Assembly (NCBI GenBank): GCA_015680905.1
Contig: CM027381.1
Coordinates: 88,561,501 to 88,625,500, forward strand
Origin: Coptis chinensis
Lineage: Eukaryota; Streptophyta; Magnoliopsida; Ranunculales; Ranunculaceae
Length of the DNA: 64,000 bases
Direction of reading: 5' to 3'
The notes beneath the pieces were generated by a model, which saw nothing but the letters and a program-made list of their open reading frames with translations, was not told the origin of the DNA and did not search any database. The translations under genes and the position numbers were made by a program. Below are positions 1 to 64,000 of this stretch, in pieces; the first letter of the stretch is position 1, and the number at the start of each line of letters is the position of its first letter.

Positions 1-123
1 ATGATCTTTATAGTGAGTGTTTCACAACCATAAAAAATTAGCTTTGAATTCATTTTATAGGTGAAGTTTTATTTACGTACTTATTTTATTTTAAGTTAAC
101 TTATGTAGCTATTTTTTAGAGAA

Positions 124-176
<53 letters not shown>

Positions 177-913
177 TTTTTGAGGTTCAAGTGTTATCTC
201 GATACCAATTAGGGGCTTTGTTGGAGATGGTTTTTTATTTTTAATTCGCAAACTTGTTTTAAATGAGATTAGTAACTTAGTAATGCTGGTGGGGTTCAAG
301 CCCTAGACCTCTAGTATCATCATTTAAAAGTTTTACCAATTTTGCTAGTTGGTACCTACAGTTGGAGATGGTTTTTGGTAAAAGTGTTTGGGTTTTAGTG
401 AAATACAGGTGGGTTGGACATTGCAACAAAAAAAATTGGAAAATATTTACCAAAAAAAACATCCAGGGAGGCGACAAAACAACATAATGGCATCCCAAAA
501 CCCCAAAGCACTATAATCTGCCGCATGTATCCAGCATGAATGGTGTACTAGTCGTTGCCAATAAGTAGTGTGGGATCATGTACTTGTTCTATCCTCCTCG
601 ATTGACCAAAATTAAGATGTGTTTAATAGTTTTTCATCTTTACCAATAAAACCTTAACAAAGATGGCATATTACATGTTATCTTAACAAAAACTACTTTG
701 TGTAGACAAGGGTACAATAGCCTCAATATACAAGTGAAAAATGAGATGATATAAGTTAGGACCCTTAAACAATACAAAAGTTAAATAGAAATGGGAGTGT
801 GGGACCTCTCATGAGAACCTATGCAAATTGTGAGGGTTTTAATGCTAAGCCTCAAAAGTGTGTCTACAATAATGGAGTTTTGAGGATTTGGCAACAAAAC
901 CGTTGGTCATGCT
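1..913. other. Intergenic DNA with an (AT)n microsatellite
   Basis: No gene is supported here. Positions 128-175 are an uninterrupted TA dinucleotide run. The rest is AT-rich and has only short chance reading frames, one of which is produced by the microsatellite itself. Confidence 0.7.
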
Positions 914-1593
914 TAGGGGTGTCTCTTTTTTCCGAAAACCCAATTTTTCCGAATTTGGCAATGATATTTGTGTTCCAATATCCGAAATTTCGATATCCAA
1001 TTTTTTCGAAAATTTATTGGATTGGAATTGGATATGTTTTCAAAATCCGATCCGATTTCCGATTAATTTTCGAATTTTTAATATATCTGGTTTATTTCAT
1101 ATAGTTACTAAATTAAAACTGCATATAGTTTACAAACCAAATAAAAACCCCCAGAGAAGTAGAACATTGTCTCTCTCACAACTTCAAGAAATTAATTTTT
1201 TCATTCTAGTATATGTCTTAATTTATCCCATATTCTTATTTGTTGAATTAATGCATTAATATGAAGAAAAAGTTTGTTGAATAAACGAGTTAAAAGGTCT
1301 AAGTTGTTTTTTAGAATTAATACATTTTAAAATGATTGCTAAATGAATGTATTAACTGGATAAAAAATGGTTATTCTAAGAGAATCTGATTATATAATTC
1401 AAATTTTCAATTTATTTCAATATTTTGTAGATTCTGAAATTTTCGAAAATTTTCCGTTTTTCCTAATTTTCCGAATTCGGAAAAAAAATTGTCATATGAA
1501 AAATAATTGGATCGGATTTAGAAAGGATATTGTCATCCGAAAAAAATTGGAATTTTTTCCGAAAGCCCTTTATCTTATCCAAAGTCACCCCTA
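914..1593. mobile_element. Non-autonomous hAT-type element (MITE-like)
   Basis: The element begins TAGGGGTG and ends CACCCCTA, so its tips are inverted repeats. The flanks are GTCATGCT (906-913) and GTCGTGCT (1594-1601), an 8-bp target-site duplication with one mismatch. An 8-bp duplication and a YAGGGGTG tip are typical of hAT superfamily elements. Inside the tips the two ends stay loosely complementary, with many copies of TTTCCGAA-like words. There is no transposase reading frame, so it is non-autonomous. Confidence 0.75.
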
Positions 1594-1601
1594 GTCGTGC
1601 T

Positions 1602-3521
1602 CTTATATGGATTTCCTGTAGTCCGTTTCCTCAAGCATTTTCTAACTCAATTTGCTGCCTAGGAAAACGCGGTTTGAGGTTATAATTTATAACTTCCACA
1701 CAAGTCCTAATTTGGATAAACTAGAGAATTCTCATTCTACCAATCTTCAATCTTCTAGTCGTTCACTTTCACTTATAGATTTATGCAGCTACTTCAAACT
1801 CCTTGGCATACCTCAGTAATTTGATACGTAAACCAAGTAGTATCTCAGCAAGACTATGTTTACATCAAGAAAATGCATCATTTTCTCTATGTATAGTTAA
1901 TTTAGACAATGAATCTATTGGACTTAATTGCAAGTAGTTTCCAACATTAAAGAAAACATAAATCTGATTTGACCTAAACACCAAGGCTTCAGATGAAGTT
2001 GTCAGTCATAGTAGTGAAAAGTATTCTATGTTGTGTTAACAAACCCTTACTAGTGCTTTAGGAAAAACATTTGAGGCGTTTTAAGCTACTTTGAAGTTTT
2101 TGAAGAGTGGGTTTTTTGAATGAGCACCTAGACCGGTGCATAGGCTAATTTGGTTTTTGAGCTCCTTTTGACTTTTAGTTGTGTATGTGTATTCGTTGAT
2201 GACATTGTTTGTTATCTCTTAGACTGGCCTTTACTTAGGCTATTTTGATTTTTTAGGTTTTTTTTTTTTAATTTTAGATGTGTATATTCTTTGATGGCAT
2301 TGTTTCTTATCTTGGTATGTTGTTCTATTGGCAATAAACAAACATTTGACAAATTTGACAAACATTGTTTCTTATCTTGGGTGTTTGGTAACTATGTTTC
2401 ATATGTGAAGTGATACTGTCACTGCCTCCAACGCCCTTGGGGAACAGTGTTTTTTTGAAGAAAACAAATTGTACTGAGGGATAGTATGCTTTTCTTCTTC
2501 CTTTTGTCTTTTTTCTTCTTTTTCGTTTTCCAACTTATTCTCCCTTCTTCCTTGGGTTTCTGTCTTTTACTTTCACAGTTTTCTTCTTTCGAATCAAATT
2601 AAAATTTTGATCTGACTATGCACATGGCACTCATACGCCAGCAACCGCCTATCCTTAGTGCACATTGCAGATGTGCACATATAAATGTGTTGTTGTGCCA
2701 TGCATGTATCCGACATTGCCAGCAAAAAGAAGGGCACGGACAGTGAACTATTAATTAGTTTTTAGAATTGTTATTCTAGTTTTTTATTTATGGGATTTTA
2801 TTCTATCTGAAGAGTGGATTTTACTTGTCGGTCTCCAAAACTGTTGTTTACAATAAAATATTATTATTAGGCTATAAAGCTATGCCAGCTCGCAATAAGC
2901 ATTGGTCATGTCTTCTAGGATTGGAATTTTTACCCCAAATATCTAGAGCTAGATAGAAAGCAAGGGAATCTAGTGATGTAATGCAGTGTCTTCCAAAAGT
3001 AGAACAAGTTTTACTAATAAGAATAGAGAAATTGTGGGATTCATGATTCTGCAAATTATAGAAGCAAGACACGGGTTTTTGTATTAGTCACGCCGTAAAA
3101 ATCTTAAAGTCAGCCTTTCAATGAAAAAATTAATTAAGACTGTCTCTTGTAAACACATTTCAAAATTTGTCTACATAAGTAAAGTTCGAGATTTTTAGCA
3201 TGCACTATATATATAGAAGTAGGATGAGGTATCCTACATCAACAAGGGAAAAGAAGGAAATAACCATTCCTATTGTAATACAATTGTTCCAAAAATAGAA
3301 AAACACTTGAAAGTATTCATCCAGATCAATAGTTTAATTTATCCTAGCTTGAATTGATATAGGTGATTATTGTTTCAACTGACTGCCCTTGATGAAATAG
3401 GCACAGAGTGTGAGGGTATTTTAGTATTTTCATTGTTTTTATATTTCAAGCCAAGTCCAAATCCAATCCATTCGGCTTAGGTTGGAATGATGTAATAGGC
3501 ATATAGAGTGAGAGTATTTTA
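1602..3521. other. Intergenic, no feature seen
   Basis: No recognisable coding sequence, RNA gene or bounded repeat. A T/C-rich stretch lies near 2490-2600. A partial sequence related to the following tandem array occurs at about 3415-3520. Confidence 0.5.
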
Positions 3522-4211
3522 GTATTTTCATTGTTTTTATGTTTCAGGTCGTGTTTGCCCAAGTCCATGTCCAGCTCATTCCTTTTAGGTTAGGTTTGAG
3601 GAGGTTTAGGTTTAGCATAAATAGAATAGGGTGCCTCAATTAGTTTTACTAGGTTGGTTTTTTGTTTTTTGTTTTTTTTATAAGTGATCTTTATTAAGAG
3701 GGTAGTGTATGGCACAAAAGTTACAAAAGAAAACAAAAGCATAAAAGGGTAGTATTTTCATTGTTTTTATGTTTCAGGTCGTGTTTGCCCAAGTCCATGT
3801 CCAGCTCATTCCTTCTAGGTTAGGTTTGAGGAGGTTTAGGTTTAACATAAATAGAATAGGGTGTCTCAATTAGTTTTACTAGGTTGGTTTTTTGTTTTTT
3901 GTTTTTTTTATAAGTGATCTTTATTAAGAGGGTAGTGTATGGCACAAAAGTTACAAAAGAAAACAAAAGCGTAAAAGGGTTGTATTTTCATTGTTTTTAT
4001 GTTTCAGTCGTGTTTGCCCAAGTCCATGTCCAGCTCATTCCTTCTATGTTAGGTTTGAGGAGGTTTAGGTTTAGCATAAATAGAATAGGGTGCCTCAATT
4101 AGTTTTACTAGGTTGGTTTTTTGTTTTTTTATAATTTTTTACAAGTGATCTTTATTAAGAGGGTAGTGTATGGCACAAAAGTTACAAAAGAAAACAAAAG
4201 CGTAAAACAGT
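3522..4211. repeat. Tandem repeat, three units of 230 bp
   Basis: Units start at 3522, 3752 and 3982, each with GTATTTTCATTG, so the period is 230 bp. Units 1 and 2 differ at only a few positions; the third has small indels near its end. Each unit contains AAGTCCATGTCCAGCTCATT and ends in an AAAACAAAAGC-type segment. The high identity suggests recent tandem duplication or homogenisation. No coding content. Confidence 0.9.
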
Positions 4212-6892
4212 AAGGACGTCACTTGTTTACAAATAAAATAAAACAAAACAGACTAATTACCCACCAAAGACCCCGCCCCCCCCTGGTTCACTCTCCTGTT
4301 AAGACATGCGACTAGTTGAAAACAAGGTCTTTGAACCTATAATGCCACAATAGCTCTTTAACCCTTCTAGCACAGTACTTCGAATTGCTAACACTTTACC
4401 CCAGAATGTATGATTGTTTCTTGTTTTTGTTTTCCACAACACCCAAATAATAGCATACGGTAATAGACGCCATATCTTGTCACCAAAGCATCCGTATCTT
4501 ATAGAAAATCTTGTAAAGACTCAGCTTGGCCAAGAAGTGGGAAAGCTATTACCCTTGGTTGTGTCAACTCTTCCCACACCTCTAAAGCAAAAGATTGGTT
4601 TTTGGTTAAGTTATGTGATTTATGAAAGAATGTTTCACGAGTGATTTTTAATGAAATTATATTATTTGAGTGAATTGTTAATTGATGAAAGTTTTCGTTG
4701 AATGGGTTTGGACTTGACTGGGACCAACATGGCCTGAAACATAAAAACAGTGAAATTACCAAACTATCCTAATACGACTATTACAGCAATGGGTCATGCT
4801 GCAGTTTGTTATTTCTTAATTGTATTTTGAGCTTCTTTCTAGATGCTTCCAATATCTAGGTCTCGCATGATTTAGCTCGCTCTATTAGATTTAAGAGATT
4901 TTATTTGTTGTAGACTTCTAACTGAAATCTAGTATGAATATAAGTGGCAAGGACGTGCTGCTGTTTGTATATGGTTTTTCCTTCAGTAAACGGATTGAAT
5001 ATGTAAGGGGTCAAACTTGGCTCTCATTGGACTATCTATTGGAACCCCCATTTTGGTACCTTGTGGTCAGCCAGAGATTGAATTCTGGCACAAACCAAAG
5101 GAGGGCAAGTCCAATTTGCATGCTGTGACATTTTTCATAATCTTTCGATTATTAATCATGTGAAGAGTTTGTGATATAAACAGTGAGCTTTGATCAGATA
5201 TTGTGTACAAACTGTGGGTTTTGCGGGGTCTTTGAATATACTCATAATCTCAGGGATCCAATGGTATATTATTTCTCCCAGTTTCTGGCTCAATTAGGAT
5301 ATAAAATTTGTATTTTTATTTGCTAATTGAGCAGATTGTATTGATATGTTGAAATGCACATGAGTACATTACACATCAGGTTAGTTGAAGGGGAGGACTG
5401 CATCATTGTAAGTTTCTTGCTCAATTGGGATATAAAATTTCATATAAGTTGTTAAAAATGAGGCAGAGTCCACTGTCACCAGACACTCATAAGTCACGAC
5501 TGTGTATAAGTTTGTCATTTTTCTATAACATCCCAACGATTGTACGTACCCATTTGTTATATTGAACAGTATGCATCAATGCAGGTATAAAATTGCGTAC
5601 CCTGTAGTGACATTTTTATGGTTCTGAATGCAGAGTAGAGACAACCGACATGAAAGGGTTGAAGAAGATAGAGGACCACAACCACTAAAGAACTGACCCT
5701 ACTACCAAATCCTTGAAGAAAAGAAGAGAAAGTAAAAGAGAGGGAAATGTTAGATCTTATTTGAATGAATTTGAGTACTTGGGATCATTTCTCCTTTCTA
5801 CATTGACAGTGTGATTTAACTCAAACCAATCATCATTTATGAATGGAGATGTTGTAGCAGCTTTTTATTTCTTTTGCAGTCTTGTCTAGTTTCGTTGTAG
5901 ATTTGTAGTATCTTAGCAATGCAGATAACCCTAATTATTAGTACGTCACCGGTTACCGACGGCGCACTGTTATTTACTGGAAAAAGATTCGGGTCGCTGT
6001 GGGCTATGTATGTGTGCATTATTGCCTACTTTGAAAATTTTGGGTGTATTTTCACTTTTGCATTTCTTGGTTTCTGTTTTAGCTTTCTCGATTTTTGGAA
6101 CTGAGACTTCGCTAGATGGCTAGATAGGTCAGCTGACGACCTATAGGAGCCTGTCTCCTGCCTTTTTCTTGATTAAATTTATTTATTTCGCCCTTTGTCC
6201 TTTGAGTCTTTTCCTCTTTTTTAAGCCGCTACTTGTTTGAAACTTTGAATGGGACATTTTGCTGTAGTTTTGCATCACTATAACAACTTTTCTTATTATT
6301 TTTCTCTTTGGAACTTGAAATCTCTGATGAAGATAGAGATATCAGATAAGAGTGAGTGAAGAGGAGTTGATGTTAACAGTGATATTTCAAAGAGAATCCA
6401 TTGCTATTCAATTCTAAGTGGGCGTCACTGCATCAGGTGATGAGCGGTGAGTTCTGTTAGAAATTGATATTACGGGTGCATTTATAACTAGACTAGATGA
6501 GAGGGTGTTATGTTGTTGGCTAGTTTCACACACTGTCTGATTATTGCTGATCGTCTCATCGGTAGCAACATCATCATCATGATTGAACCTTGGTCTTGGA
6601 CCATTTTTTTATGTGGGTGCAGTGAACTGACTGTCTTATCACCAATTAATGAATGATGTCATGGTTAACCTTCTAGCCTATTTGAATCGTGAATGTCAAA
6701 ATTTAGTTAAAGATCTAGTTTTAAACTTTGTGAGATAGCATTGGAACTCTGGAATTATTTAGTTGACCTCCACCTGTTTGATCAATGTAAAGTCATGTTG
6801 GCTACATGTACAATTTGGCGTACTTCAATCGTATTTACTGTCTGCTTAGAACCTTGAATTGGAGTAGCTGACAAAATAATTGAATTTGGATT
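4212..6892. other. Intergenic, no gene recognised
   Basis: Only short reading frames (under 90 codons) without family resemblance are present. A short C-rich run lies near 4270-4282. I see no RNA gene or bounded transposon. Confidence 0.5.
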
Positions 6893-7215
6893 GGGTCGTA
6901 AAAGCACTGGTCTTTGATGTATGATTCAGTACCAGTATAATTTTCTTGTCTGATAAGATTAAGCACTAGACATATCACATAAGCCAACTGGTGAACAATG
7001 TCATCATATATATGAACCAGAAGTGGTGTTGAACCACTAGTTAGTCCCTGTCACGAGTGGTTTGATGTTAGAATTGAACCGATATGGGTCGTAGATGTAT
7101 GATTCAGTACCAGTATAATTTTCTTATCTTGAAAAGATTTAGGACTAGACAGATGAACAATTTCATCATAAATATGAACCAGAAGTGGTGTGTTCAGGTC
7201 ATGAGTGGTTTGATG
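6893..7215. repeat. Imperfect tandem duplication, period about 193 bp
   Basis: The block starting GGGTCGTA at 6893 recurs at 7086. Both contain ATGATTCAGTACCAGTATAA and GAACCAGAAGTGGTGT and end in TGAGTGGTTTGATGTTAGAA-like sequence. The second copy is shorter through internal deletions. Non-coding. Confidence 0.8.
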
Positions 7216-8455
7216 TTAGAACTGAACTGGTAAAAGAATATGGAGCGAATTGAAAACGTACTAGGCATATAGGCCGAATTTGTTCCAAGTCCAAACAATT
7301 TGACATAGAACATAGAAGTCTCCAGCGATGAATTTCAGTTGTGCTCTTTGGCAAGGATGATCTAGACGTAATAGCAGTTCGATTCAAATCTTTAACCTTT
7401 CCGGATCTTCCTCTCAATTTTCAGTGATTTTTTATTGTTTTTAGGTGTTGAATTTGCATAGAAAATCTTGTGTCTTTATACATTTTCAACTATATAAAGA
7501 AATTCATCCAAGTTAGTGTCATAGACTCATAGTGTGCTTTTTTGAGTAGAAAATAATATTGAAATACTGAACAGACTGCATGTTAAGAGAATACCGTTCA
7601 GTTGAGTACGATTTTTTTTTTTCGATATTATTTTGTTGAGTACGATTTAAGAAATATGGGGTTGCCTTATTGGTGGTAGTTGATCTTATTGTCACATGTT
7701 TTAGTGGTGACACTATTCTAGAAATTCCATTGCATATATTGCACCAGCTTTTACGTAGGTTTGCTGCTCTCAAATCAGATTAGCTTCCCTCTGAAAGGAA
7801 CTACAGTGTAATTCATTAGTGAAGATTGACTGCTAATGTTACACTAAGTGCTCAGTGCTCAAAAGGATTAGTCCTGAGGATAATGAAAGATACTTTGAAA
7901 GTTGACACAAATGGAGATCTATCAGTGCACACAAAGATCATGTATTGCTTGCAGTTCCCCACAGCAGTGAATGTGGATATAACGTTTCAACTTCATTGTG
8001 AACTAGAATCTCTATCATCCATACATTATAGGAAGTCATGGAAGTACAACTCTTTCCCATTATATGAGGCTTATGAGCTGGTATATTTATTATCACAGTA
8101 CAACTCTTTCCATTATCCAAGTATATGCATCACTTCCAGTCTTCCACTGCCCATCTCAATGTCTATCATTCTCAACTTTTCCCATTGCATGAGCTGTGTT
8201 CCTTGGCCCATGGCCCCATAACGAAAAGTTGAATGAAATTGTACAGAATCCATGTACCCTCCGTAATTCTGTATTAAAATAGATGATGAAATGGGGTGGG
8301 TCATCAGCTTGGAAATTGAAATTTAAGGCCCATCTGTGCACGCTCAGGAGCGTGATATTTACACGTGTGTATGAATCAACGTTATGTAAAAGAAAATATA
8401 AAATCAATTTAATTAAAAGTAAAATAAATAAAAGAGAATGGAAGGGAATATTACC
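7216..8455. other. Intergenic, one unassigned reading frame
   Basis: A 131-codon open frame lies at 7826-8221 (+), but its product resembles no family I know and no splice or promoter context supports it. I do not call it a gene. Confidence 0.45.
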
Positions 8456-8458
8456 TTA

Positions 8459-8696
8459 GGGCATGCTTGATAACTTGTTTTCTTGCTGGGCAAATGTATC
8501 CCACTTAAAATGGTATTTGCCATTGTTTGAATGCAATTTAGGACAATATTTTTTGACATTTGTCAAATTTTCTCACTTAGAGTGGAAAAAACTTATCCAT
8601 CTCTCTTGGATAAATATTCCCATAGAAAAGGTCCCTTATTTTCTCATTTCCAAATTTGCCTGCCCAATTAAGTGGTAATTTTTATCAAGCACGCCC
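8459..8696. mobile_element. Tourist-like MITE (PIF/Harbinger type)
   Basis: A 238-bp element with terminal inverted repeats GGGCATGCTTGATAA (left) and GGGCGTGCTTGATAA (complement of the right end), one mismatch in 15. It is flanked on both sides by TTA (8456-8458 and 8697-8699), the 3-bp target duplication typical of PIF/Harbinger and Tourist elements. It has no coding capacity. Size, ends and target site agree, so the class call is firm. Confidence 0.85.
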
Positions 8697-8699
8697 TTA

Positions 8700-9503
8700 G
8701 TAAGTGGGACTTCGAAGATGAATACGAATCGAAGGCGAGAAGTGGTGTTGAGTAGAGACAAGAGAGAGAGGGGAGAGAAGTGGTGTTGACTGTTGAGTTT
8801 ATTTTGCCAGTGGAATGAACGGAGAGAAAATTGGAAATAAAAATCTTTAATATATAGAAAAATGAGGGGGTCGAGTGAATAGTGGATGTGTGTGGATGTA
8901 GAGGCATTTTGGTCATTTCACTTTTTTTTTAAAACTTTTGAAGGGTAAAATAGTAATTTAACGTTTATAAGCTTTAAAAATAAAGTCCATGGATCCCACG
9001 TGGGTACCATGTGCACAGTAGCTAGTAATAATAAATGAGAATGGTTTGGGGCATTATTGTAATTTTAAAGAGCAATATGAAATCTTGTTAGCAATTATCC
9101 GAAATAATTCACGAATAATACACAAATCGAATTTTTGAAGACCTAAACGTTTAATAGTTCCGCACTTTTCAATAACTCGGACTAATTCACATTTTTTTTC
9201 ACTATAAACGTATAAAACACGAATTTCTGAATTATTCAAAAATTCATTTAAAAAATACTTCATGTGATAAAAAATAAAATATATGTATATATTGCAATGA
9301 TGAGTAGCATGAAAATACATAAATAAGAACAAAAGAATAAGTTGTGAAGGACATTCTTAAAAGCTTTTATATATACCTATAAAGACATTCTTTTTTGCAA
9401 ATCAAAACAATAAACTATTATAGAAATATAGATGTGTTGCTTCTAATTCTTATTTTCCCATACAATATAATCTGTAATTACATTCTCAAATAGATGTGAG
9501 TAT

Positions 9504-9543
<40 letters not shown>

Positions 9544-11769
9544 TGTTGGAGAAGAAAATGATTAATGTTTATGCGAGTCAAATATTATACTCTAGCTAAC
9601 CCACCTAATTAAAAAGTTTAATTTATAATAAACCCACTAGACAACATGGTGAGATTTTTGAAAAACAGTTAAGACAAATGTTTGTGAATTGTGAGTGACA
9701 ATTATGTAATTGTTGCATATTGATTATATGGATTATTAAAGTTTATGTAGAATAAAATTAGTAGAACATTTTAATTTTAGGGTTGCTAAATACACATTAC
9801 AGATTCTCTTTAAATATATCAAATTTTTTATTTCAAAACATTTAATATTTGTATAAAACATAATACATATTATTAACCTATTGTAAATTTTTGACTGAAT
9901 TGTAGGCCCGAATTTTTCTAACATATAAAAGGAATGAAACTCAAATTATTCTCATTTTCCGAATTTGCTAAGAATGGTAAATAGGTACTATTGATTCTTT
10001 CATCTTCTCAGTTTCAATTGATCGTCATAAAGGAGACATATCCTGTTTGATACTTTGATGTAAAGGGCATACAACTTCAAGAAGAAAAATATGCATGTAC
10101 TGACTACTGACTTACTGAGTACTCCTATAACTGCATTGCAGTTATTACACTTTTCATATTGAAGTGTGTAATGCATTTGATTCCTTGTGGTGACTTCAAA
10201 TCAATCTTGTTGAATCATCTTACTGGATGGGCTCCTTTAGTTGGAAAGGGCTTAGTTTTTGTGATGTTAATTGTAATTTACTATTTACTGGTGAACACTC
10301 TTAACGGATTTGACTGCATATCAATCAAGGAAGGAAAAGCTGAAATATATTTTCTAACTAACAAACAGTAGTACTTATATACATTAAAAAGTGTGATACT
10401 AAGCTTGTTAGTCACTCTTAAAAAAAAATAAAGGAAGTATGTGAACAACATCCATCGAAAAATGAAATGATATCCAAAAATAAAAGCAAAAAAAAAGAAA
10501 AGAAATAAGATAGAAGGTAAAGTTGTGATCAAAATGAAGGATCTTGAATGATACCAAACTTTTGATTCAAAAAAGATTCATTAGTCAAGGGTTACTTTTG
10601 TCATATTCGTAAATATATTAGTTTTAATGGTACTTTGGGACTTTGGGTTAGTAGGGAGGCAAAAGGAAGATAATAAATTGGAGAAAGGGTCTTGAGTAGG
10701 TCCGATATTCAGAAGAAACGAGCTGTGGATCTGTCATCTGTGTGTGCTGGGTGCTTTAACTCTTTAAGTCTGGTATTATTCCTGATCATATCAGAGATTA
10801 ATGATGATTTTGATTTTTGAGATTCTTTGTCCCACCATCCCTTCCCCTCTCTTCTTTTTCCCTTCCCCTGTCTCCTTAATCTTACTTCATTTGTTGTTAT
10901 TAAACAATGTATAATGGAGTTTTAAGTACTATAAAAAGTATAAAAGACATGGGTTTCAATCATGGAACTTATCATGTGTGGCTTGGGGCTCTAAAATTTA
11001 GAAAGAGAATGAGCAACCTTGTCGATCATTTATCTCTTTCTCTTTGAGGCGAAAAAAATAACTATTTTAGAGAATCTCTCTCATTTTGAGCGACCATCCA
11101 ACGACGAAACGCTTATTATGTAGATCCAACTTGCTAAATGGATTCCATAATGTGAAATCATCAACATGCATCATCAACGCGCTGCTAAAATAAATTGTGA
11201 CACGTTAGTTTTTTTCATTAATTAAAACTATTATAATCGTGTCAGATACCAATGCATTTTTTTAAAATGTTAGGTTTTTATTTTGGACATGAATACTTGT
11301 CCCGTTCCAATTTAATTTTGCTTTAAATGGCGTCTAGTCGTCCCTGTCGAAACAATTTCTTTTTAAAAAAACACTCACATTCAAACTTCCAGTAACCATT
11401 CCACATATGAACAGGCGAGAAAAACTCAAGCCCCCTCACTTCAATCACCTAATCAAATATTATTTTTCTACCAAATTTTATTCTGTTTTTTGCAATGGAT
11501 CACCATCGTCAAGCTGGACGTAAAATGAGTCTTTTGCGTAGGTTGGGGAGTTCAAATCCTCGAGAAAACGATGGTGAACTTATACCAAAAAATAATTTCC
11601 AATTTTTCTACCGAGAATGAGTACAACCATGTCTCATGTTTATATAGTAATGAAAGAGTAAGTATAAATTTACAAACGTTGTTCGATTGATTTTTATTTA
11701 AAATCGTATTTAGAATATATCGTATACTAATTGTTTGATTAAATATCTTAATGTGTAGAAAATGAATAG
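8700..11769. other. Intergenic with a (GA)n microsatellite
   Basis: No gene recognised. An AG dinucleotide run occupies about 9507-9539. The rest is AT-rich with short, family-free reading frames on both strands. Confidence 0.55.
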
Positions 11770-12410
11770 TGTTGGGGTTTATATCAATACCAATCGATTC
11801 CCCCACTACATAGATAATTTGTATTTGAACACAATTCAACTCTAGACAAATTCTAAATATCAACTACAATCGATACTAACATGCCCAACTCACTAAACAA
11901 CTATTAACAATATATAATAATATAAAGCAGAATTAAATGCATACCACAACACAAAGATATACCGTGGTTCGGCCAATGGTGCCTACTTCCACAAAAGCTA
12001 GTTCTTTATAAAGTGGAAAGAAATATTACAATATCTCCTTTCAGTCTCTCACCTTACTAGATCACTCCTCTCTCTTTACAGGGTTGTTTCTCTATAAAAG
12101 TTATATCTCAATCTTGATAGCTTTCAAGATTGGGTTTTCTTTGACTTTTGTGCTGCCTCTCATGTGTTTGGTTTTGCCAAAAACCCAAACATATAGTGCC
12201 AAACTCGCGGTTTCGGAAAAATAGAATCCTGCCAAAATAGGCATGGGCACGGGTCGCGCTAGCAGTAAGGCTAAGTTGAGTGCAGGGTGCGCTCACTCGT
12301 CAGTAGGTTCATCAAGGCATGAGCTCGGGTCGCGCTCCGAGCAAGACAAAATTGAGCGCGGGGTGCGCTCAAGCTTTCCCACGCAGGCTGAAATCATTTC
12401 CTCCTCATGT
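11770..12410. mobile_element. LTR-like fossil, possibly a solo LTR of Copia type
   Basis: The sequence starts TGTTGGGG and contains a CCGTGGTTCGGCC / TGCCTACTTCCAC block of the kind common in plant Copia LTRs, followed by a GC-richer stretch with repeated GGGTGCGCTCA words. No internal retrotransposon coding region lies next to it. The right end and target duplication could not be fixed, so both limits are approximate. It is a degraded, old fossil. Confidence 0.4.
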
Positions 12411-12413
12411 GAG

Positions 12414-13961
12414 TGATAAGTGCTCAAAAAGTGCAATTTAACTCTCGAGTATGCCTCTTGTTTAGCCATCTTAGTGGACTAATAGTGTTTGTAAGTTATG
12501 TTTTATGATTCTACAGATGAAAGAGAGAATTTTGTGAAATATTAGAGAAAAAGGGGTAAAACGGAGCAATTCGGAGCATTAAGGATCACATGGGAAGCCC
12601 ATAGACAATCATGCAGAATGCCAAGGAATTGGAGCTATTAAAGATGCGACTTGGACCTATTTTAAAGCCTATTTAGAAGTCCAAGGCCAAAGGATTTGTT
12701 GCTTGGACCAAAGCCCGCAAAAGAGGATAGAAGGATATAGCAGAAGAGACAAAATCGGCTAACGCATCTGGGACGCATGGATCGAGTGTCCAGACGCATT
12801 GCTTGCGTCTGAGATGCATGAATAGTGCGTCCAGACGCATGAATCGACACTGTAGGCAATTCCTTCTCAGTTTTGGAGACGAAGTTGGACTTTGAAAGAA
12901 GTCTATTTGTATTAGGAAATAAATGACGATTTGGAATGCTTCTAGAGCTCATTGTAATCTTTATAAATAGAGGACCTAAGTGCTTCATGTAATTTTCTAA
13001 TTCACTTACACTCTTGTCTCCAGAACTTGAGGCAGAGAGAGATTAATAATAAAAGATCGGTTTTAACTAGCTGAGTTTTAATAAATTAGTCTTTCTAGTC
13101 TTATGTTCTTCGACTCTTCTTCTTCTCGTTCTTCGTGTTCTTCATTCTTTATTGAAGGCTAATCTTCTCCTTCAAGGGAGAAGATGAAGTCGGTGCTTAA
13201 GGTTTAATGATTCTTCTGGTTTATGGTGTTCTTCAATCAGGTTAGTTTTTTATGTTTTTAGTTATTAGTTCCATTGCCTAGACTAGGGGATGGAAGTATA
13301 GATTAAATTTTTATTTATTGCAATTGAATATCATGTTAGTTTAGGGTTTTATTTATTGCAATTGAATATTTGCTAGTGACATGCTTTTATTTATTGCAAT
13401 TGAATTTATTGCTAGAATAAGGTTTTATTTATTGTAATTGAATATTATACTATTATTCTCTACTTTTCTTCTACTTGTGTAGTGTTTTAGAGTAAAAGAA
13501 GTATTCTTTGTGTTTGCTTTAGATAGTGATTCATTGAATAGCTGCCCAATCTCACATAAAAGGAAATAAGATACTAGTAATATGAACATAGAAATAACCT
13601 GAAGTAGAGTTATTTGTTAACAATGTTTTGTCCAAGAGGGCATCGGCACTCGCTCGGTTGCCTAATTGTAGTCTACTTGTGAGAACAACAATGAAGCAAA
13701 AGGTCATTGAATCAAAAGTATTGGTAGATTCTAATATCTTGAATTCCCCTTCTTATAAATTCTCAATAGTTTAGTTTAGTTTAGTTTAGCATTAGAATCT
13801 ATAATATCTATAATAATAGTTTTTAATCCCTCAAACCCCCTTTCCAGTCCTGTCCTCCATATAAACATACACTTAAAAGTGGAATGATACCCTACTTATC
13901 TTTTACTTATTAAGGGATAATTAGGTTTTGATACGTTTTTATTTTGTTCAACGACCATACA
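12414..13961 (+). mobile_element. LTR-like fossil, possibly a long solo LTR of Gypsy type
   Basis: The block starts TGATAAGTGCTC and ends near ACCATACA. It contains a TATAAATAG box at 12962 followed by leader-like sequence and an AATAAAA signal near 13046, the layout expected of an LTR promoter and polyadenylation region. No matching second LTR or coding interior is in the window. No clear 5-bp target duplication was found, so the element type and limits are tentative. It appears to be a broken or solo remnant. Confidence 0.4.
13302..13445. repeat. Short tandem motif TTTATTTATTGCAATTGAAT, about four copies
   Basis: Four near-copies of a 20-bp word lie at roughly 35-40 bp spacing inside the putative long LTR; the last has one change (TGTAATTG). 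Probably local replication slippage or short tandem duplication. Confidence 0.75.
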
Positions 13962-14103
13962 CCATCTACACACACAAAAAGAAGCTTGTCAGTGAGGGAT
14001 AACACCAACAAATACCACCAAATGGAGATGCGCAATGCCAAACATTAAAGACTTTTGAATACACCTAGAGGAAAGGCAAGACGATATTGCACACGTTAGA
14101 TAA

Positions 14104-14690
14104 CGAATATTGCAAACACATTTTGGTCATTTGATATCGTGTTTGAACATTCGGACTAATCGTCCAATCATATTTGCATTGGCGGAGCGATGGTGGCACA
14201 CCATACACACTTTTCACCTTCCATGTGCTGAGTTTGGTATCACGCCACTTGATTTTTCAATGTTGATGGGTTTAAGTGTGGGTGAGAAGAAACCCATTTT
14301 GTTTAATTCAAGTATTGAAGAGGATATGGGAAGGTTGAAAACTCTACTGCCTTCGTGTTTGATTTTGATGGTGAGTTTGTACCAGGGAATATTGGTAGTA
14401 GATACATTTTGAACCCGCCCTTTAGAGAAATATATATGTACCGATTAGTTAAGAATTGCATCAAATTGACGCCATATATTTGGAGCCAAACTCAGAGGCG
14501 GAGGATGAGTTTGTCATGGTTTTTTTGTTATATTTTTTTAGCCAAGTGGGTTTCACGACTGAAAATTTTGGAGTTTGAGCTAGTTGGTTAGCGTCTTTGG
14601 TAGACTTTGACAACTTGGATGATTTTGACTGGGGCAGTGCTTTCATGACACGTCTGTATACTGGGCTTGATTTGTTTGTCCATACAAATG
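14104..14690 (+). pseudogene. Plant mobile domain (PMD, MAIN-like) relic
   Basis: The frame at 14110-14412 reads ALAERWWHTIHTFHLPCAEF and then GITPLDFSMLMGLSVG, which matches the plant mobile domain found in MAIN/MAIL proteins and in many plant transposons. A second conserved block, SLVDFDNLDDFDWGSAF, follows near 14590-14640. The blocks are not in one continuous frame and the domain is short, so this is a broken copy. PMD sequences travel in transposons; the neighbouring LTR-like fossil makes a transposon origin plausible, but a decayed MAIN-like host gene is also possible. Confidence 0.7.
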
Positions 14691-14699
14691 AAATGAAAA

Positions 14700-15047
14700 A
14701 GTAATGCAATGGGATTACGTGGATACTATAGATAAGAGGATTTAAGTTTTAAGATATAATATTTTATTTTGTTAGTTAAATATTATATAATTTAAGTTAA
14801 AATACACTTTTATTTGATTAATTAAGTACTGGTAGTACGAGTATTTCACTATTGTTTAAACCATATACTGAAAAGTGATTGGGATAAGGACTGAGAAGTG
14901 TGATGTTGATGATTGTCCCTCAAATATCATCATCTATCCTACAAAAATATACACTTAAACGATAAAAACGTATTACAAAATAAAACTTAAATAAATTGCA
15001 ACGCTAAAACATCTACTAATACCACTCAACTACATCTCTTATAATTT
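14700..15047. other. Intergenic, no feature seen
   Basis: AT-rich spacer between the PMD relic and the unassigned minus-strand frame. No motif recognised. Confidence 0.4.
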
Positions 15048-15434
15048 TCAACAACGTTCATGAACAAATTTTATTCTTTTAGTTTTTAGAAACATACGTT
15101 TTGTCGCAGTTTTTCGCTCTTCATCGCTACTGAAAGCACCAACAATCTTATGTGCACACTTCAATTTAAAAGATTTATTACAATTCTTACAAATCCTTAA
15201 AAATCCGTCCAATAAGGCTTTACGCGTTCTATCTCCACAACTGTCGTTGTATCTGAATATTTCACAAATTCTATCCCAAAGAACTCGTCTTGGTCTATAA
15301 TTTGACAATACAACATCACACTCAATTCCAGCAATTGTAAGCATATGTGCTCGACACAATAATTCATTTTCAGCATGGATGAAATGCAAACTATGTATCG
15401 GATGAGGATGACTCTCCATATTTTGTGAAGACAT
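15048..15434 (-). CDS. Unrecognised 128-codon open reading frame
   Basis: The predicted product starts MSSQNMESHPHP, has a basic C-terminal half and a KNCNKSFKLKCAH segment with two Cys and a His. I do not recognise a family. The frame is uninterrupted and preceded by an AT-rich stretch (TTAAATATA near 15486) that could hold a TATA box, but no splice or homology evidence supports expression. It could be a small coding remnant of a DNA transposon, because a GATGATGCTCT end-like sequence of PIF/Harbinger flavour lies at about 15844-15854; no matching left end was found. Low certainty. Confidence 0.25.
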   Translation of the reverse strand: MSSQNMESHPHPIHSLHFIHAENELLCRAHMLTIAGIECDVVLSNYRPRRVLWDRICEIFRYNDSCGDRTRKALLDGFLRICKNCNKSFKLKCAHKIVGAFSSDEERKTATKRMFLKTKRIKFVHERC

Positions 15435-15498
15435 TTTGTTGAATAATGAAAGAAGAAATATGAGTGAATTGGATAGTAGTTTGCATTAAATATATCCG

Positions 15499-15676
15499 TT
15501 GGGCCCAAAAAAATCCAACCGTTTTTATTTTTTATTAAAAATAAATTGAAAAAGTTATTGACGGCAAAACTTGACCCATCCAACATCTTGGGCCCAATAG
15601 TACAAAATCCAACATTTTTTATTTTTTATTAAAACAAAATGAAAAACTTATGGACGGCAAAACTTGACCAACACCT
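15499..15676. repeat. Two tandem copies of an 89-bp unit
   Basis: Copies start TTGGGCCC at 15499 and 15588. Each contains TTTTATTTTTTATTAAAA and GACGGCAAAACTTGACC. A third, shorter echo of the GACGGC..TTG part follows at about 15680. Non-coding. Confidence 0.8.
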
Positions 15677-15679
15677 GGA

Positions 15680-17596
15680 CGGCTAAAGTTGTCCCATGCA
15701 AGTGGCTGCAAAATTTATGAGTATTTTGGTCGAGAATTTAACAATTATTGAGATAAAAATGGGTGTTTAGCAGCACGTTGGTGAATGAAATTGTCAAAAA
15801 AAATTCTATCTGTCACATTATAAATGGTTTTTAGCATTGCATTGATGATGCTCTAAAAGACAAATGTTCTTATAAATGTCGTAATTGTCTAGGCACTGTA
15901 AGTCTGTAACGCATAGTTCAAGATTCCAGAATTTCGACAAATCCAAAAACTAGAATTCCGGCTCTTATTATGTTATATTTCGAGTACATTCCAAAATTCA
16001 TATTTTTCGACTCTTGATCTGGAATTTATAACCGAAATATTGGGTGGAATTCCAAAAATTCCATGGAAATCACGAACTATGCTGTAACGTCAATGCAAAT
16101 ATGAAATATCTAATTTTTTAAATTTTTTCTCGATAACCAAATATCTAAATATCTAATGCTTTCTGCAGGGTATGTAGTTTTGAGTTTTTGACCAAAGTTC
16201 AAATCAAATAAAACAGACAATATCAACATCCTAACATACAAACAAATAGGATATTGCTCAAAAAAGGCAACAAGAACATGTCCAGTGTTTCAGTGTTCAA
16301 AGTTCAAAGCCTTGGTCCAAATGTCGTCACGGACGTCAAACTCATGAAAAATGTGAGGCTAATTTGGTCAAGCTCATATACAATGGTAGTAGAAGGCTAG
16401 AAGCGTAGAACTATTATATGTATGTTTGCACTTCGCAGTAGTAATTAGAAAGAAACAAAAGATTAAAACAAGTGATCAAAAGTAAACTGAGTCCTCGTTA
16501 GAAAAAGCTGGTTTTGTCTAAAACTTTTGTTCAGAATGAGAGTGAGAGAGCTTTGGCATGGGAAAGAAGGTGAGATCAAAAGAGGGAGATGATGACGTCT
16601 ATAGGGCACGCCTCCATGCGTATATTTTGTGCAACCATACCATTAATCTAAAGCTGTTACATCTACCAGACACAGTTCTGTCAAAAGAGAAGAAGTGCAA
16701 CTAAACAACAGATCAAAAACAAATCAAAACAAAAAAATCTGGAAATTTGTCAGGATTAATTAGACCTCTATCTTCCACATGTGTCGGTCGGGCTATGAAG
16801 TTGCAAAGACCACAATGACGTAGAAACATAATCACTGTGGTCACTATCTCAAATACTGTGATGGGTCCACTAGCTGTACTGGGCTCAGATCAAGAGGATA
16901 TGGGCTTGGACTTTTCAATCTTTGGATAGCTCTCTCTACTTTATTTTGTTTCCTTTTTTTTTTTTTAAAACTTAATAAATGTTTATTGCCAAGGAAATTT
17001 CATGTTGGTAACATCATTTACACGGAATTGGATGCTCCGGTAGTCCGGTCCAAGGTTGTAAATTTGTCATCGTATATTATTATACGCTCCATGTATAATA
17101 TCGGTTAATCCATCTTGAAAATGTAAAGACATTCAAACTTTCTGTTTCACTTGTTTTACTCTAATCATACCAACATCTCGATCAAAATACAACTAGTATG
17201 ACGGAATCTCAAAACTCCGTGGAATATTCCAGTTTTTAACAAAATCGAAAATAACAAAATAAAGTTAAAAAAAATGTTAAATTTGAAATTTAATATATTT
17301 TTTGTTTTTGGGACTATTGGAATTCTACAAATTCCGATAATTCCGATATTCTTAACTACGACAGTACCTTTTTTTATGCTATATATTTTTGTTACCTGCC
17401 AAATATTTTTTTTTTTGAAAAACTTAGGCTTATGCTTTTTTCAACTTCCACAAAGATGTTATAACAATCAATCCTATGCTCTTTGCTAAAATACAAAAAT
17501 TGCATAAGAAAAAATAAATCTATATTTATATATTATACAAAAATACAAAATCACATTTTAAATATAGGAGGGGTTTTCGAGACATATATTATAAAA
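15680..17596. other. Intergenic, no gene recognised
   Basis: AT-rich DNA without supported genes. Words such as AATTCCGA near 15930-16070 and 17210-17350 suggest relics of the same style of repeat as the 914-1593 element, but I cannot bound an element. Confidence 0.45.
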
Positions 17597-17638
17597 TTAG
17601 TTTGTAGGTCCGCATACGATACATACCGCTATTTTGAA

Positions 17639-17710
<72 letters not shown>

Positions 17711-18812
17711 AAAAATTGGGACTACCGTTTTAATCGCTAACCCGTTTTAATTTTCTAACAAATTGTTTTAAACGAAGTTTTAATTCAATTTTAAAAAACC
17801 CGCTTTTTCAACCCGTTTTAATTTTCTAACAAATTGTTTTAAATGAAGTTTTAATTAAATTTTAAAAACATGTTTTTTCAATTGGGAGAGAGATTCTGTT
17901 TCAATAGGAAAATAATTTATATTTTAATTAGATATGCTATATTTTATTTTTTCAATAGAGGAGGAATTCCGAGAATGATTCCTACTTTAATTAGAAGTAT
18001 TAGAATTTGTTTTAATAGGAGAGGAATTCCCGTTATAATGGGAGAGGAATTCCCGTTATACTAGGAGATGAATTTCCGTTGTAAAAAAAAAAAAATTTGT
18101 TTTCAAATAGGAGAGAAATTCCCATTTTAATAGGAAATGACGTGAAATTTTAATACAACTAAAAAAACACCCCTTATGGGGAGCTTTAATATTAAGACTA
18201 GCTTGTAGGCCCGTGCATACGCACAAGCTATTTTGAAAATATTTATATTTTTTTTAAAATTGGGACTACCGTTTTAGTCGTTAACCCATTTTAATTTTCT
18301 AACAAATTATTTTAAATTAAGTTTTAAAAACCTGTTTTTTCAATTGGGAGAAAATATTTTATTTTAATAGGAGAATGATTCCCATCGAGATGATGTGAAA
18401 TTTTAATAGAGCTAAAAAAAAACCCCTTGTGGGAGCTTTAATATTAAGACTATCTTGTAGGCCACGGGCATACGCACCGGTACTTTTGAAAACATTTAGA
18501 TATTTTTTAGAAAAATGGGATTATTGTTTTAGTCGCTAACCCGTTTTAATTTTATAACAAATTGTTTTTAATTAATTTTTAAAAACCCATTTTTTCAATT
18601 GAGAAAGAGATTCTGTTTTAATATAAAAATGATTTCCAGTTTAATTAGAAGTGCTATAATTTATTTTAATAGGAGAATAATTCCCGTTATAATATGAGAT
18701 GAATTCCCGTTGTAAAAAAAGATTTTTGTTTTTCAAATAGGAGAGAAATTTATGTTTTAATAGGAAATGACATGGAATTTTAATAGAGTTCGAAAAATAC
18801 CATTGTGTGAGC
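17597..18812 (-). mobile_element. Head-to-tail array of three Helitron-like units
   Basis: On the minus strand three related units follow each other: 18812-18450, 18449-18198 and 18197-17597. Each ends in a Helitron-type 3' end: a GTGCGTATGCAC-like hairpin, a GGCCTACAA spacer, then CTAG (18201-18198), ATAG (18453-18450) or CTAA (17600-17597). The second and third units begin at once with TCTTAATATTAAAGC, so a 3' CTRR-like end directly abuts a 5' TC end with no host base between. All units share GGGACTACCGTTTTA-like and TTTTAATAGGAG-like internal blocks (plus-strand sense). No Rep/helicase coding sequence is present. The first unit's 5' end has decayed into a TA microsatellite. Confidence 0.65.
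17639..17708. repeat. (TA)n microsatellite
   Basis: A pure TA run of about 70 bp inside the third Helitron-like unit. A second TA-rich stretch lies at about 18815-18877 and marks the 5' edge of the array. Confidence 0.95.
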
Positions 18813-18842
18813 TTTATATATATATATATATATTATATATTA

Positions 18843-18878
<36 letters not shown>

Positions 18879-18879
<1 letters not shown>

Positions 18880-19227
18880 AACTTTTAAAATATTTATAAT
18901 TTTTAGATTAAGTTAATTGTTTGTAGATACGATGATCTCCTAACTATTATAAACATTGTCACAAATAATTGAAAAAATTAAAAATTTCTAAACTTGCCAA
19001 ACATAGTATAAAACTAGTGAAAATGAACGGTCCATAATTAGCCAAAATTTTAATTTGCTAACTACATTTGACAAATTTATAAAGTTTTGATTATTTATAA
19101 CAATGTTTAGAATATATAGGATATCATATCTACGAAAAAAATAGTCCAATGTAAAACTTATAAATGTCATAACGATTTTGAATTTGTTTATGTGTGTGTT
19201 TATAAGATATGTCCCTAGAACCCATCT
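18879..19227. mobile_element. Foldback MITE, copy A (left end lost)
   Basis: This AT-rich block matches the 401-bp palindromic element at 55925-56325. Shared words include GTAGATACGATGATCTCCTA, ATTGTCACAAATAAT and CCTAGAACCC at the right end. The left end has been replaced by TA microsatellite. No coding sequence. See copy B for the complete structure. Confidence 0.75.
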
Positions 19228-19229
19228 CT

Positions 19230-20190
19230 TTAAATATATGTAGCATTTTAGGCCTAATTAAAAAAAAAAAAACAACAACAACAACACGATGAGGATAGTC
19301 AAACCTAACCCATAAACTAGTTAAACCAAGTTTTGGTTGTAATGAGTAATAACTATAAACTTAATTCCAATGGAACTAAATTTGTAATTAGAAGATAAAC
19401 TTGCATAGACTTTATTAAACAAACAGAAATTGGTGTGACAAAATCGAACCATGATTCAACCTAGTTAGACCATTTGAACAAAAAAACGGTTCAATTATTG
19501 GTTCAGTTTTAAAAACATTGTATCAAAACATACATAAGATTATAGATTATACAAAATCTAGATCAAGTCAAATTAAATTCATACATATTTTACGCTTAAA
19601 ACTCAATACGTTTTGGTAGTTGTCGTACTTTTTGAAATGTGTAAATAATATAATTAGCAATTCTAACATGCGCTGGCTGTACCGGTAAGCAGGGCTAGGA
19701 GAGCCTCCATTCAATACCTTGTCATGCAATACACCCTCACCTGGTGGAGGGCCCAGATGACATGCGTACCTATAAACCGGCCTATTCTAGATTTTACAAT
19801 AATATAATTTTCAAAGAAATTCGAGCTCTCCAACAAAATTTTGTAACATCTAGGTACCCTCTAAAATAAGGCTAAATCTATAATGCGTAGGTCGTATGGT
19901 ATGCTATTAAATCTGGGCCACTCATACCAAGAAATACGTGTGTATTGCATGGCAAAAGTATTGATCCAAAGGTCCACCACATACATCTGGCGCCCTAAAG
20001 ACATGCTCCTAAAATAAGTCCAATGGATTTTGTTGCAAAACAAATTACTGTAGTATATCTGTAGAAGTTGGTGCATTTAACATTTGAGTAGGAGACAATA
20101 GTACCTGGTCGTATCACTCATTTTTTTTATATGTAAACTCCTTACACTGACATTCCGGCTTCTTTGTCTCTCACTCTCTTCATTCTCTCT
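19230..20190. other. Intergenic, upstream region of the FORKED1-like gene
   Basis: No gene or bounded repeat is visible. The last few hundred bases are presumably promoter sequence. I recognise no specific cis-element apart from the TATA box listed separately. Confidence 0.45.
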
Positions 20191-20197
20191 CTCACTC

Positions 20198-20204
20198 TAT
20201 AAAA
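20198..20204 (+). promoter_or_regulatory. TATA box of the FORKED1-like gene
   Basis: TATAAAA lies 69 bp upstream of the ATG at 20273, inside a CT-rich leader region (CTCTCACTCT repeats), a common arrangement in plant core promoters. Transcription would start around 20230 by the usual 25-35 bp spacing; this is inferred. Confidence 0.7.
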
Positions 20205-20272
20205 CCAACACCCTTCTCTTCATTTACTTTCCCAACACACCCCCCATTTTTTTTTTCCTACTTACACCCACT

Positions 20273-23200
20273 ATGGAAGCAGCAGCAGATATAGCCACTG
20301 CCGACTCATGGAGACCGGAATCCGTTCATATCACCGGATTCCGACCACCTGAAACACCAAGAGAACCAATGGAGTTCCTCTCACGTTCATGGAGTGCTTC
20401 AGCATTTGAAGTCTCAAAAGCTTTAACTACTACTAATAATCCTCATTTGATGAGAAGTAGTACTCCTCCATTAAGTGGTTGTGGAACTCCTGTTATTCTA
20501 GAAGATATTGCTGGTGAAGCTGAAGCTGCTAATGCTGCTTTGGTTTCTGGAAATCCTTTTTCTTTTGCTTCTTCTGCTACTTCTCAGCTTGTTATGGAAC
20601 GCATTCTATCTCAATCTGTAAGTTTAAGTTTACTACATTTTCTTACCTCTATTGTTGAAGAAGGAAGTAAATGGTGTTTTTTAATTTTCAGCTCTGGGCT
20701 TTCTGGAAAAAAAAAACTCTGTTTTTGGGTTCTTTTGGATTTAAACTTCAGCTAGTTTTTTTACTTATCGTTTATTTTATATGAATTAAAACTGTTTTTA
20801 TATCTTCTTTTCATTATATTTAGAAGAAGAAGAAGTGAAGAACAGAAACTGAAAATAAAAACAAAAGTGTATCTCAAGCAATCCAGATTCTGTCTAAACT
20901 CTCAAATCTGTTTTTTTTTCATAAAACAAAGCGTGAAAAACAAGAAATGGTATTGTTCTAAAAACTAGAGTTTCTCATTCCTTATCTTTGGTTTCTAGTC
21001 CAACACTCCAAGCTACATATTCGGATATTCCTTTAACATAGCTTCAAAATCAATTCAACATATCTAAGATGGTACTTCGGTTAACACATATTTCAATCTA
21101 AAATTTTGTAAATTTCGATATGGTTTTTTTCTCTATGCAGCAAGATGTATCACCAAGAACTTCAGGTAGACTTTCACATAGCAGTGGACCATTAACAGCT
21201 GGTGGTTCATTAACAGATAGTCCACCAATCTCTCCAAATGAAATGGATGACATGAAGGTCTGTTTGTTATATATTCCTTGTTTTAGCTTTGCTATTAAAA
21301 TGTTAAGTAAAGCAGTATTTGGTTTTAGCTAGTTTTGTGTTGTGGTTTCTTGATAGTAAAGTAAACCCAAACAACTAAGCTTTACCTGCAACTAATCTCT
21401 CTGTGTTCTTTGCACTTACTGTTTCAGAAATTCACAGAGATTCTCTGTTTCCCAGAAAAAGCATCTATTCTCCAGGCTTTTGAAGTTATTTCAATAACTC
21501 CCATTTACCCCTGTAAATATTGTTAAATTTCCCACTTGTAAAACATGCAAGGTTCTTGTAAACAAGGCTTTTTTGGTAAATAACTTTTTTTTCGACTTTG
21601 TTCCCTGTTAAGTCTTTTTGAGTGGGGACGTGGGGTTGTTGATATTGTACGGTTTAAGTGAAATTTGTCTTGCATGTTCTGTACATTTACTTGTTTTTGG
21701 TATAACGAAGCGACTAGCTTTGATTCGTTTAGCTCTGAAATCTTTTACATTTACTTTTTTTCCAACTTCCAAGAACAACAACAACAACAACACGAAACCT
21801 TTCTTTTGATTCTGTCGAGTATGGACTGCATGCCCCCTTGTGACTTTGTCTGCTCTGTGTTGTTTCAGTTCGGTTTCCATAATTAACCTTAAGTTGACTA
21901 ATAAATGCATCTTTTATTGATGGGTAGTTTTGTCTTTTTAGACCATGGTGATTGACCTTCTGGTACCATTAGTTGTGACTTGAGGATTGTGACTGTCTGG
22001 TTCATAACTTCATAGGCTGTGCAGTGCTTTTAATTTGTCACACTGATACTTTAATAATACCTTTGATTGATTTCTAGCTTTCTACAAATCTATTATACTC
22101 GAGTGAGAATCTGGAAATGTTAATTTTTGTTTCCAGAAATTATATTTTTGGTAGAAATTTTGTAACCATTTTTTTGCCTTGATAATGTAGTTCTGCCGTA
22201 TGACCAATTCAGTAGCATCCCAATATAGAAGTGGGGGTGGTGGTGGAGGTGGTGCTGGTGGGGGTGGAAGTAAGACAGTTGGGAGGTGGTTAAAAGATAG
22301 AAGAGAGAAGAAAAAGGAAGAAACACGTGCACAAACTGCCCAACTCCACGCGGCCGTATCAGTTGCTGCAGTTGCTGCTGCAGTGGCGGCAATCGCAGCA
22401 GCCACAGCAGCATCATCTGGGTCAGGGAAAGATGAGCAAATGGCAAAGACAGATATGGCGGTTGCTTCTGCAGCTACATTAGTTGCAGCACAATGTGTAG
22501 AGGCGGCAGAAGCATTGGGTGCTGAGCGCGAGCACTTGGCATCTGTTGTTAGCTCTGCTGTTAATGTGCGCTCAGCTGGCGATATAACAACTTTAACTGC
22601 AGCAGCTGCGACTGGTAAGTAAATCAGGTAGTGCTATAGTGCTATTCGATTTTTGAAATTGAGACGTTGGGGAGAACAATTCATTTAGGGATGGAGTTTA
22701 TTGATTTGTGGTTGTAGCTTTACGTGGGGCAGCAACATTGAAGGCAAGAGCTTTGAAAGAAGTATGGAACATTGCTGCAGTTATACCGGTTGAGAGGGGG
22801 ATGGCTGGGACTAACAATGGTCATTCTAATGGTAGCTATAGTGGAGAGCTTGTACCTGAAGAAAATTTCCTGGGCATTTGCAGTCAAGAGCTTCTGGCCA
22901 GGGGTTGCGAGCTCCTCAAACGAACCCGTCAAGGTATACTATTTTTTTTTTCCGCTAGAAGTCGAGGTAAACTATATTAAATTATTAATACTAAGTTACG
23001 TACAAAGTATTTATAACTATCAGATTTCTATTGTGGTGGTACTTTTGATGCTTGTAAATGTGTTTTAGCATAAAATGAAGCTATTTAAAATTTGTACCTT
23101 AATTGGTGTATCAATGCATTGGTTTAGTTAAATTCTGATATATGTGTTTTTGTGAGATCTGCAGGAGAGCTTCATTGGAAGGTTGTCTCTGTTTATATCA

Positions 23201-24260
23201 ATCGGTTGGGTCAGGTGAGCTATTGTCTAATTAAGATTAGGATGTATATATTTATGTTTTGTGAGTTGCGAGTACTTTACACTATGTGGTCTACTCTGAC
23301 TACACATTTATGTCCTCCACCAAATTTAAAAAAAAACTCATCCTAGTGAACTACATTCCATGTTCTTGTTGACTGGTTCTTGCCTAATATCCTGTGCGAG
23401 TCCTAGTTGTTGGGAGACATGGCTTGTAATTTTCTGTAGGATGGCACCAAGTATCTAAATCTTGATTAATGTAGGGCCCTTTTTCATCCTTCCTACCAAA
23501 GTGCAAATAGAGGAGTTAGAGGAGTTTGGCAAGACAAATGCTGTATTAGCTTTTGTTTCGTCTGTTATCAGTTCATGAGTCAAATGCTTCCACTATTGAT
23601 AGTTTTGACTTGCATTAGTAGACAGCCTTTTGATATCTATGATTTACTGGTGTAAACCACATAATTGTGCACTGTGCTTAGGCTGCCATTTTCACAAATA
23701 CCAACACATGCCTCTGTTGGGAGTTACCTTATTCTGGTAGCAGTAGATGTGAGTGAATCATACTGTATATGGATAACTTGTAATTAGTTACTGAATGTGG
23801 TGGTTTTGCAACTTATTCTGCAGGTGATGCTAAAGATGAAAAGCAGACATGTTGCAGGGACAATCACCAAAAAGAAAAAGAGTAAGTTGTTATCCTATTT
23901 TCTTAGTCTCTCCAATGTGAATGGAATCAGGGAAGGCTCTTCTTGGGATTAGAGAAAGTACTAATTGCAGTAAAGCAAATAAAGATAAAAGATTTAAAAG
24001 TTAAAGTTTTATGATCTTGGATTCTCTCTTGAATTTGTGCAGATATTGTGTTAGAAGTATGCAAAGACATGCCTGCATGGCCAGGCAGGCACTTGCTTGA
24101 CGGGGGTCACCACCGTCGTTACTTTGGGTTGAAGACTGAATTGCGTGGGTTGGTCGAGTTTGAGTGTAGGGACCAAAGGGAGTATGATATCTGGACTCAG
24201 GGTGTCTCTAGGCTCCTCTCGATAGCTGCTGATAAGAAGAATAGGCATCGACGATCCTGA
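20273..24260 (+). CDS. FORKED1-like / VAN3-binding protein (DUF828 + PH domain)
   Basis: Seven exons: 20273-20617, 21141-21257, 22191-22614, 22718-22933, 23165-23214, 23824-23881 and 24043-24260. All introns are GT-AG, phases agree, and they give 1428 nt, or 475 residues. The protein opens with the family's [20 protein letters not shown] block (about residues 34-53). A glycine run (about 169-180), [17 protein letters not shown] and an alanine-rich helix follow. The C-terminal part (about 365-470) is the plant PH-like domain, including [12 protein letters not shown]. Family knowledge: FL/VAB proteins bind the ARF-GAP VAN3/SFC and act at the trans-Golgi in PIN1 trafficking and leaf vein joining. 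Length and exon plan fit the family and no break is seen. Which FL paralogue it is cannot be settled here. Confidence 0.93.
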
Positions 24261-24699
24261 GCTACTACTGTCAAACACCAAATCAACCCTGTCAAGAGAG
24301 GAAATGTTTACAGGCTAACCATTAGGGCCCATGAGGATTAACAGATCTTTTGAACTTTATTTCGGGTCCTCTGTCTGTCATGTAGTGTAAAAAGGGAGGG
24401 AAAGTATAAGATAAACTAAATGTAGGAGTATCTTTTACCGTTGGAATATTTTGGATTTTTGGGCTTTAGTTTGAACTTAGATAAAAGTGTTCCCAATCAG
24501 GCAAGGAAGGCCAGGCCATGTGATTAGCTACACACTTTCATTCCTTTGTACCTAAAGGGCGAATCTTGGACTACTCGACTATGGTCAAAAAGATGGAACA
24601 AGAAACCAGCTTCAGTTATAAAAACAACGTGTGTACTATCTATGTGATTTGTAAATTCCGTATGTGGAGTTAACTATTGTCTCTTTTGGGAATGTTGAT

Positions 24700-27600
24700 T
24701 GGGTTAGTGGAACAATCTTTTTTTAATGTCATGAAAGTAGATATTACGTGGTGACCCTTTTCGATCGTATGTTTGATGCCTTAGGCCTCATGTTAGTTTG
24801 ATAGAGCCTCTTCCGACAATTGTTGGTTTGGGCCTTTCATTGAGGACCGGGAAATGCAAAGAATGATTGGAAGTTGTTCGGGCGTCTCCAATCAGTTGCA
24901 TTTGATGTAGACGGGTAAGCCTCTGCAAAGCCATGATAAGATTTGTAATAAGCTACCCAGAAATTGAATTAGAGAAGCTGAAGATGAAGCTCAAATTTAC
25001 ATGTAAAATTGAGTTGCCTGTTCCTCGCATCAGTCTCTTATTTCAATTTAATATGTCCACGGATGACATTCCCACGTTTGATACTCTGTTCCAAGTTACA
25101 ACTAAGTTTTGCTGGTGTGCTGCATAATATTCAAGGCTCTCATATGTTTATGGAAAATTTAAAAGAGAACTGATTTCATGAATTAGTTAGTACCCCGGAT
25201 GTTGCAAAAATTGACAGTGTTAAAAATAAAAATCAAGTACATGTTTATCTGAGATGAGGCTGTTCTTGAGTTGTAAATGAAATGGGCTTGCAATACCTTT
25301 CTATATTTTGAGCCGTATTATAAGCCGGTTGTGCCTTGATGACAAGACCACATTTCATAGTCTTTACTTTTAGTCTTTTACTACATAAATATGAAGCATA
25401 AACCGTCTTGTAACTGCAAGGGATCAGACTCCGGTAGTAATTCTAGTTCTCCATTCTTCTGTTGTATATGGAGTTAAATAGTCAAGATGCAACTGAAGAA
25501 AAACGATGCCAGTGTTACTAGAGTACAAAACCACAAGCGATCAAATTTCAAGAAATATGAGATCATAAATTCTAAGTTTTCACAGTTTTGCATCTGAACT
25601 TGTAAACATATCAGTTTATCAATATTATACCAACATATAAATCAAAATTATGCACCGAACGTTCAGGCATGAACCGTGATATAATCCCATAAAATCTAGC
25701 ATGAACAACTTACTAATCAAAGACAGCCACTCAGGCCAAAAGCTACAGACATGAAACAGCAATTAGTTCTATTGTTTGTTTATATCAATGTAGGGACTGT
25801 TAGAATTCAGCTGTACATAATACTACGCTATATCTCCATCTACTATTTAGCTAGAAGCGAAAACAAAGTCCTCAATCAGAGCCACTGTAGCCAAGTATGG
25901 CAAGAAAGAGGTTAATGATGTCAAGATAGAGCGAAACTGCAGCCACAACATATTCATCATAGGAGAAGCGCTTGATTAGATTATATGTGTCAAAAATGAT
26001 AAATCCTGAGAATACGATGGCGCCCAGAGCTCCCCAGATCATATGTGAGACTTTCCCTAGGGGGAACCAGATCTGCAAGGAACCAAACAGATAACAGTTA
26101 GAACACAGGAGTAAAACACGATCTGAATTCTCGTTATATCAGGGAAATTAGATAATAGAGAGGTCAACAAATTTGAATGTTCCGAAGTACCTGAATGATG
26201 CCAAAGACAATAAGCACCATGAGAGAACAGAACAAAATCGGACCAAGGAAACTAAAATCACGCTCCTTCTTTGCAGCCCAGAAAGTGTAAAGAGTTAGGC
26301 TTATGACTACCACCGTTGTCAGAATCACAGATTCCAAAACTATCCTCCCTGTATGTTATGAAGACATAAAAAGTTATTACAGCAGAAAAATTAACAATGA
26401 GAAGGAAAACACATAGAAAAGAGAAGAGGTAATCATTTGTGGATCCAAAATTCTCATAACAAAGAATCTTCAATACAGAAATGTGGTAGTATGCAACTCA
26501 TTTACCAGTCTTCAGAAGAGAAGCACTCGTCTTTTTAGATGAAACTTAACCTAGACCTCTGCTTCACTAATCAATAGTCATTATAAAACTAAATGACAGC
26601 ATAGTTATCACTGTAAAGGTAGAAAAATCATCCCAAGACAAGAACCATATGCAATTCCAATCAACCTAATACCTAACGCTGACTTGGATTGTACATTTGT
26701 ACGCTATAATTGGAAGACAAAGTTGCTCTAAAAAGAAAACGCCTCACCACGAAAATTAGAGAAAAGGTTGGATATTTTCCTGGTAATGGTTTGTGAATGT
26801 TAAGGGATACAAAAGAAGGGGGGGAAATTTGCATTACAAATTGGTCATGTATGCACATATAAACAGTGCCTATACAAGAGTTCTTTTATACTCACCATTG
26901 TTGTTCTACAATCATTTGGTAACCAGGAAATACATTTGAAACGGCTAAAAGAGTCTACCATAAAGCTTGATATTGCAATTATCGATCCCTTCTTACAACA
27001 TCATTACAGACATTCTTCATTCTTGAATAAGGGGGTAAACGGTCTAGTTTTTAATAATTAATTGCATCCAATGGATTCCTTTGGCTAAAGTTTTTACTAA
27101 AACATCTAATTCTTACTCTATACTGTGGCTCGTAGTATAAAAACTCAGAAGCATAAACAATAGAATATGTCGACATCCTAACTCTCAAGAGTCACGACAC
27201 TGTGTTCTACTTCACTGTCCAAATTTAACATTGCCATTTTCTTTAAAATACACGTACAATCCCTATCATTCTCTTAAGAGGCAATCACACACTTTCGACT
27301 CCATTCTTAACCATACTTCAATTAGCTTCAATCTTTTTGTTAAAGAGAACACGTACGACCAAAATTCCTTCCATGTAAAAACAGAAATATAGGCAACATA
27401 TAAAGAATTACAAATATATATATCTAACACAGTATATAAAGAATTCTATAAATTTAACCTTTGGAAAAGGCACAAGACACCCCAACAGAACAAGATATCG
27501 CAACAGTAAACAGTGCAAGAAGAATGAAGTTCCATGGATGCTTATTCTTAAAATGGTGCAATGGCCACAACACTGCAAAACAAATAAAATAATATTAAGA

Positions 27601-28215
27601 ACAAGACATGAGTCTAATTGTCTAAACATACTATTAACATTAAAAATGTACTAGTACTACTTACGGATAAATGGGACAATAAGGATAGCAATGTAAACAC
27701 CAAAACCAGCCCAACTAGACACCAAGAAATTTGGAATAGGACGAACAAACACAACAGCAGCAGCCACAGCAACAGTACAAAGTAATTGAACAGTCAATAT
27801 TGTGTAAACCTTCCTAATAAATGCCCATCGTAGTTTTGGGTCTTCAATCATGTTTGGGTAAAGTTGTCCATTACTAGTCCCTGTTTCTATGTCATTTTTA
27901 CCATACTTATGTGCTTTAGACATTGTTTCCATTGAAAAATAATAATTCCTAGGGTTTTTCTATGAGTTGGTGGAGAGTAAAAAAGTGGGTTGGTTTACCG
28001 TGACATGTTGTGTATATAGTTAGGGAGAGATGTGATGTGATGTGAAGATTTGAGAAAGAAAAGATATTTAACACGGTGAAATTTTGCTGGTTACGTGCCA
28101 TGCCATTTCGTATCGTTTTGGCGTTTACTACGTTTTAGGAAAGTTTAGGTGAGCAAGCTTTATTGAGGGGGTTTCTATTTTCGGTTATGGAGGAAGCTTC
28201 ATGGAAATTGACTAG
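24700..28215. repeat. Segmental duplication, copy 1 (LIFEGUARD-like block)
   Basis: This block aligns by eye with 48115-51890. Matching landmarks are a TTAGTGGAACAATC-like left edge, a GTAAGCC..GCA.AGCCATGA segment, the TTGCTGGTGTGCTGCATAAT segment downstream of the gene, all four exons, and a GGGGGTTTCT.TTTTCGGTTATGG segment upstream of the gene. Introns and flanks are clearly diverged, so the duplication is not recent. Limits are approximate. Confidence 0.8.
25872..27932 (-). CDS. LIFEGUARD / Bax-inhibitor-1-like membrane protein, copy 1
   Basis: Four exons on the minus strand: 27932-27665, 27572-27459, 26348-26191 and 26072-25872, all GT-AG, giving 741 nt and 246 residues. The N-terminus carries LYPNMIEDPKLRWAFIRKVY, the plant LFG signature before the first membrane segment. 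About seven hydrophobic segments follow. The last exon has DTYNLIKRFSYDEY and VSLYLDIINLFL with two conserved aspartates (about D208 and D231), placed like the calcium/pH-sensing pair of the TMBIM family. Known role of the family: ER or Golgi membrane proteins that restrain cell death and affect calcium handling. The C-terminus reads AILGYSGSD rather than the usual ALLTLLRAAD-type ending of copy 2. I chose the METMSK start; an internal MSK start three codons later is equally possible. Confidence 0.92.
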
Positions 28216-28720
28216 GACTACGACGGTTGGTCAACATTAAGTCCAATTCATCATTTCTCTTACACGATGACCAGTCAACAATCCAGTCAAAGAGATTAGT
28301 GTTAGATACTTCATAGTTGAATGTGGCTCGCGTGTTAGCTCATGTTGGGAGTCTTAACTCTTAAGGAACTAAGGAAGGAAGTAGTTTGGAGAGGTACCCT
28401 GCCTTTCTAGGGAAGCATGGACCACTTGATAGGAAGTCGACCAGGGAGTTACTGTCACCTGCCTCCTAACCTGACCATAGTTGAAAATGCCTATACATAG
28501 TCCTAGTCAAGGTTACTTATACTGCAGCAGAGACTGAGCTGTACATACACCTTCCTCTTTCAGCTCTGTTTGGGATTCCGCGTTTCACCTTCCCAAACTC
28601 CCAAAGCTATAGCACTATTCTTAGTAATCACTTCAGCCTAATTACTATGAGTTTAATAGCATAAGTGCACGTGCTCATGGCAAAAGAAATTTATGCCACT
28701 ATACACCCATAAAGCATGCA
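28216..28720. other. Intergenic, upstream of LIFEGUARD copy 1
   Basis: No gene recognised. The promoter of the minus-strand gene would lie left of here, around 27940-28200. Confidence 0.4.
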
Positions 28721-28729
28721 TTCTAAAAT

Positions 28730-29416
28730 GGGGTGCCTATTGACACCCTCATAAATAGGACTAGCACCCATTTGGTAAAAAATAAAACAATAATGGTTAT
28801 TTCTTATATGTCTTTTTACACCCCACATACCCATAGTTCTATTGCAGGCCGTTGCCGCGAGATCTTATATCCCATGGCAGGCAGTTGCCGCGACATTTTT
28901 TTTTTCGTGTTTTTTGTTTTTTTTCACTTCAAATTTTGCGTATTGAACACATATGACATATATATGGTAATATGGATATCTCATTTTCTTCTTTAAAGTT
29001 TCTTTATACACTCCAAAAACAACACCAAAACCATGACAAAAAAAAATATACAATCGAGTCATAATTTTGCTATTTTGCGGCAAATATTTTCATATGCTAT
29101 AAGAAAATTTTGTGATCAGATTAATGAAGAAGAGTTTTGATAATTAACACAAGCAAAAACCCATTTTAGTAAACAAAATCATCTCGTGGCAACTAATTTT
29201 TTTTACGATGACTATTAAAAAAAAAGGACCCACGACAACCACCTTCCGTGGGATATGGAATCTCGTGACAATCCGATGCCGTGGATTATGCGATCCCGCG
29301 ACAGCTGCTTGCCGTTAGTATTTTTTGTGTATTTAATGGAGGGGTGCTAGTACATTTGAATTGGTCAAATGGGTGTTAGTCCCATTTATGGAGGTGTCAA
29401 TACCGCGGCCCTACCC
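28730..29416. mobile_element. Non-autonomous Mutator-like element (MULE-MITE)
   Basis: A 687-bp element between perfect 9-bp direct repeats TTCTAAAAT (28721-28729 and 29417-29425), the target size of Mutator-like elements. Its ends are long imperfect inverted repeats: left TATTGACACCCTCATAAATA and, from the complement of the right end, TATTGACACCTCCATAAATG, both leading into ACCCATTTG. The right tip has 6 extra bases. The middle has repeated GGCAGTTGCCGCGA-like words. No transposase. The perfect target repeat suggests a fairly recent insertion. Confidence 0.88.
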
Positions 29417-29555
29417 TTCTAAAATTAATTTGCTGCAATCTATCTTAAACGCATTTATGTTGCATTTAAATCAGTTAACAAAATTAGGAAATGTAGACAA
29501 AACAACTTAGTAAACCTGTAAAGAGGTTTTAGCTTCCTTGTTCCAAAAAAGTAAA

Positions 29556-29755
29556 TATAAAACTTACAAACTTTATGTAAGACACAATTTAAAAGTTGAG
29601 CACAATACATTCAAATTACAACAAAACACAACAAAAAATCACCAATATAAAAGCATATAAAACTTACAAACTTTATGTAATACACAATTTAAAAGTTGAG
29701 CGCAATACATTCAAATTACAATGAAACATCACAAAAAATCACCAATATAAAAGCG
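29556..29755. repeat. Two tandem copies of a 100-bp unit
   Basis: Copies begin TATAAAACTTACAAACTTTA at 29556 and 29656 and end CACCAATATAAAAGC. They differ at only a handful of bases. Non-coding. Confidence 0.9.
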
Positions 29756-29759
29756 ATAG

Positions 29760-30180
29760 AATTTGGTATGTCTCCGTGTCTTAGTAACAATCCATGGCCT
29801 GCAACACAATTAATATGAATTAGCTAGAGTATGAAGTGAGATAAACACGGTAATAACTTTTGGTACAAATATAAAAAAAAAACGTGCATGTTAGTTTGGT
29901 TGTCATCAACTTCACTTTCAATCAGATGAGCACTATAATTCAACTAATTTTTAGTAGCATGTGTTTCATAAGTCTGTAAAAAATAATGCAATTACTATAA
30001 AATATATTGCACTCAAGAGAGGTGACTCATACTTGAAATAGCTATAAAATATATACTCTGGCTTCCGTTGTCTGCTTTGACTTTGTGATGAATGCATAAA
30101 ATATGAGAAGTCCGACAACAACTAATGTTATACTGTCATACTGAACGGTTTAGAGATCATGAAGATGATGAACGATGATT
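29760..30180. other. Intergenic, no feature seen
   Basis: AT-rich spacer; no recognised motif. Confidence 0.4.
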
Positions 30181-30189
30181 GGTCGTTGC

Positions 30190-30540
30190 AAGAACATGGG
30201 TCAAAGAAAAAACCTATAGCAATTGTGGTGGGTTCAATATTGGGGGGATTGGCTAGGTTTGGTTTTTCTTGCTAGTAATATACAGGATGAAGAAATCAAA
30301 GAGATTAAGGTGTGGAATTTGTCTTGGTCACCCTTGCCTATGCAAGGAGGGAGCTCCCATAGGAAGGCGTCCTATCAGACCAACCTCCGCTGGACTGAAT
30401 ATATTGACTCTTGGCTTAAAGATTCCTTCTGCGGAACTGAAGTATGCAACAAATAACTTTAACTCAGAGAAAATACAAAAGTCGCTGTGAAGAGGGGTGC
30501 ACTAGAGTCTAGGCAAGGCCTTCCAGAATTCTTATAAAAA
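30190..30540 (+). pseudogene. CrRLK1L-type receptor kinase fragment
   Basis: Short pieces match the juxtamembrane region of FERONIA-family (CrRLK1L) receptor kinases. KKKPIAIVVGSILGG (about 30207-30251) resembles the end of the membrane segment. LTLGLKIPSAELKYATNNFN (about 30404-30463) matches the LGLKIP..E...AT.NF motif before the kinase domain. VKRGALESRQGLPEF (about 30483-30527) matches the VKRG..GS.QGLPEF block of the N-lobe. The glycine-rich loop between the last two is missing, the pieces are in different frames, and no catalytic loop follows. It is therefore a truncated, dead fragment. The original gene would have had an extracellular malectin-like part, not seen here. Confidence 0.65.
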
Positions 30541-30845
30541 ATCAGTGTTGTTTAAGATTAGCCACCACATTGTGTCCCTACATGACAAAATATGTAAACA
30601 ATGTCAGAAAAAGACATTCAAAACCATCTATTTCAAATGAAATATCTGTTTGGTCTAGTGCATGGCGTGATTCTCATAAACTCAGCCATATTCTAGTTTT
30701 ATACTGAAAATCTTAAATAGCCTTGAATGACTACATATATTTCTCAAATTAGTATAACATACAAAATGCATACACAACTACACATCCAGCTCTACTCTTC
30801 AAATACCATATTCTTCATAGAATTGAAACCATGCAACAGCCTTGT

Positions 30846-30855
30846 CCACAAAAAA

Positions 30856-30889
<34 letters not shown>
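30846..30889. repeat. Long A-tract
   Basis: About 40 adenines, broken once by a T near the start. It could be a retroposed poly(A) tail, but I find no recognisable retroposed body on either side. Confidence 0.8.
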
Positions 30890-30890
<1 letters not shown>

Positions 30891-31950
30891 AAATATTGAG
30901 TATTATACACTTACAAGTTACACTTATATCCACTTTTAATTTTGTTGTAAATGCACCTGTTCCTACCATTCTACATACATGAGGTTTCACTGTATTTCAC
31001 AATGACATTTCATTAAACAAACATTTTGCTGAGCAATCTATTCATATGTGAGCAGAAATAACCTAAAAAGGAAAAATCTATCTATTTGAAAGTCATACAA
31101 TATCTATACCATAGTGGTTATTGGTGGTGTTTACATGAGGGATGTCATTTCTAATCTGTGTGGCAATGTCCTTAACCACACCAGGACCATACAATATGAA
31201 GTATGAACACCCAAGTTGATGTCCCTGGGGCACTAAAAAAGAAATCAAGCACACTATCCCACAGTCCGTCCATGATAGCCATTCTCCATGGCGAGCAATA
31301 CCAACCTTAGCCAGGTATTTGGACTTTGCCTCTCCCTCAACCCACTTGGATCAACATTTATATTACTATACCGCATGAAGTTATTGATTTAAATATTGGA
31401 AAAACCAATTCTAAGTAAAGAGAAAAAGAAAAAGTTCATCCAAGAATCATAGTTGCGAAACATTTGTCCGTAGCCTTTTTTGGTCCATCGGCTCATGACA
31501 GTGCCATGACTTCTATGTATTATTTAAATGCATGTAGAATAATTTTTACAATAAATAAAAAAGATGTAAAAATAGATAGGGAAAGGAGGGAGATGGTGGA
31601 AGAGGGGACAAAAGTTAAGTATTTCTTGTTGGAAATATGATGAGTACAATAATGCACTGAGATTTAAAAATAAATCATATTAAACAATGTGGACTAGTAT
31701 ACGTGTGACATTGATGATTGAAAATGTGATCTACCTTGTTAATTGGTACTACATCTAGATAAACATGATTATCTGCTTGGAAGAATTTACTATGTAGATC
31801 AAAAGTTGTACTGCAATTACCATTCGCGAGTGTGGATACATACTCACCCATTCAGAGTAGATTTTTTATCTTTATTTGTCTCCCCATTCAAAGTAAATAC
31901 GATGGAGCCAAGATAAGGTGCAACACCTAGCTGATCAAACATATATCAAA
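30890..31950. other. Intergenic, no gene recognised
   Basis: AT-rich. A minus-strand run near 31170-31330 looks somewhat protein-like but I cannot assign it. It might contain more decayed exons of the kinase gene to the right. Confidence 0.35.
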
Positions 31951-31954
31951 GTTA

Positions 31955-32970
31955 GTGTCGACAATGTACTACAAAATGATCACCATTGTTGTGATTGTTG
32001 ACTATATCAAAATGAGTGATATCAGAAAGGTTACCCAAGCTAGTTGGTATTTTCCCACTAAAGTTGTCAGAGTTCAAAGCCCTAAGAAGAGAATTGTCAA
32101 GTTGATAAACATGTTTCTGCGCACAACGTTGCGATGAAGGAAGAATTGTTTTCATACTTAAATAAATCAAAATTTGAAAATAATAGTAGAAATCCTTACA
32201 GAAATGATAGATTTGCAAGATTGCCAATCTCTCCTGGGATGCAACCGTTGAAGCTACAACAAGCTAAGGCATTGAGAAATATAAAGACAATATTATTGCA
32301 ACACTTGCTTCAAATTTCTTTGCAAAAACGGATAGCCTGATCAATGTATATACGTTAAGTTAAGATTATTATACTGTTTTGATCTTACAGACTATCTAGC
32401 TTTTTCAGATCCCTTATTCGCAGAGGAAGAGGTCACATAAAACCTCGATTGAATGATAGATCCCTGCATGTAAACATGTCCAGAACAATCAAGAATTCTA
32501 CAATCATATTGTATATTTACTTGAATTTCCCTCTAGTGATCAACACTTTTGAACTACTGTTATTTTCGTAATCTTGTATTAATTCCAAATGTTGAGAAAC
32601 AACTATAACTACATATGAGTGCCAGGGAAGAACTCACAAGGATTTTAACTCAGATAGTTCTGTAATGTCATTACCTAATGTACCTTTGAGGTTCGTGGTG
32701 GATAATACCTTGCAAAATCACTGGTCTTGATGGAAAAATCAAAAGGTGTATGATGAAAAGGTTATTTAGTAATAACCCCATTATGCTGATGTAAAGTCCT
32801 AAAGATCATTCTCTGTTATAGCATTTTACATAAGCAACTCACAATTGTGTCACTCTGGAATTAATTTCACAGTTGACTCCATCCCAATGTGCCCCACAAG
32901 GATCTATGGAATTTCCCCAGCTTGGTGGCAGGTTCTGCCATTGATTCTTAAGAGACAGAGTCTTTGCGCA
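31955..32970 (-). pseudogene. LRR-VIII receptor-like kinase, 5' exons only
   Basis: On the minus strand a series of short exons matches the start of the ectodomain of At1g06840-type LRR-RLKs. About 32960-32843 gives NLPPSWGNSIDPCGAHWDG. About 32695-32638 gives NLKGTLGNDITELSELKSL. About 32463-32391 gives LDLSFNRGF then PLPLRIRDLKKLD, with an in-frame stop between. About 32275-32202 gives CSFNGCIPGEIGNLANLSFL. About 32075-31955 gives NSDNFSGKIPTSLGNLSD. Most exons are followed by a GTGAG or GTAAG donor, as in the living family. The last exon loses the LRR pattern, and no signal peptide, later LRRs, membrane segment or kinase was found. It is a 3'-truncated pseudogene. Confidence 0.75.
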
Positions 32971-35900
32971 CCACACCACCACCAAGAACAAACATGTTTA
33001 GTAATGAATTTCACAATATCAAATTTATGTTGCTTTTTTCTTTATCCACCAATTGTGTGTTGTGTAGTTTGCAAGTAATAGAATGTATTGCACATCATCT
33101 ATGGTCATATAAGTCCTTAGTTGGTTTCAAGACAATTGTGATTCAGAATTAATGGTACATATGTTTCGGTTATATTCATAACACGACAAACTTTAAGCCA
33201 ACACTGTTGCTACACAGAAGAACTCATTCAAGAATCATAAACTGATTTTTAGCAAGACATGCAACTTAAGAGGAGAAGAAAACTTAGCATATAAATATAC
33301 ATATTTATGTTATCATCCCCTTTGGCCCTTTCTACCAAATAGGTTTCTACGACTCACAGAAAACACTCCAAATATCTACAACCACACTTGTCACTACGTT
33401 CGATCAATTTTTGTGAACATGCTTAAAATCAATTTTGTCAATTCAAGACAAAGGCTTACCATTTTCAATTGATCAGCTGGTCTTATTTTGATTGTAAAAT
33501 TCAAGATACACGCACCATTATGAATAACTTAAAGGAAAGTACAATGGTGCGATGGATCAAGAAAAATAGGCAACAACAATGGAAAAGCTTACAGGGATAT
33601 CAAGTTAAAAGTGTATGGTGTAGTAACTTCTTAGCTAAAACAAACCTTGCATTTTATGAGGATAGCCTTGAGGTGCCTAGACTTTTAGTAAGGTAATCCC
33701 AATTCCTATACATGTTCCCATGCCTTAGCCCAACTCATGCTCCTAATTAAACACATTATAATAACAGAAGATTTTGAAGGAGAAAGTTTCCAAAATATAA
33801 GGTACTCATTTTTCTCAAATAATCGCTATCATAAGTTAAACACCAAGTATGAATGTATGACAAACAAACACACATGTAAGGAGAGAAACAAAATATGGGT
33901 TCTACAATCACCTAAAAATGATGGATACAAACTTACAAAGTGAGTATCCAAGAATATAACATGTGAATGTAACCTTTAGGCTTCAGACACCAATAGAATT
34001 TTAGAAGCATCAATGCTTTTATAATGCCACCGAGAAGTAAACCATGAGCAAAACAAAACAACCTACTAAAACAACAACTCAAGCCAGTTTAAAGAAGAGC
34101 TTACTAAAACAATATAGATCATAGATGGGTTTTGTCTTGAAAACCAAATCTCAACTTTTGAAAACAAACATATAATGGGCACACAGTCCATTAGATCACG
34201 ACTCAAACACTATCATGAGTGTATGAATGATAAAAGACAAATTTCTACAAACTAATGAGAATAGTATTTATGTACCTTCTTTTTCCTGATAATTATATAA
34301 AAGTGAAACAATTAAATCAAAAATTAGTATTTGGTATATGATGTCATCTAGCTTCAAAACCTGAGTTATTTGGATGTTGATCGAAGTACACACTATACAT
34401 TTCGACCTTATGTTGAGAGCCTTGTCCCTCACCTAAATCCATGAGGTCTTTACTATCTATATTCTACTCATGTTGTAGACTTGTAGTGTTGGAAATGCTT
34501 CAATAAGAGAATTGCTCAACTCAGCACCACCTATGCATTTGCTGGGTAGGGATGTCCCAGCAAGCTCCTTGCGTATAAACGACAACTAAGTAGTCTGGTA
34601 TAAAAAGAAATTGACTACTCTTAGATTGATAAGTTTGACAATGCAAGATAATTAATATTGAGTCGCATTCCGCTAAAACCGCAATTTCACTAAAATTATG
34701 TTTAACGCCCTGAGAGCCGAAGCAAGTGACTAAGACTTTTTTAGATCAATTAGTCCCAAAAATCACCGCCAAATCATATAAAACCGATAGTTTAAATTTC
34801 ATGGTATATGAAAGGAAAAATGATGAAACAATGATCAAAATCTTCGATAACAAATTAACCATATTGAGAAATTAGAGTTTGATAATCACAAAACTTAAAA
34901 TTAATACTTTTGTCAAACCTTTAGAAAGATCAAAAGCATAATCAAAATGAAATAACTAAACAACATTTCATCTTAGAACAACCAAAAACTCACCTTAGAT
35001 TGTTGAATACACCATACAACTTCCTCTTCACAAAAAAAAACTATTCCAAAGCCCGAAGATGGAAAACAATATATCGAAGATTGTTGAAGCTTCAAGCCAT
35101 GCAAGAAAGAAAAATGAAAATAGAATAAATAAGTCAAACTGGTTACCTTTGATTTGCCTGAGGTAACTTACTTACTGATAGTCTTCAAAAGGTCTCTATT
35201 TAACAATTCCTAATTTGGTTGCATAATACAATTCAAAAAGTATATATTGGTTGAAATAAAGTTTGTATTTTATCTTGAGATTCCAATGGTGGAAAATAGT
35301 AATCAATAAATCAAACTACAAATAATACTAATTAACCTTGGTTTGAAATTAGCATAGTTGCATAATGATTCATGTGGTATTGTCTATGAAATTTTTGCCA
35401 ACATTCGTTTATGCAATTAAACAACAGAAAGGAAGAACAATTCAATGATGCGAAGAACATATATTAACTAAATAAGATGTATATATACTTTTGTTTCTAA
35501 TCAACGATAGTTAAAATTTGTGACAAAATTTTCTCACATCATTTGTGGCCATTTTTTTAGTGAGAGACGTGATGGGCTTATAGAATGTAATGCCGAGAGC
35601 ACCAATGTCTTTGCATGGTGTACCGGCCAAACTTGCAAGTTTCCCAGATGAATTCTATGAGCCGATTGAGGTGTCAATTGTACTTTCTAGACATTTTATT
35701 GGTCCTTTCTCTTTTCTCATCTAGGAAGACCGGAGCAAATCACAAAGGCTTATGAGGAGAGAACTATCTTTGTAAGAGGTTTCTTATACATATACACCTC
35801 TAACATCTCGTAAGTCTTATCAATTTCTTTTCTTAGCATGTTTGAAGTAGACTCCTAAAATTGCTAAATGAACCTCAAACAAATACAAGCGTAACCACTT

Positions 35901-36830
35901 TCTGCGAGGACATAAGTGAATGAATACCTTCAAACGACATAGTCATGAATTTCAGTTCACCATATTTTATCAACATAGTCATACAATCTCATGGATAAAT
36001 TACACTATGAAAGAAGGTCCACTTACCAAAAAAAATTACAACCCTGATTTTTCTTTAGGCTACGGATTAACCTTCATCCTTCCATCCCTCTGAGAAAGAT
36101 CGTAGAAACTGATAAGGATTTGCAGACTATAAATATATATCAAATAAAAAAGAAAAATAGATTTCATACATACATTTAATCTAGCTGCAGAGCACTCTGA
36201 TCTGAATATTTCCAACTTGATATGCGTATGGTCGCATCTTCATGACCTGATATAACCATTTTAATATATTTATGTAAAATAAGTTAGTTAATCAAATGAA
36301 AAAAGGTGCTCTCATTGCAAAGGCGAATGAGCAGTCTTTGAGTGTTTTAAGGTTCCCAAAGTAAGGTGCTGCTATCACTTATGAAATATTGAAAAAAGTA
36401 GGAAAGCAAGGGGATCTTACCTTTGTTGCCCAATAGTGACTTGGTTCTCACCAAAGTTAAATCAGGGAGTTATAGGCTTGCTTGAATTTCTACTTTTAGA
36501 GACTCTTGAGTCCATAGTCGAAACCAACAAATTCACTGTATAAATTCTACTTTGGAGGACACGGCATAGCAACGTCATGCCATGCCCATGACAAAGTCTT
36601 GACTTATACAACCATATACAGTCGAACCCAAATGAGTGTGTAGTTTTAGTTTTCAATCACATTTCATCAGTTGGAAATTCTATGTCCATGTGAGATGGAG
36701 TTAGATTGAATAAGAGTGAGTTCCAAAAGAAGTTTATTATTTTCCTTGTGTCGTATCCCGTATTTGTGCGACATCTCTTTCTTCCTTTATAAGGTTTAGA
36801 TCCATTAACTTTGCAGTCTAGGCAAATACT
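32971..36830. other. Intergenic, no gene recognised
   Basis: Nearly 4 kb of AT-rich DNA. Short reading frames occur on both strands but none resembles a known family. Minus-strand bits such as FGNLKTLKDCSF near 36320-36360 hint at leucine-rich-repeat debris, too short to call. Confidence 0.4.
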
Positions 36831-38674
36831 TTTGCTATCTTCTCTTGTTCATCTGGGCCTTTCTACTAATGAGAGGACCTAAATGAAATTTGCTGGTAAG
36901 TGACATCGTGTATGTGCCAAATGTTCATCCATCAAACCTCAATGACATCAAACCCCTTAACTGTATTTCAGTGAGTGAGAAATTAACGATGAAAAGTCAA
37001 ATGTAGAACGTGAAGAGCAAATGAAATCCCAGGACAGGACCTTCTTCCTGAGCCAAAAGGTATCAATTCAAAATGCTAACCTCTTACATCTACATCCATG
37101 TGACTCGTGATAAATCTCTCTGGTTGAAACTCTAAAGGATCTAACCACACTTGTGGGTCTCGCTATAGCTTCCAAAGGTTCACTATCATAGTTGTGCCTG
37201 ACGAGATTCTGTAACCACCTATTGTGCAGTCTTCCATGGACTAATGAGGTACTGACAGTGGAAAAGGGAGGGGGGAGGGGGGGGGGGGGGAGGGAACCTT
37301 AAATTTTCCTTCACAATGGCACGAAGATAAAGTAGATTATGAATATCTGATTCGTTAACATGTCTTCCTTTGCCCAAGTCCCAAAATATCGCCGATATAT
37401 CCGATATATCTCGGTAAATTGGTACACCGATATCAATATTTCTGATATATATCCACAGAATATTGAACCATTTTTTTTCGATATATATCGGAATTTTCGA
37501 TATGAAACTTTATATCGCCGATATAATCGATATTTACGATATAATCGATATATATTGGTTGACTTTTTGACCATTTTTTAATATAAATCCGATATTTCTA
37601 ATATATTTCCGATATGTTTTCGATATTTCCGATATATCCGATATTTCCAATATTTTAAATAGTTTGGACTGGTCACCAAAAAAATAGATATATCTGATAT
37701 ATATCTGTTTTTGGGTACACCAATATATTCATCGATATCGATATTTTGGGCCTTGCTTTTGCCAATGTGAGCATCCAACTCATCCCGAGCTTTTCTTAGC
37801 ACATGGCGATTATTCACCAGCAAAGATAGGACCCAAGTTAGGGTGATCACGGTTGTGTCCGTACCACCTAGAACCATATCCTACATAAAATCTGAAACCC
37901 ATCAAGTAAATTGAATATTCCATGTCGGAAAATATCCAGAGAACTTAATTTGTTGTCATACTAAGATAAGAAACCAAACAATAATGCTAATAAGAAACTT
38001 GTAAATGATTTTTGTTGTTTGCTCAGTTACCAAACTTAATTTCTACATAACAGGATTGTATCGAAATTGAATGATCATGATATTGACTTGACTGCAATCG
38101 TAATTCCATCTGCAAAACTTAAGTAAATTTGTCTAAAATTGTCTGGTTTAGCAATTCTTACCTGGCATGTAGCCTTGATGATGGTATCGTGGTCGTAGCC
38201 ACGAAACTCCATACCTTCTAAATTGGAAATCATCACATCAATAAAATCTTCGTGATCTCCAACATATGCAGAAAGTTTTCTCTGTCGATGCTCCTGCACC
38301 CAACTTCTGAACACAGAGTCAAGATCTCTAGCAGTAGATTTCATGGCTCCCTTGTACCCTCCATAATTAATCCACTGAAGAAATGGAAATGCTTCCATGG
38401 CGTGAGACCACCCAAAAAGATAAAGACATTGACTCAGTGCTTTCTGGAACCACTGCATCTCATTCTTGTCCCCGACCCCTGCTGAGCCAACATATCGTTT
38501 CCCAATCATCATCATGACCACTACATTGAATGTAAGGTCTTCAAACCATTTCTTCATCTCTACTATAACTGGTCGTACTTCAACGACTTTGTTACTCTTA
38601 CAAATAAGTTTGTATAAGTCTTTGATGCAAATGTCCACCTCAGTTGTTCGCACATGTTTCAGATATAGGTATCA
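36830..38674 (-). pseudogene. CYP82-like cytochrome P450 pseudogene
   Basis: Minus strand. The 5' part is lost: homology starts at LKHVRTTEVDICIKDLY (38674) without the membrane anchor. Exon 1 ends TIIKATCQ at 38162, a GT-AG intron follows, and exon 2 starts at 37880 with the I-helix [10 protein letters not shown]. After a 381-bp hAT insertion, exon 2 resumes with NESDIHNLLYLRAIVKE (K-helix ETLR-type region, here ENLR), then MEDCTIGGY, DPLEFQPERF and an intact heme motif [10 protein letters not shown] near 37024-37060. At least three in-frame stops (after VPH, after NLWKL and after DVRG) and a G/C homopolymer expansion near 37263-37291 disrupt it. The tail is hard to follow past 36900. CYP82 enzymes are ER-bound monooxygenases of specialised metabolism; this copy cannot make one. 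Confidence 0.9.
37375..37755. mobile_element. hAT-type MITE inside CYP82 exon 2
   Basis: A 381-bp element made almost entirely of CGATAT/CCGATAT-like words. Its tips are CAAGTCCCAAAATATCG (left) and CAAGGCCCAAAATATCG (complement of the right end). Flanks CCTTTGCC (37367-37374) and CTTTTGCC (37756-37763) form an 8-bp target duplication with one mismatch, as in hAT insertions. The P450 sequence runs DELDAHIGK up to one side and resumes GRHVNESDIHN on the other, so the element split an exon. Confidence 0.85.
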
Positions 38675-39297
38675 TTAGCAACCCCAGTTGCTTAATAAAT
38701 GATTTTAGTTCTTGATTGGATTAGTTACAAACAATGCGAAACCACAATGGTGGTTATCTTTCAGTGTCTATTCTAGAGCTTGTGTTTCTCGACATAAAAA
38801 GATTCTCGGAGTCCTGACCAAACCTCTCTACAGAGACTAACCCTCGTTCAATCAATTTAGGAAAATCATTAATTCATTTACATTTCCTAAGTCCCAACAA
38901 CTCTAGACAGGATAAATCGCTAAGAAAAGCACAACTCCAAAAAATAGTAAGGGTTCATTTCTATAATGTTGAGCACGCGCACAAATCCTTAAGTAAATAG
39001 AAAAACAGATGCACCCACTTTTCTTCATTCCAATACATATAATGCTTACCCAAATTAAAAGAAGATCTCAATCATCTGATGTTGATACCGACGTGATTGA
39101 TAGCAATTTAATATATTAAGCTTGTGTCTTGTGAGGGCAAGAAAACTAATGGTGCCATTCAAAAACCAGGAGAAGAAAGAATTTTTTATATTTTCACATA
39201 TCTAAGAATTGGTGGGTTTGGGAGATGGAGAGAGAAGGGTGAGAGATGATGGACCATTTTTTTTTTTGAGATGGAGAGAAACCCTTGGTCAATCGGT
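38675..39297. other. Intergenic, no feature seen
   Basis: The lost 5' part of the P450 would be expected here but I cannot find it. Only AT-rich spacer is visible. Confidence 0.4.
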
Positions 39298-40363
39298 ATT
39301 AATGGAAATTAAAGGGTAATTAAGTTGCTAATTAAATAGCTAATTAATTATATTTATTGTGCGTACAATTCAAAATAGAGGTGTGGATTTGAAATTTTAA
39401 TCAACCACCACCTGGAATGACCAATTACTCCCATTCAAATGTGTTAAACAATATTTTAATTTAAGGACAAAATCGGTACATTAAATTTGCAAAGGGCGAA
39501 AAAGATGAAGCAGCCCTTCTAAATATTATATGAGTGTTTTTTTTATTAAAGTATTCATCCATGGGTATTATGTGTAAGAAAAATGCCCTGATAAATTTAA
39601 GGGTCCATGATAGTTATAGGTATTACTACTAGTAGAGATATTAATGGAAATTAAAAGGTAATTAAGTTGCTAATTAAATAGCTAATTAATTATATTTATT
39701 GTGCGTACAATTCAAAATAGAGGCGTGGATTTGAAATTTTAATCAACCACCACATGGAATGACCAATTACTCTCATTCAAAGGTGTTAAGCAATACTTTA
39801 ATTTAAGAAACCACCACATGGAATGACCAATTACTCCCATTCAAAGGTGTTAAACAATACTTTAATTTAAGGACAAAATCAGTACATTAAATTTGCAAAG
39901 GGCAAAAAAGACGAAGCAGCCCTTCTAAATATTATATGAGTGTTTTTTATTAAAGTATTCATCCAGGGATATTATGTGTAAGAAAAATACCCGGATGAAT
40001 TTAAGGTCCATGACAGTTATAGGTATTACTACTAGTAGAGATATTAATGGAAATTAAAAGGTAATTAAGTTGCTAATTAAATAGCTAATTAATTATATTT
40101 ATTGTGTGTACAATTCAAAATAGAGGCGTGGATTTGAAATTTTAACCAACCACCACATGGAATGACCAATTACTCCCATTCAAAGGTGTTAAATAATATT
40201 TTAATTTAAGGACAAAATCGGTACATTAAATTTGCAAAGGGCGAAAAAGACGAACCAGCCCTTCTAAATATTATGAGTGTTTTTTATTAAAATATTCATC
40301 CAGGGGTATTATGCGTAAGAAAAATACCCGGATGAATTTAAGGGTCCATGATAGTTATAGGTA
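39298..40363 (-). repeat. Tandem array of three Helitron 5'-end segments
   Basis: Units start (plus strand) with ATTAATGGAAATTAAA at 39298, 39640 and 40043. The middle one is longer because about 60 bp (ATGGAATGACCAATTACTCC region) is duplicated inside it. Read on the minus strand, the units at 39298 and 39640 begin A|TCTCTACTAGTAGTAATACC, the canonical Helitron 5' consensus TCTMTACTA. The unit next to 40363 lacks these first bases and is joined directly to the CTAG end of the neighbouring Helitron. No unit has its own 3' hairpin, so these are repeated 5' ends rather than whole elements. Confidence 0.75.
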
Positions 40364-40854
40364 CTAGCAAAATACACGTGCTCTGCACATGAACAATACA
40401 CAAAACTTATTGAAGAGAATGTGAACATAGTTATCAAGAGGAAACAGAAATGAATCTAACAACAACATCTACTGAATTGAACCAGCTTTGTTAAGTAGTT
40501 GTAGCCTTTTCTATAACAAATTATATATTTATTTGACAGAATACTTGGTACAGTTGTTGGCCTTTTATCTACCTGGTACATTTCAAATTCATTATAATAC
40601 ATACAAAAAGTATGCCTTTGGCACTCAGGTTGTCAGGTTGATACATAATCTATGCTAATTCACGAGGGGTAGTCGGTGAGTGGAAGTGAAAATAGCGCTT
40701 ATGCCTCGTGAGAAACTTCCCCGAGAAGATTCCCCGCAAGTTATTCATTTGTATGTAGCTACTCGGTCAGATTGTGAGACTTGAGATCCATCAATTTGTG
40801 CCTCTTAACCAACCTTGCAAGTGAAAGCAAGATGCATATACCAAAATCAAGCTA

Positions 40855-41775
40855 CCCCAGTTTCTCTTGAGTCGCTTTTCCCCTTGTTGTTGATCATATC
40901 CTCAAGTTCCTTAGCTTCGGTTGGTGATACCATTGCTAGCATAAGCTTTGATCATGGTGTCTGTAGGTAATTACATGCGGCTTTACAACCTCTCTCTATC
41001 ATCATTTTCGATGCCTCTTTCATCTCTGTGAGGCAACCCATTAAGCCCATATGCATCAAGCGGACAATTGAAAAATGTAGTATCTAACGTTACATCCGAA
41101 GTTCTCAATGAACCTTAATACGCTTCCAATCTTCAATTCTCTGCAGATCCCGCTCCCATATGCCTTTTACAAGCGAGCTCAACGTGATGCGGTTGGGTTT
41201 GATTTTCTCACCGCATCAACTGAACAGTACTCCATCCGCCCGGATCCCCAAATTCTCTCGAATGCATCACATTGTAGGTCACAATTGTCCATGAGAAGTA
41301 GTACTTCTGCATGTACTCCATCACAACACTCATTTTCTCATAGCTCCCAGCCTTCCCATAGGAATACAAAAGTATATTGAATGTCTTAATGTCAGGACAG
41401 ATACCAGAGTTCTGGAACTTCTCGTAACAACTCTCCATTGTTTCGATCTGCCCACTGCCACCGAAGGCTCTTAGTGTTGTGTTCATGGTCCATACATCAG
41501 GCTCACATTCCCGCTCACGGAGCATCTCCATGAGTGTTGATTCCATCTCCCCATATATTTTAACAAAATAAACAACAAAATCAATACACCGAATCACTTG
41601 AACTTTAAGAAAGCAAAAAGCTCGAGACTACACAGACTAATACAAAAGATAAAAAAAAACAAAGAATCCTGCCAGGATACTTGCCTGCTCGTCCATAGGC
41701 ATCAATGAGAGTGTTATATGTCACATTGCTAGGCTTAATTCCTTGATCTGCCATATCAGACAACAGAGTTTTCCC
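40855..41775 (-). pseudogene. Pentatricopeptide repeat (PPR) gene fragment
   Basis: Minus strand. ADQGIKPSNVTYNTLIDAYG (about 41750-41693) and, after a gap of about 100 bp, MESTLMEMLRERECEPDVWT, TLRAFGGSGQIETMESCYEK and CPDIKTFNILLYSYGKAGSY (41560-41300) are clean P-class PPR repeats. They resemble the At5g48730/EMB2750 type of organelle RNA-binding PPR. After about 41240 the similarity continues (LSSLVK, FFNCPLDAYGL, KELEDMINNKGKSDSRETG) but in changing frames, so it is dead. The N-terminal transit peptide and early repeats are missing. It lies in the Helitron, which probably captured it. Confidence 0.8.
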
Positions 41776-43620
41776 TCGATATTATGATAACCACATATCA
41801 CTTTTACAACTTTCATTTGTATTCCAACCAATGGAAAAAAAATATAAATAAAATATAGCTTTGGCGAGTATTAGATTCAAAGAACTTAATTATACGAATA
41901 ATAAACACAATAGTAAACATACTAAATTCATGAAAAAGCGAAAAGGGTTTATTTTTTTTTGCATACTGGAACTACATTTTTCTCATACTCGTATACTCAT
42001 TCAGCAAAAACAAAAACAAAAACAAAAATCATAATTTGGAAATGAATAGTGGAGTGGAGGTGTGTCTTGTGAAATTTAAAGAGATTTCATGAGCAGTTGG
42101 TTCTTAACTGCTTCCACTTCTGACCCAGATTTAACACAAAGCCTATTGGTATTACAATGTTCACCATATTTTTTTGACTAACAAATTCATCTCACGATTT
42201 ACATATCTGGAAAAGTGGAATTCATAACACAATCAATTTCGAACAATTAAGACTAATTCCAATTCACTAAGACCAAGGTTAAGAGCTAATAAAATTAATT
42301 ATACATTCAAATCGTATAGCTTAGCCGCTTCCCACAACTGCGTTTCACGCCTCTCAAATATATAGCCAGATTTTATAACTTAAAAGCTTGCTTAATCAAC
42401 AGCTTCCTCAGTTATAAAAGTAATTTCGACCAGTGTATTCCCATCCTCATCTAAAACATCACCTCCTTTGATACTAAAAGTAATATAAGGTCCGTTAAGG
42501 ATATGCATATAAGCAAGCACACATAGGCTAATCTAGATTCCTCCGCGACAGGCCATACGTGCTAGGACAATTCTAGTGAACTGTACTTCTTCACCTTATA
42601 CTTGACATAATACCAAAGTTGCAACTTAATTACAACAATCCTTTACCTTTTTTGCATACAAACAACATAAGTAAAATCTTAATTGTAAAAGCGCATATAA
42701 CCGATAGATACTAGTAGCCTATGTTCAAGTAAGTACCCCGTTGGTACATGAATCCATGTAAAAGAATGTTGAAATCCAAACTAATCCCCTAGTAAAAAAT
42801 AGAGAAATGAAGCTAATCTTGAAATGCAAGCCAATTCACCCATACTAATTAACAACTCTTAGTATGACAGGACTGATTGACTACCCATTCCAATTGATTA
42901 ACCAAAAAAACTCTTATTGTGTTAGTAGGCCGGTCACATGCATGTTAGTATGGGAATGGAGAAAAAATGACCTTGCATGACTATTGTGGATCCAATCATG
43001 TGCAGAAAAGAATTCAGCAACCGGTGTACATGAAAAGCGACACCATTTGGTTCTGCTAGTATGCATACCACAAGTTGTTTTACAGGTGATGCTACAGACA
43101 ATATTGTGTTCATTTGAAATGACATATAAGGAAGTCAGGATGACTGATAATGCTATTTACTCCTTCCATGTAGTGTGACACATGAAACCTTATTAAAATT
43201 TTGATAACGGTGTATAAAAATAGATAGAAAGACATATGAGTGCCAAATTCATAGGACAGTACATTATAATACAAAATTCATAGTACTATCCTCAAAATGT
43301 AAACTTAACACAACGATTATAGAACAAAAAATATTAAAGTAGAACAAACATAAACATCAAATAAGCATTTAATCAAATAGTTCGTGATTACCAACATAAA
43401 TTCCAAAAAAACTATATACAAAAGGCTACGCAACAATTTGGTGTGTGGAAATTTATTTTTGCCTAAAGTGAACAGTAAAAGTTAAACTGGTGATTACAAA
43501 AAAAAAAAAAAAGCTAACACATTTAACTAACTGAAATGGTCAGTAGTATCTCAACAACATATGTTGAAAGACCAAAAATTCAATAAAAAAATAGAAATAA
43601 TTTAGGCAGAAGACCGTACC
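41776..43620. other. Helitron interior, no gene recognised
   Basis: AT-rich DNA between captured fragments. A short AAAAAC repeat lies near 42003-42025. No coding resemblance. Confidence 0.4.
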
Positions 43621-43622
43621 TT

Positions 43623-43998
43623 TGCATTTGAAATGAGAAGTTGCAAATTGCACTTGATGAGACAGTAGTAACCTGAAATTGGAACAATCCTTGAAATGAA
43701 TATTCGAAGTGTAAACCGTAAAAAAGGAAAAATCAAAACATAAATTATATGATTATTTATAACACAATTAAAGTTAACCAGAAAAGAGAATAACTTGCGT
43801 ACCTTATGGATTTATCATACGGTAAGTAGGGTGATCTCGATCTTTCATTGTGTAGTGATCCCTACTCTTCCTTATCTTTATCTTTATTAAGTTTGAGTGA
43901 TTGACTGACTATAAACTGTAATAGTACATCATCAAGCGCATGATTTATTTCAAGATTGAACCTTATTTTGTGTCTAGCGTTTGGCTCTCCCAAAAATC
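43623..43998 (-). other. Possible captured exons of an unidentified gene
   Basis: On the minus strand a segment bounded by TTTCAG and AAAG|GTACGG (about 43673-43622) reads YYCLIKCNLQLLISNAK. Another segment begins after TTTCAG near 43997 and reads FLGEPNARHKIRFNLEINHA, continuing to KLNKDKDKEE before a stop, then SLHNERSRSPYLP. The splice-like edges and protein-like composition suggest exons, but I cannot name a family and the order is uncertain. Confidence 0.3.
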
Positions 43999-44119
43999 TG
44001 AAATCAACTCACCAAGGTGAATAATCAGTTGCATTCACGAAATAAAAACTAAATAATCATATGGAATATTGAAAAGAGGAGAGCAACCCTTCGTTGGTGA
44101 GAGCGAAGTTTAAGGTCTT

Positions 44120-44345
44120 TTCGTTTTTTTTAACGGCTAATAAATTAAATTGCTTAATTAAATGCCTAATTAAATGCATTTATGGTGGTGTACAATTGAA
44201 ATAATGGCGTGGTTTTTGATTTTTTTTATTCACCAGCACATGAAATGACCAATTACTCCTAATTAAAGTACTAACCAATAGTTTCATTTAAGGACAATAT
44301 GGGTACCATATATTAACAAAAGCAGAAAAAGACCAAGGCATACCA
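44120..44345 (-). repeat. Internal copy of Helitron 5'-region sequence
   Basis: This stretch resembles the unit repeated at 39298-40363. Shared words are CTTAATTAAATG/CTAATTAAATAG, TGTACAATT, AAATGACCAATTACTCC and ATTTAAGGACAA. It is more diverged than the array units and has no clear ends of its own, so it may be a nested or earlier relative. Confidence 0.6.
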
Positions 44346-45815
44346 CACATATTCTTAAAGAGAAAGAAGAAAGTATTTGCAATTTGACAGAAACCATAAA
44401 CACACACCAATCAATGGTATGCAAAGCACTGGGCACAAATAAAAACACCATTCGATTCATTTGTTGAGCGCCTAGCTTCTACTAAAGCCCTTTTCCACCT
44501 TATACCATTTTGTTTCTAATTTGACTTAAACAAATAAAGTAGCGATTAAGCAAAAATATATTGAACTATCATTTACCATCAGTAACAACTATGCTATGGA
44601 AAAGGGAGTAGTAGATACTCTAAACCAAGCCCCAAAGAAAATGAAGACAATGATAGGCTATAAGTTTCTCAAAAACCAACTTCGTGTTAGGATCATTTTA
44701 AGTATATCGCAGCTGCAAGATTATTGTAAAGGAAAGTTCGTTCATAAATCAATACAAAATATAACTATATCTGGAAATTAACATTATTGCAACACACCAT
44801 AAAATAGATTTATTGATTTGTAATTGAATAACCATAGTCTTTTCTAATTGATGCATCATTGAGCTGTGACCGTAGATGCCAAAAGCATAAACAAATTTCA
44901 CATTACACATTACACATTGATATAACCAAGAGCATAGACAAATTTCACATTGCACATTGATATGATCAATAACATAGTAAAGGCCAAGTGTTATATATCC
45001 TATGTGGTAGGCCAAGAAATGGCTTTGAAAGGGCTTTTAGGTGAATCACTCCAAGTGAATTTATAACCTTCCTTGAACTCAAACCACCATCGTCAATCAA
45101 TTTTTTTGATTACCAAGCATCAATACTTTATTATCTTAAATACCATGTTGCCATTGACACTCTCAGTATAATGAATGATAACTATATCGATGAAAATCAG
45201 ATAGAAAAAAGAATAGAAATAGGCAACTACTGAAATACAACCCAAAGGTGGACCAATAAGACTACTGTGAACACCAACCGTGGAATTACATATTTACTCT
45301 TATCTGAAATTCAATTTACTGATTGTATTCCGTTTTGGGTATTGTAATATCAAGAAAATGATGAGGAAAAAATTGGGAAAAAAAATGTCAATGTAGTGTA
45401 AAAAACACAGTTGGTGGAGGAATTATTTAAATAGAAGTAAGATTATAATAAGTTATAATATGTCTTTACAATCAAGATAAAAAGCCCCTTAATATAGTAC
45501 TTGCAATTTCTTTCGAAATAAATAAAAATTTATGTAATGAGTGATAAAGAAATTTATTGTAAGAACGAAAAAAAAATGCATAGAAAGACTTCGTTAAACA
45601 CAATATGATTATATGACATCCTTTATCAATTGCCATTTCAGTCAATAGTCATACCAAGAAAAAAAAAACTACAGAAAAATGCCATGTTTTTAACCCATGT
45701 AATGAATAAACCTAGAACATGCACATCAGTTTTATCATTGAGTTACGAACTGCATTGGAACTAAAGAACCAAGAAATAAGAAACTTGATTAATAAGTTAT
45801 AAAACAACAGCTTAC
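44346..45815. other. Helitron interior, no gene recognised
   Basis: AT-rich. A short imperfect tandem repeat of the CACATTGCACATTGATATGA kind lies at about 44898-44965. Otherwise nothing identifiable. Confidence 0.4.
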
Positions 45816-46186
45816 CACAAGCGGGAATAGGAGAACCAACATGACCAGATAACGTATCAGCCTCGTCCATTGAGCTTATAACACAACTAGTTTCAGTCAT
45901 TCCATATCCTTCAAGAATGCTACAACCAAAGCATCTGGGAAGCTATTCATAAAGTTAATTATGAAACAACAAATACTCCAAGTGATCAAAGGTGGAAAAA
46001 ATATATTAGATGCATGTATGTATTCTGAGTAAATTTGCATTAACTTACACCCTCAAAAAGTCCATGACGTCAGGAGACAAAGGCGCAGAGCCCGAAATCA
46101 TACATCGGAGTATCGGACCCTTCCACCTAACTTTGCCCTTATCTTATTGAATACCAATCTGTCCCACATAGGAGATGGTTTCTTAC
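45816..46186 (-). pseudogene. Two exons of a LACS6/7-type long-chain acyl-CoA synthetase
   Basis: Exon a (46186-46049) reads KPSPMWDRLVFNKIRAKLGG and then, after an 8-bp tandem insertion that shifts the frame, MISGSAPLSPDVMDFLRV. A GT-AG intron follows. Exon b (45934-45816) reads GYGMTETSCVISSMDEAD and HVGSPIPAC. GYGMTET is the ATP/AMP-binding motif A5 of the ANL superfamily, and the context is closest to peroxisomal LACS6/7, which activate fatty acids for beta-oxidation. All other exons are absent. The fragment keeps its splice sites and lies inside the Helitron in the element's sense, so capture is likely. Confidence 0.85.
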
Positions 46187-46695
46187 CTGAAATAAAATGT
46201 GTAATAACAACTTAATTAGTTTCAATTTCCAAACGAGATCTTGCCGCATTTAGAATACATGTCTAAAGCAATAATATCTTAACAATAAAAATGTGGGGAT
46301 GAGTTATCGACAGAAAAGTTCAGAACCAAATAATTATAACATGTATAAGAGCACGGATGTCAAATTGACTGCATGTTTGAAATTTTATGCTGAATTAGTT
46401 TATTTTGCAAGGGAAGGAACAAAAAAGAAAATGATACGTCAACATGACCTTTTAAGTTTAAATCACAAACGAGAGAAACAAATAAAATCATACACAAAGC
46501 AAAATGACCTCATTAAACCGCAAGACCTCATTTTATGAAACGACTAGTCAAACAAATCAAAATTTATATAGGCTAATTGATGAGAATGAGAAGTATATCT
46601 CCACATTCACAGAATTGGCATTCAATTATAAACACATACACAAATCTGATGCGACTGAAATCTACAACTTAAAAAATGAATATTTGGTATTATCA

Positions 46696-46766
46696 GATAA
46701 ATGTACTATCTTTGATTGCCGAAAGAAACCCAATCGAGGAACGAGTCTCAAGGATATCCGTTTAGA
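46696..46766. repeat. Direct repeat, left copy (partner 47559-47632)
   Basis: GATAAATGTACTATCTTTGA and AAGAAACCCAATC...AGTCTCAAGGATATCCG recur at 47559-47632 with a few small indels. The copies are about 860 bp apart in the same orientation and bracket a GC-richer segment. Confidence 0.85.
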
Positions 46767-46818
46767 TTTATGTAAGGTAATTTTAAAAGTTTTAGCAAGT
46801 AACTTACACACGGCTTGA

Positions 46819-47250
46819 GTGACTCTTCTTTTTTATCCGGTGAGACAAATTGACTTCGGTTTAACAAGCTTTGTTTTTTCATGTGTATCCGGGCCCGGGA
46901 ACCTTCAAATGAAATTCTTTGGTGCCCTAACAGTCTTGTTTGTGGTTCCCGCAGAACCTACACGATTTGGAACGAGCTTACTACATTGTCACGATCCCGG
47001 ATCCATGAAGTTATCACTCCCCTTTGCGAATTGGCAACCCGTTGGTTGTAAGGGGTTCCCGGCGATAAATCCATGACAAATGGTTTTGCGTAAACAAAGA
47101 ATGGGGAACATTTCCTTTGAACCTTGAACAATCCCCCTTTCGTGGCTTGGGCTCCGTCATGCTCCGGATCACTTCCTTCTTTGACCATTCCCATCCCAGT
47201 GTCCATCCCGGGGCTTGAATGTGACGATATTTTTCGGAAGTTAAATATCA
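46819..47250. other. GC-richer segment with overlapping opposite reading frames
   Basis: This stretch has visibly higher G+C than its surroundings. It holds an 85-codon open frame on + (46819-47076) and a 97-codon frame on - (47251-46958), for example with PGTPYNQRVANSQRG. I recognise neither. An organelle-derived insert or a relic of a different repeat are both possible. Confidence 0.3.
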
Positions 47251-48368
47251 TAACAACAACTTCGTCGATTACAATTCAATGTTATCGATCGATCTGCATA
47301 AATCGACTACTTCAAAATTCTAAATAATGATATATGGATAACTCTCAAAACTCCCAACTCCACAAGAAAGACTTCAAATAGAATTTGAAACAAAGGGAGA
47401 GGACATAAAACCAACAATTGAGATCTATTTACTCGGCTATATGCCTTTATCAAATTTCAATTTCTGCAAAGTTAGATGTAACTGGAAACTAAAGCAAAAA
47501 CGAAGATAAGAATTAATAGGATGATAATAAGAAAGAAGAAAAGCAGACGGAAAGACTTGATAAATGTACTATCTTTGATTGCCAGAAGAAACCCAATCAG
47601 AGGAACAGAGTCTCAAGGATATCCGGATTTAGTGTTTGGAAACAAAAAGGCCTACCTGAATAGTCTTGACTGAAGGCTTGGTTGAGACGTTCGATTACTT
47701 GTGGGAGAACTCAATTGGAAGAGAGAGAACGATGGCTGATATTATTTCATTTTCTGTTTGCAAAAGAGGGGAAGTCGTAAAGTGGAAGAGAGACGAATTG
47801 GTTTTTCGATTTTAATTTCATAGAAGGTATTTATTTGGACAATGAATGTTGGGTAAGTCGCGAACAATTGAATAGGGGCGTATAGTTGATTTTTCACCTA
47901 AATTTACACATACGTCCTTAAGTTACTATATAATCTTAAGGATATAAATGATAGTAAAATTTGAAATGACTAAGTAGTCCTTCTTAAAGGCATTGAATAA
48001 TTGATTTTAATATTTTATGAAGGGTATTTCATGGTAGAAAAAAGGTTGGTCTATTTTAAATGTCCATGTTAATTATGGTATACTCTACTAATTGAGATTA
48101 CTACTAGTAGAGATTAGTTTAGTGAGAACAATCCCTTTTTAATGTCACAAATTCACAATTTGTAGATATTACAAGGTGGTCTTTTTCTTTTTTTCTGTAT
48201 GATGCTTATCGTGGGCTGTGGGCCTTTTATTATGGTTCTTGCCAATATGGGAGACGTCTCCACTTGATTGTTGGTATAATTGGTAAGCCCTGTGCAGAGC
48301 CATGAGAAAATCTAGTCTGTGACTTTAAAAGCTAGTAATGAGCTTAGCTAAGAAGTTGAATTAAAGAC

Positions 48369-49135
48369 GGGTGATCTTAGACATATCCATAAAAATACTC
48401 CCGTACCCCATAACTAACTCAGTTTTTGCCATACCCCAATAACCGTTTCAATCCAATAATATCTTCTAAATTAATTTGAGATATTTCCAATAGGGGTAAA
48501 GAAAGAGAAAAAACAAAAAGATCGAGAGACTCATTCCAAAAGGAAACAACAAATAAAAAAAATTGAAAATAATACTCTGGACCTTGAAGAATCTTTGTGT
48601 TACTACAGCACACTACACAATAAGAGAACTTCTAATAAAAGTAAAAGAATGCCCAAAAAACAAATTCTTTTTTTCCTCTTCTACAAGTTGCTTCAAATTT
48701 GATTTTTTTTTTCTTATTGCAATTACTTCTTCTTCATCATTGTAGAAGGGTTAAAGGAGTTTAGTAGAAATATATCAAATTGAAAATTTCTCAAGCGGAA
48801 AATGAGAAAGACAGCAAGGAGCTGCAATGAGAAAAAAAAATACATTAATGGCTGATGAGTGAGAAGAGGAGGAAGACTAAATTCTACAATTTTATCTCTT
48901 TCTAATTCCTTTCATAAAGGAGAAAAAAAATGATAAAAAAAATAAAATAAGTGCGACGTGTTTGTGTTTGTGTTTGCTGGAAGGATAAACACTTGTTTTG
49001 TTTTGTCGTGTTTTGTCTATATACTTAATAAAAGAAAGGGTAATTTAGAAACCTAAATGTGTCTTAAACAATTTTATTTATTTATTTCAAAGTTGGGGTA
49101 CGGGAGTATTTTTATGGATATGTCCAAGATCACCC
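48369..49135. mobile_element. Non-autonomous hAT-type element within duplication copy 2
   Basis: A 767-bp element flanked by perfect 8-bp repeats TTAAAGAC (48361-48368 and 49136-49143). Its ends are about 41-bp inverted repeats, starting GGGTGATCTTAGACATATCC on the left and GGGTGATCTTGGACATATCC on the complement of the right, one mismatch in those 20 bp. The 8-bp target size points to hAT. No transposase frame. The matching place in copy 1 (near 24965) has no insertion, so the element arrived after the duplication. Confidence 0.88.
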
Positions 49136-50048
49136 TTAAAGACTAAGAAATGATCTAAGGAGTTAAATTAGACTTCAGTTGCTTGTTCCTCACATCCATC
49201 CCTTATTTTAGTTTTAATTAGTGTGCAGTTGACATCCCCGAACGTTTAGATATACTCTGTTATACTAAGATTTGCTGGTGTGCTGCATAATGCCCAAGGA
49301 TCTCGCATGTAGAGGGAACGAGAATCAAACTGGACGTCCGAATTGATGAATTAGTGTCTTATGTACCTCTGAGTGTGTTAAACCAAGTACACGTATGTCT
49401 AAGAAGAGGCTGCTCTTGAGGTATATATGTGAATGCATGCATTGCGATACTATATTTTGCACTGCATTGTAAGATGGTTGTGCCTTGATGACAAGAGTTT
49501 ACTTTTATTGCATAACAATTTATCAAACATAGCGTCTTGTAAATCAAAAGATCAGACTCTGACAGTAATCCTAGTTCTCCATTCTTCTTCTGTATATGGA
49601 GTTGAAAAATCCAGATACAACTGAAGAAAAACGATGCTATTAGCCTATTACAGTACAAAATTATAAATGCGGCCAAATTTCAAGATATATGACCTCTATG
49701 GCTCTATCGAGTTTTCATAGTACGGAAACATCAAATTCTACAAGAAATAGGTATAGAAAGTATAGAAAGTAACCAGCTAATCTAAGATCAGCTTACCAAT
49801 GTTTCAACAGAAACTGACATGTGAGTCAAATTATGCACTGGACATTGTGACATGATAAACTCCGATAAAGTTTTGTATCAACAACTTAAGTCAAAATATG
49901 CAGACTCGACACAGCGATTGGTTCTATAGTTTGTTTTTATATCAACGTAGAGGAATGTTAGAATTCGATCAGCTGCGACAACAAAACATATATGATACTA
50001 TACTATACAATATCTCCGTCTATCTGGCTAAAAGCAAAAACAAGGTCT

Positions 50049-51626
50049 TTAATCAGCCGCTCTCAAGAGGGTAAGTAGAGCAAGAAAGAGATTGATGATG
50101 TCAAGATAGAGTGAAACTGCAGCTATAACATATTCATCATAGGAGAAGCGTTTGATTAGATTATCTGTGTCATAAATGATATATCCTGAGAATATTATTG
50201 CCCCCAGAGCTCCCCATATCATCGTTGAGACTTTCCCTAATGGGAACAAGATCTGCAAGAAATCAAACAAATTAAAAAATACATTAGTAAAACATACTAT
50301 CCAAATTGTCGTTATATCAGGGGAAATTAGACAATGGAAAGGTCCTTTAGTAGAATGTTCCCAAGTACCTGAATGAAGCCAAAGACAATAAGCACTAGAA
50401 GAGAGCAGAACAGAATCGGGCCAAGGAAACTGAAATCACGCCCCTTCTTTGCAGCCCAGAAAGTGTAAAGAGTTAGGCTTATGGCAACCACTGTCGTCAG
50501 AATCGCAGCTTCCAAAATTATCTTCCCTGTGTTTGGTGGAGACATAAAAAGTTATTACTGTGCAGTAATTAACAACAAGAAGGGAAAGAAAAAAGAACAC
50601 AGAAGAGGTAATCATTTGTGAATCCAACTTCCCATAACAAACATTCTGAAATGTGGTATATGCAAGTCTGCAACTCATTTGCCAGTCTTCATAAGAGAAG
50701 CACTCTTCCTTTAGGATGAAACTTATCCTAGACCTCTGCTTCACTAATCAACTAATCAATAGTCATTTTAAAACCAAATGTAATTGTTCTCTTACTTATA
50801 TCGTAATTATCACTGTAAAGGTAGAAGAATTATCCGAAGACACAAGAAAGTGAGAAACAAAGACACACCACGCCTATTATGTTACCCTGCCTGACCACAT
50901 CAGAAAAATAGGCAACATATACATTACAAATATCGATCTAAAGCATTCATTATTACTTCAATGCACTTCTATTTCTTCTAACATTACTTACCTAACAATA
51001 TGAAAGCATGAAGACGAATAAATAATAACCATAAATTTTGTTATTCTTCAAAGCAACACCAAACTTTGTTACAAGTTTTCTTCTAAATTATAGTATTTAT
51101 ACTTAACAAATATAATAAATGAAACCCCACAAAATCTTTTTTCACCAAAAAAAACTAAAGAAAATTTAAAACTCACCTTTGGTAAATGCGCACGATAATC
51201 CAACAACAAAAGATATCGCCACCGTAAACAGAGCAAGGAGAACAAGATTCCATGGATGCTTCTTATGAAAATAGTGCAATGGCAACAACACTGCAAATTA
51301 TTTCCAACAAACCAAATAAAAATAAAAATATGGATATGATTATATTATATTAAAACAATGTACTACTCCAACTTACGGATTAATGGGACGAGAATGATGA
51401 CAATGTATACAGCCAAACCAAAGCGACTGGACACAAAGAAATGCGAAATGGGACGAACGTAAACAACGACAGAAGCCACGGCAACAGTAAGAAGGAGTTG
51501 AAGAGTCAATATGGCGTAAATCTTCCTAATGAATGCCCATCGAAGTTGTGGGTCCTCAATCATGTTCGGGTAAAGTTGTCCATTATTAAACCCTGTTTCA
51601 ATGTCGTTTTTTCCGAATCTTACCAT
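50049..51626 (-). CDS. LIFEGUARD / Bax-inhibitor-1-like membrane protein, copy 2
   Basis: Four exons on the minus strand: 51626-51377, 51290-51177, 50526-50369 and 50252-50049, all GT-AG with the same phases as copy 1, giving 726 nt and 241 residues. It contains LYPNMIEDPQLRWAFIRKIY, a seven-segment hydrophobic core, then DTDNLIKRFSYDEY and VSLYLDIINLFLALLTLLR with aspartates at about 202 and 225. The C-terminus ends LLRAAD, the usual form in the family. The frame is open throughout, so it is probably functional. It differs from copy 1 at many residues and in its first residues (MVRFGK). A promoter TATA box was not identified with confidence. Confidence 0.92.
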
Positions 51627-52112
51627 TTTTGCAGAACTTTGTAATATTTTCCTAGGATCTTCTGTTTTTTTTTTTTTTTTATGATTGGAATTTGGAAAGT
51701 TTGTTGGAAGGAAAAAAAAAGGGTTGGTTTGAGTGTTGTGAGGTTTCGAGAAAGAAAAGATACATACGCGGAGTTATTTTACGTGACGTTACGGCATCCG
51801 ACATTTTAGGGAAGTTTTGTAGTAGGGGGTTTCTGTTTTCGGTTATGGGCGAAAGATTCGTGCGGAAATTTGGTTGTTGGGTTTTGGCAGTTTGAGTTTT
51901 GCGGGAATTTACTTGGGTTAGGCCTACATTTTCGACAACCCAAACCTTAAGCCTTATCAAGTTGGGCCTCCGAAGCAAGCCTTGTTGCTAACCTCATTAA
52001 AAGCAGGCATCAATGCCGGATGTTCTTATGCATCCGACATACTAGTAGATGTCGAAAGGACCGTATCATTTCTCTGAAATTTACCTGGTCTTTAGGTTGA
52101 TCGATATGCAAG

Positions 52113-55100
52113 CAGGGGCGGCTCAAGGCTATTCGGGGCCCTAAGCAAAGTTCGAATAGGGGGCCTTCTACAATTAATACCAATAAAAATTGTTTATAAC
52201 TTATTGCTTTATTTATGTTATTTCATCATATGAGTGCAAACCCTCATTCTTTATCCGGGCTTGGGACCGGCAATGCATTATCAAAATACTTTGGCGGATT
52301 TAAAAGTTGTTGTTTTTTTTTTTTTTTTATGCGAAGAAATTTTTACATGTCACAAACTTCAATTAAATTTCATTTTTCTTACTTTTTGAGCTGCAAAATC
52401 ACTAATTAAATCTTTGTATTTAAGTTCTTCTAGAAAATCTCTTTCTATAGATAATGTAGCTAATCCACTCAATCTTTCTTGTGACATGGTTGATCTTAAG
52501 TAAGATTTAATTAACTTTAGTTTTGAAAAACTCCTTTATGCTGAAGCAACGGTTACAGGTACTGTCAACAATATTCTATAAGCTATATAAGCATTTGGAA
52601 AAGATTGTATTCTTTTTAGATAGTTCAATATTTTAATTGCAGATTCATTTTTGGTATATAAAATTTCTCTTAGTAGTCTTAATTCTAAAAACAAATCTGT
52701 ACCATCAATATCACAACTCTCTCCATGTTTCAGAAAACTTTCAAGATTAAGACAATATTCTTTTAACCTATCATCATCTATTGATTTCAATTTTTTCACG
52801 TCAAATAAAAATCCGAACGTTTCTTCAAAACTTTTTAACTGTTCAAATCTATTATTAAAAGATGATATCGCTTGATCAATTATATATAAGAAAAAATTAG
52901 TTCTAAATGACTCTTCAGGTGTTTGAGTTACTTCATTGTCAACATTCTCATCAAATTGTCTCTTTCTCCGAATTACACGTTTTTCACGAAATACCGATTC
53001 TATATCCATTTGACGTGCAATATCCATGGATGCTATTTTAGCTTTTTCAAATCCTTCTTCTATGTACTTTTTAAAAAATGTGATTAGACCTTTTATTTGA
53101 TTTATAGCCATGTCAATGGGCATATCTTTAGATTGTAAATCCTTACTAACCAAATTCACAGTAGCTAATATATCATACCAAATAACCATTCCAAACAAAA
53201 ACTCATAATTTTCTAAATCATGCAATGCTAGACTTTCGGCTTCACTCTTTGTTTTTGGATCCTCGCTAATTTTTGCTAGCTCAAGTAGAGCATCCCTAAT
53301 TTCTGGCGCTTGAGTAATCAATGCTTTAACACTCTCAACTCGACTTTCCCAACGTGTTGGTGACAAAGTCTTCATCGTATATTTAGTTAAATACTTACAT
53401 AAAATATCCCATCGTTTTGTAGAGGAAGAAAACAAACAATAAATACGTTGCAAAATTCCAAAAAATGATATTGCCTTTGAACAAGAATTCGCCATATCAC
53501 ATAATACTAAGTTAAGACTATGACATCCACATGGAGAGTAAAATGCTCTAGGATTTATATCTAACAATCTTTTTTGGACGCCTTGATTTTTACCTTTCAT
53601 ATTTGATCCATTATCATACCCTTGACCTCTTATGTCGTTAAAATCTAATTTATATTCTTCTAAAATACATAATAGCTCATTAAAAAGTCCTTTACCCGAC
53701 GTGTCTTCTACTATTATAAAGTCTAGAAAATAATCTTCGATTCTTATGAGACTTGAGGAAACATCTACACAACGTAATATGACAGTCATTTGTTCTTGGT
53801 GACTAATATCAGGAGTGCAATCAAGTATAACAGAATAATATTTTGCTTCCTTAATTTTTAGAATAATTTTATTTTTTATTTCAGATGCCAACAATTGTAT
53901 CAATTCATTTTGTATATTGTGACTAAGATAGTGAACCTTTAATTTATCATGTTTGATACGCCGGAGATGTTATTGCATAATTGGGTCAAACTCTGCAATC
54001 ATTTCAATTAAGCTCAAAAACATACCATTATTAGCTTCATAAATTTTCTCATTCTTTCCACGAAATGCCATATTGTTTTTAGAAATTGTCTTAACAACAG
54101 CAATAATTCTTAGTAGTACATTACTCCAATGTTCTTTTTCCCTATCAATTTGCTCTTGGATATGCTTATCAATTGTTGTTTTGCTATTTAATCTTTAAAC
54201 TTAACTCATCCCAAAGTGTCAAATTATCAATATGACCCGATTAGAAAGTTCATGTTTTTTAAGTTTGGTACCAATATTTTGCCAATCATCAGTCCCTTCA
54301 CCGTTTAATTGAAATTGGGTGCAATTTGAGTTAAATAACTTGCAACAGAAACAAAAGACCTTATTACAATATTTTGAATATACTAACCAATTTCTATCAA
54401 ACTTCTCTCCATTTGGTGCTACTTGGGTATAAAATTTAGCTGAAAATTTTCTTTTTGTCTTCATATCAATAGGAAATTCTATGTCACTAACTCTAATTGG
54501 ACCCTTCTTAACTAACAAATCTCTTAGTTTTGTATCAATTTTACCCCATTGTCCAGGGTCATAAATATCTTGAACTAAAGAGTTGGATTGTTCATTGAGG
54601 TTCTCATCAATACTAACAAGCAAATCTTCTGTTGAGTTATCATTTCTTTCATTTGATTGATTTTCTTCAATGTTATCTTGAACAGAAACACTAGGAGCAA
54701 AATTTACATTAGGATCAGTATCAATGTGTTCTATATTTTCATTATTATCCACTTCTATTGGTTGGTCAGGTTGTTCATTTACTAAATTATCACTTGAACT
54801 AACCGATTCACTTTGTTTATAGTTTTTTATAAATTTAAAAATAGCTCCTCTTTGAGATTCAATCGCCTCATCTACTTTTCTCTTTTCTTGACGTTTTTGA
54901 TTACCGGATTTATACTTTCGGTTCATGTCAAAACAGTAAAATAATATGCAAGCAGCAAGCAATAAGCAATAAGTCCTCACATAGTCACATAACATACCAA
55001 AAAATAAAATAAAATGGAAACAATCACCGTGAGACGAAGCTTAATTGATAGGCGAAGTCGCGTTTGAAGTATAGAGTAAAAAAGTAGACAATCCACGAGA

Positions 55101-55673
55101 CTGCGACAATCACTTTGGCTAAGCAAGTAAGCAACTAGTCCAATTATACCTGTTAAAACCACTATCCACTATCCAAAAAAAAAAAAAAAAATGGGTTTGA
55201 GTGGAATTAAATTAGAATTTAGAATATAACAATTTAACAATTAAAGTAAAAAAAGACACCAACCTTTTATTTTCTTTTATCTTTCTTGAAAATAGAGAGA
55301 AGAAGAAGGATATAGAGAGTCAGAAAGAATGAGGGATTATAAAACCAAAGAAAGCAAAAAGAAGATGATAGAGGTAAGAGTGTATTGTTGGTTTTATAAA
55401 GAGATGAATAAGAACGTTGATTAGCGATGGAGGCGTGCATTATTTTTGCTTGAGAATTGAAGGCGTGGGAAACGGTGAAGAAGCTGAAGGCGAGAGAAAC
55501 GAAGGGTCTGTTCTTTATATACCGTTTTTTTTTTCTTTTCCAATGTAAAAACGTTTTTTTTTTTTTTTTTTTTTTTTTACCGATAGTGGACTGGACTGGA
55601 ATATATTGGGGGCCCCTTGAGCTGCGGGGCCCTAAGTCGTTGCTTATTTTGCTACATAGATGAGCCGGCCCTG
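52113..55673 (-). mobile_element. hAT transposon with ZMYM1/DUF4371-type transposase remnant
   Basis: Perfect 8-bp target duplications TATGCAAG flank it (52105-52112 and 55674-55681). The terminal inverted repeats start CAGGGGCGGCTCA (left) and CAGGGCCGGCTCA (complement of the right), followed on both ends by GGGCCC-rich subterminal sequence. The 3561-bp length and 8-bp duplication fit hAT. It carries one transposase gene on the minus strand, listed separately. Intact target repeats and few coding breaks indicate a recent, possibly lineage-specific insertion. Confidence 0.95.
52355..54995 (-). pseudogene. hAT transposase (zinc finger MYM-type protein 1-like)
   Basis: The first part (54995-54219) has a Lys-rich, acidic N-terminus and a TTF-type zinc finger with DRNWLVYSKYCNKVFCFCC followed by KLKKHE. 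The second part (53903-52536, 455 codons) has the DUF4371 core with [38 protein letters not shown] and the [10 protein letters not shown] block. A C-terminal hAT dimerisation piece, FSKLKLIKSYLRSTM and LATLSIERDFLE, continues to about 52355. The frame is interrupted by a frame change near 54190 and by stops near 53975 and at the end of the 455-codon run. Coding sequence is otherwise well preserved. It moves DNA by cut-and-paste when intact; this copy looks inactive. Confidence 0.93.
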
Positions 55674-55924
55674 TATGCAAGCTTCTTGTAAAATGATTAA
55701 TTTCTTCATAAACTTTTGACCTTATGCAAATGGGCAAATTCTACGAATCTGAATGGAGGCTCGGAGAGAGAATATGTGTGCGACACACTTAAAAATTGAG
55801 TGGAATAATCTCAACACATAAAAGTGATTTAAAATGGTGACAAAAAAAATGTTGACAAAATTTCAACACGTAAACATCAACACAAGTTATATTTGATGCC
55901 AGTTTTTAAAAGTCAATATATATA

Positions 55925-56325
55925 GGAAGGGTTCTAGAGACATATTTTATCTTAACACATAAACAAACTCAAAATCGTTAGAATATTTGTAAGTTTTTGA
56001 TTATGCTAATTTTTTGTAGATATGATCTCCTAATTATTATAAATATTGTCACAAATAATAAAAAAAATCAAAAAATTTCAAACTTGCCAAATGTAGTTAA
56101 TAATTTACAAAATTTGGCTAATTGTAGACCATTCATTTTCACCATTTTTGATACTATATTTGACAAGTTTAGAAATTTTATATTTTTCTGATTATTTGTG
56201 ACAATGTTTAAAATAGTTAGGAAATCACATCTACAAAAAATTAGTCTAATCCAAAATTTATAAATACCCTAACAATTTTGAGTTTGTTTACGTGTTAAGA
56301 TAAAATATATCTCTAGAACCCGTCC
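55925..56325. mobile_element. Foldback MITE, copy B (full length, palindromic)
   Basis: A 401-bp element whose halves are nearly complementary over their whole length. The left starts GGAAGGGTTCTAGAGACATA; the complement of the right starts GGACGGGTTCTAGAGATATA. Both then read TTTTATCTTAACAC and further into ATTGTCACAAATAAT. Flanks are AT-only runs (ATATATAT on both sides), so the target duplication size is ambiguous (8-9 bp), compatible with hAT or MULE. No coding sequence. A transcript would form a long hairpin. Confidence 0.8.
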
Positions 56326-56656
56326 CATATATATCGTTCAGGATTTTGCTTTTGTTGGAATTCCGAAAACTTCCAAAAACAGGAATTCCGGCCAAAATAT
56401 TTCGAGCAAAATTAAAAAATATTTTGCAGCATTTTGTTGTATGGGGTGTGGACCATAAGTTTTTGGACGTGCCAAAATGCAAAACGTGGATTATGGTACC
56501 TCACTCAACTTGGAGTTGAAAAAAAAAGCACCCCAAATAAGTCACTCAGTAGTCAATAGGGCGAGCTACAATTCCTACAGATATATACTGAACTTATCCT
56601 GTTATAAGACTTGAAAGATTGAAGCAAGAAAATTTGGTAACTTATCCTGTTATAGC
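56326..56656. other. Upstream region of the chlorophyllase gene
   Basis: About 330 bp between the foldback MITE and the ATG. No clear TATA box; TATATACTG near 56581 is one candidate. The words CTTATCCTGTTATA repeat twice just before the ATG (56593 and 56641). Confidence 0.4.
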
Positions 56657-58259
56657 ATGTCTTCTTCTAGCTCTAAAAATGTTTTTGAGGCGGGAAATTA
56701 CAATGTGTTACTTGTCCAAGTCGAGTCCTCCACATCCTCTTCGGTTCCTCCTCCTAAACCTCTTTTAATCGCTACACCATCTGAAAAAGGAGAATTTCCA
56801 GTACTTGTTTTTCTTCATGGTTACCTTCTCTTCAATTATTTCTACTCTCAACTTATTCAACGTATCGCTTCACATGGATTCATTGTTATTGCTCCACAGG
56901 TTAGTTCACCAATTTCATTTGACTTGGTTTGATTTAAAGTAAAGGAGTAATTAGCATAAATAATTGGGCCTTAAATGTTATTATCTATCTTATCCTGAAA
57001 CCTTCTGTTATAAGTCAAATCAAATTTGGACTGTTTGATGTCAAATAAATAGACAAAGTGCAAGACATACAAAATGGTTTCGTGGTGTAGTTGGTTATCA
57101 CGTCAGTCTAACACACTGAAGGTCTCCGGTTCGAGCCCGGGCGAAGCCAGTCAGATTCACGTAGTTCAAATGTGCTTTTCTTTTTTTGCAATCAGCATTT
57201 ACTTCATTTAACAGGATCTCTTCTGAGGGGGAACCTAAGATTTTATGTGTTTCGTCTAATTGATCTATGTTAGTCGTCCTGTCGATACTTCATGTGGATG
57301 AATTTACAGTTAGTAATTGACAAATTTAAGAACATTGTCCTGTGCTAAATGCACAAAGGTTTTAGACAGTTTATCACAAGCTAGACATTTCTCTTTCAAG
57401 CAAACTCGATGAAAGCAAAACATAGTGCAAAACGAGGTGTAATCCCATGGGAACAAGAACTCGAGCTAAAATTTGCTTAAAAATCATAATGCGTAGTTTA
57501 CCAAGTGAATAAATGCGTAATAACATCCAATATGCAGTGCTAGTTTTAAGCCTCCCTAATGATCACCTCTTTTGTGGTTTTCAGCTGTACAAAGTTGCTG
57601 GACCAGACTCAAACGATGAAATAAAATCAGTAGCCTTAATAACTGATTGGTTATCCAATGGATTGCAAAATGTGCTTCCTTCAAAAGTGCAACCAAATCT
57701 AAGCAAACTAGCAATTGCAGGACATAGCAGGGGAGGCAAGGTTGCATTTGCATTAGCTCTTGGACACACCAACACTTCACTGAAATATTCAGTCGTGATG
57801 GGCATAGATCCAGTTGACGGTATGGGCAAAGGTAACCAGACTCCCCCCGCAGTTCTAACGTATATCCCTCAATCTTTTGATCTCAATATGGCGGCATTAG
57901 TCATTGGCTCAGGTTTGGGAGAAACAAGGAAGAACCCCCTCTTCCCTCCTTGTGCACCTAAGGGCGTGAACCATGAAGATTTCTTTAATGAATGCCGCTC
58001 ACCAGCGTGTTATTTTGTTGTTAAGGATTACGGTCATATGGACATGCTTGACGATGATACTAGAGGCGTCAGGGGAAAAGCTTCATACTGCACGTGTAAG
58101 AATGGGAAAACAAGAGAACCTATGAGAACATTTGTTGGAGGACTTATTGTGGCATTCTTGAAAGCCTATTTGAAAGATGATTATAGTAACCTAATGGCTA
58201 TTAGAAATCGGCGAGAAATGGCACCTGTCGAGCTTAAGTGTGTTGACTTTCGAACATGA
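56657..58259 (+). CDS. CLH: Chlorophyllase
   Basis: Two exons, 56657-56899 and 57585-58259, GT-AG, 918 nt, 305 residues. This fits plant chlorophyllases (about 310-320 residues). The N-terminus has VFEAGNYNVLLVQVE and GEFPVLVFLHGYLLFNYFYS. The lipase-type nucleophile elbow GHSRGG puts the catalytic Ser at about 129; IDPVDG supplies Asp about 156 and KDYGHMDMLDDDT supplies His about 232, giving the alpha/beta-hydrolase triad. The enzyme removes phytol from chlorophyll to give chlorophyllide; in known members it acts in ER/vacuolar membranes or plastids, and in defence after tissue damage. I see no convincing plastid transit peptide. The 685-bp intron contains a tRNA-Val gene in the same sense. 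Confidence 0.95.
57076..57149 (+). tRNA. tRNA-Val (anticodon AAC)
   Basis: A 74-nt sequence folds as a full cloverleaf. Acceptor arms are GGTTTCG/CGAAGCC with one G-T pair, anticodon stem TCAGT/ACTGA with loop CTAACAC, and T arm CCGG-TTCGAGC-CCGG, with discriminator A. The anticodon AAC reads valine codons. Internal A box (GTGTAGTTGGT) and B box (GGTTCGAGCCC) are present. A T-run at 57176-57187 can serve as Pol III terminator. It lies in the chlorophyllase intron, same strand. Confidence 0.97.
57176..57187 (+). terminator. Pol III terminator candidate for tRNA-Val
   Basis: TTTTCTTTTTTT, 27 bases after the mature tRNA end, the first run of four or more T on the coding strand. Confidence 0.7.
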
Positions 58260-58399
58260 AAGTGTCATGGAAATCTTCGAAATGAATTAGATGAGCGATG
58301 AGTCACAAGACCTTAGACCATCCAAAGAATTCGTACAGCTTTGAGGATCAGATTTGTAACAATGTCAAACGAAAAAATTAATCTGAAATGCTTTAAGAA

Positions 58400-58430
58400 C
58401 TAGCCATTTGGCCCGGCCTATGGCCGGACT
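58400..58430 (-). mobile_element. Helitron-type 3' end beside chlorophyllase
   Basis: On the minus strand the sequence reads CCGGCC ATA GGCCGG (perfect 6-bp stem), then GCCAAATGG, then CTAG, then T. This is the hairpin-plus-CTRR structure of Helitron 3' ends and resembles the GGGCC..A..CTAG ends in the 17.6-18.5 kb array. The body would extend toward higher coordinates; I could not find its 5' end. Confidence 0.55.
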
Positions 58431-59002
58431 TGCTACATAGATAGCTAATGACTCAAAAACCTAAAATCCACTTAAATAAATAATATATGTATATTGATAG
58501 CATTCACTGCTTATAAATATATATATACTTTGTTTGATGGCTTTATGTTTTTCTAATTTTTTTTGAAGTATTATTGTCCTAAATAGCACAATGAAATGAA
58601 GAAAATAAGGGCCACATTTTAACATATACTTTATAGGGAATTGAAGAGATGAAGAAAACCTGGGAATTTGATTCCATAATAAGAACAAATTAAACCAAAT
58701 AACAGGAGCTCTACTAATTGGAAATTGACCTCGTGAGTCATGACAGAGATGTAAACCTTGGGTAACAAATCTTTAACAATTCTGATATATTTGGAAAACG
58801 TTATATAACCACCCAACAAAGTGATTATCTTTAAAGCACAGATCTTAAGAGTTGTAAAAACGTATAATAATATATCTCTGAAGCAAAGTGATTATCTTAC
58901 CGTGAGGAAGAACTTACCATGGGGAAGAACTTTATTTGGTGGGTGGTGAGGTTGAAGATCGAATGACACTGATCGAATAGGCATTGAGAGAGTGGGTAAG
59001 GC
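58431..59002. other. Intergenic, no gene recognised
   Basis: AT-rich, possibly the body of the Helitron whose 3' end is at 58400. No coding match. Confidence 0.4.
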
Positions 59003-59003
59003 T

Positions 59004-59450
59004 AAGTTCAAATTAAACAGGTGGCACATCCACGTGACATGAAACAATAATCATACTGTTGGAATAGTTGTATTTTCCAGAAATTATAAGCTGCTCGAAA
59101 ATTTTCATGGAAATTCATTTGGAAATAGAATATTACATTTTGTCGTACAGGAGTTGCATACATCACTAAATGAAATGAAAAACACAATCTAAGGAGGAAC
59201 CTTGAATCCTGCTAGACATGAAAATATCCAAGTTCAAACTTAGTCGGGGTGCCATCCACATGACCTGAAACAGTAATTTATGTTAGAATAGCTATATTTG
59301 CCTTGGAAATGAGAAGTCGTCTAAAAATTTTACTTCAACTTCACTTGAAAATAGAAAATTAAATAATGTTGGACAGGGGTTCCATACATTTCTAAATGAG
59401 ATGAAAAGCGTAATCTAAGGAGGAACCTTGAACCCCTTTATATCCTGAAA
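59004..59450. repeat. Diverged tandem duplication, period about 227 bp
   Basis: Two copies start AAGTTCAAA (59004 and 59230) and share CCACATGACCTGAAAC-like, GGAAATAGAATA-like and CTAAGGAGGAACCTTGAA segments. They differ at many positions, so the duplication is old. Confidence 0.75.
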
Positions 59451-60552
59451 TTATTTTTTAAACAAATGGAGTAACATAGAATTATGTCTCTTTTGTTCTA
59501 CCAATCCACAATTCAAAATTAAAAAAAAAAAATGTAATTCCTCAAATTCACGCAAATTCTCCATTTATCTTCATCAAGACCACTGATAAATTTATAGCTA
59601 TCATATTTTATGATCTCAGGCAATACCGTATACTATTGATATAGGGAGTTGTAGTCTATCCTTTTAAGATGCTAATAAATCAGTTTCACTTAAAGGATAA
59701 AAATGCCATTCTTACATCAATATGTTAATACCTTATGAGGCTGGAGAATCATATGGTAATGGGAATACTAATTAGGAACATCCAGTAGATGGCACTCTAA
59801 TTTATAATTACAAAGAACCCGATTATCGACAATGTTCAATACTCCCTCAATCCAATTAAACTAACCATCACCGAGTATATCTCATCGTGGTTCCAAAATA
59901 CACGGCTACCATAATTGTTTCCAGCTCTCTTTCTAAGAATTTAGGCATGGTTGAGAAGAGTAGCACTTGGTAGCGATCCATTATAAAAAAAAAACTGAAT
60001 AAAACAATCAATCTAAATGCACCGTTATATACCCCATTTGAAGCCTCATAATATATTACAACACTAATTGCTTATTATGTAATTTTTTTACTTTTTGAAA
60101 GCCATGCTAATAATGTGGCCTATGAGTGTCAAAGAAATTAAACAATCTACTAAAACTTGAGTCCAAATACCAAAGTTTAACTATAAAAAAAAAATCGCTA
60201 GAATTACATCTCTAGCATGGTCAAGTGCACCAACTTTTTTAATATCATCCCACCATGTCATAAGCGCACGTGGAGTGCACCGAACCCGATACATAACACA
60301 TCTCTAATGTACGCAAAATGAAACTAAAATTTAAAAAATAAAAATAAAAATAAATGTATTTAACTACTAAAATTAACTACAACTACTGCTAATATATAAA
60401 ATTAAAATACATACATTTTTAAATTGCATAGAAATAAAATTCTAAAAAGCTTCTAAGCAATAAGAACAATATGCTAAAACGTACAATACCTTCTATCAAA
60501 TCAACTAATCCAACCAGAAGATTAACAATTATCTTTATCTAACACCCACATA
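59451..60552. other. Intergenic, no gene recognised
   Basis: AT-rich spacer with poly-A runs near 59520 and 60186; nothing assignable. Confidence 0.45.
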
Positions 60553-61442
60553 GACGAAGAACCAAATAAAGTGTGGTGTCTTCCTTAATATTGTAGTCGT
60601 CCAAAGCGGTATGAAGGCTCAAGCTACATCGCGACTGTGTAGATGAGCCTTTACGACCTTATATGTATTCCCTCCTGCTCTTCAATCATTTCTTGCACAT
60701 TTTGAACGGTATAAGATCCATCCACTCTGCAATTAATCAATTTACCTAAAGGCACCCTAATGAATATTTGCATGCTATCACTCCTCAAATTCAATGTCTG
60801 TCCTTCTGAAAAATGTAAGTCTGCTAAAGTCATATCATTCTCCAGCTCCACCTTGTCAAGCCAGAGTTTCTGTTTGCCAATTGGGATCTCCAACATGCTT
60901 ACAATCAGGAACTTGACATTCAAAACCGTAAACCATCTTTTCACTTTAAGACTAAAAGTTCTATTTTTTTCAGTAGTAACCGATATTAGCATTGTATCTC
61001 CCAAACGAAAGACTGCATAAATTGTTGACCCTCCCTCAATGTTATAACTTGCAATCGTTCGACCATCATCCACTTCTTCTCCTAAGTAGAAAAGCTCTTG
61101 TTGGCCAACAGAGATACCCTCCTTGTTCTGTATCCTGCACTTGATAGTAAGGACTGTGTCCCTCATATCCACATCAAGTGTTATTGGCTTCCCAATCTGC
61201 AACATCTTTATATGTATTTTTGTTCGGAATCCTGAATCCAGAAAGACACTAATGATTGAGCCATTCTTTATGTCATAATCAACAACCATTTGCTCATTCT
61301 GAAGCCAATCTCCCGCAACAGACTCTTCAGATTTACCATAGATATACCTTCCAGTTTTGAAAATTCAGTTCTCACGTTTTGGATTGTGTTAGACTTCTTC
61401 ACCTCTCTCTATGCAGTTTTAACCACAATACCTTTAATAACC
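60553..61442 (-). pseudogene. Multi-ubiquitin-like-domain protein, broken
   Basis: Minus strand, four diverged ubiquitin-like modules in a row. Module 1 (from about 61442): MVIKGIVVKTA, a stop, then SNTIQNVRTEFSKLEGI, and after a frame change LQNEQMVVDYDIKNGSIISV. Module 2: KITLDVDMRDTVLTIK-type start (read as KPITLDVDMRDTVLTIK), GQQELFYLGEEVDDGRTIAS and YNIEGGSTIYAVFRL. Module 3: FSLKVKRWFTVLNVKFLI, KQKLWLDKVELENDMTLAD. Module 4: MQIFIRVPLGKLINC, VQEMIEEQEGI, a stop, then DYNIKEDTTLYLVLRLCGC. Spacing of about 75 residues matches ubiquitin folds, but no module ends in LRGG followed by the next, so it would not be cleaved to ubiquitin. Stops and frame changes mark it as a pseudogene of a plant tandem-Ubl family. 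Confidence 0.8.
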
Positions 61443-61639
61443 ATGCCAGAAATCAAAATACAATAAAATCAGTACTTTGCTTAAAAAGTCGTCCACACAA
61501 AATTTATAGAGTTGATCAAAGTTGAGGCTTGCAGTACAGAACCCCCCTGAAAGAGTAGTAGTTACTGAGCTACTCCTGTGCGGTATCTTAAAGATTCTGG
61601 TGTATCTTGTGATTCCTACTCCCAGCCTCATTAACGCCC

Positions 61640-61964
61640 TCTTTTATTTAATTTTACCCTGATCAACAACATTTATACGTTTTGCTAATAAATTCAAGAA
61701 GGACAACCCATAAACCAAAGAGAGATCCTCCATTCAAAAAACGGAAAGTTGAGCCAACTCAAGGTATGGGCATATGTCAGATTTTAATCTCTTGTAGAAA
61801 GTTGATATTATTGTCATGAAAGTAGATCTTATATATATAGCTTAAATAGTTGATAATGATGTTGTTACTTACTTGATGTCTTTGCTTTTTCCTTCTCCAC
61901 CCATTGCCACCCCATCATCTTGGCTTAACAGACTCTTGAAGTCTACCTAAGTCGTGTTTAAGTC
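61640..61964. other. Intergenic, no feature seen
   Basis: Spacer between the ubiquitin-like pseudogene and the unassigned plus-strand frame. Confidence 0.35.
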
Positions 61965-62420
61965 GTGATGTCTTCAACACATCTTGGCAAGGGCAGATTC
62001 TCGATCTCACCGGTACCATCTCCGCCCGGAGAAGTCAAGGCCTTGAGAATCTCCCTTTCGCAATTCTTCAAAGGGTCGGATAAAGCGTGGAATAGGAATA
62101 GGAATAGGGTTTACATGAAAGGTTATTCTTTGGTTCTTGAGTTTACGAATTGCATCAACGCATGCGGATCTTTTAGGAGGAGGATCCGGAACATATTTGG
62201 GATAACGAACACGATTTTCAATTTCAATGTATTAGAATATTTGTATGACTTGTCCAAGTACGGGGCAAAAGACTACCGGAGGGAGCAGTCCCTTATACCC
62301 GGAGTGCTTGGAAATAACCACTTTGAAGCGGCAAGGTGGAGGGGGTCCCCAACTTGTTTCTCTAGCTCACATTGGCTCCATCGTTTGAATGCGAAAATGA
62401 AATCCTACGATTATCATTAA
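61965..62420 (+). CDS. Unrecognised 151-codon open reading frame
   Basis: The predicted product starts MMSSTHLGKGRFSISPVPSP, is basic and aromatic-rich (SLSQFFKGSDKAWNRNRNR, FRRRIRNIFG) and has no signal peptide or membrane segment that I can see. The DNA is GC-richer than its surroundings and the frame is uninterrupted. I do not know a family. It could be a short gene, a captured or organelle-derived fragment, or chance; no intron or promoter evidence decides. Confidence 0.3.
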   Translation: MMSSTHLGKGRFSISPVPSPPGEVKALRISLSQFFKGSDKAWNRNRNRVYMKGYSLVLEFTNCINACGSFRRRIRNIFGITNTIFNFNVLEYLYDLSKYGAKDYRREQSLIPGVLGNNHFEAARWRGSPTCFSSSHWLHRLNAKMKSYDYH

Positions 62421-62481
62421 GCAAACGCCACAATCTTAACAAGATAAGAAAAATATGTGTCCCTCATGCAGAGATTTTTAA

Positions 62482-63095
62482 CTATGAACTGCTATTCCGA
62501 TAGCAATGCACTTGAGACATAAAATTCACCAAACCTGGGAATCTTAGTATTGGAGCAGTGCTTGAGGTAGCAATGCAGGCGGAGTTTCCTTCTCTGTCTG
62601 TTTCATTTACATCAATGTTGGTACCGAGAAGAAGCTTTACAACTTCTTCATCGCACACCTTAAACAATAGTTCAAATTGTTACTATCTCATCCAGACATT
62701 CACATTGCTCCTCATAATTTTGCCACCAAAATGCCATGTTTGATTTGTCTTCTCATTCTTAGTACCATTATTTTATGCTCCTTTGCTTAATTATTAAAAT
62801 TCAGATAATACCTTAGGCCATTTTTCACTTCAAATGAATAAGTTAGGTGTCCCTCATCTCATGTCATTTACCACTTCTAAATTCCCAGATTAATTGTTAA
62901 ATGAATAGGATAATCTTTGTTTCTGACAATCTAACATTAAGGTAATTGTCAAAATGACTTTTAATAATTACAACCTTCCTATGTATATTTATATTTTACC
63001 TGAACAGCAAGAATAAAAGGTGAGGTGACTCGGCGGTCAGGCCTTTGCAAGAATGAAGCATCGAATAACTGCAGCAACTCAATCTCAATGAGCAG
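62482..63095 (-). pseudogene. Ankyrin-repeat gene fragment (two exons)
   Basis: Minus strand. An exon ending at about 63000 (LLQLFDASFLQRPD, VTSPFILAVQ, then GT donor) joins across an intron of about 340 bp to an exon starting near 62664 (AG acceptor) reading VCDEEVVKLLLGTNIDVNET and DREGNSA. Together they spell an ankyrin repeat (SPFILAVQ..EEVVKLLL...DVN.TD.EGNSA). After this the frame runs into non-ankyrin sequence, and no further repeats are found, so it looks like a remnant. Ankyrin repeats bind proteins; the parent gene cannot be named. Confidence 0.55.
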
Positions 63096-63119
63096 TAAAT
63101 TTCTTTTCTGAGTTCTACT

Positions 63120-64000
63120 CATCAATCTAGTTCAGACATTTTATCTGCTGTCGATCAAGCAGTACTTGATATCATGGCGCCACCTCTTACAGCCATGATA
63201 GCTTAGCAGTGGCGACTTTTGGAGCAATGGAAAATGGTGTATTCGTTTCCTGTTCAGCTGGAAATGGAGGGCCAGATCCGATTACTCTCATGAATGTGTC
63301 TCCATGGATCACCACAGTCGGAGCCAGCACAATGGATAGAGATTTCCCATCTGTTGTGAAGCTAGGGAGTAGAAGAACATTGTCGGGTGTTTCACTCTAC
63401 AGAGGCCGGATCAATCTATCAACACAGAGGTAATACCCGTTAGTGTATTCGTTAGTGTATTTGGGTACCAACTCGAGCAGCCCTGACCCAACCTCCATGT
63501 GTCTTGAGGGAGCCATGGATCCAGCTGTTGTGACTGGGAAGATTGTGATATGTGACAGAGGCATCAGTCCGAGAGTACATAAAGGGCAGGTAGTGAAGGA
63601 TGCAGGGGGAGTGGGCATGATATTGGCCAACACTGCTGAAAATGGAGAGGAGCTGGTTGCAGATAGCCATCTTGTACCAGCAATAGCAGTTGGAGCAACG
63701 GCAGGAAAAATGATTAAGCAGTACGCCCTGACCAACCCACGACCAACAGCAACTCTAGCTTTCTTGGGGACGAAGTTGGGCATTCGGCCTTCGCCTATAG
63801 TAGCAGCATTCTCATCGAGAGGACCCAACTTCCTGACGTTAGAAATTCTGAAGCCCGATCTTGTTGCACCTGGTGTGATGTGTGAACATCCTTGCTGCTT
63901 AGACGGAGAAAATAGGGCCATCCGTTCTGCTAACAGATCACAGGAAAGTGAAGTTTAACATCTTGTCAGGAACGTCTATGTCATGTCCTCATGTTAGTGG
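63120..64000 (+). pseudogene. SBT1-type subtilase, broken and cut by the window edge
   Basis: Starts at SSSDILSAVDQAV, then SYSHDSLAVATFGAMENGVF, SCSAGNGGPDP (with the oxyanion-hole Asn) and SPWITTVGASTMDRDFP. After a stop at 63431, in the same frame, the PA domain region [19 protein letters not shown] and [20 protein letters not shown] follows, then [16 protein letters not shown] and [14 protein letters not shown] frame change leads to NILAA, a stop replacing the usual Trp, and finally [17 protein letters not shown] with the catalytic Ser at the very end of the window. The signal peptide, inhibitor I9 prodomain and the catalytic Asp and His blocks are absent upstream. The closest family is SBT1.3-like extracellular serine proteases; this copy is dead. 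Confidence 0.92.

Follow-up and report, generated by a model that had tools for sequence, protein, structure and literature searches.

A chimeric Helitron with COBRA, LACS-like and PPR gene fragments inserted in the 5′ terminus of a second Helitron of Coptis chinensis

Features of the locus and ends of the inserted element

The window, which is the whole 64,000-nt stretch of Coptis chinensis DNA analysed here, contains a Helitron on the minus strand inserted in the 5′ terminus of a second Helitron, hereafter the host Helitron (Table 1). The inserted element starts with TCTCAATTAG at 48097, preceded by an A, and its 3′ end consists of the 7-bp hairpin CATGTGC-AGA-GCACGTG, 11 nt and a CTAG ending at 40364 with T next, in keeping with the CTRR-plus-hairpin end of Helitrons, where the hairpin stands about 10-12 nt upstream. 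Three gene fragments lie inside it, all in the element's sense: COBRA, LACS-like (AMP-binding) and PPR. The preliminary description had interpreted the locus as a Helitron with PPR and LACS-like fragments oriented like the element itself; the Pfam matches support this overall reading and both fragments, although its count of two missed the COBRA piece.

Table 1. Positions of the inserted Helitron, the host Helitron and their parts in the window
Feature	Position	Strand	Details
Inserted Helitron	40364..48097	minus	7,734 bp, 5′ TC...CTAG 3′; flanked by host A (48098) and T (40363)
Conserved 5′ terminal region, ~312 nt	47786..48097	minus	226-313 nt common to six copies that differ further in
74-bp duplication, left copy	47559..47632	minus	present once in L015 and L033
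COBRA gene fragment, 793 bp, decayed	46766..47558	minus	Pfam PF04833, E 7.1e-14
74-bp duplication, right copy, now 70 nt	46696..46765	minus	sequence comparison
LACS-like (AMP-binding) fragment	45280..46525	minus	two exons (~46186-46049, ~45934-45816) and introns; Pfam AMP-binding, E 7.1e-17
Interior with pieces like the host Helitron family	42639..44337	minus	44337-44143 at 75%, 43079-42639 at 88-89%
PPR gene fragment, ending at start of conserved 3′ terminus	40443..41777	minus	Pfam PPR_2, E 3.8e-26
Conserved 3′ terminus, 79 nt	40364..40442	minus	hairpin 40391-40375, CTAG 40367-40364; 20/20 fetched stretches
First 16 nt of host Helitron 5′ end (TCTCTACTAGTAGTAA)	48098..48113	minus	split off by the insertion; 16-mer recurs in host units
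Host 5′ unit u1, remainder after insertion	40042..40363	minus	joined to 48113-48098 matches u3
Host 5′ unit u2, with internal 64-nt repeat	39639..40041	minus	sequence comparison
Host 5′ unit u3, running on into host body	39297..39638	minus	sequence comparison
Cytochrome P450-like fragment, downstream of host 5′ units	38000..38662	minus	frames continue to ~37222

Genome copies confirm both edges of the element. With the last 136 nt less one as the 3′-end query, all 40 scored matches (self included, out of 133 candidates) reach the query end, and in each of the 20 stretches fetched from among the scored matches CTAG is followed by T and then by differing sequence, L013 being without part of the hairpin. 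A hairpin with CTAGT is not rare in itself, the element's site sharing sixth rank with two others among the window's 109 CTAGT sites and coming tenth among 480 CTRRT sites when these are ordered by hairpin energy. The 3′ motif of the element was found in the window only at its own position at up to 3 mismatches, and an alignment search of the window for a comparable 3′ end gave none (next best score 8, against 25). Further hairpin-plus-CTAGT sites are present at 58400 and 18198 on the minus strand.

The 3′ boundary had been placed correctly in the preliminary description, but its 5′ boundary, 48113, lies 16 nt outside the true one. The motif TCTCTACTAGTAGTAA does follow an A there on the minus strand as claimed, and a single Helitron running from 48113 to 40364 with the 5′ end TCTCTACTAGTAGTAATCTC draws on the fact that TCTCTACTAG, preceded by A, resembles a Helitron 5′ start. 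However, the 39 non-self matches among the 40 scored places (of 652 candidates) for a 5′-end query that included 83 nt of flank all start at query positions 72-89, where 48097 is position 84 and 48113 is position 68, and the 5′ end, present in 9 of the 20 fetched stretches, begins in all nine with TCTC(A/T) at element position 1, after an A and differing flanks. The 16 nt from 48113 to 48098 complete a unit of the host Helitron instead, and the single-element reading is therefore extremely improbable, position 48113 being ruled out as the 5′ end by the empty site described below, the fetched copies and the 5′-end matches. A convincing Helitron 5′ motif may thus belong to a neighbouring element, and the first 140-185 nt of the inserted element's 5′ region are themselves 63-65% like a host unit. 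Both ends were seen in nine of the 20 stretches, so that multiple copies share them, which answers a check proposed in the preliminary description; six copies (L012, L016, L019, L020, L021 and L028) combine the conserved 5′ region with other inner sequence.

An empty site within the host Helitron

The host Helitron, which has three 5′ units in tandem as well as a P450-like fragment, is interrupted at 48098 and resumes at 40363. Its initial 16-mer occurs three times in the window, starting at 48113, 40041 and 39638, always on the minus strand and never on the plus strand. When 48113-48098 is joined to the sequence from 40363 onward, 323 of 338 aligned nt match u3 and the first 45 show no difference, and the joined flanks restore the uninterrupted 5′ end of two adjacent tandem units. 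This amounts to an empty site in the window itself, without target duplication, and insertion between A and T is likewise seen in the 3′ T of 20/20 fetched stretches and the 5′ A of 9/9. The outer 5′ flank (CTCACTAAACTAA) was also considered as a diverged host end, but 136 of 41,980 A-ending positions score at least as high and the exact 16-nt solution superseded it.

The P450-like fragment has a Pfam p450 match (E 8.6e-05) that falls just under Pfam's own cut-off, and C2:60971689 (96%) and C4:6413114 (95%) match this region from 38662 on. A 3′ end of the host Helitron was not found, and in two host-family copies the homology to it ends near 39,000.

Gene fragments, likely donors and related copies

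For each gene piece there is a matching locus at another place in the genome, continuing beyond the edges of the piece, and we consider these loci the likely donors: L031 for COBRA (element positions 539-1332, 92.7% identity), L030 for LACS (1573-2818, 95.6%) and L029 for PPR (6321-7655, 90.8%), donor homology stopping at about these positions. Host gene pieces with introns and parent genes elsewhere, as expected of a gene-capturing Helitron, are thus represented by these three loci as putative parents, and the genome search proposed in the preliminary description for parental PPR and LACS genes has yielded plausible loci for both. The COBRA donor has an open frame of 173 aa (Pfam E 3.3e-62). 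A protein search with the LACS piece gave 24 matches, and those outside the element family and L030 have 42-64% identity.

Preservation of introns or splice sites, which had been claimed for both fragments, holds for LACS, where the three sites compared with the donor are kept; at the fourth, the first exon's acceptor, the window has AG and the comparison script did not locate the donor's stretch. It does not hold for PPR, whose presumed acceptor is AG in the donor and AT in the window. Frame-breaking indels are many in all three fragments, which are decaying. Their decay is also what one would expect if they were remains of local genes lying by chance between motif look-alikes. However, the chimera found in the window is also present at L010 and L013, where its flanks are unrelated. 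The fragments are thus not local genes, in agreement with the capture proposed in the preliminary description, and this almost inconceivable alternative is ruled out.

Family copies carrying PPR number eight, those with LACS six and those with COBRA three, and substitutions relative to the donor amount to 3.7-6.7% for PPR, 2.3-3.5% for LACS and 5.6-7.0% for COBRA. A capture order of PPR, LACS and COBRA would find no backing in these divergences, and we rejected divergence as a clock for the order since the differences between copies are larger in the gene-derived stretches than in the body. Between the two interior pieces that resemble the host family lies a repeat with many matches in the genome. 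No Rep/helicase domain was detected in the five element pieces scanned with Pfam. PF14214 has 157 matches in the genome, and by eye none of those listed falls inside the 20 fetched stretches; the PF14214 region L034 gave no match to the inserted element and, among the 20 stretches, a weak one to L024 alone (28% over 123 aa, E 1.1e-8). An autonomous partner was not identified through these genome matches and the L034 comparison.

Route of gene capture and comparison with known Helitrons

We consider it very probable that the locus represents a non-autonomous, chimeric Helitron nested in the 5′ terminus of a second one, with three gene pieces probably captured by internal repair. The element is made up of the conserved 5′ end (~312 nt), the 3′ end (79 nt), pieces like the body of another Helitron, and the COBRA, LACS-like and PPR fragments. 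Judging from the Helitron family, it would be moved through rolling-circle replication by a Rep/helicase acting in trans. The gene pieces may have entered through repair of breaks inside the element, donor sequence being copied in as filler, and the resulting chimeras would then have spread by transposition.

The COBRA piece bears on the route of capture, as it lies between two copies of a 74-bp repeat of element sequence. COBRA occurs together with both copies in the window, L010 and L013, whereas L015 and L033 lack COBRA and have the repeat once, which favours filler-DNA capture during repair of a break inside the element over read-through at the 3′ end. Uptake of host genes by Helitrons is still debated between these two models, and the junctions in a family with numerous copies, likely donors of three pieces and members differing by exactly one piece can separate them. 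Read-through, in which the 3′ end is bypassed, was demonstrated experimentally for Helraiser (PMC4778049), and the PPR piece abuts the 3′ terminus at element positions 7655/7656. However, COBRA and LACS are far from that end, the 20 fetched stretches retain the same 79-nt terminus, which is absent from the junction in the PPR donor locus, and the 74-bp duplication stands at the COBRA flanks; we therefore regard read-through as unlikely.

Filler-DNA repair is thus the route that the sequences favour for COBRA. A rather less probable, though serious, alternative is that COBRA was captured in a common ancestor and later lost from L015 and L033 by recombination between the 74-bp repeats. Such a deletion would yield exactly their structure, the divergence of COBRA from its donor is no smaller than that of PPR, and the tree leaves the order of states undecided. 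On the other hand, a branch with support of 74/78 separates the COBRA carriers from the other copies in the best tree. Given this support in a gappy tree (eight rows, two of them filling just 20% of the columns) and a capture order without backing from divergence, L015 and L033 could have lost the piece.

If COBRA entered by filler repair, the 74-bp flanking duplication would be accounted for by a staggered break with subsequent filling of its overhangs. That Helitron capture through a staggered internal break, filled and patched, leaves such a long target-like duplication around the gene piece is a tentative proposal, which we hold at slightly less than even confidence. As L015 and L033 would show the state before filling and the window, L010 and L013 the state after it, in the same genome as the likely donor, this step lends itself to base-by-base reading and to a genome-wide search. 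Vaughn and Bennetzen reportedly described in 2014 insertions with tandem duplication from break repair in plants. The idea of an inserted patch with a flanking duplication is described in PMC8355091 and, as far as its accessible text goes, resembles our case, which differs in being inside a multi-copy transposon.

The locus clearly exemplifies an established process and does not amount to a new type of system, since stepwise capture of gene fragments and multiple termini resulting from nesting are known from maize Helitrons (Dong et al. 2011, PMC3288121). The available portion of that paper describes the same TC...CTRR/CTAG ends, hairpin, A|T target and several gene fragments per element, as well as relatives differing by one fragment and an insertion preference near or inside other Helitrons that gives multiple termini. 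Our case concerns another species and other fragments and brings together likely donors, copies in which one fragment is missing and an empty site within the window, and we found no mention of a duplication like that around COBRA in that portion. Helraiser (bat Helibat1), according to the parts available of PMC4778049 and PMC5876387, similarly has distinct left and right ends, a hairpin near the 3′ end and an AT target without duplication, but it is autonomous and tested, and the capture by 3′ read-through shown for it does not fit COBRA and LACS here. The accessible part of PMC6544945 explains the stepwise gains of insect Hel1 by the filler DNA model, with internal acquisition and an order inferred from copies as here, whereas ours is a plant case with gene exons, introns and a long flanking duplication. 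Junction matches are 2-13 bp in Hel1, while those seen here by eye are very short ones alone.

Edges and insertion site

On the right side, the minus-strand element finishes at 40364 with a hairpin and CTAG (CATGTGC-AGA-GCACGTG-TATTTTG-CTAG), a T being next, just as the preliminary description had it. Since this hairpin with CTAGT ranks only 6 among the 109 CTAGT sites of the window, with two others tied, the window alone does not prove the 3' end, and it is the genome copies that end there. On the left, TCTCTACTAGTAGTAA does start at 48113 after an A on the minus strand, but the 5' end that had been claimed for this position lies at 48097, and the 16 nt from 48113 to 48098 complete unit u1 of a second, host Helitron. 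The minus strand of the window contains this 16-nt motif at three positions, namely 48113 and the starts of host units u2 and u3. When it is joined to u1, the resulting 338 nt are identical to u3 at 323 of 338 aligned positions and to u2 at 327 of 337, small gaps and the internal repeat of u2 being set aside. Since the rejoined u1 matches both, the element lies inside the 5' end of the host, where it occupies an A/T site with no target duplication, and the uninterrupted version of the site is present twice alongside, as u2 and u3. In blastn, the sequence from 48097 onward also pairs with the host unit, starting from the first position of the unit, with an identity of 63% over 184 nt in u3 and of 65% over 138 nt in u2.

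Coordinates of features in the window
Feature	Coordinates	Strand	Remarks
Inserted element	48097-40364	minus	7,734 bp; el 1 to el 7734
Three tandem host units	39297-40363 + 48098-48113	minus	TCTC after A opens each
u1	40363-40042	minus	lacks first 16 nt, found at 48113-48098
u2	starts 40041	minus	403 nt, opens with 16-nt motif
u3	starts 39638	minus	342 nt, opens with 16-nt motif
P450-like fragment	38662-37222		repeat-rich interruption ~37740-37380 (by eye)
Host-like interior	44337-44143, 43079-42639		similar to host-family Helitron
COBRA-derived stretch	46898-47497
PPR-derived stretch	40598-41497
Duplicated gene pair	25400-27959, 49400-51773	minus	LIFEGUARD/BAX-inhibitor type (by eye)
Likely small TIR element	28740-29405		inverted ends GTATTGACACCTCC... 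and ...GGGTGTCAATAGGC (by eye)
hAT-type transposase-like frames	52539-55040	minus	long frames (by eye)
Possible Helitron 3' ends	58400, 18198	minus	strong hairpin, CTAG before T, 11 nt spacing

Copies of the element and of its host

The genome holding the window (935.6 Mb, 116 contigs) was searched with both edges. Among the best 40 of 133 candidates, self included, all 40 scored matches reached the end of the 3' query (40365), and with flanks in the reference all seven non-self loci aligned to 1-9 nt beyond 40364. The 5' query carried 83 nt of flank, its position 84 being 48097, and all 39 non-self matches began at query 72-89 (best 40 of 652 candidates). Twenty stretches were taken around 20 of the places matched by the 3' query and aligned to the element alone, a reference on which overrun is invisible; position 7734 was reached in all of them and position 1 also in nine, so that other copies with both ends do exist. 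T follows CTAG in 20/20, A precedes TC in 9/9 with a 5' end, and the sequence outside the element differs between stretches.

For the host 5' query (best 40 of 506 candidates), 28 of the 39 non-self main matches begin at query 60-64, which is the host 5' end, A followed by TCTCTACTAGTAGTAATACC, and 11 elsewhere; no other place among these matches has two adjacent unit starts. The host-family copies L035 and L036 carry one unit each, with the same start. The P450-like piece (Pfam E 8.6e-05, just under the cut-off) comes after the units and is found together with a unit at three other host-family places. C2:60971689 (96%) and C4:6413114 (95%) match from 38662 on, as expected of donors, and are likely its donor genes.

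Gene pieces and likely donors

With the pieces read from frames and X placed at breaks, Pfam confirmed the PPR (PPR_2, E 3.8e-26) and LACS-like (AMP-binding, E 7.1e-17) fragments that had been described in the element's sense, and added a COBRA piece (E 7.1e-14) of the same orientation; two further frames gave no Pfam match. The AMP-binding piece, which we presume to be LACS, retrieved only distant adenylate-forming enzymes among solved structures (best E 2.2e-6). The interior also contains a repeat with many genome matches. At 42712 the window copy is without 147-184 nt present in five other copies, and the copy L014 has ~2 kb at the corresponding point.

The PPR piece occurs at 10 genome places, namely eight family copies (window, L009, L010, L012-L016), L029 and one 69% relative; the LACS piece at seven, namely six copies (window, L010, L013, L015, L016, L033) and L030; and the COBRA piece at seven, namely three copies (window, L010, L013), L031 and three partial places, of which the one examined, L032, has apparently broken frames. 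L029 (C4:107431836) matches el 6321-7655 at 90.8% and extends upstream as an open PPR frame, L030 (C2:77759726) matches el 1573-2818 at 95.6% with more LACS-like frames either side, and L031 (C1:9799273) matches el 539-1332 at 92.7% and contains a 173-aa open frame with a Pfam E of 3.3e-62. Since homology ends at the junctions while the gene continues beyond, we infer that these three loci are the probable donors, and likely parents of the PPR and LACS fragments are thereby found in the same genome.

Against its likely donor, introns included, the window copy shows 20 indels in PPR, 12 in LACS and 17 in COBRA, of which 19, 11 and 16, respectively, have lengths that three does not divide. The splice sites had been thought preserved, which holds for the three LACS sites, out of four, that could be compared, but the presumed PPR acceptor is gone. 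Among copies, the COBRA- and PPR-derived stretches differ by ~2-11% with many indels and el 3001-6300 by less (0.3-5.0%, mostly <3%); C>T/G>A counts are just mildly above the reverse.

Route and order of capture

The COBRA piece is flanked on both sides by 74 bp of element sequence, of which L015 and L033, where COBRA is absent, have a single copy, and which matches the fetched donor stretches over 10-14 nt only. A staggered break may have been filled in with the COBRA patch inserted, which would leave a 74-bp copy each side. The PPR piece stops at the start of the conserved 79-nt terminus, and the donor L029 has no such terminus at this junction. Capture by 3' read-through, the mechanism demonstrated for Helraiser (PMC4778049), would fit poorly with this duplication and this missing terminus, and because of both we favour filler DNA. 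Stepwise capture, multiple termini and preferred insertion near or inside other Helitrons are described in a maize study (PMC3288121), so that capture in steps and nesting are already known, and stepwise filler capture in an insect study (PMC6544945). In the literature searched, seen in part, no gene piece captured by a Helitron was described as having a long duplication around it; this does not prove absence. Divergence from the donor is 3.7-6.7% for PPR, 2.3-3.5% for LACS and 5.6-7.0% for COBRA, a ranking that disagrees with the nested sets of carriers, and the branch of COBRA carriers has a support of 74/78; both count against a simple order of capture.

In the family stretch L024, an AAA/Clp-like open frame (1903-2580, 226 aa, Pfam AAA_2 E 3.5e-54) sits ~1.6 kb before the family's 3' end and is perhaps a further captured gene; the stretch also yielded a weak helicase match. 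The LIFEGUARD/BAX-inhibitor-type pair of the window has blocks 80-88% identical, ~24 kb apart, either side of the Helitron region.
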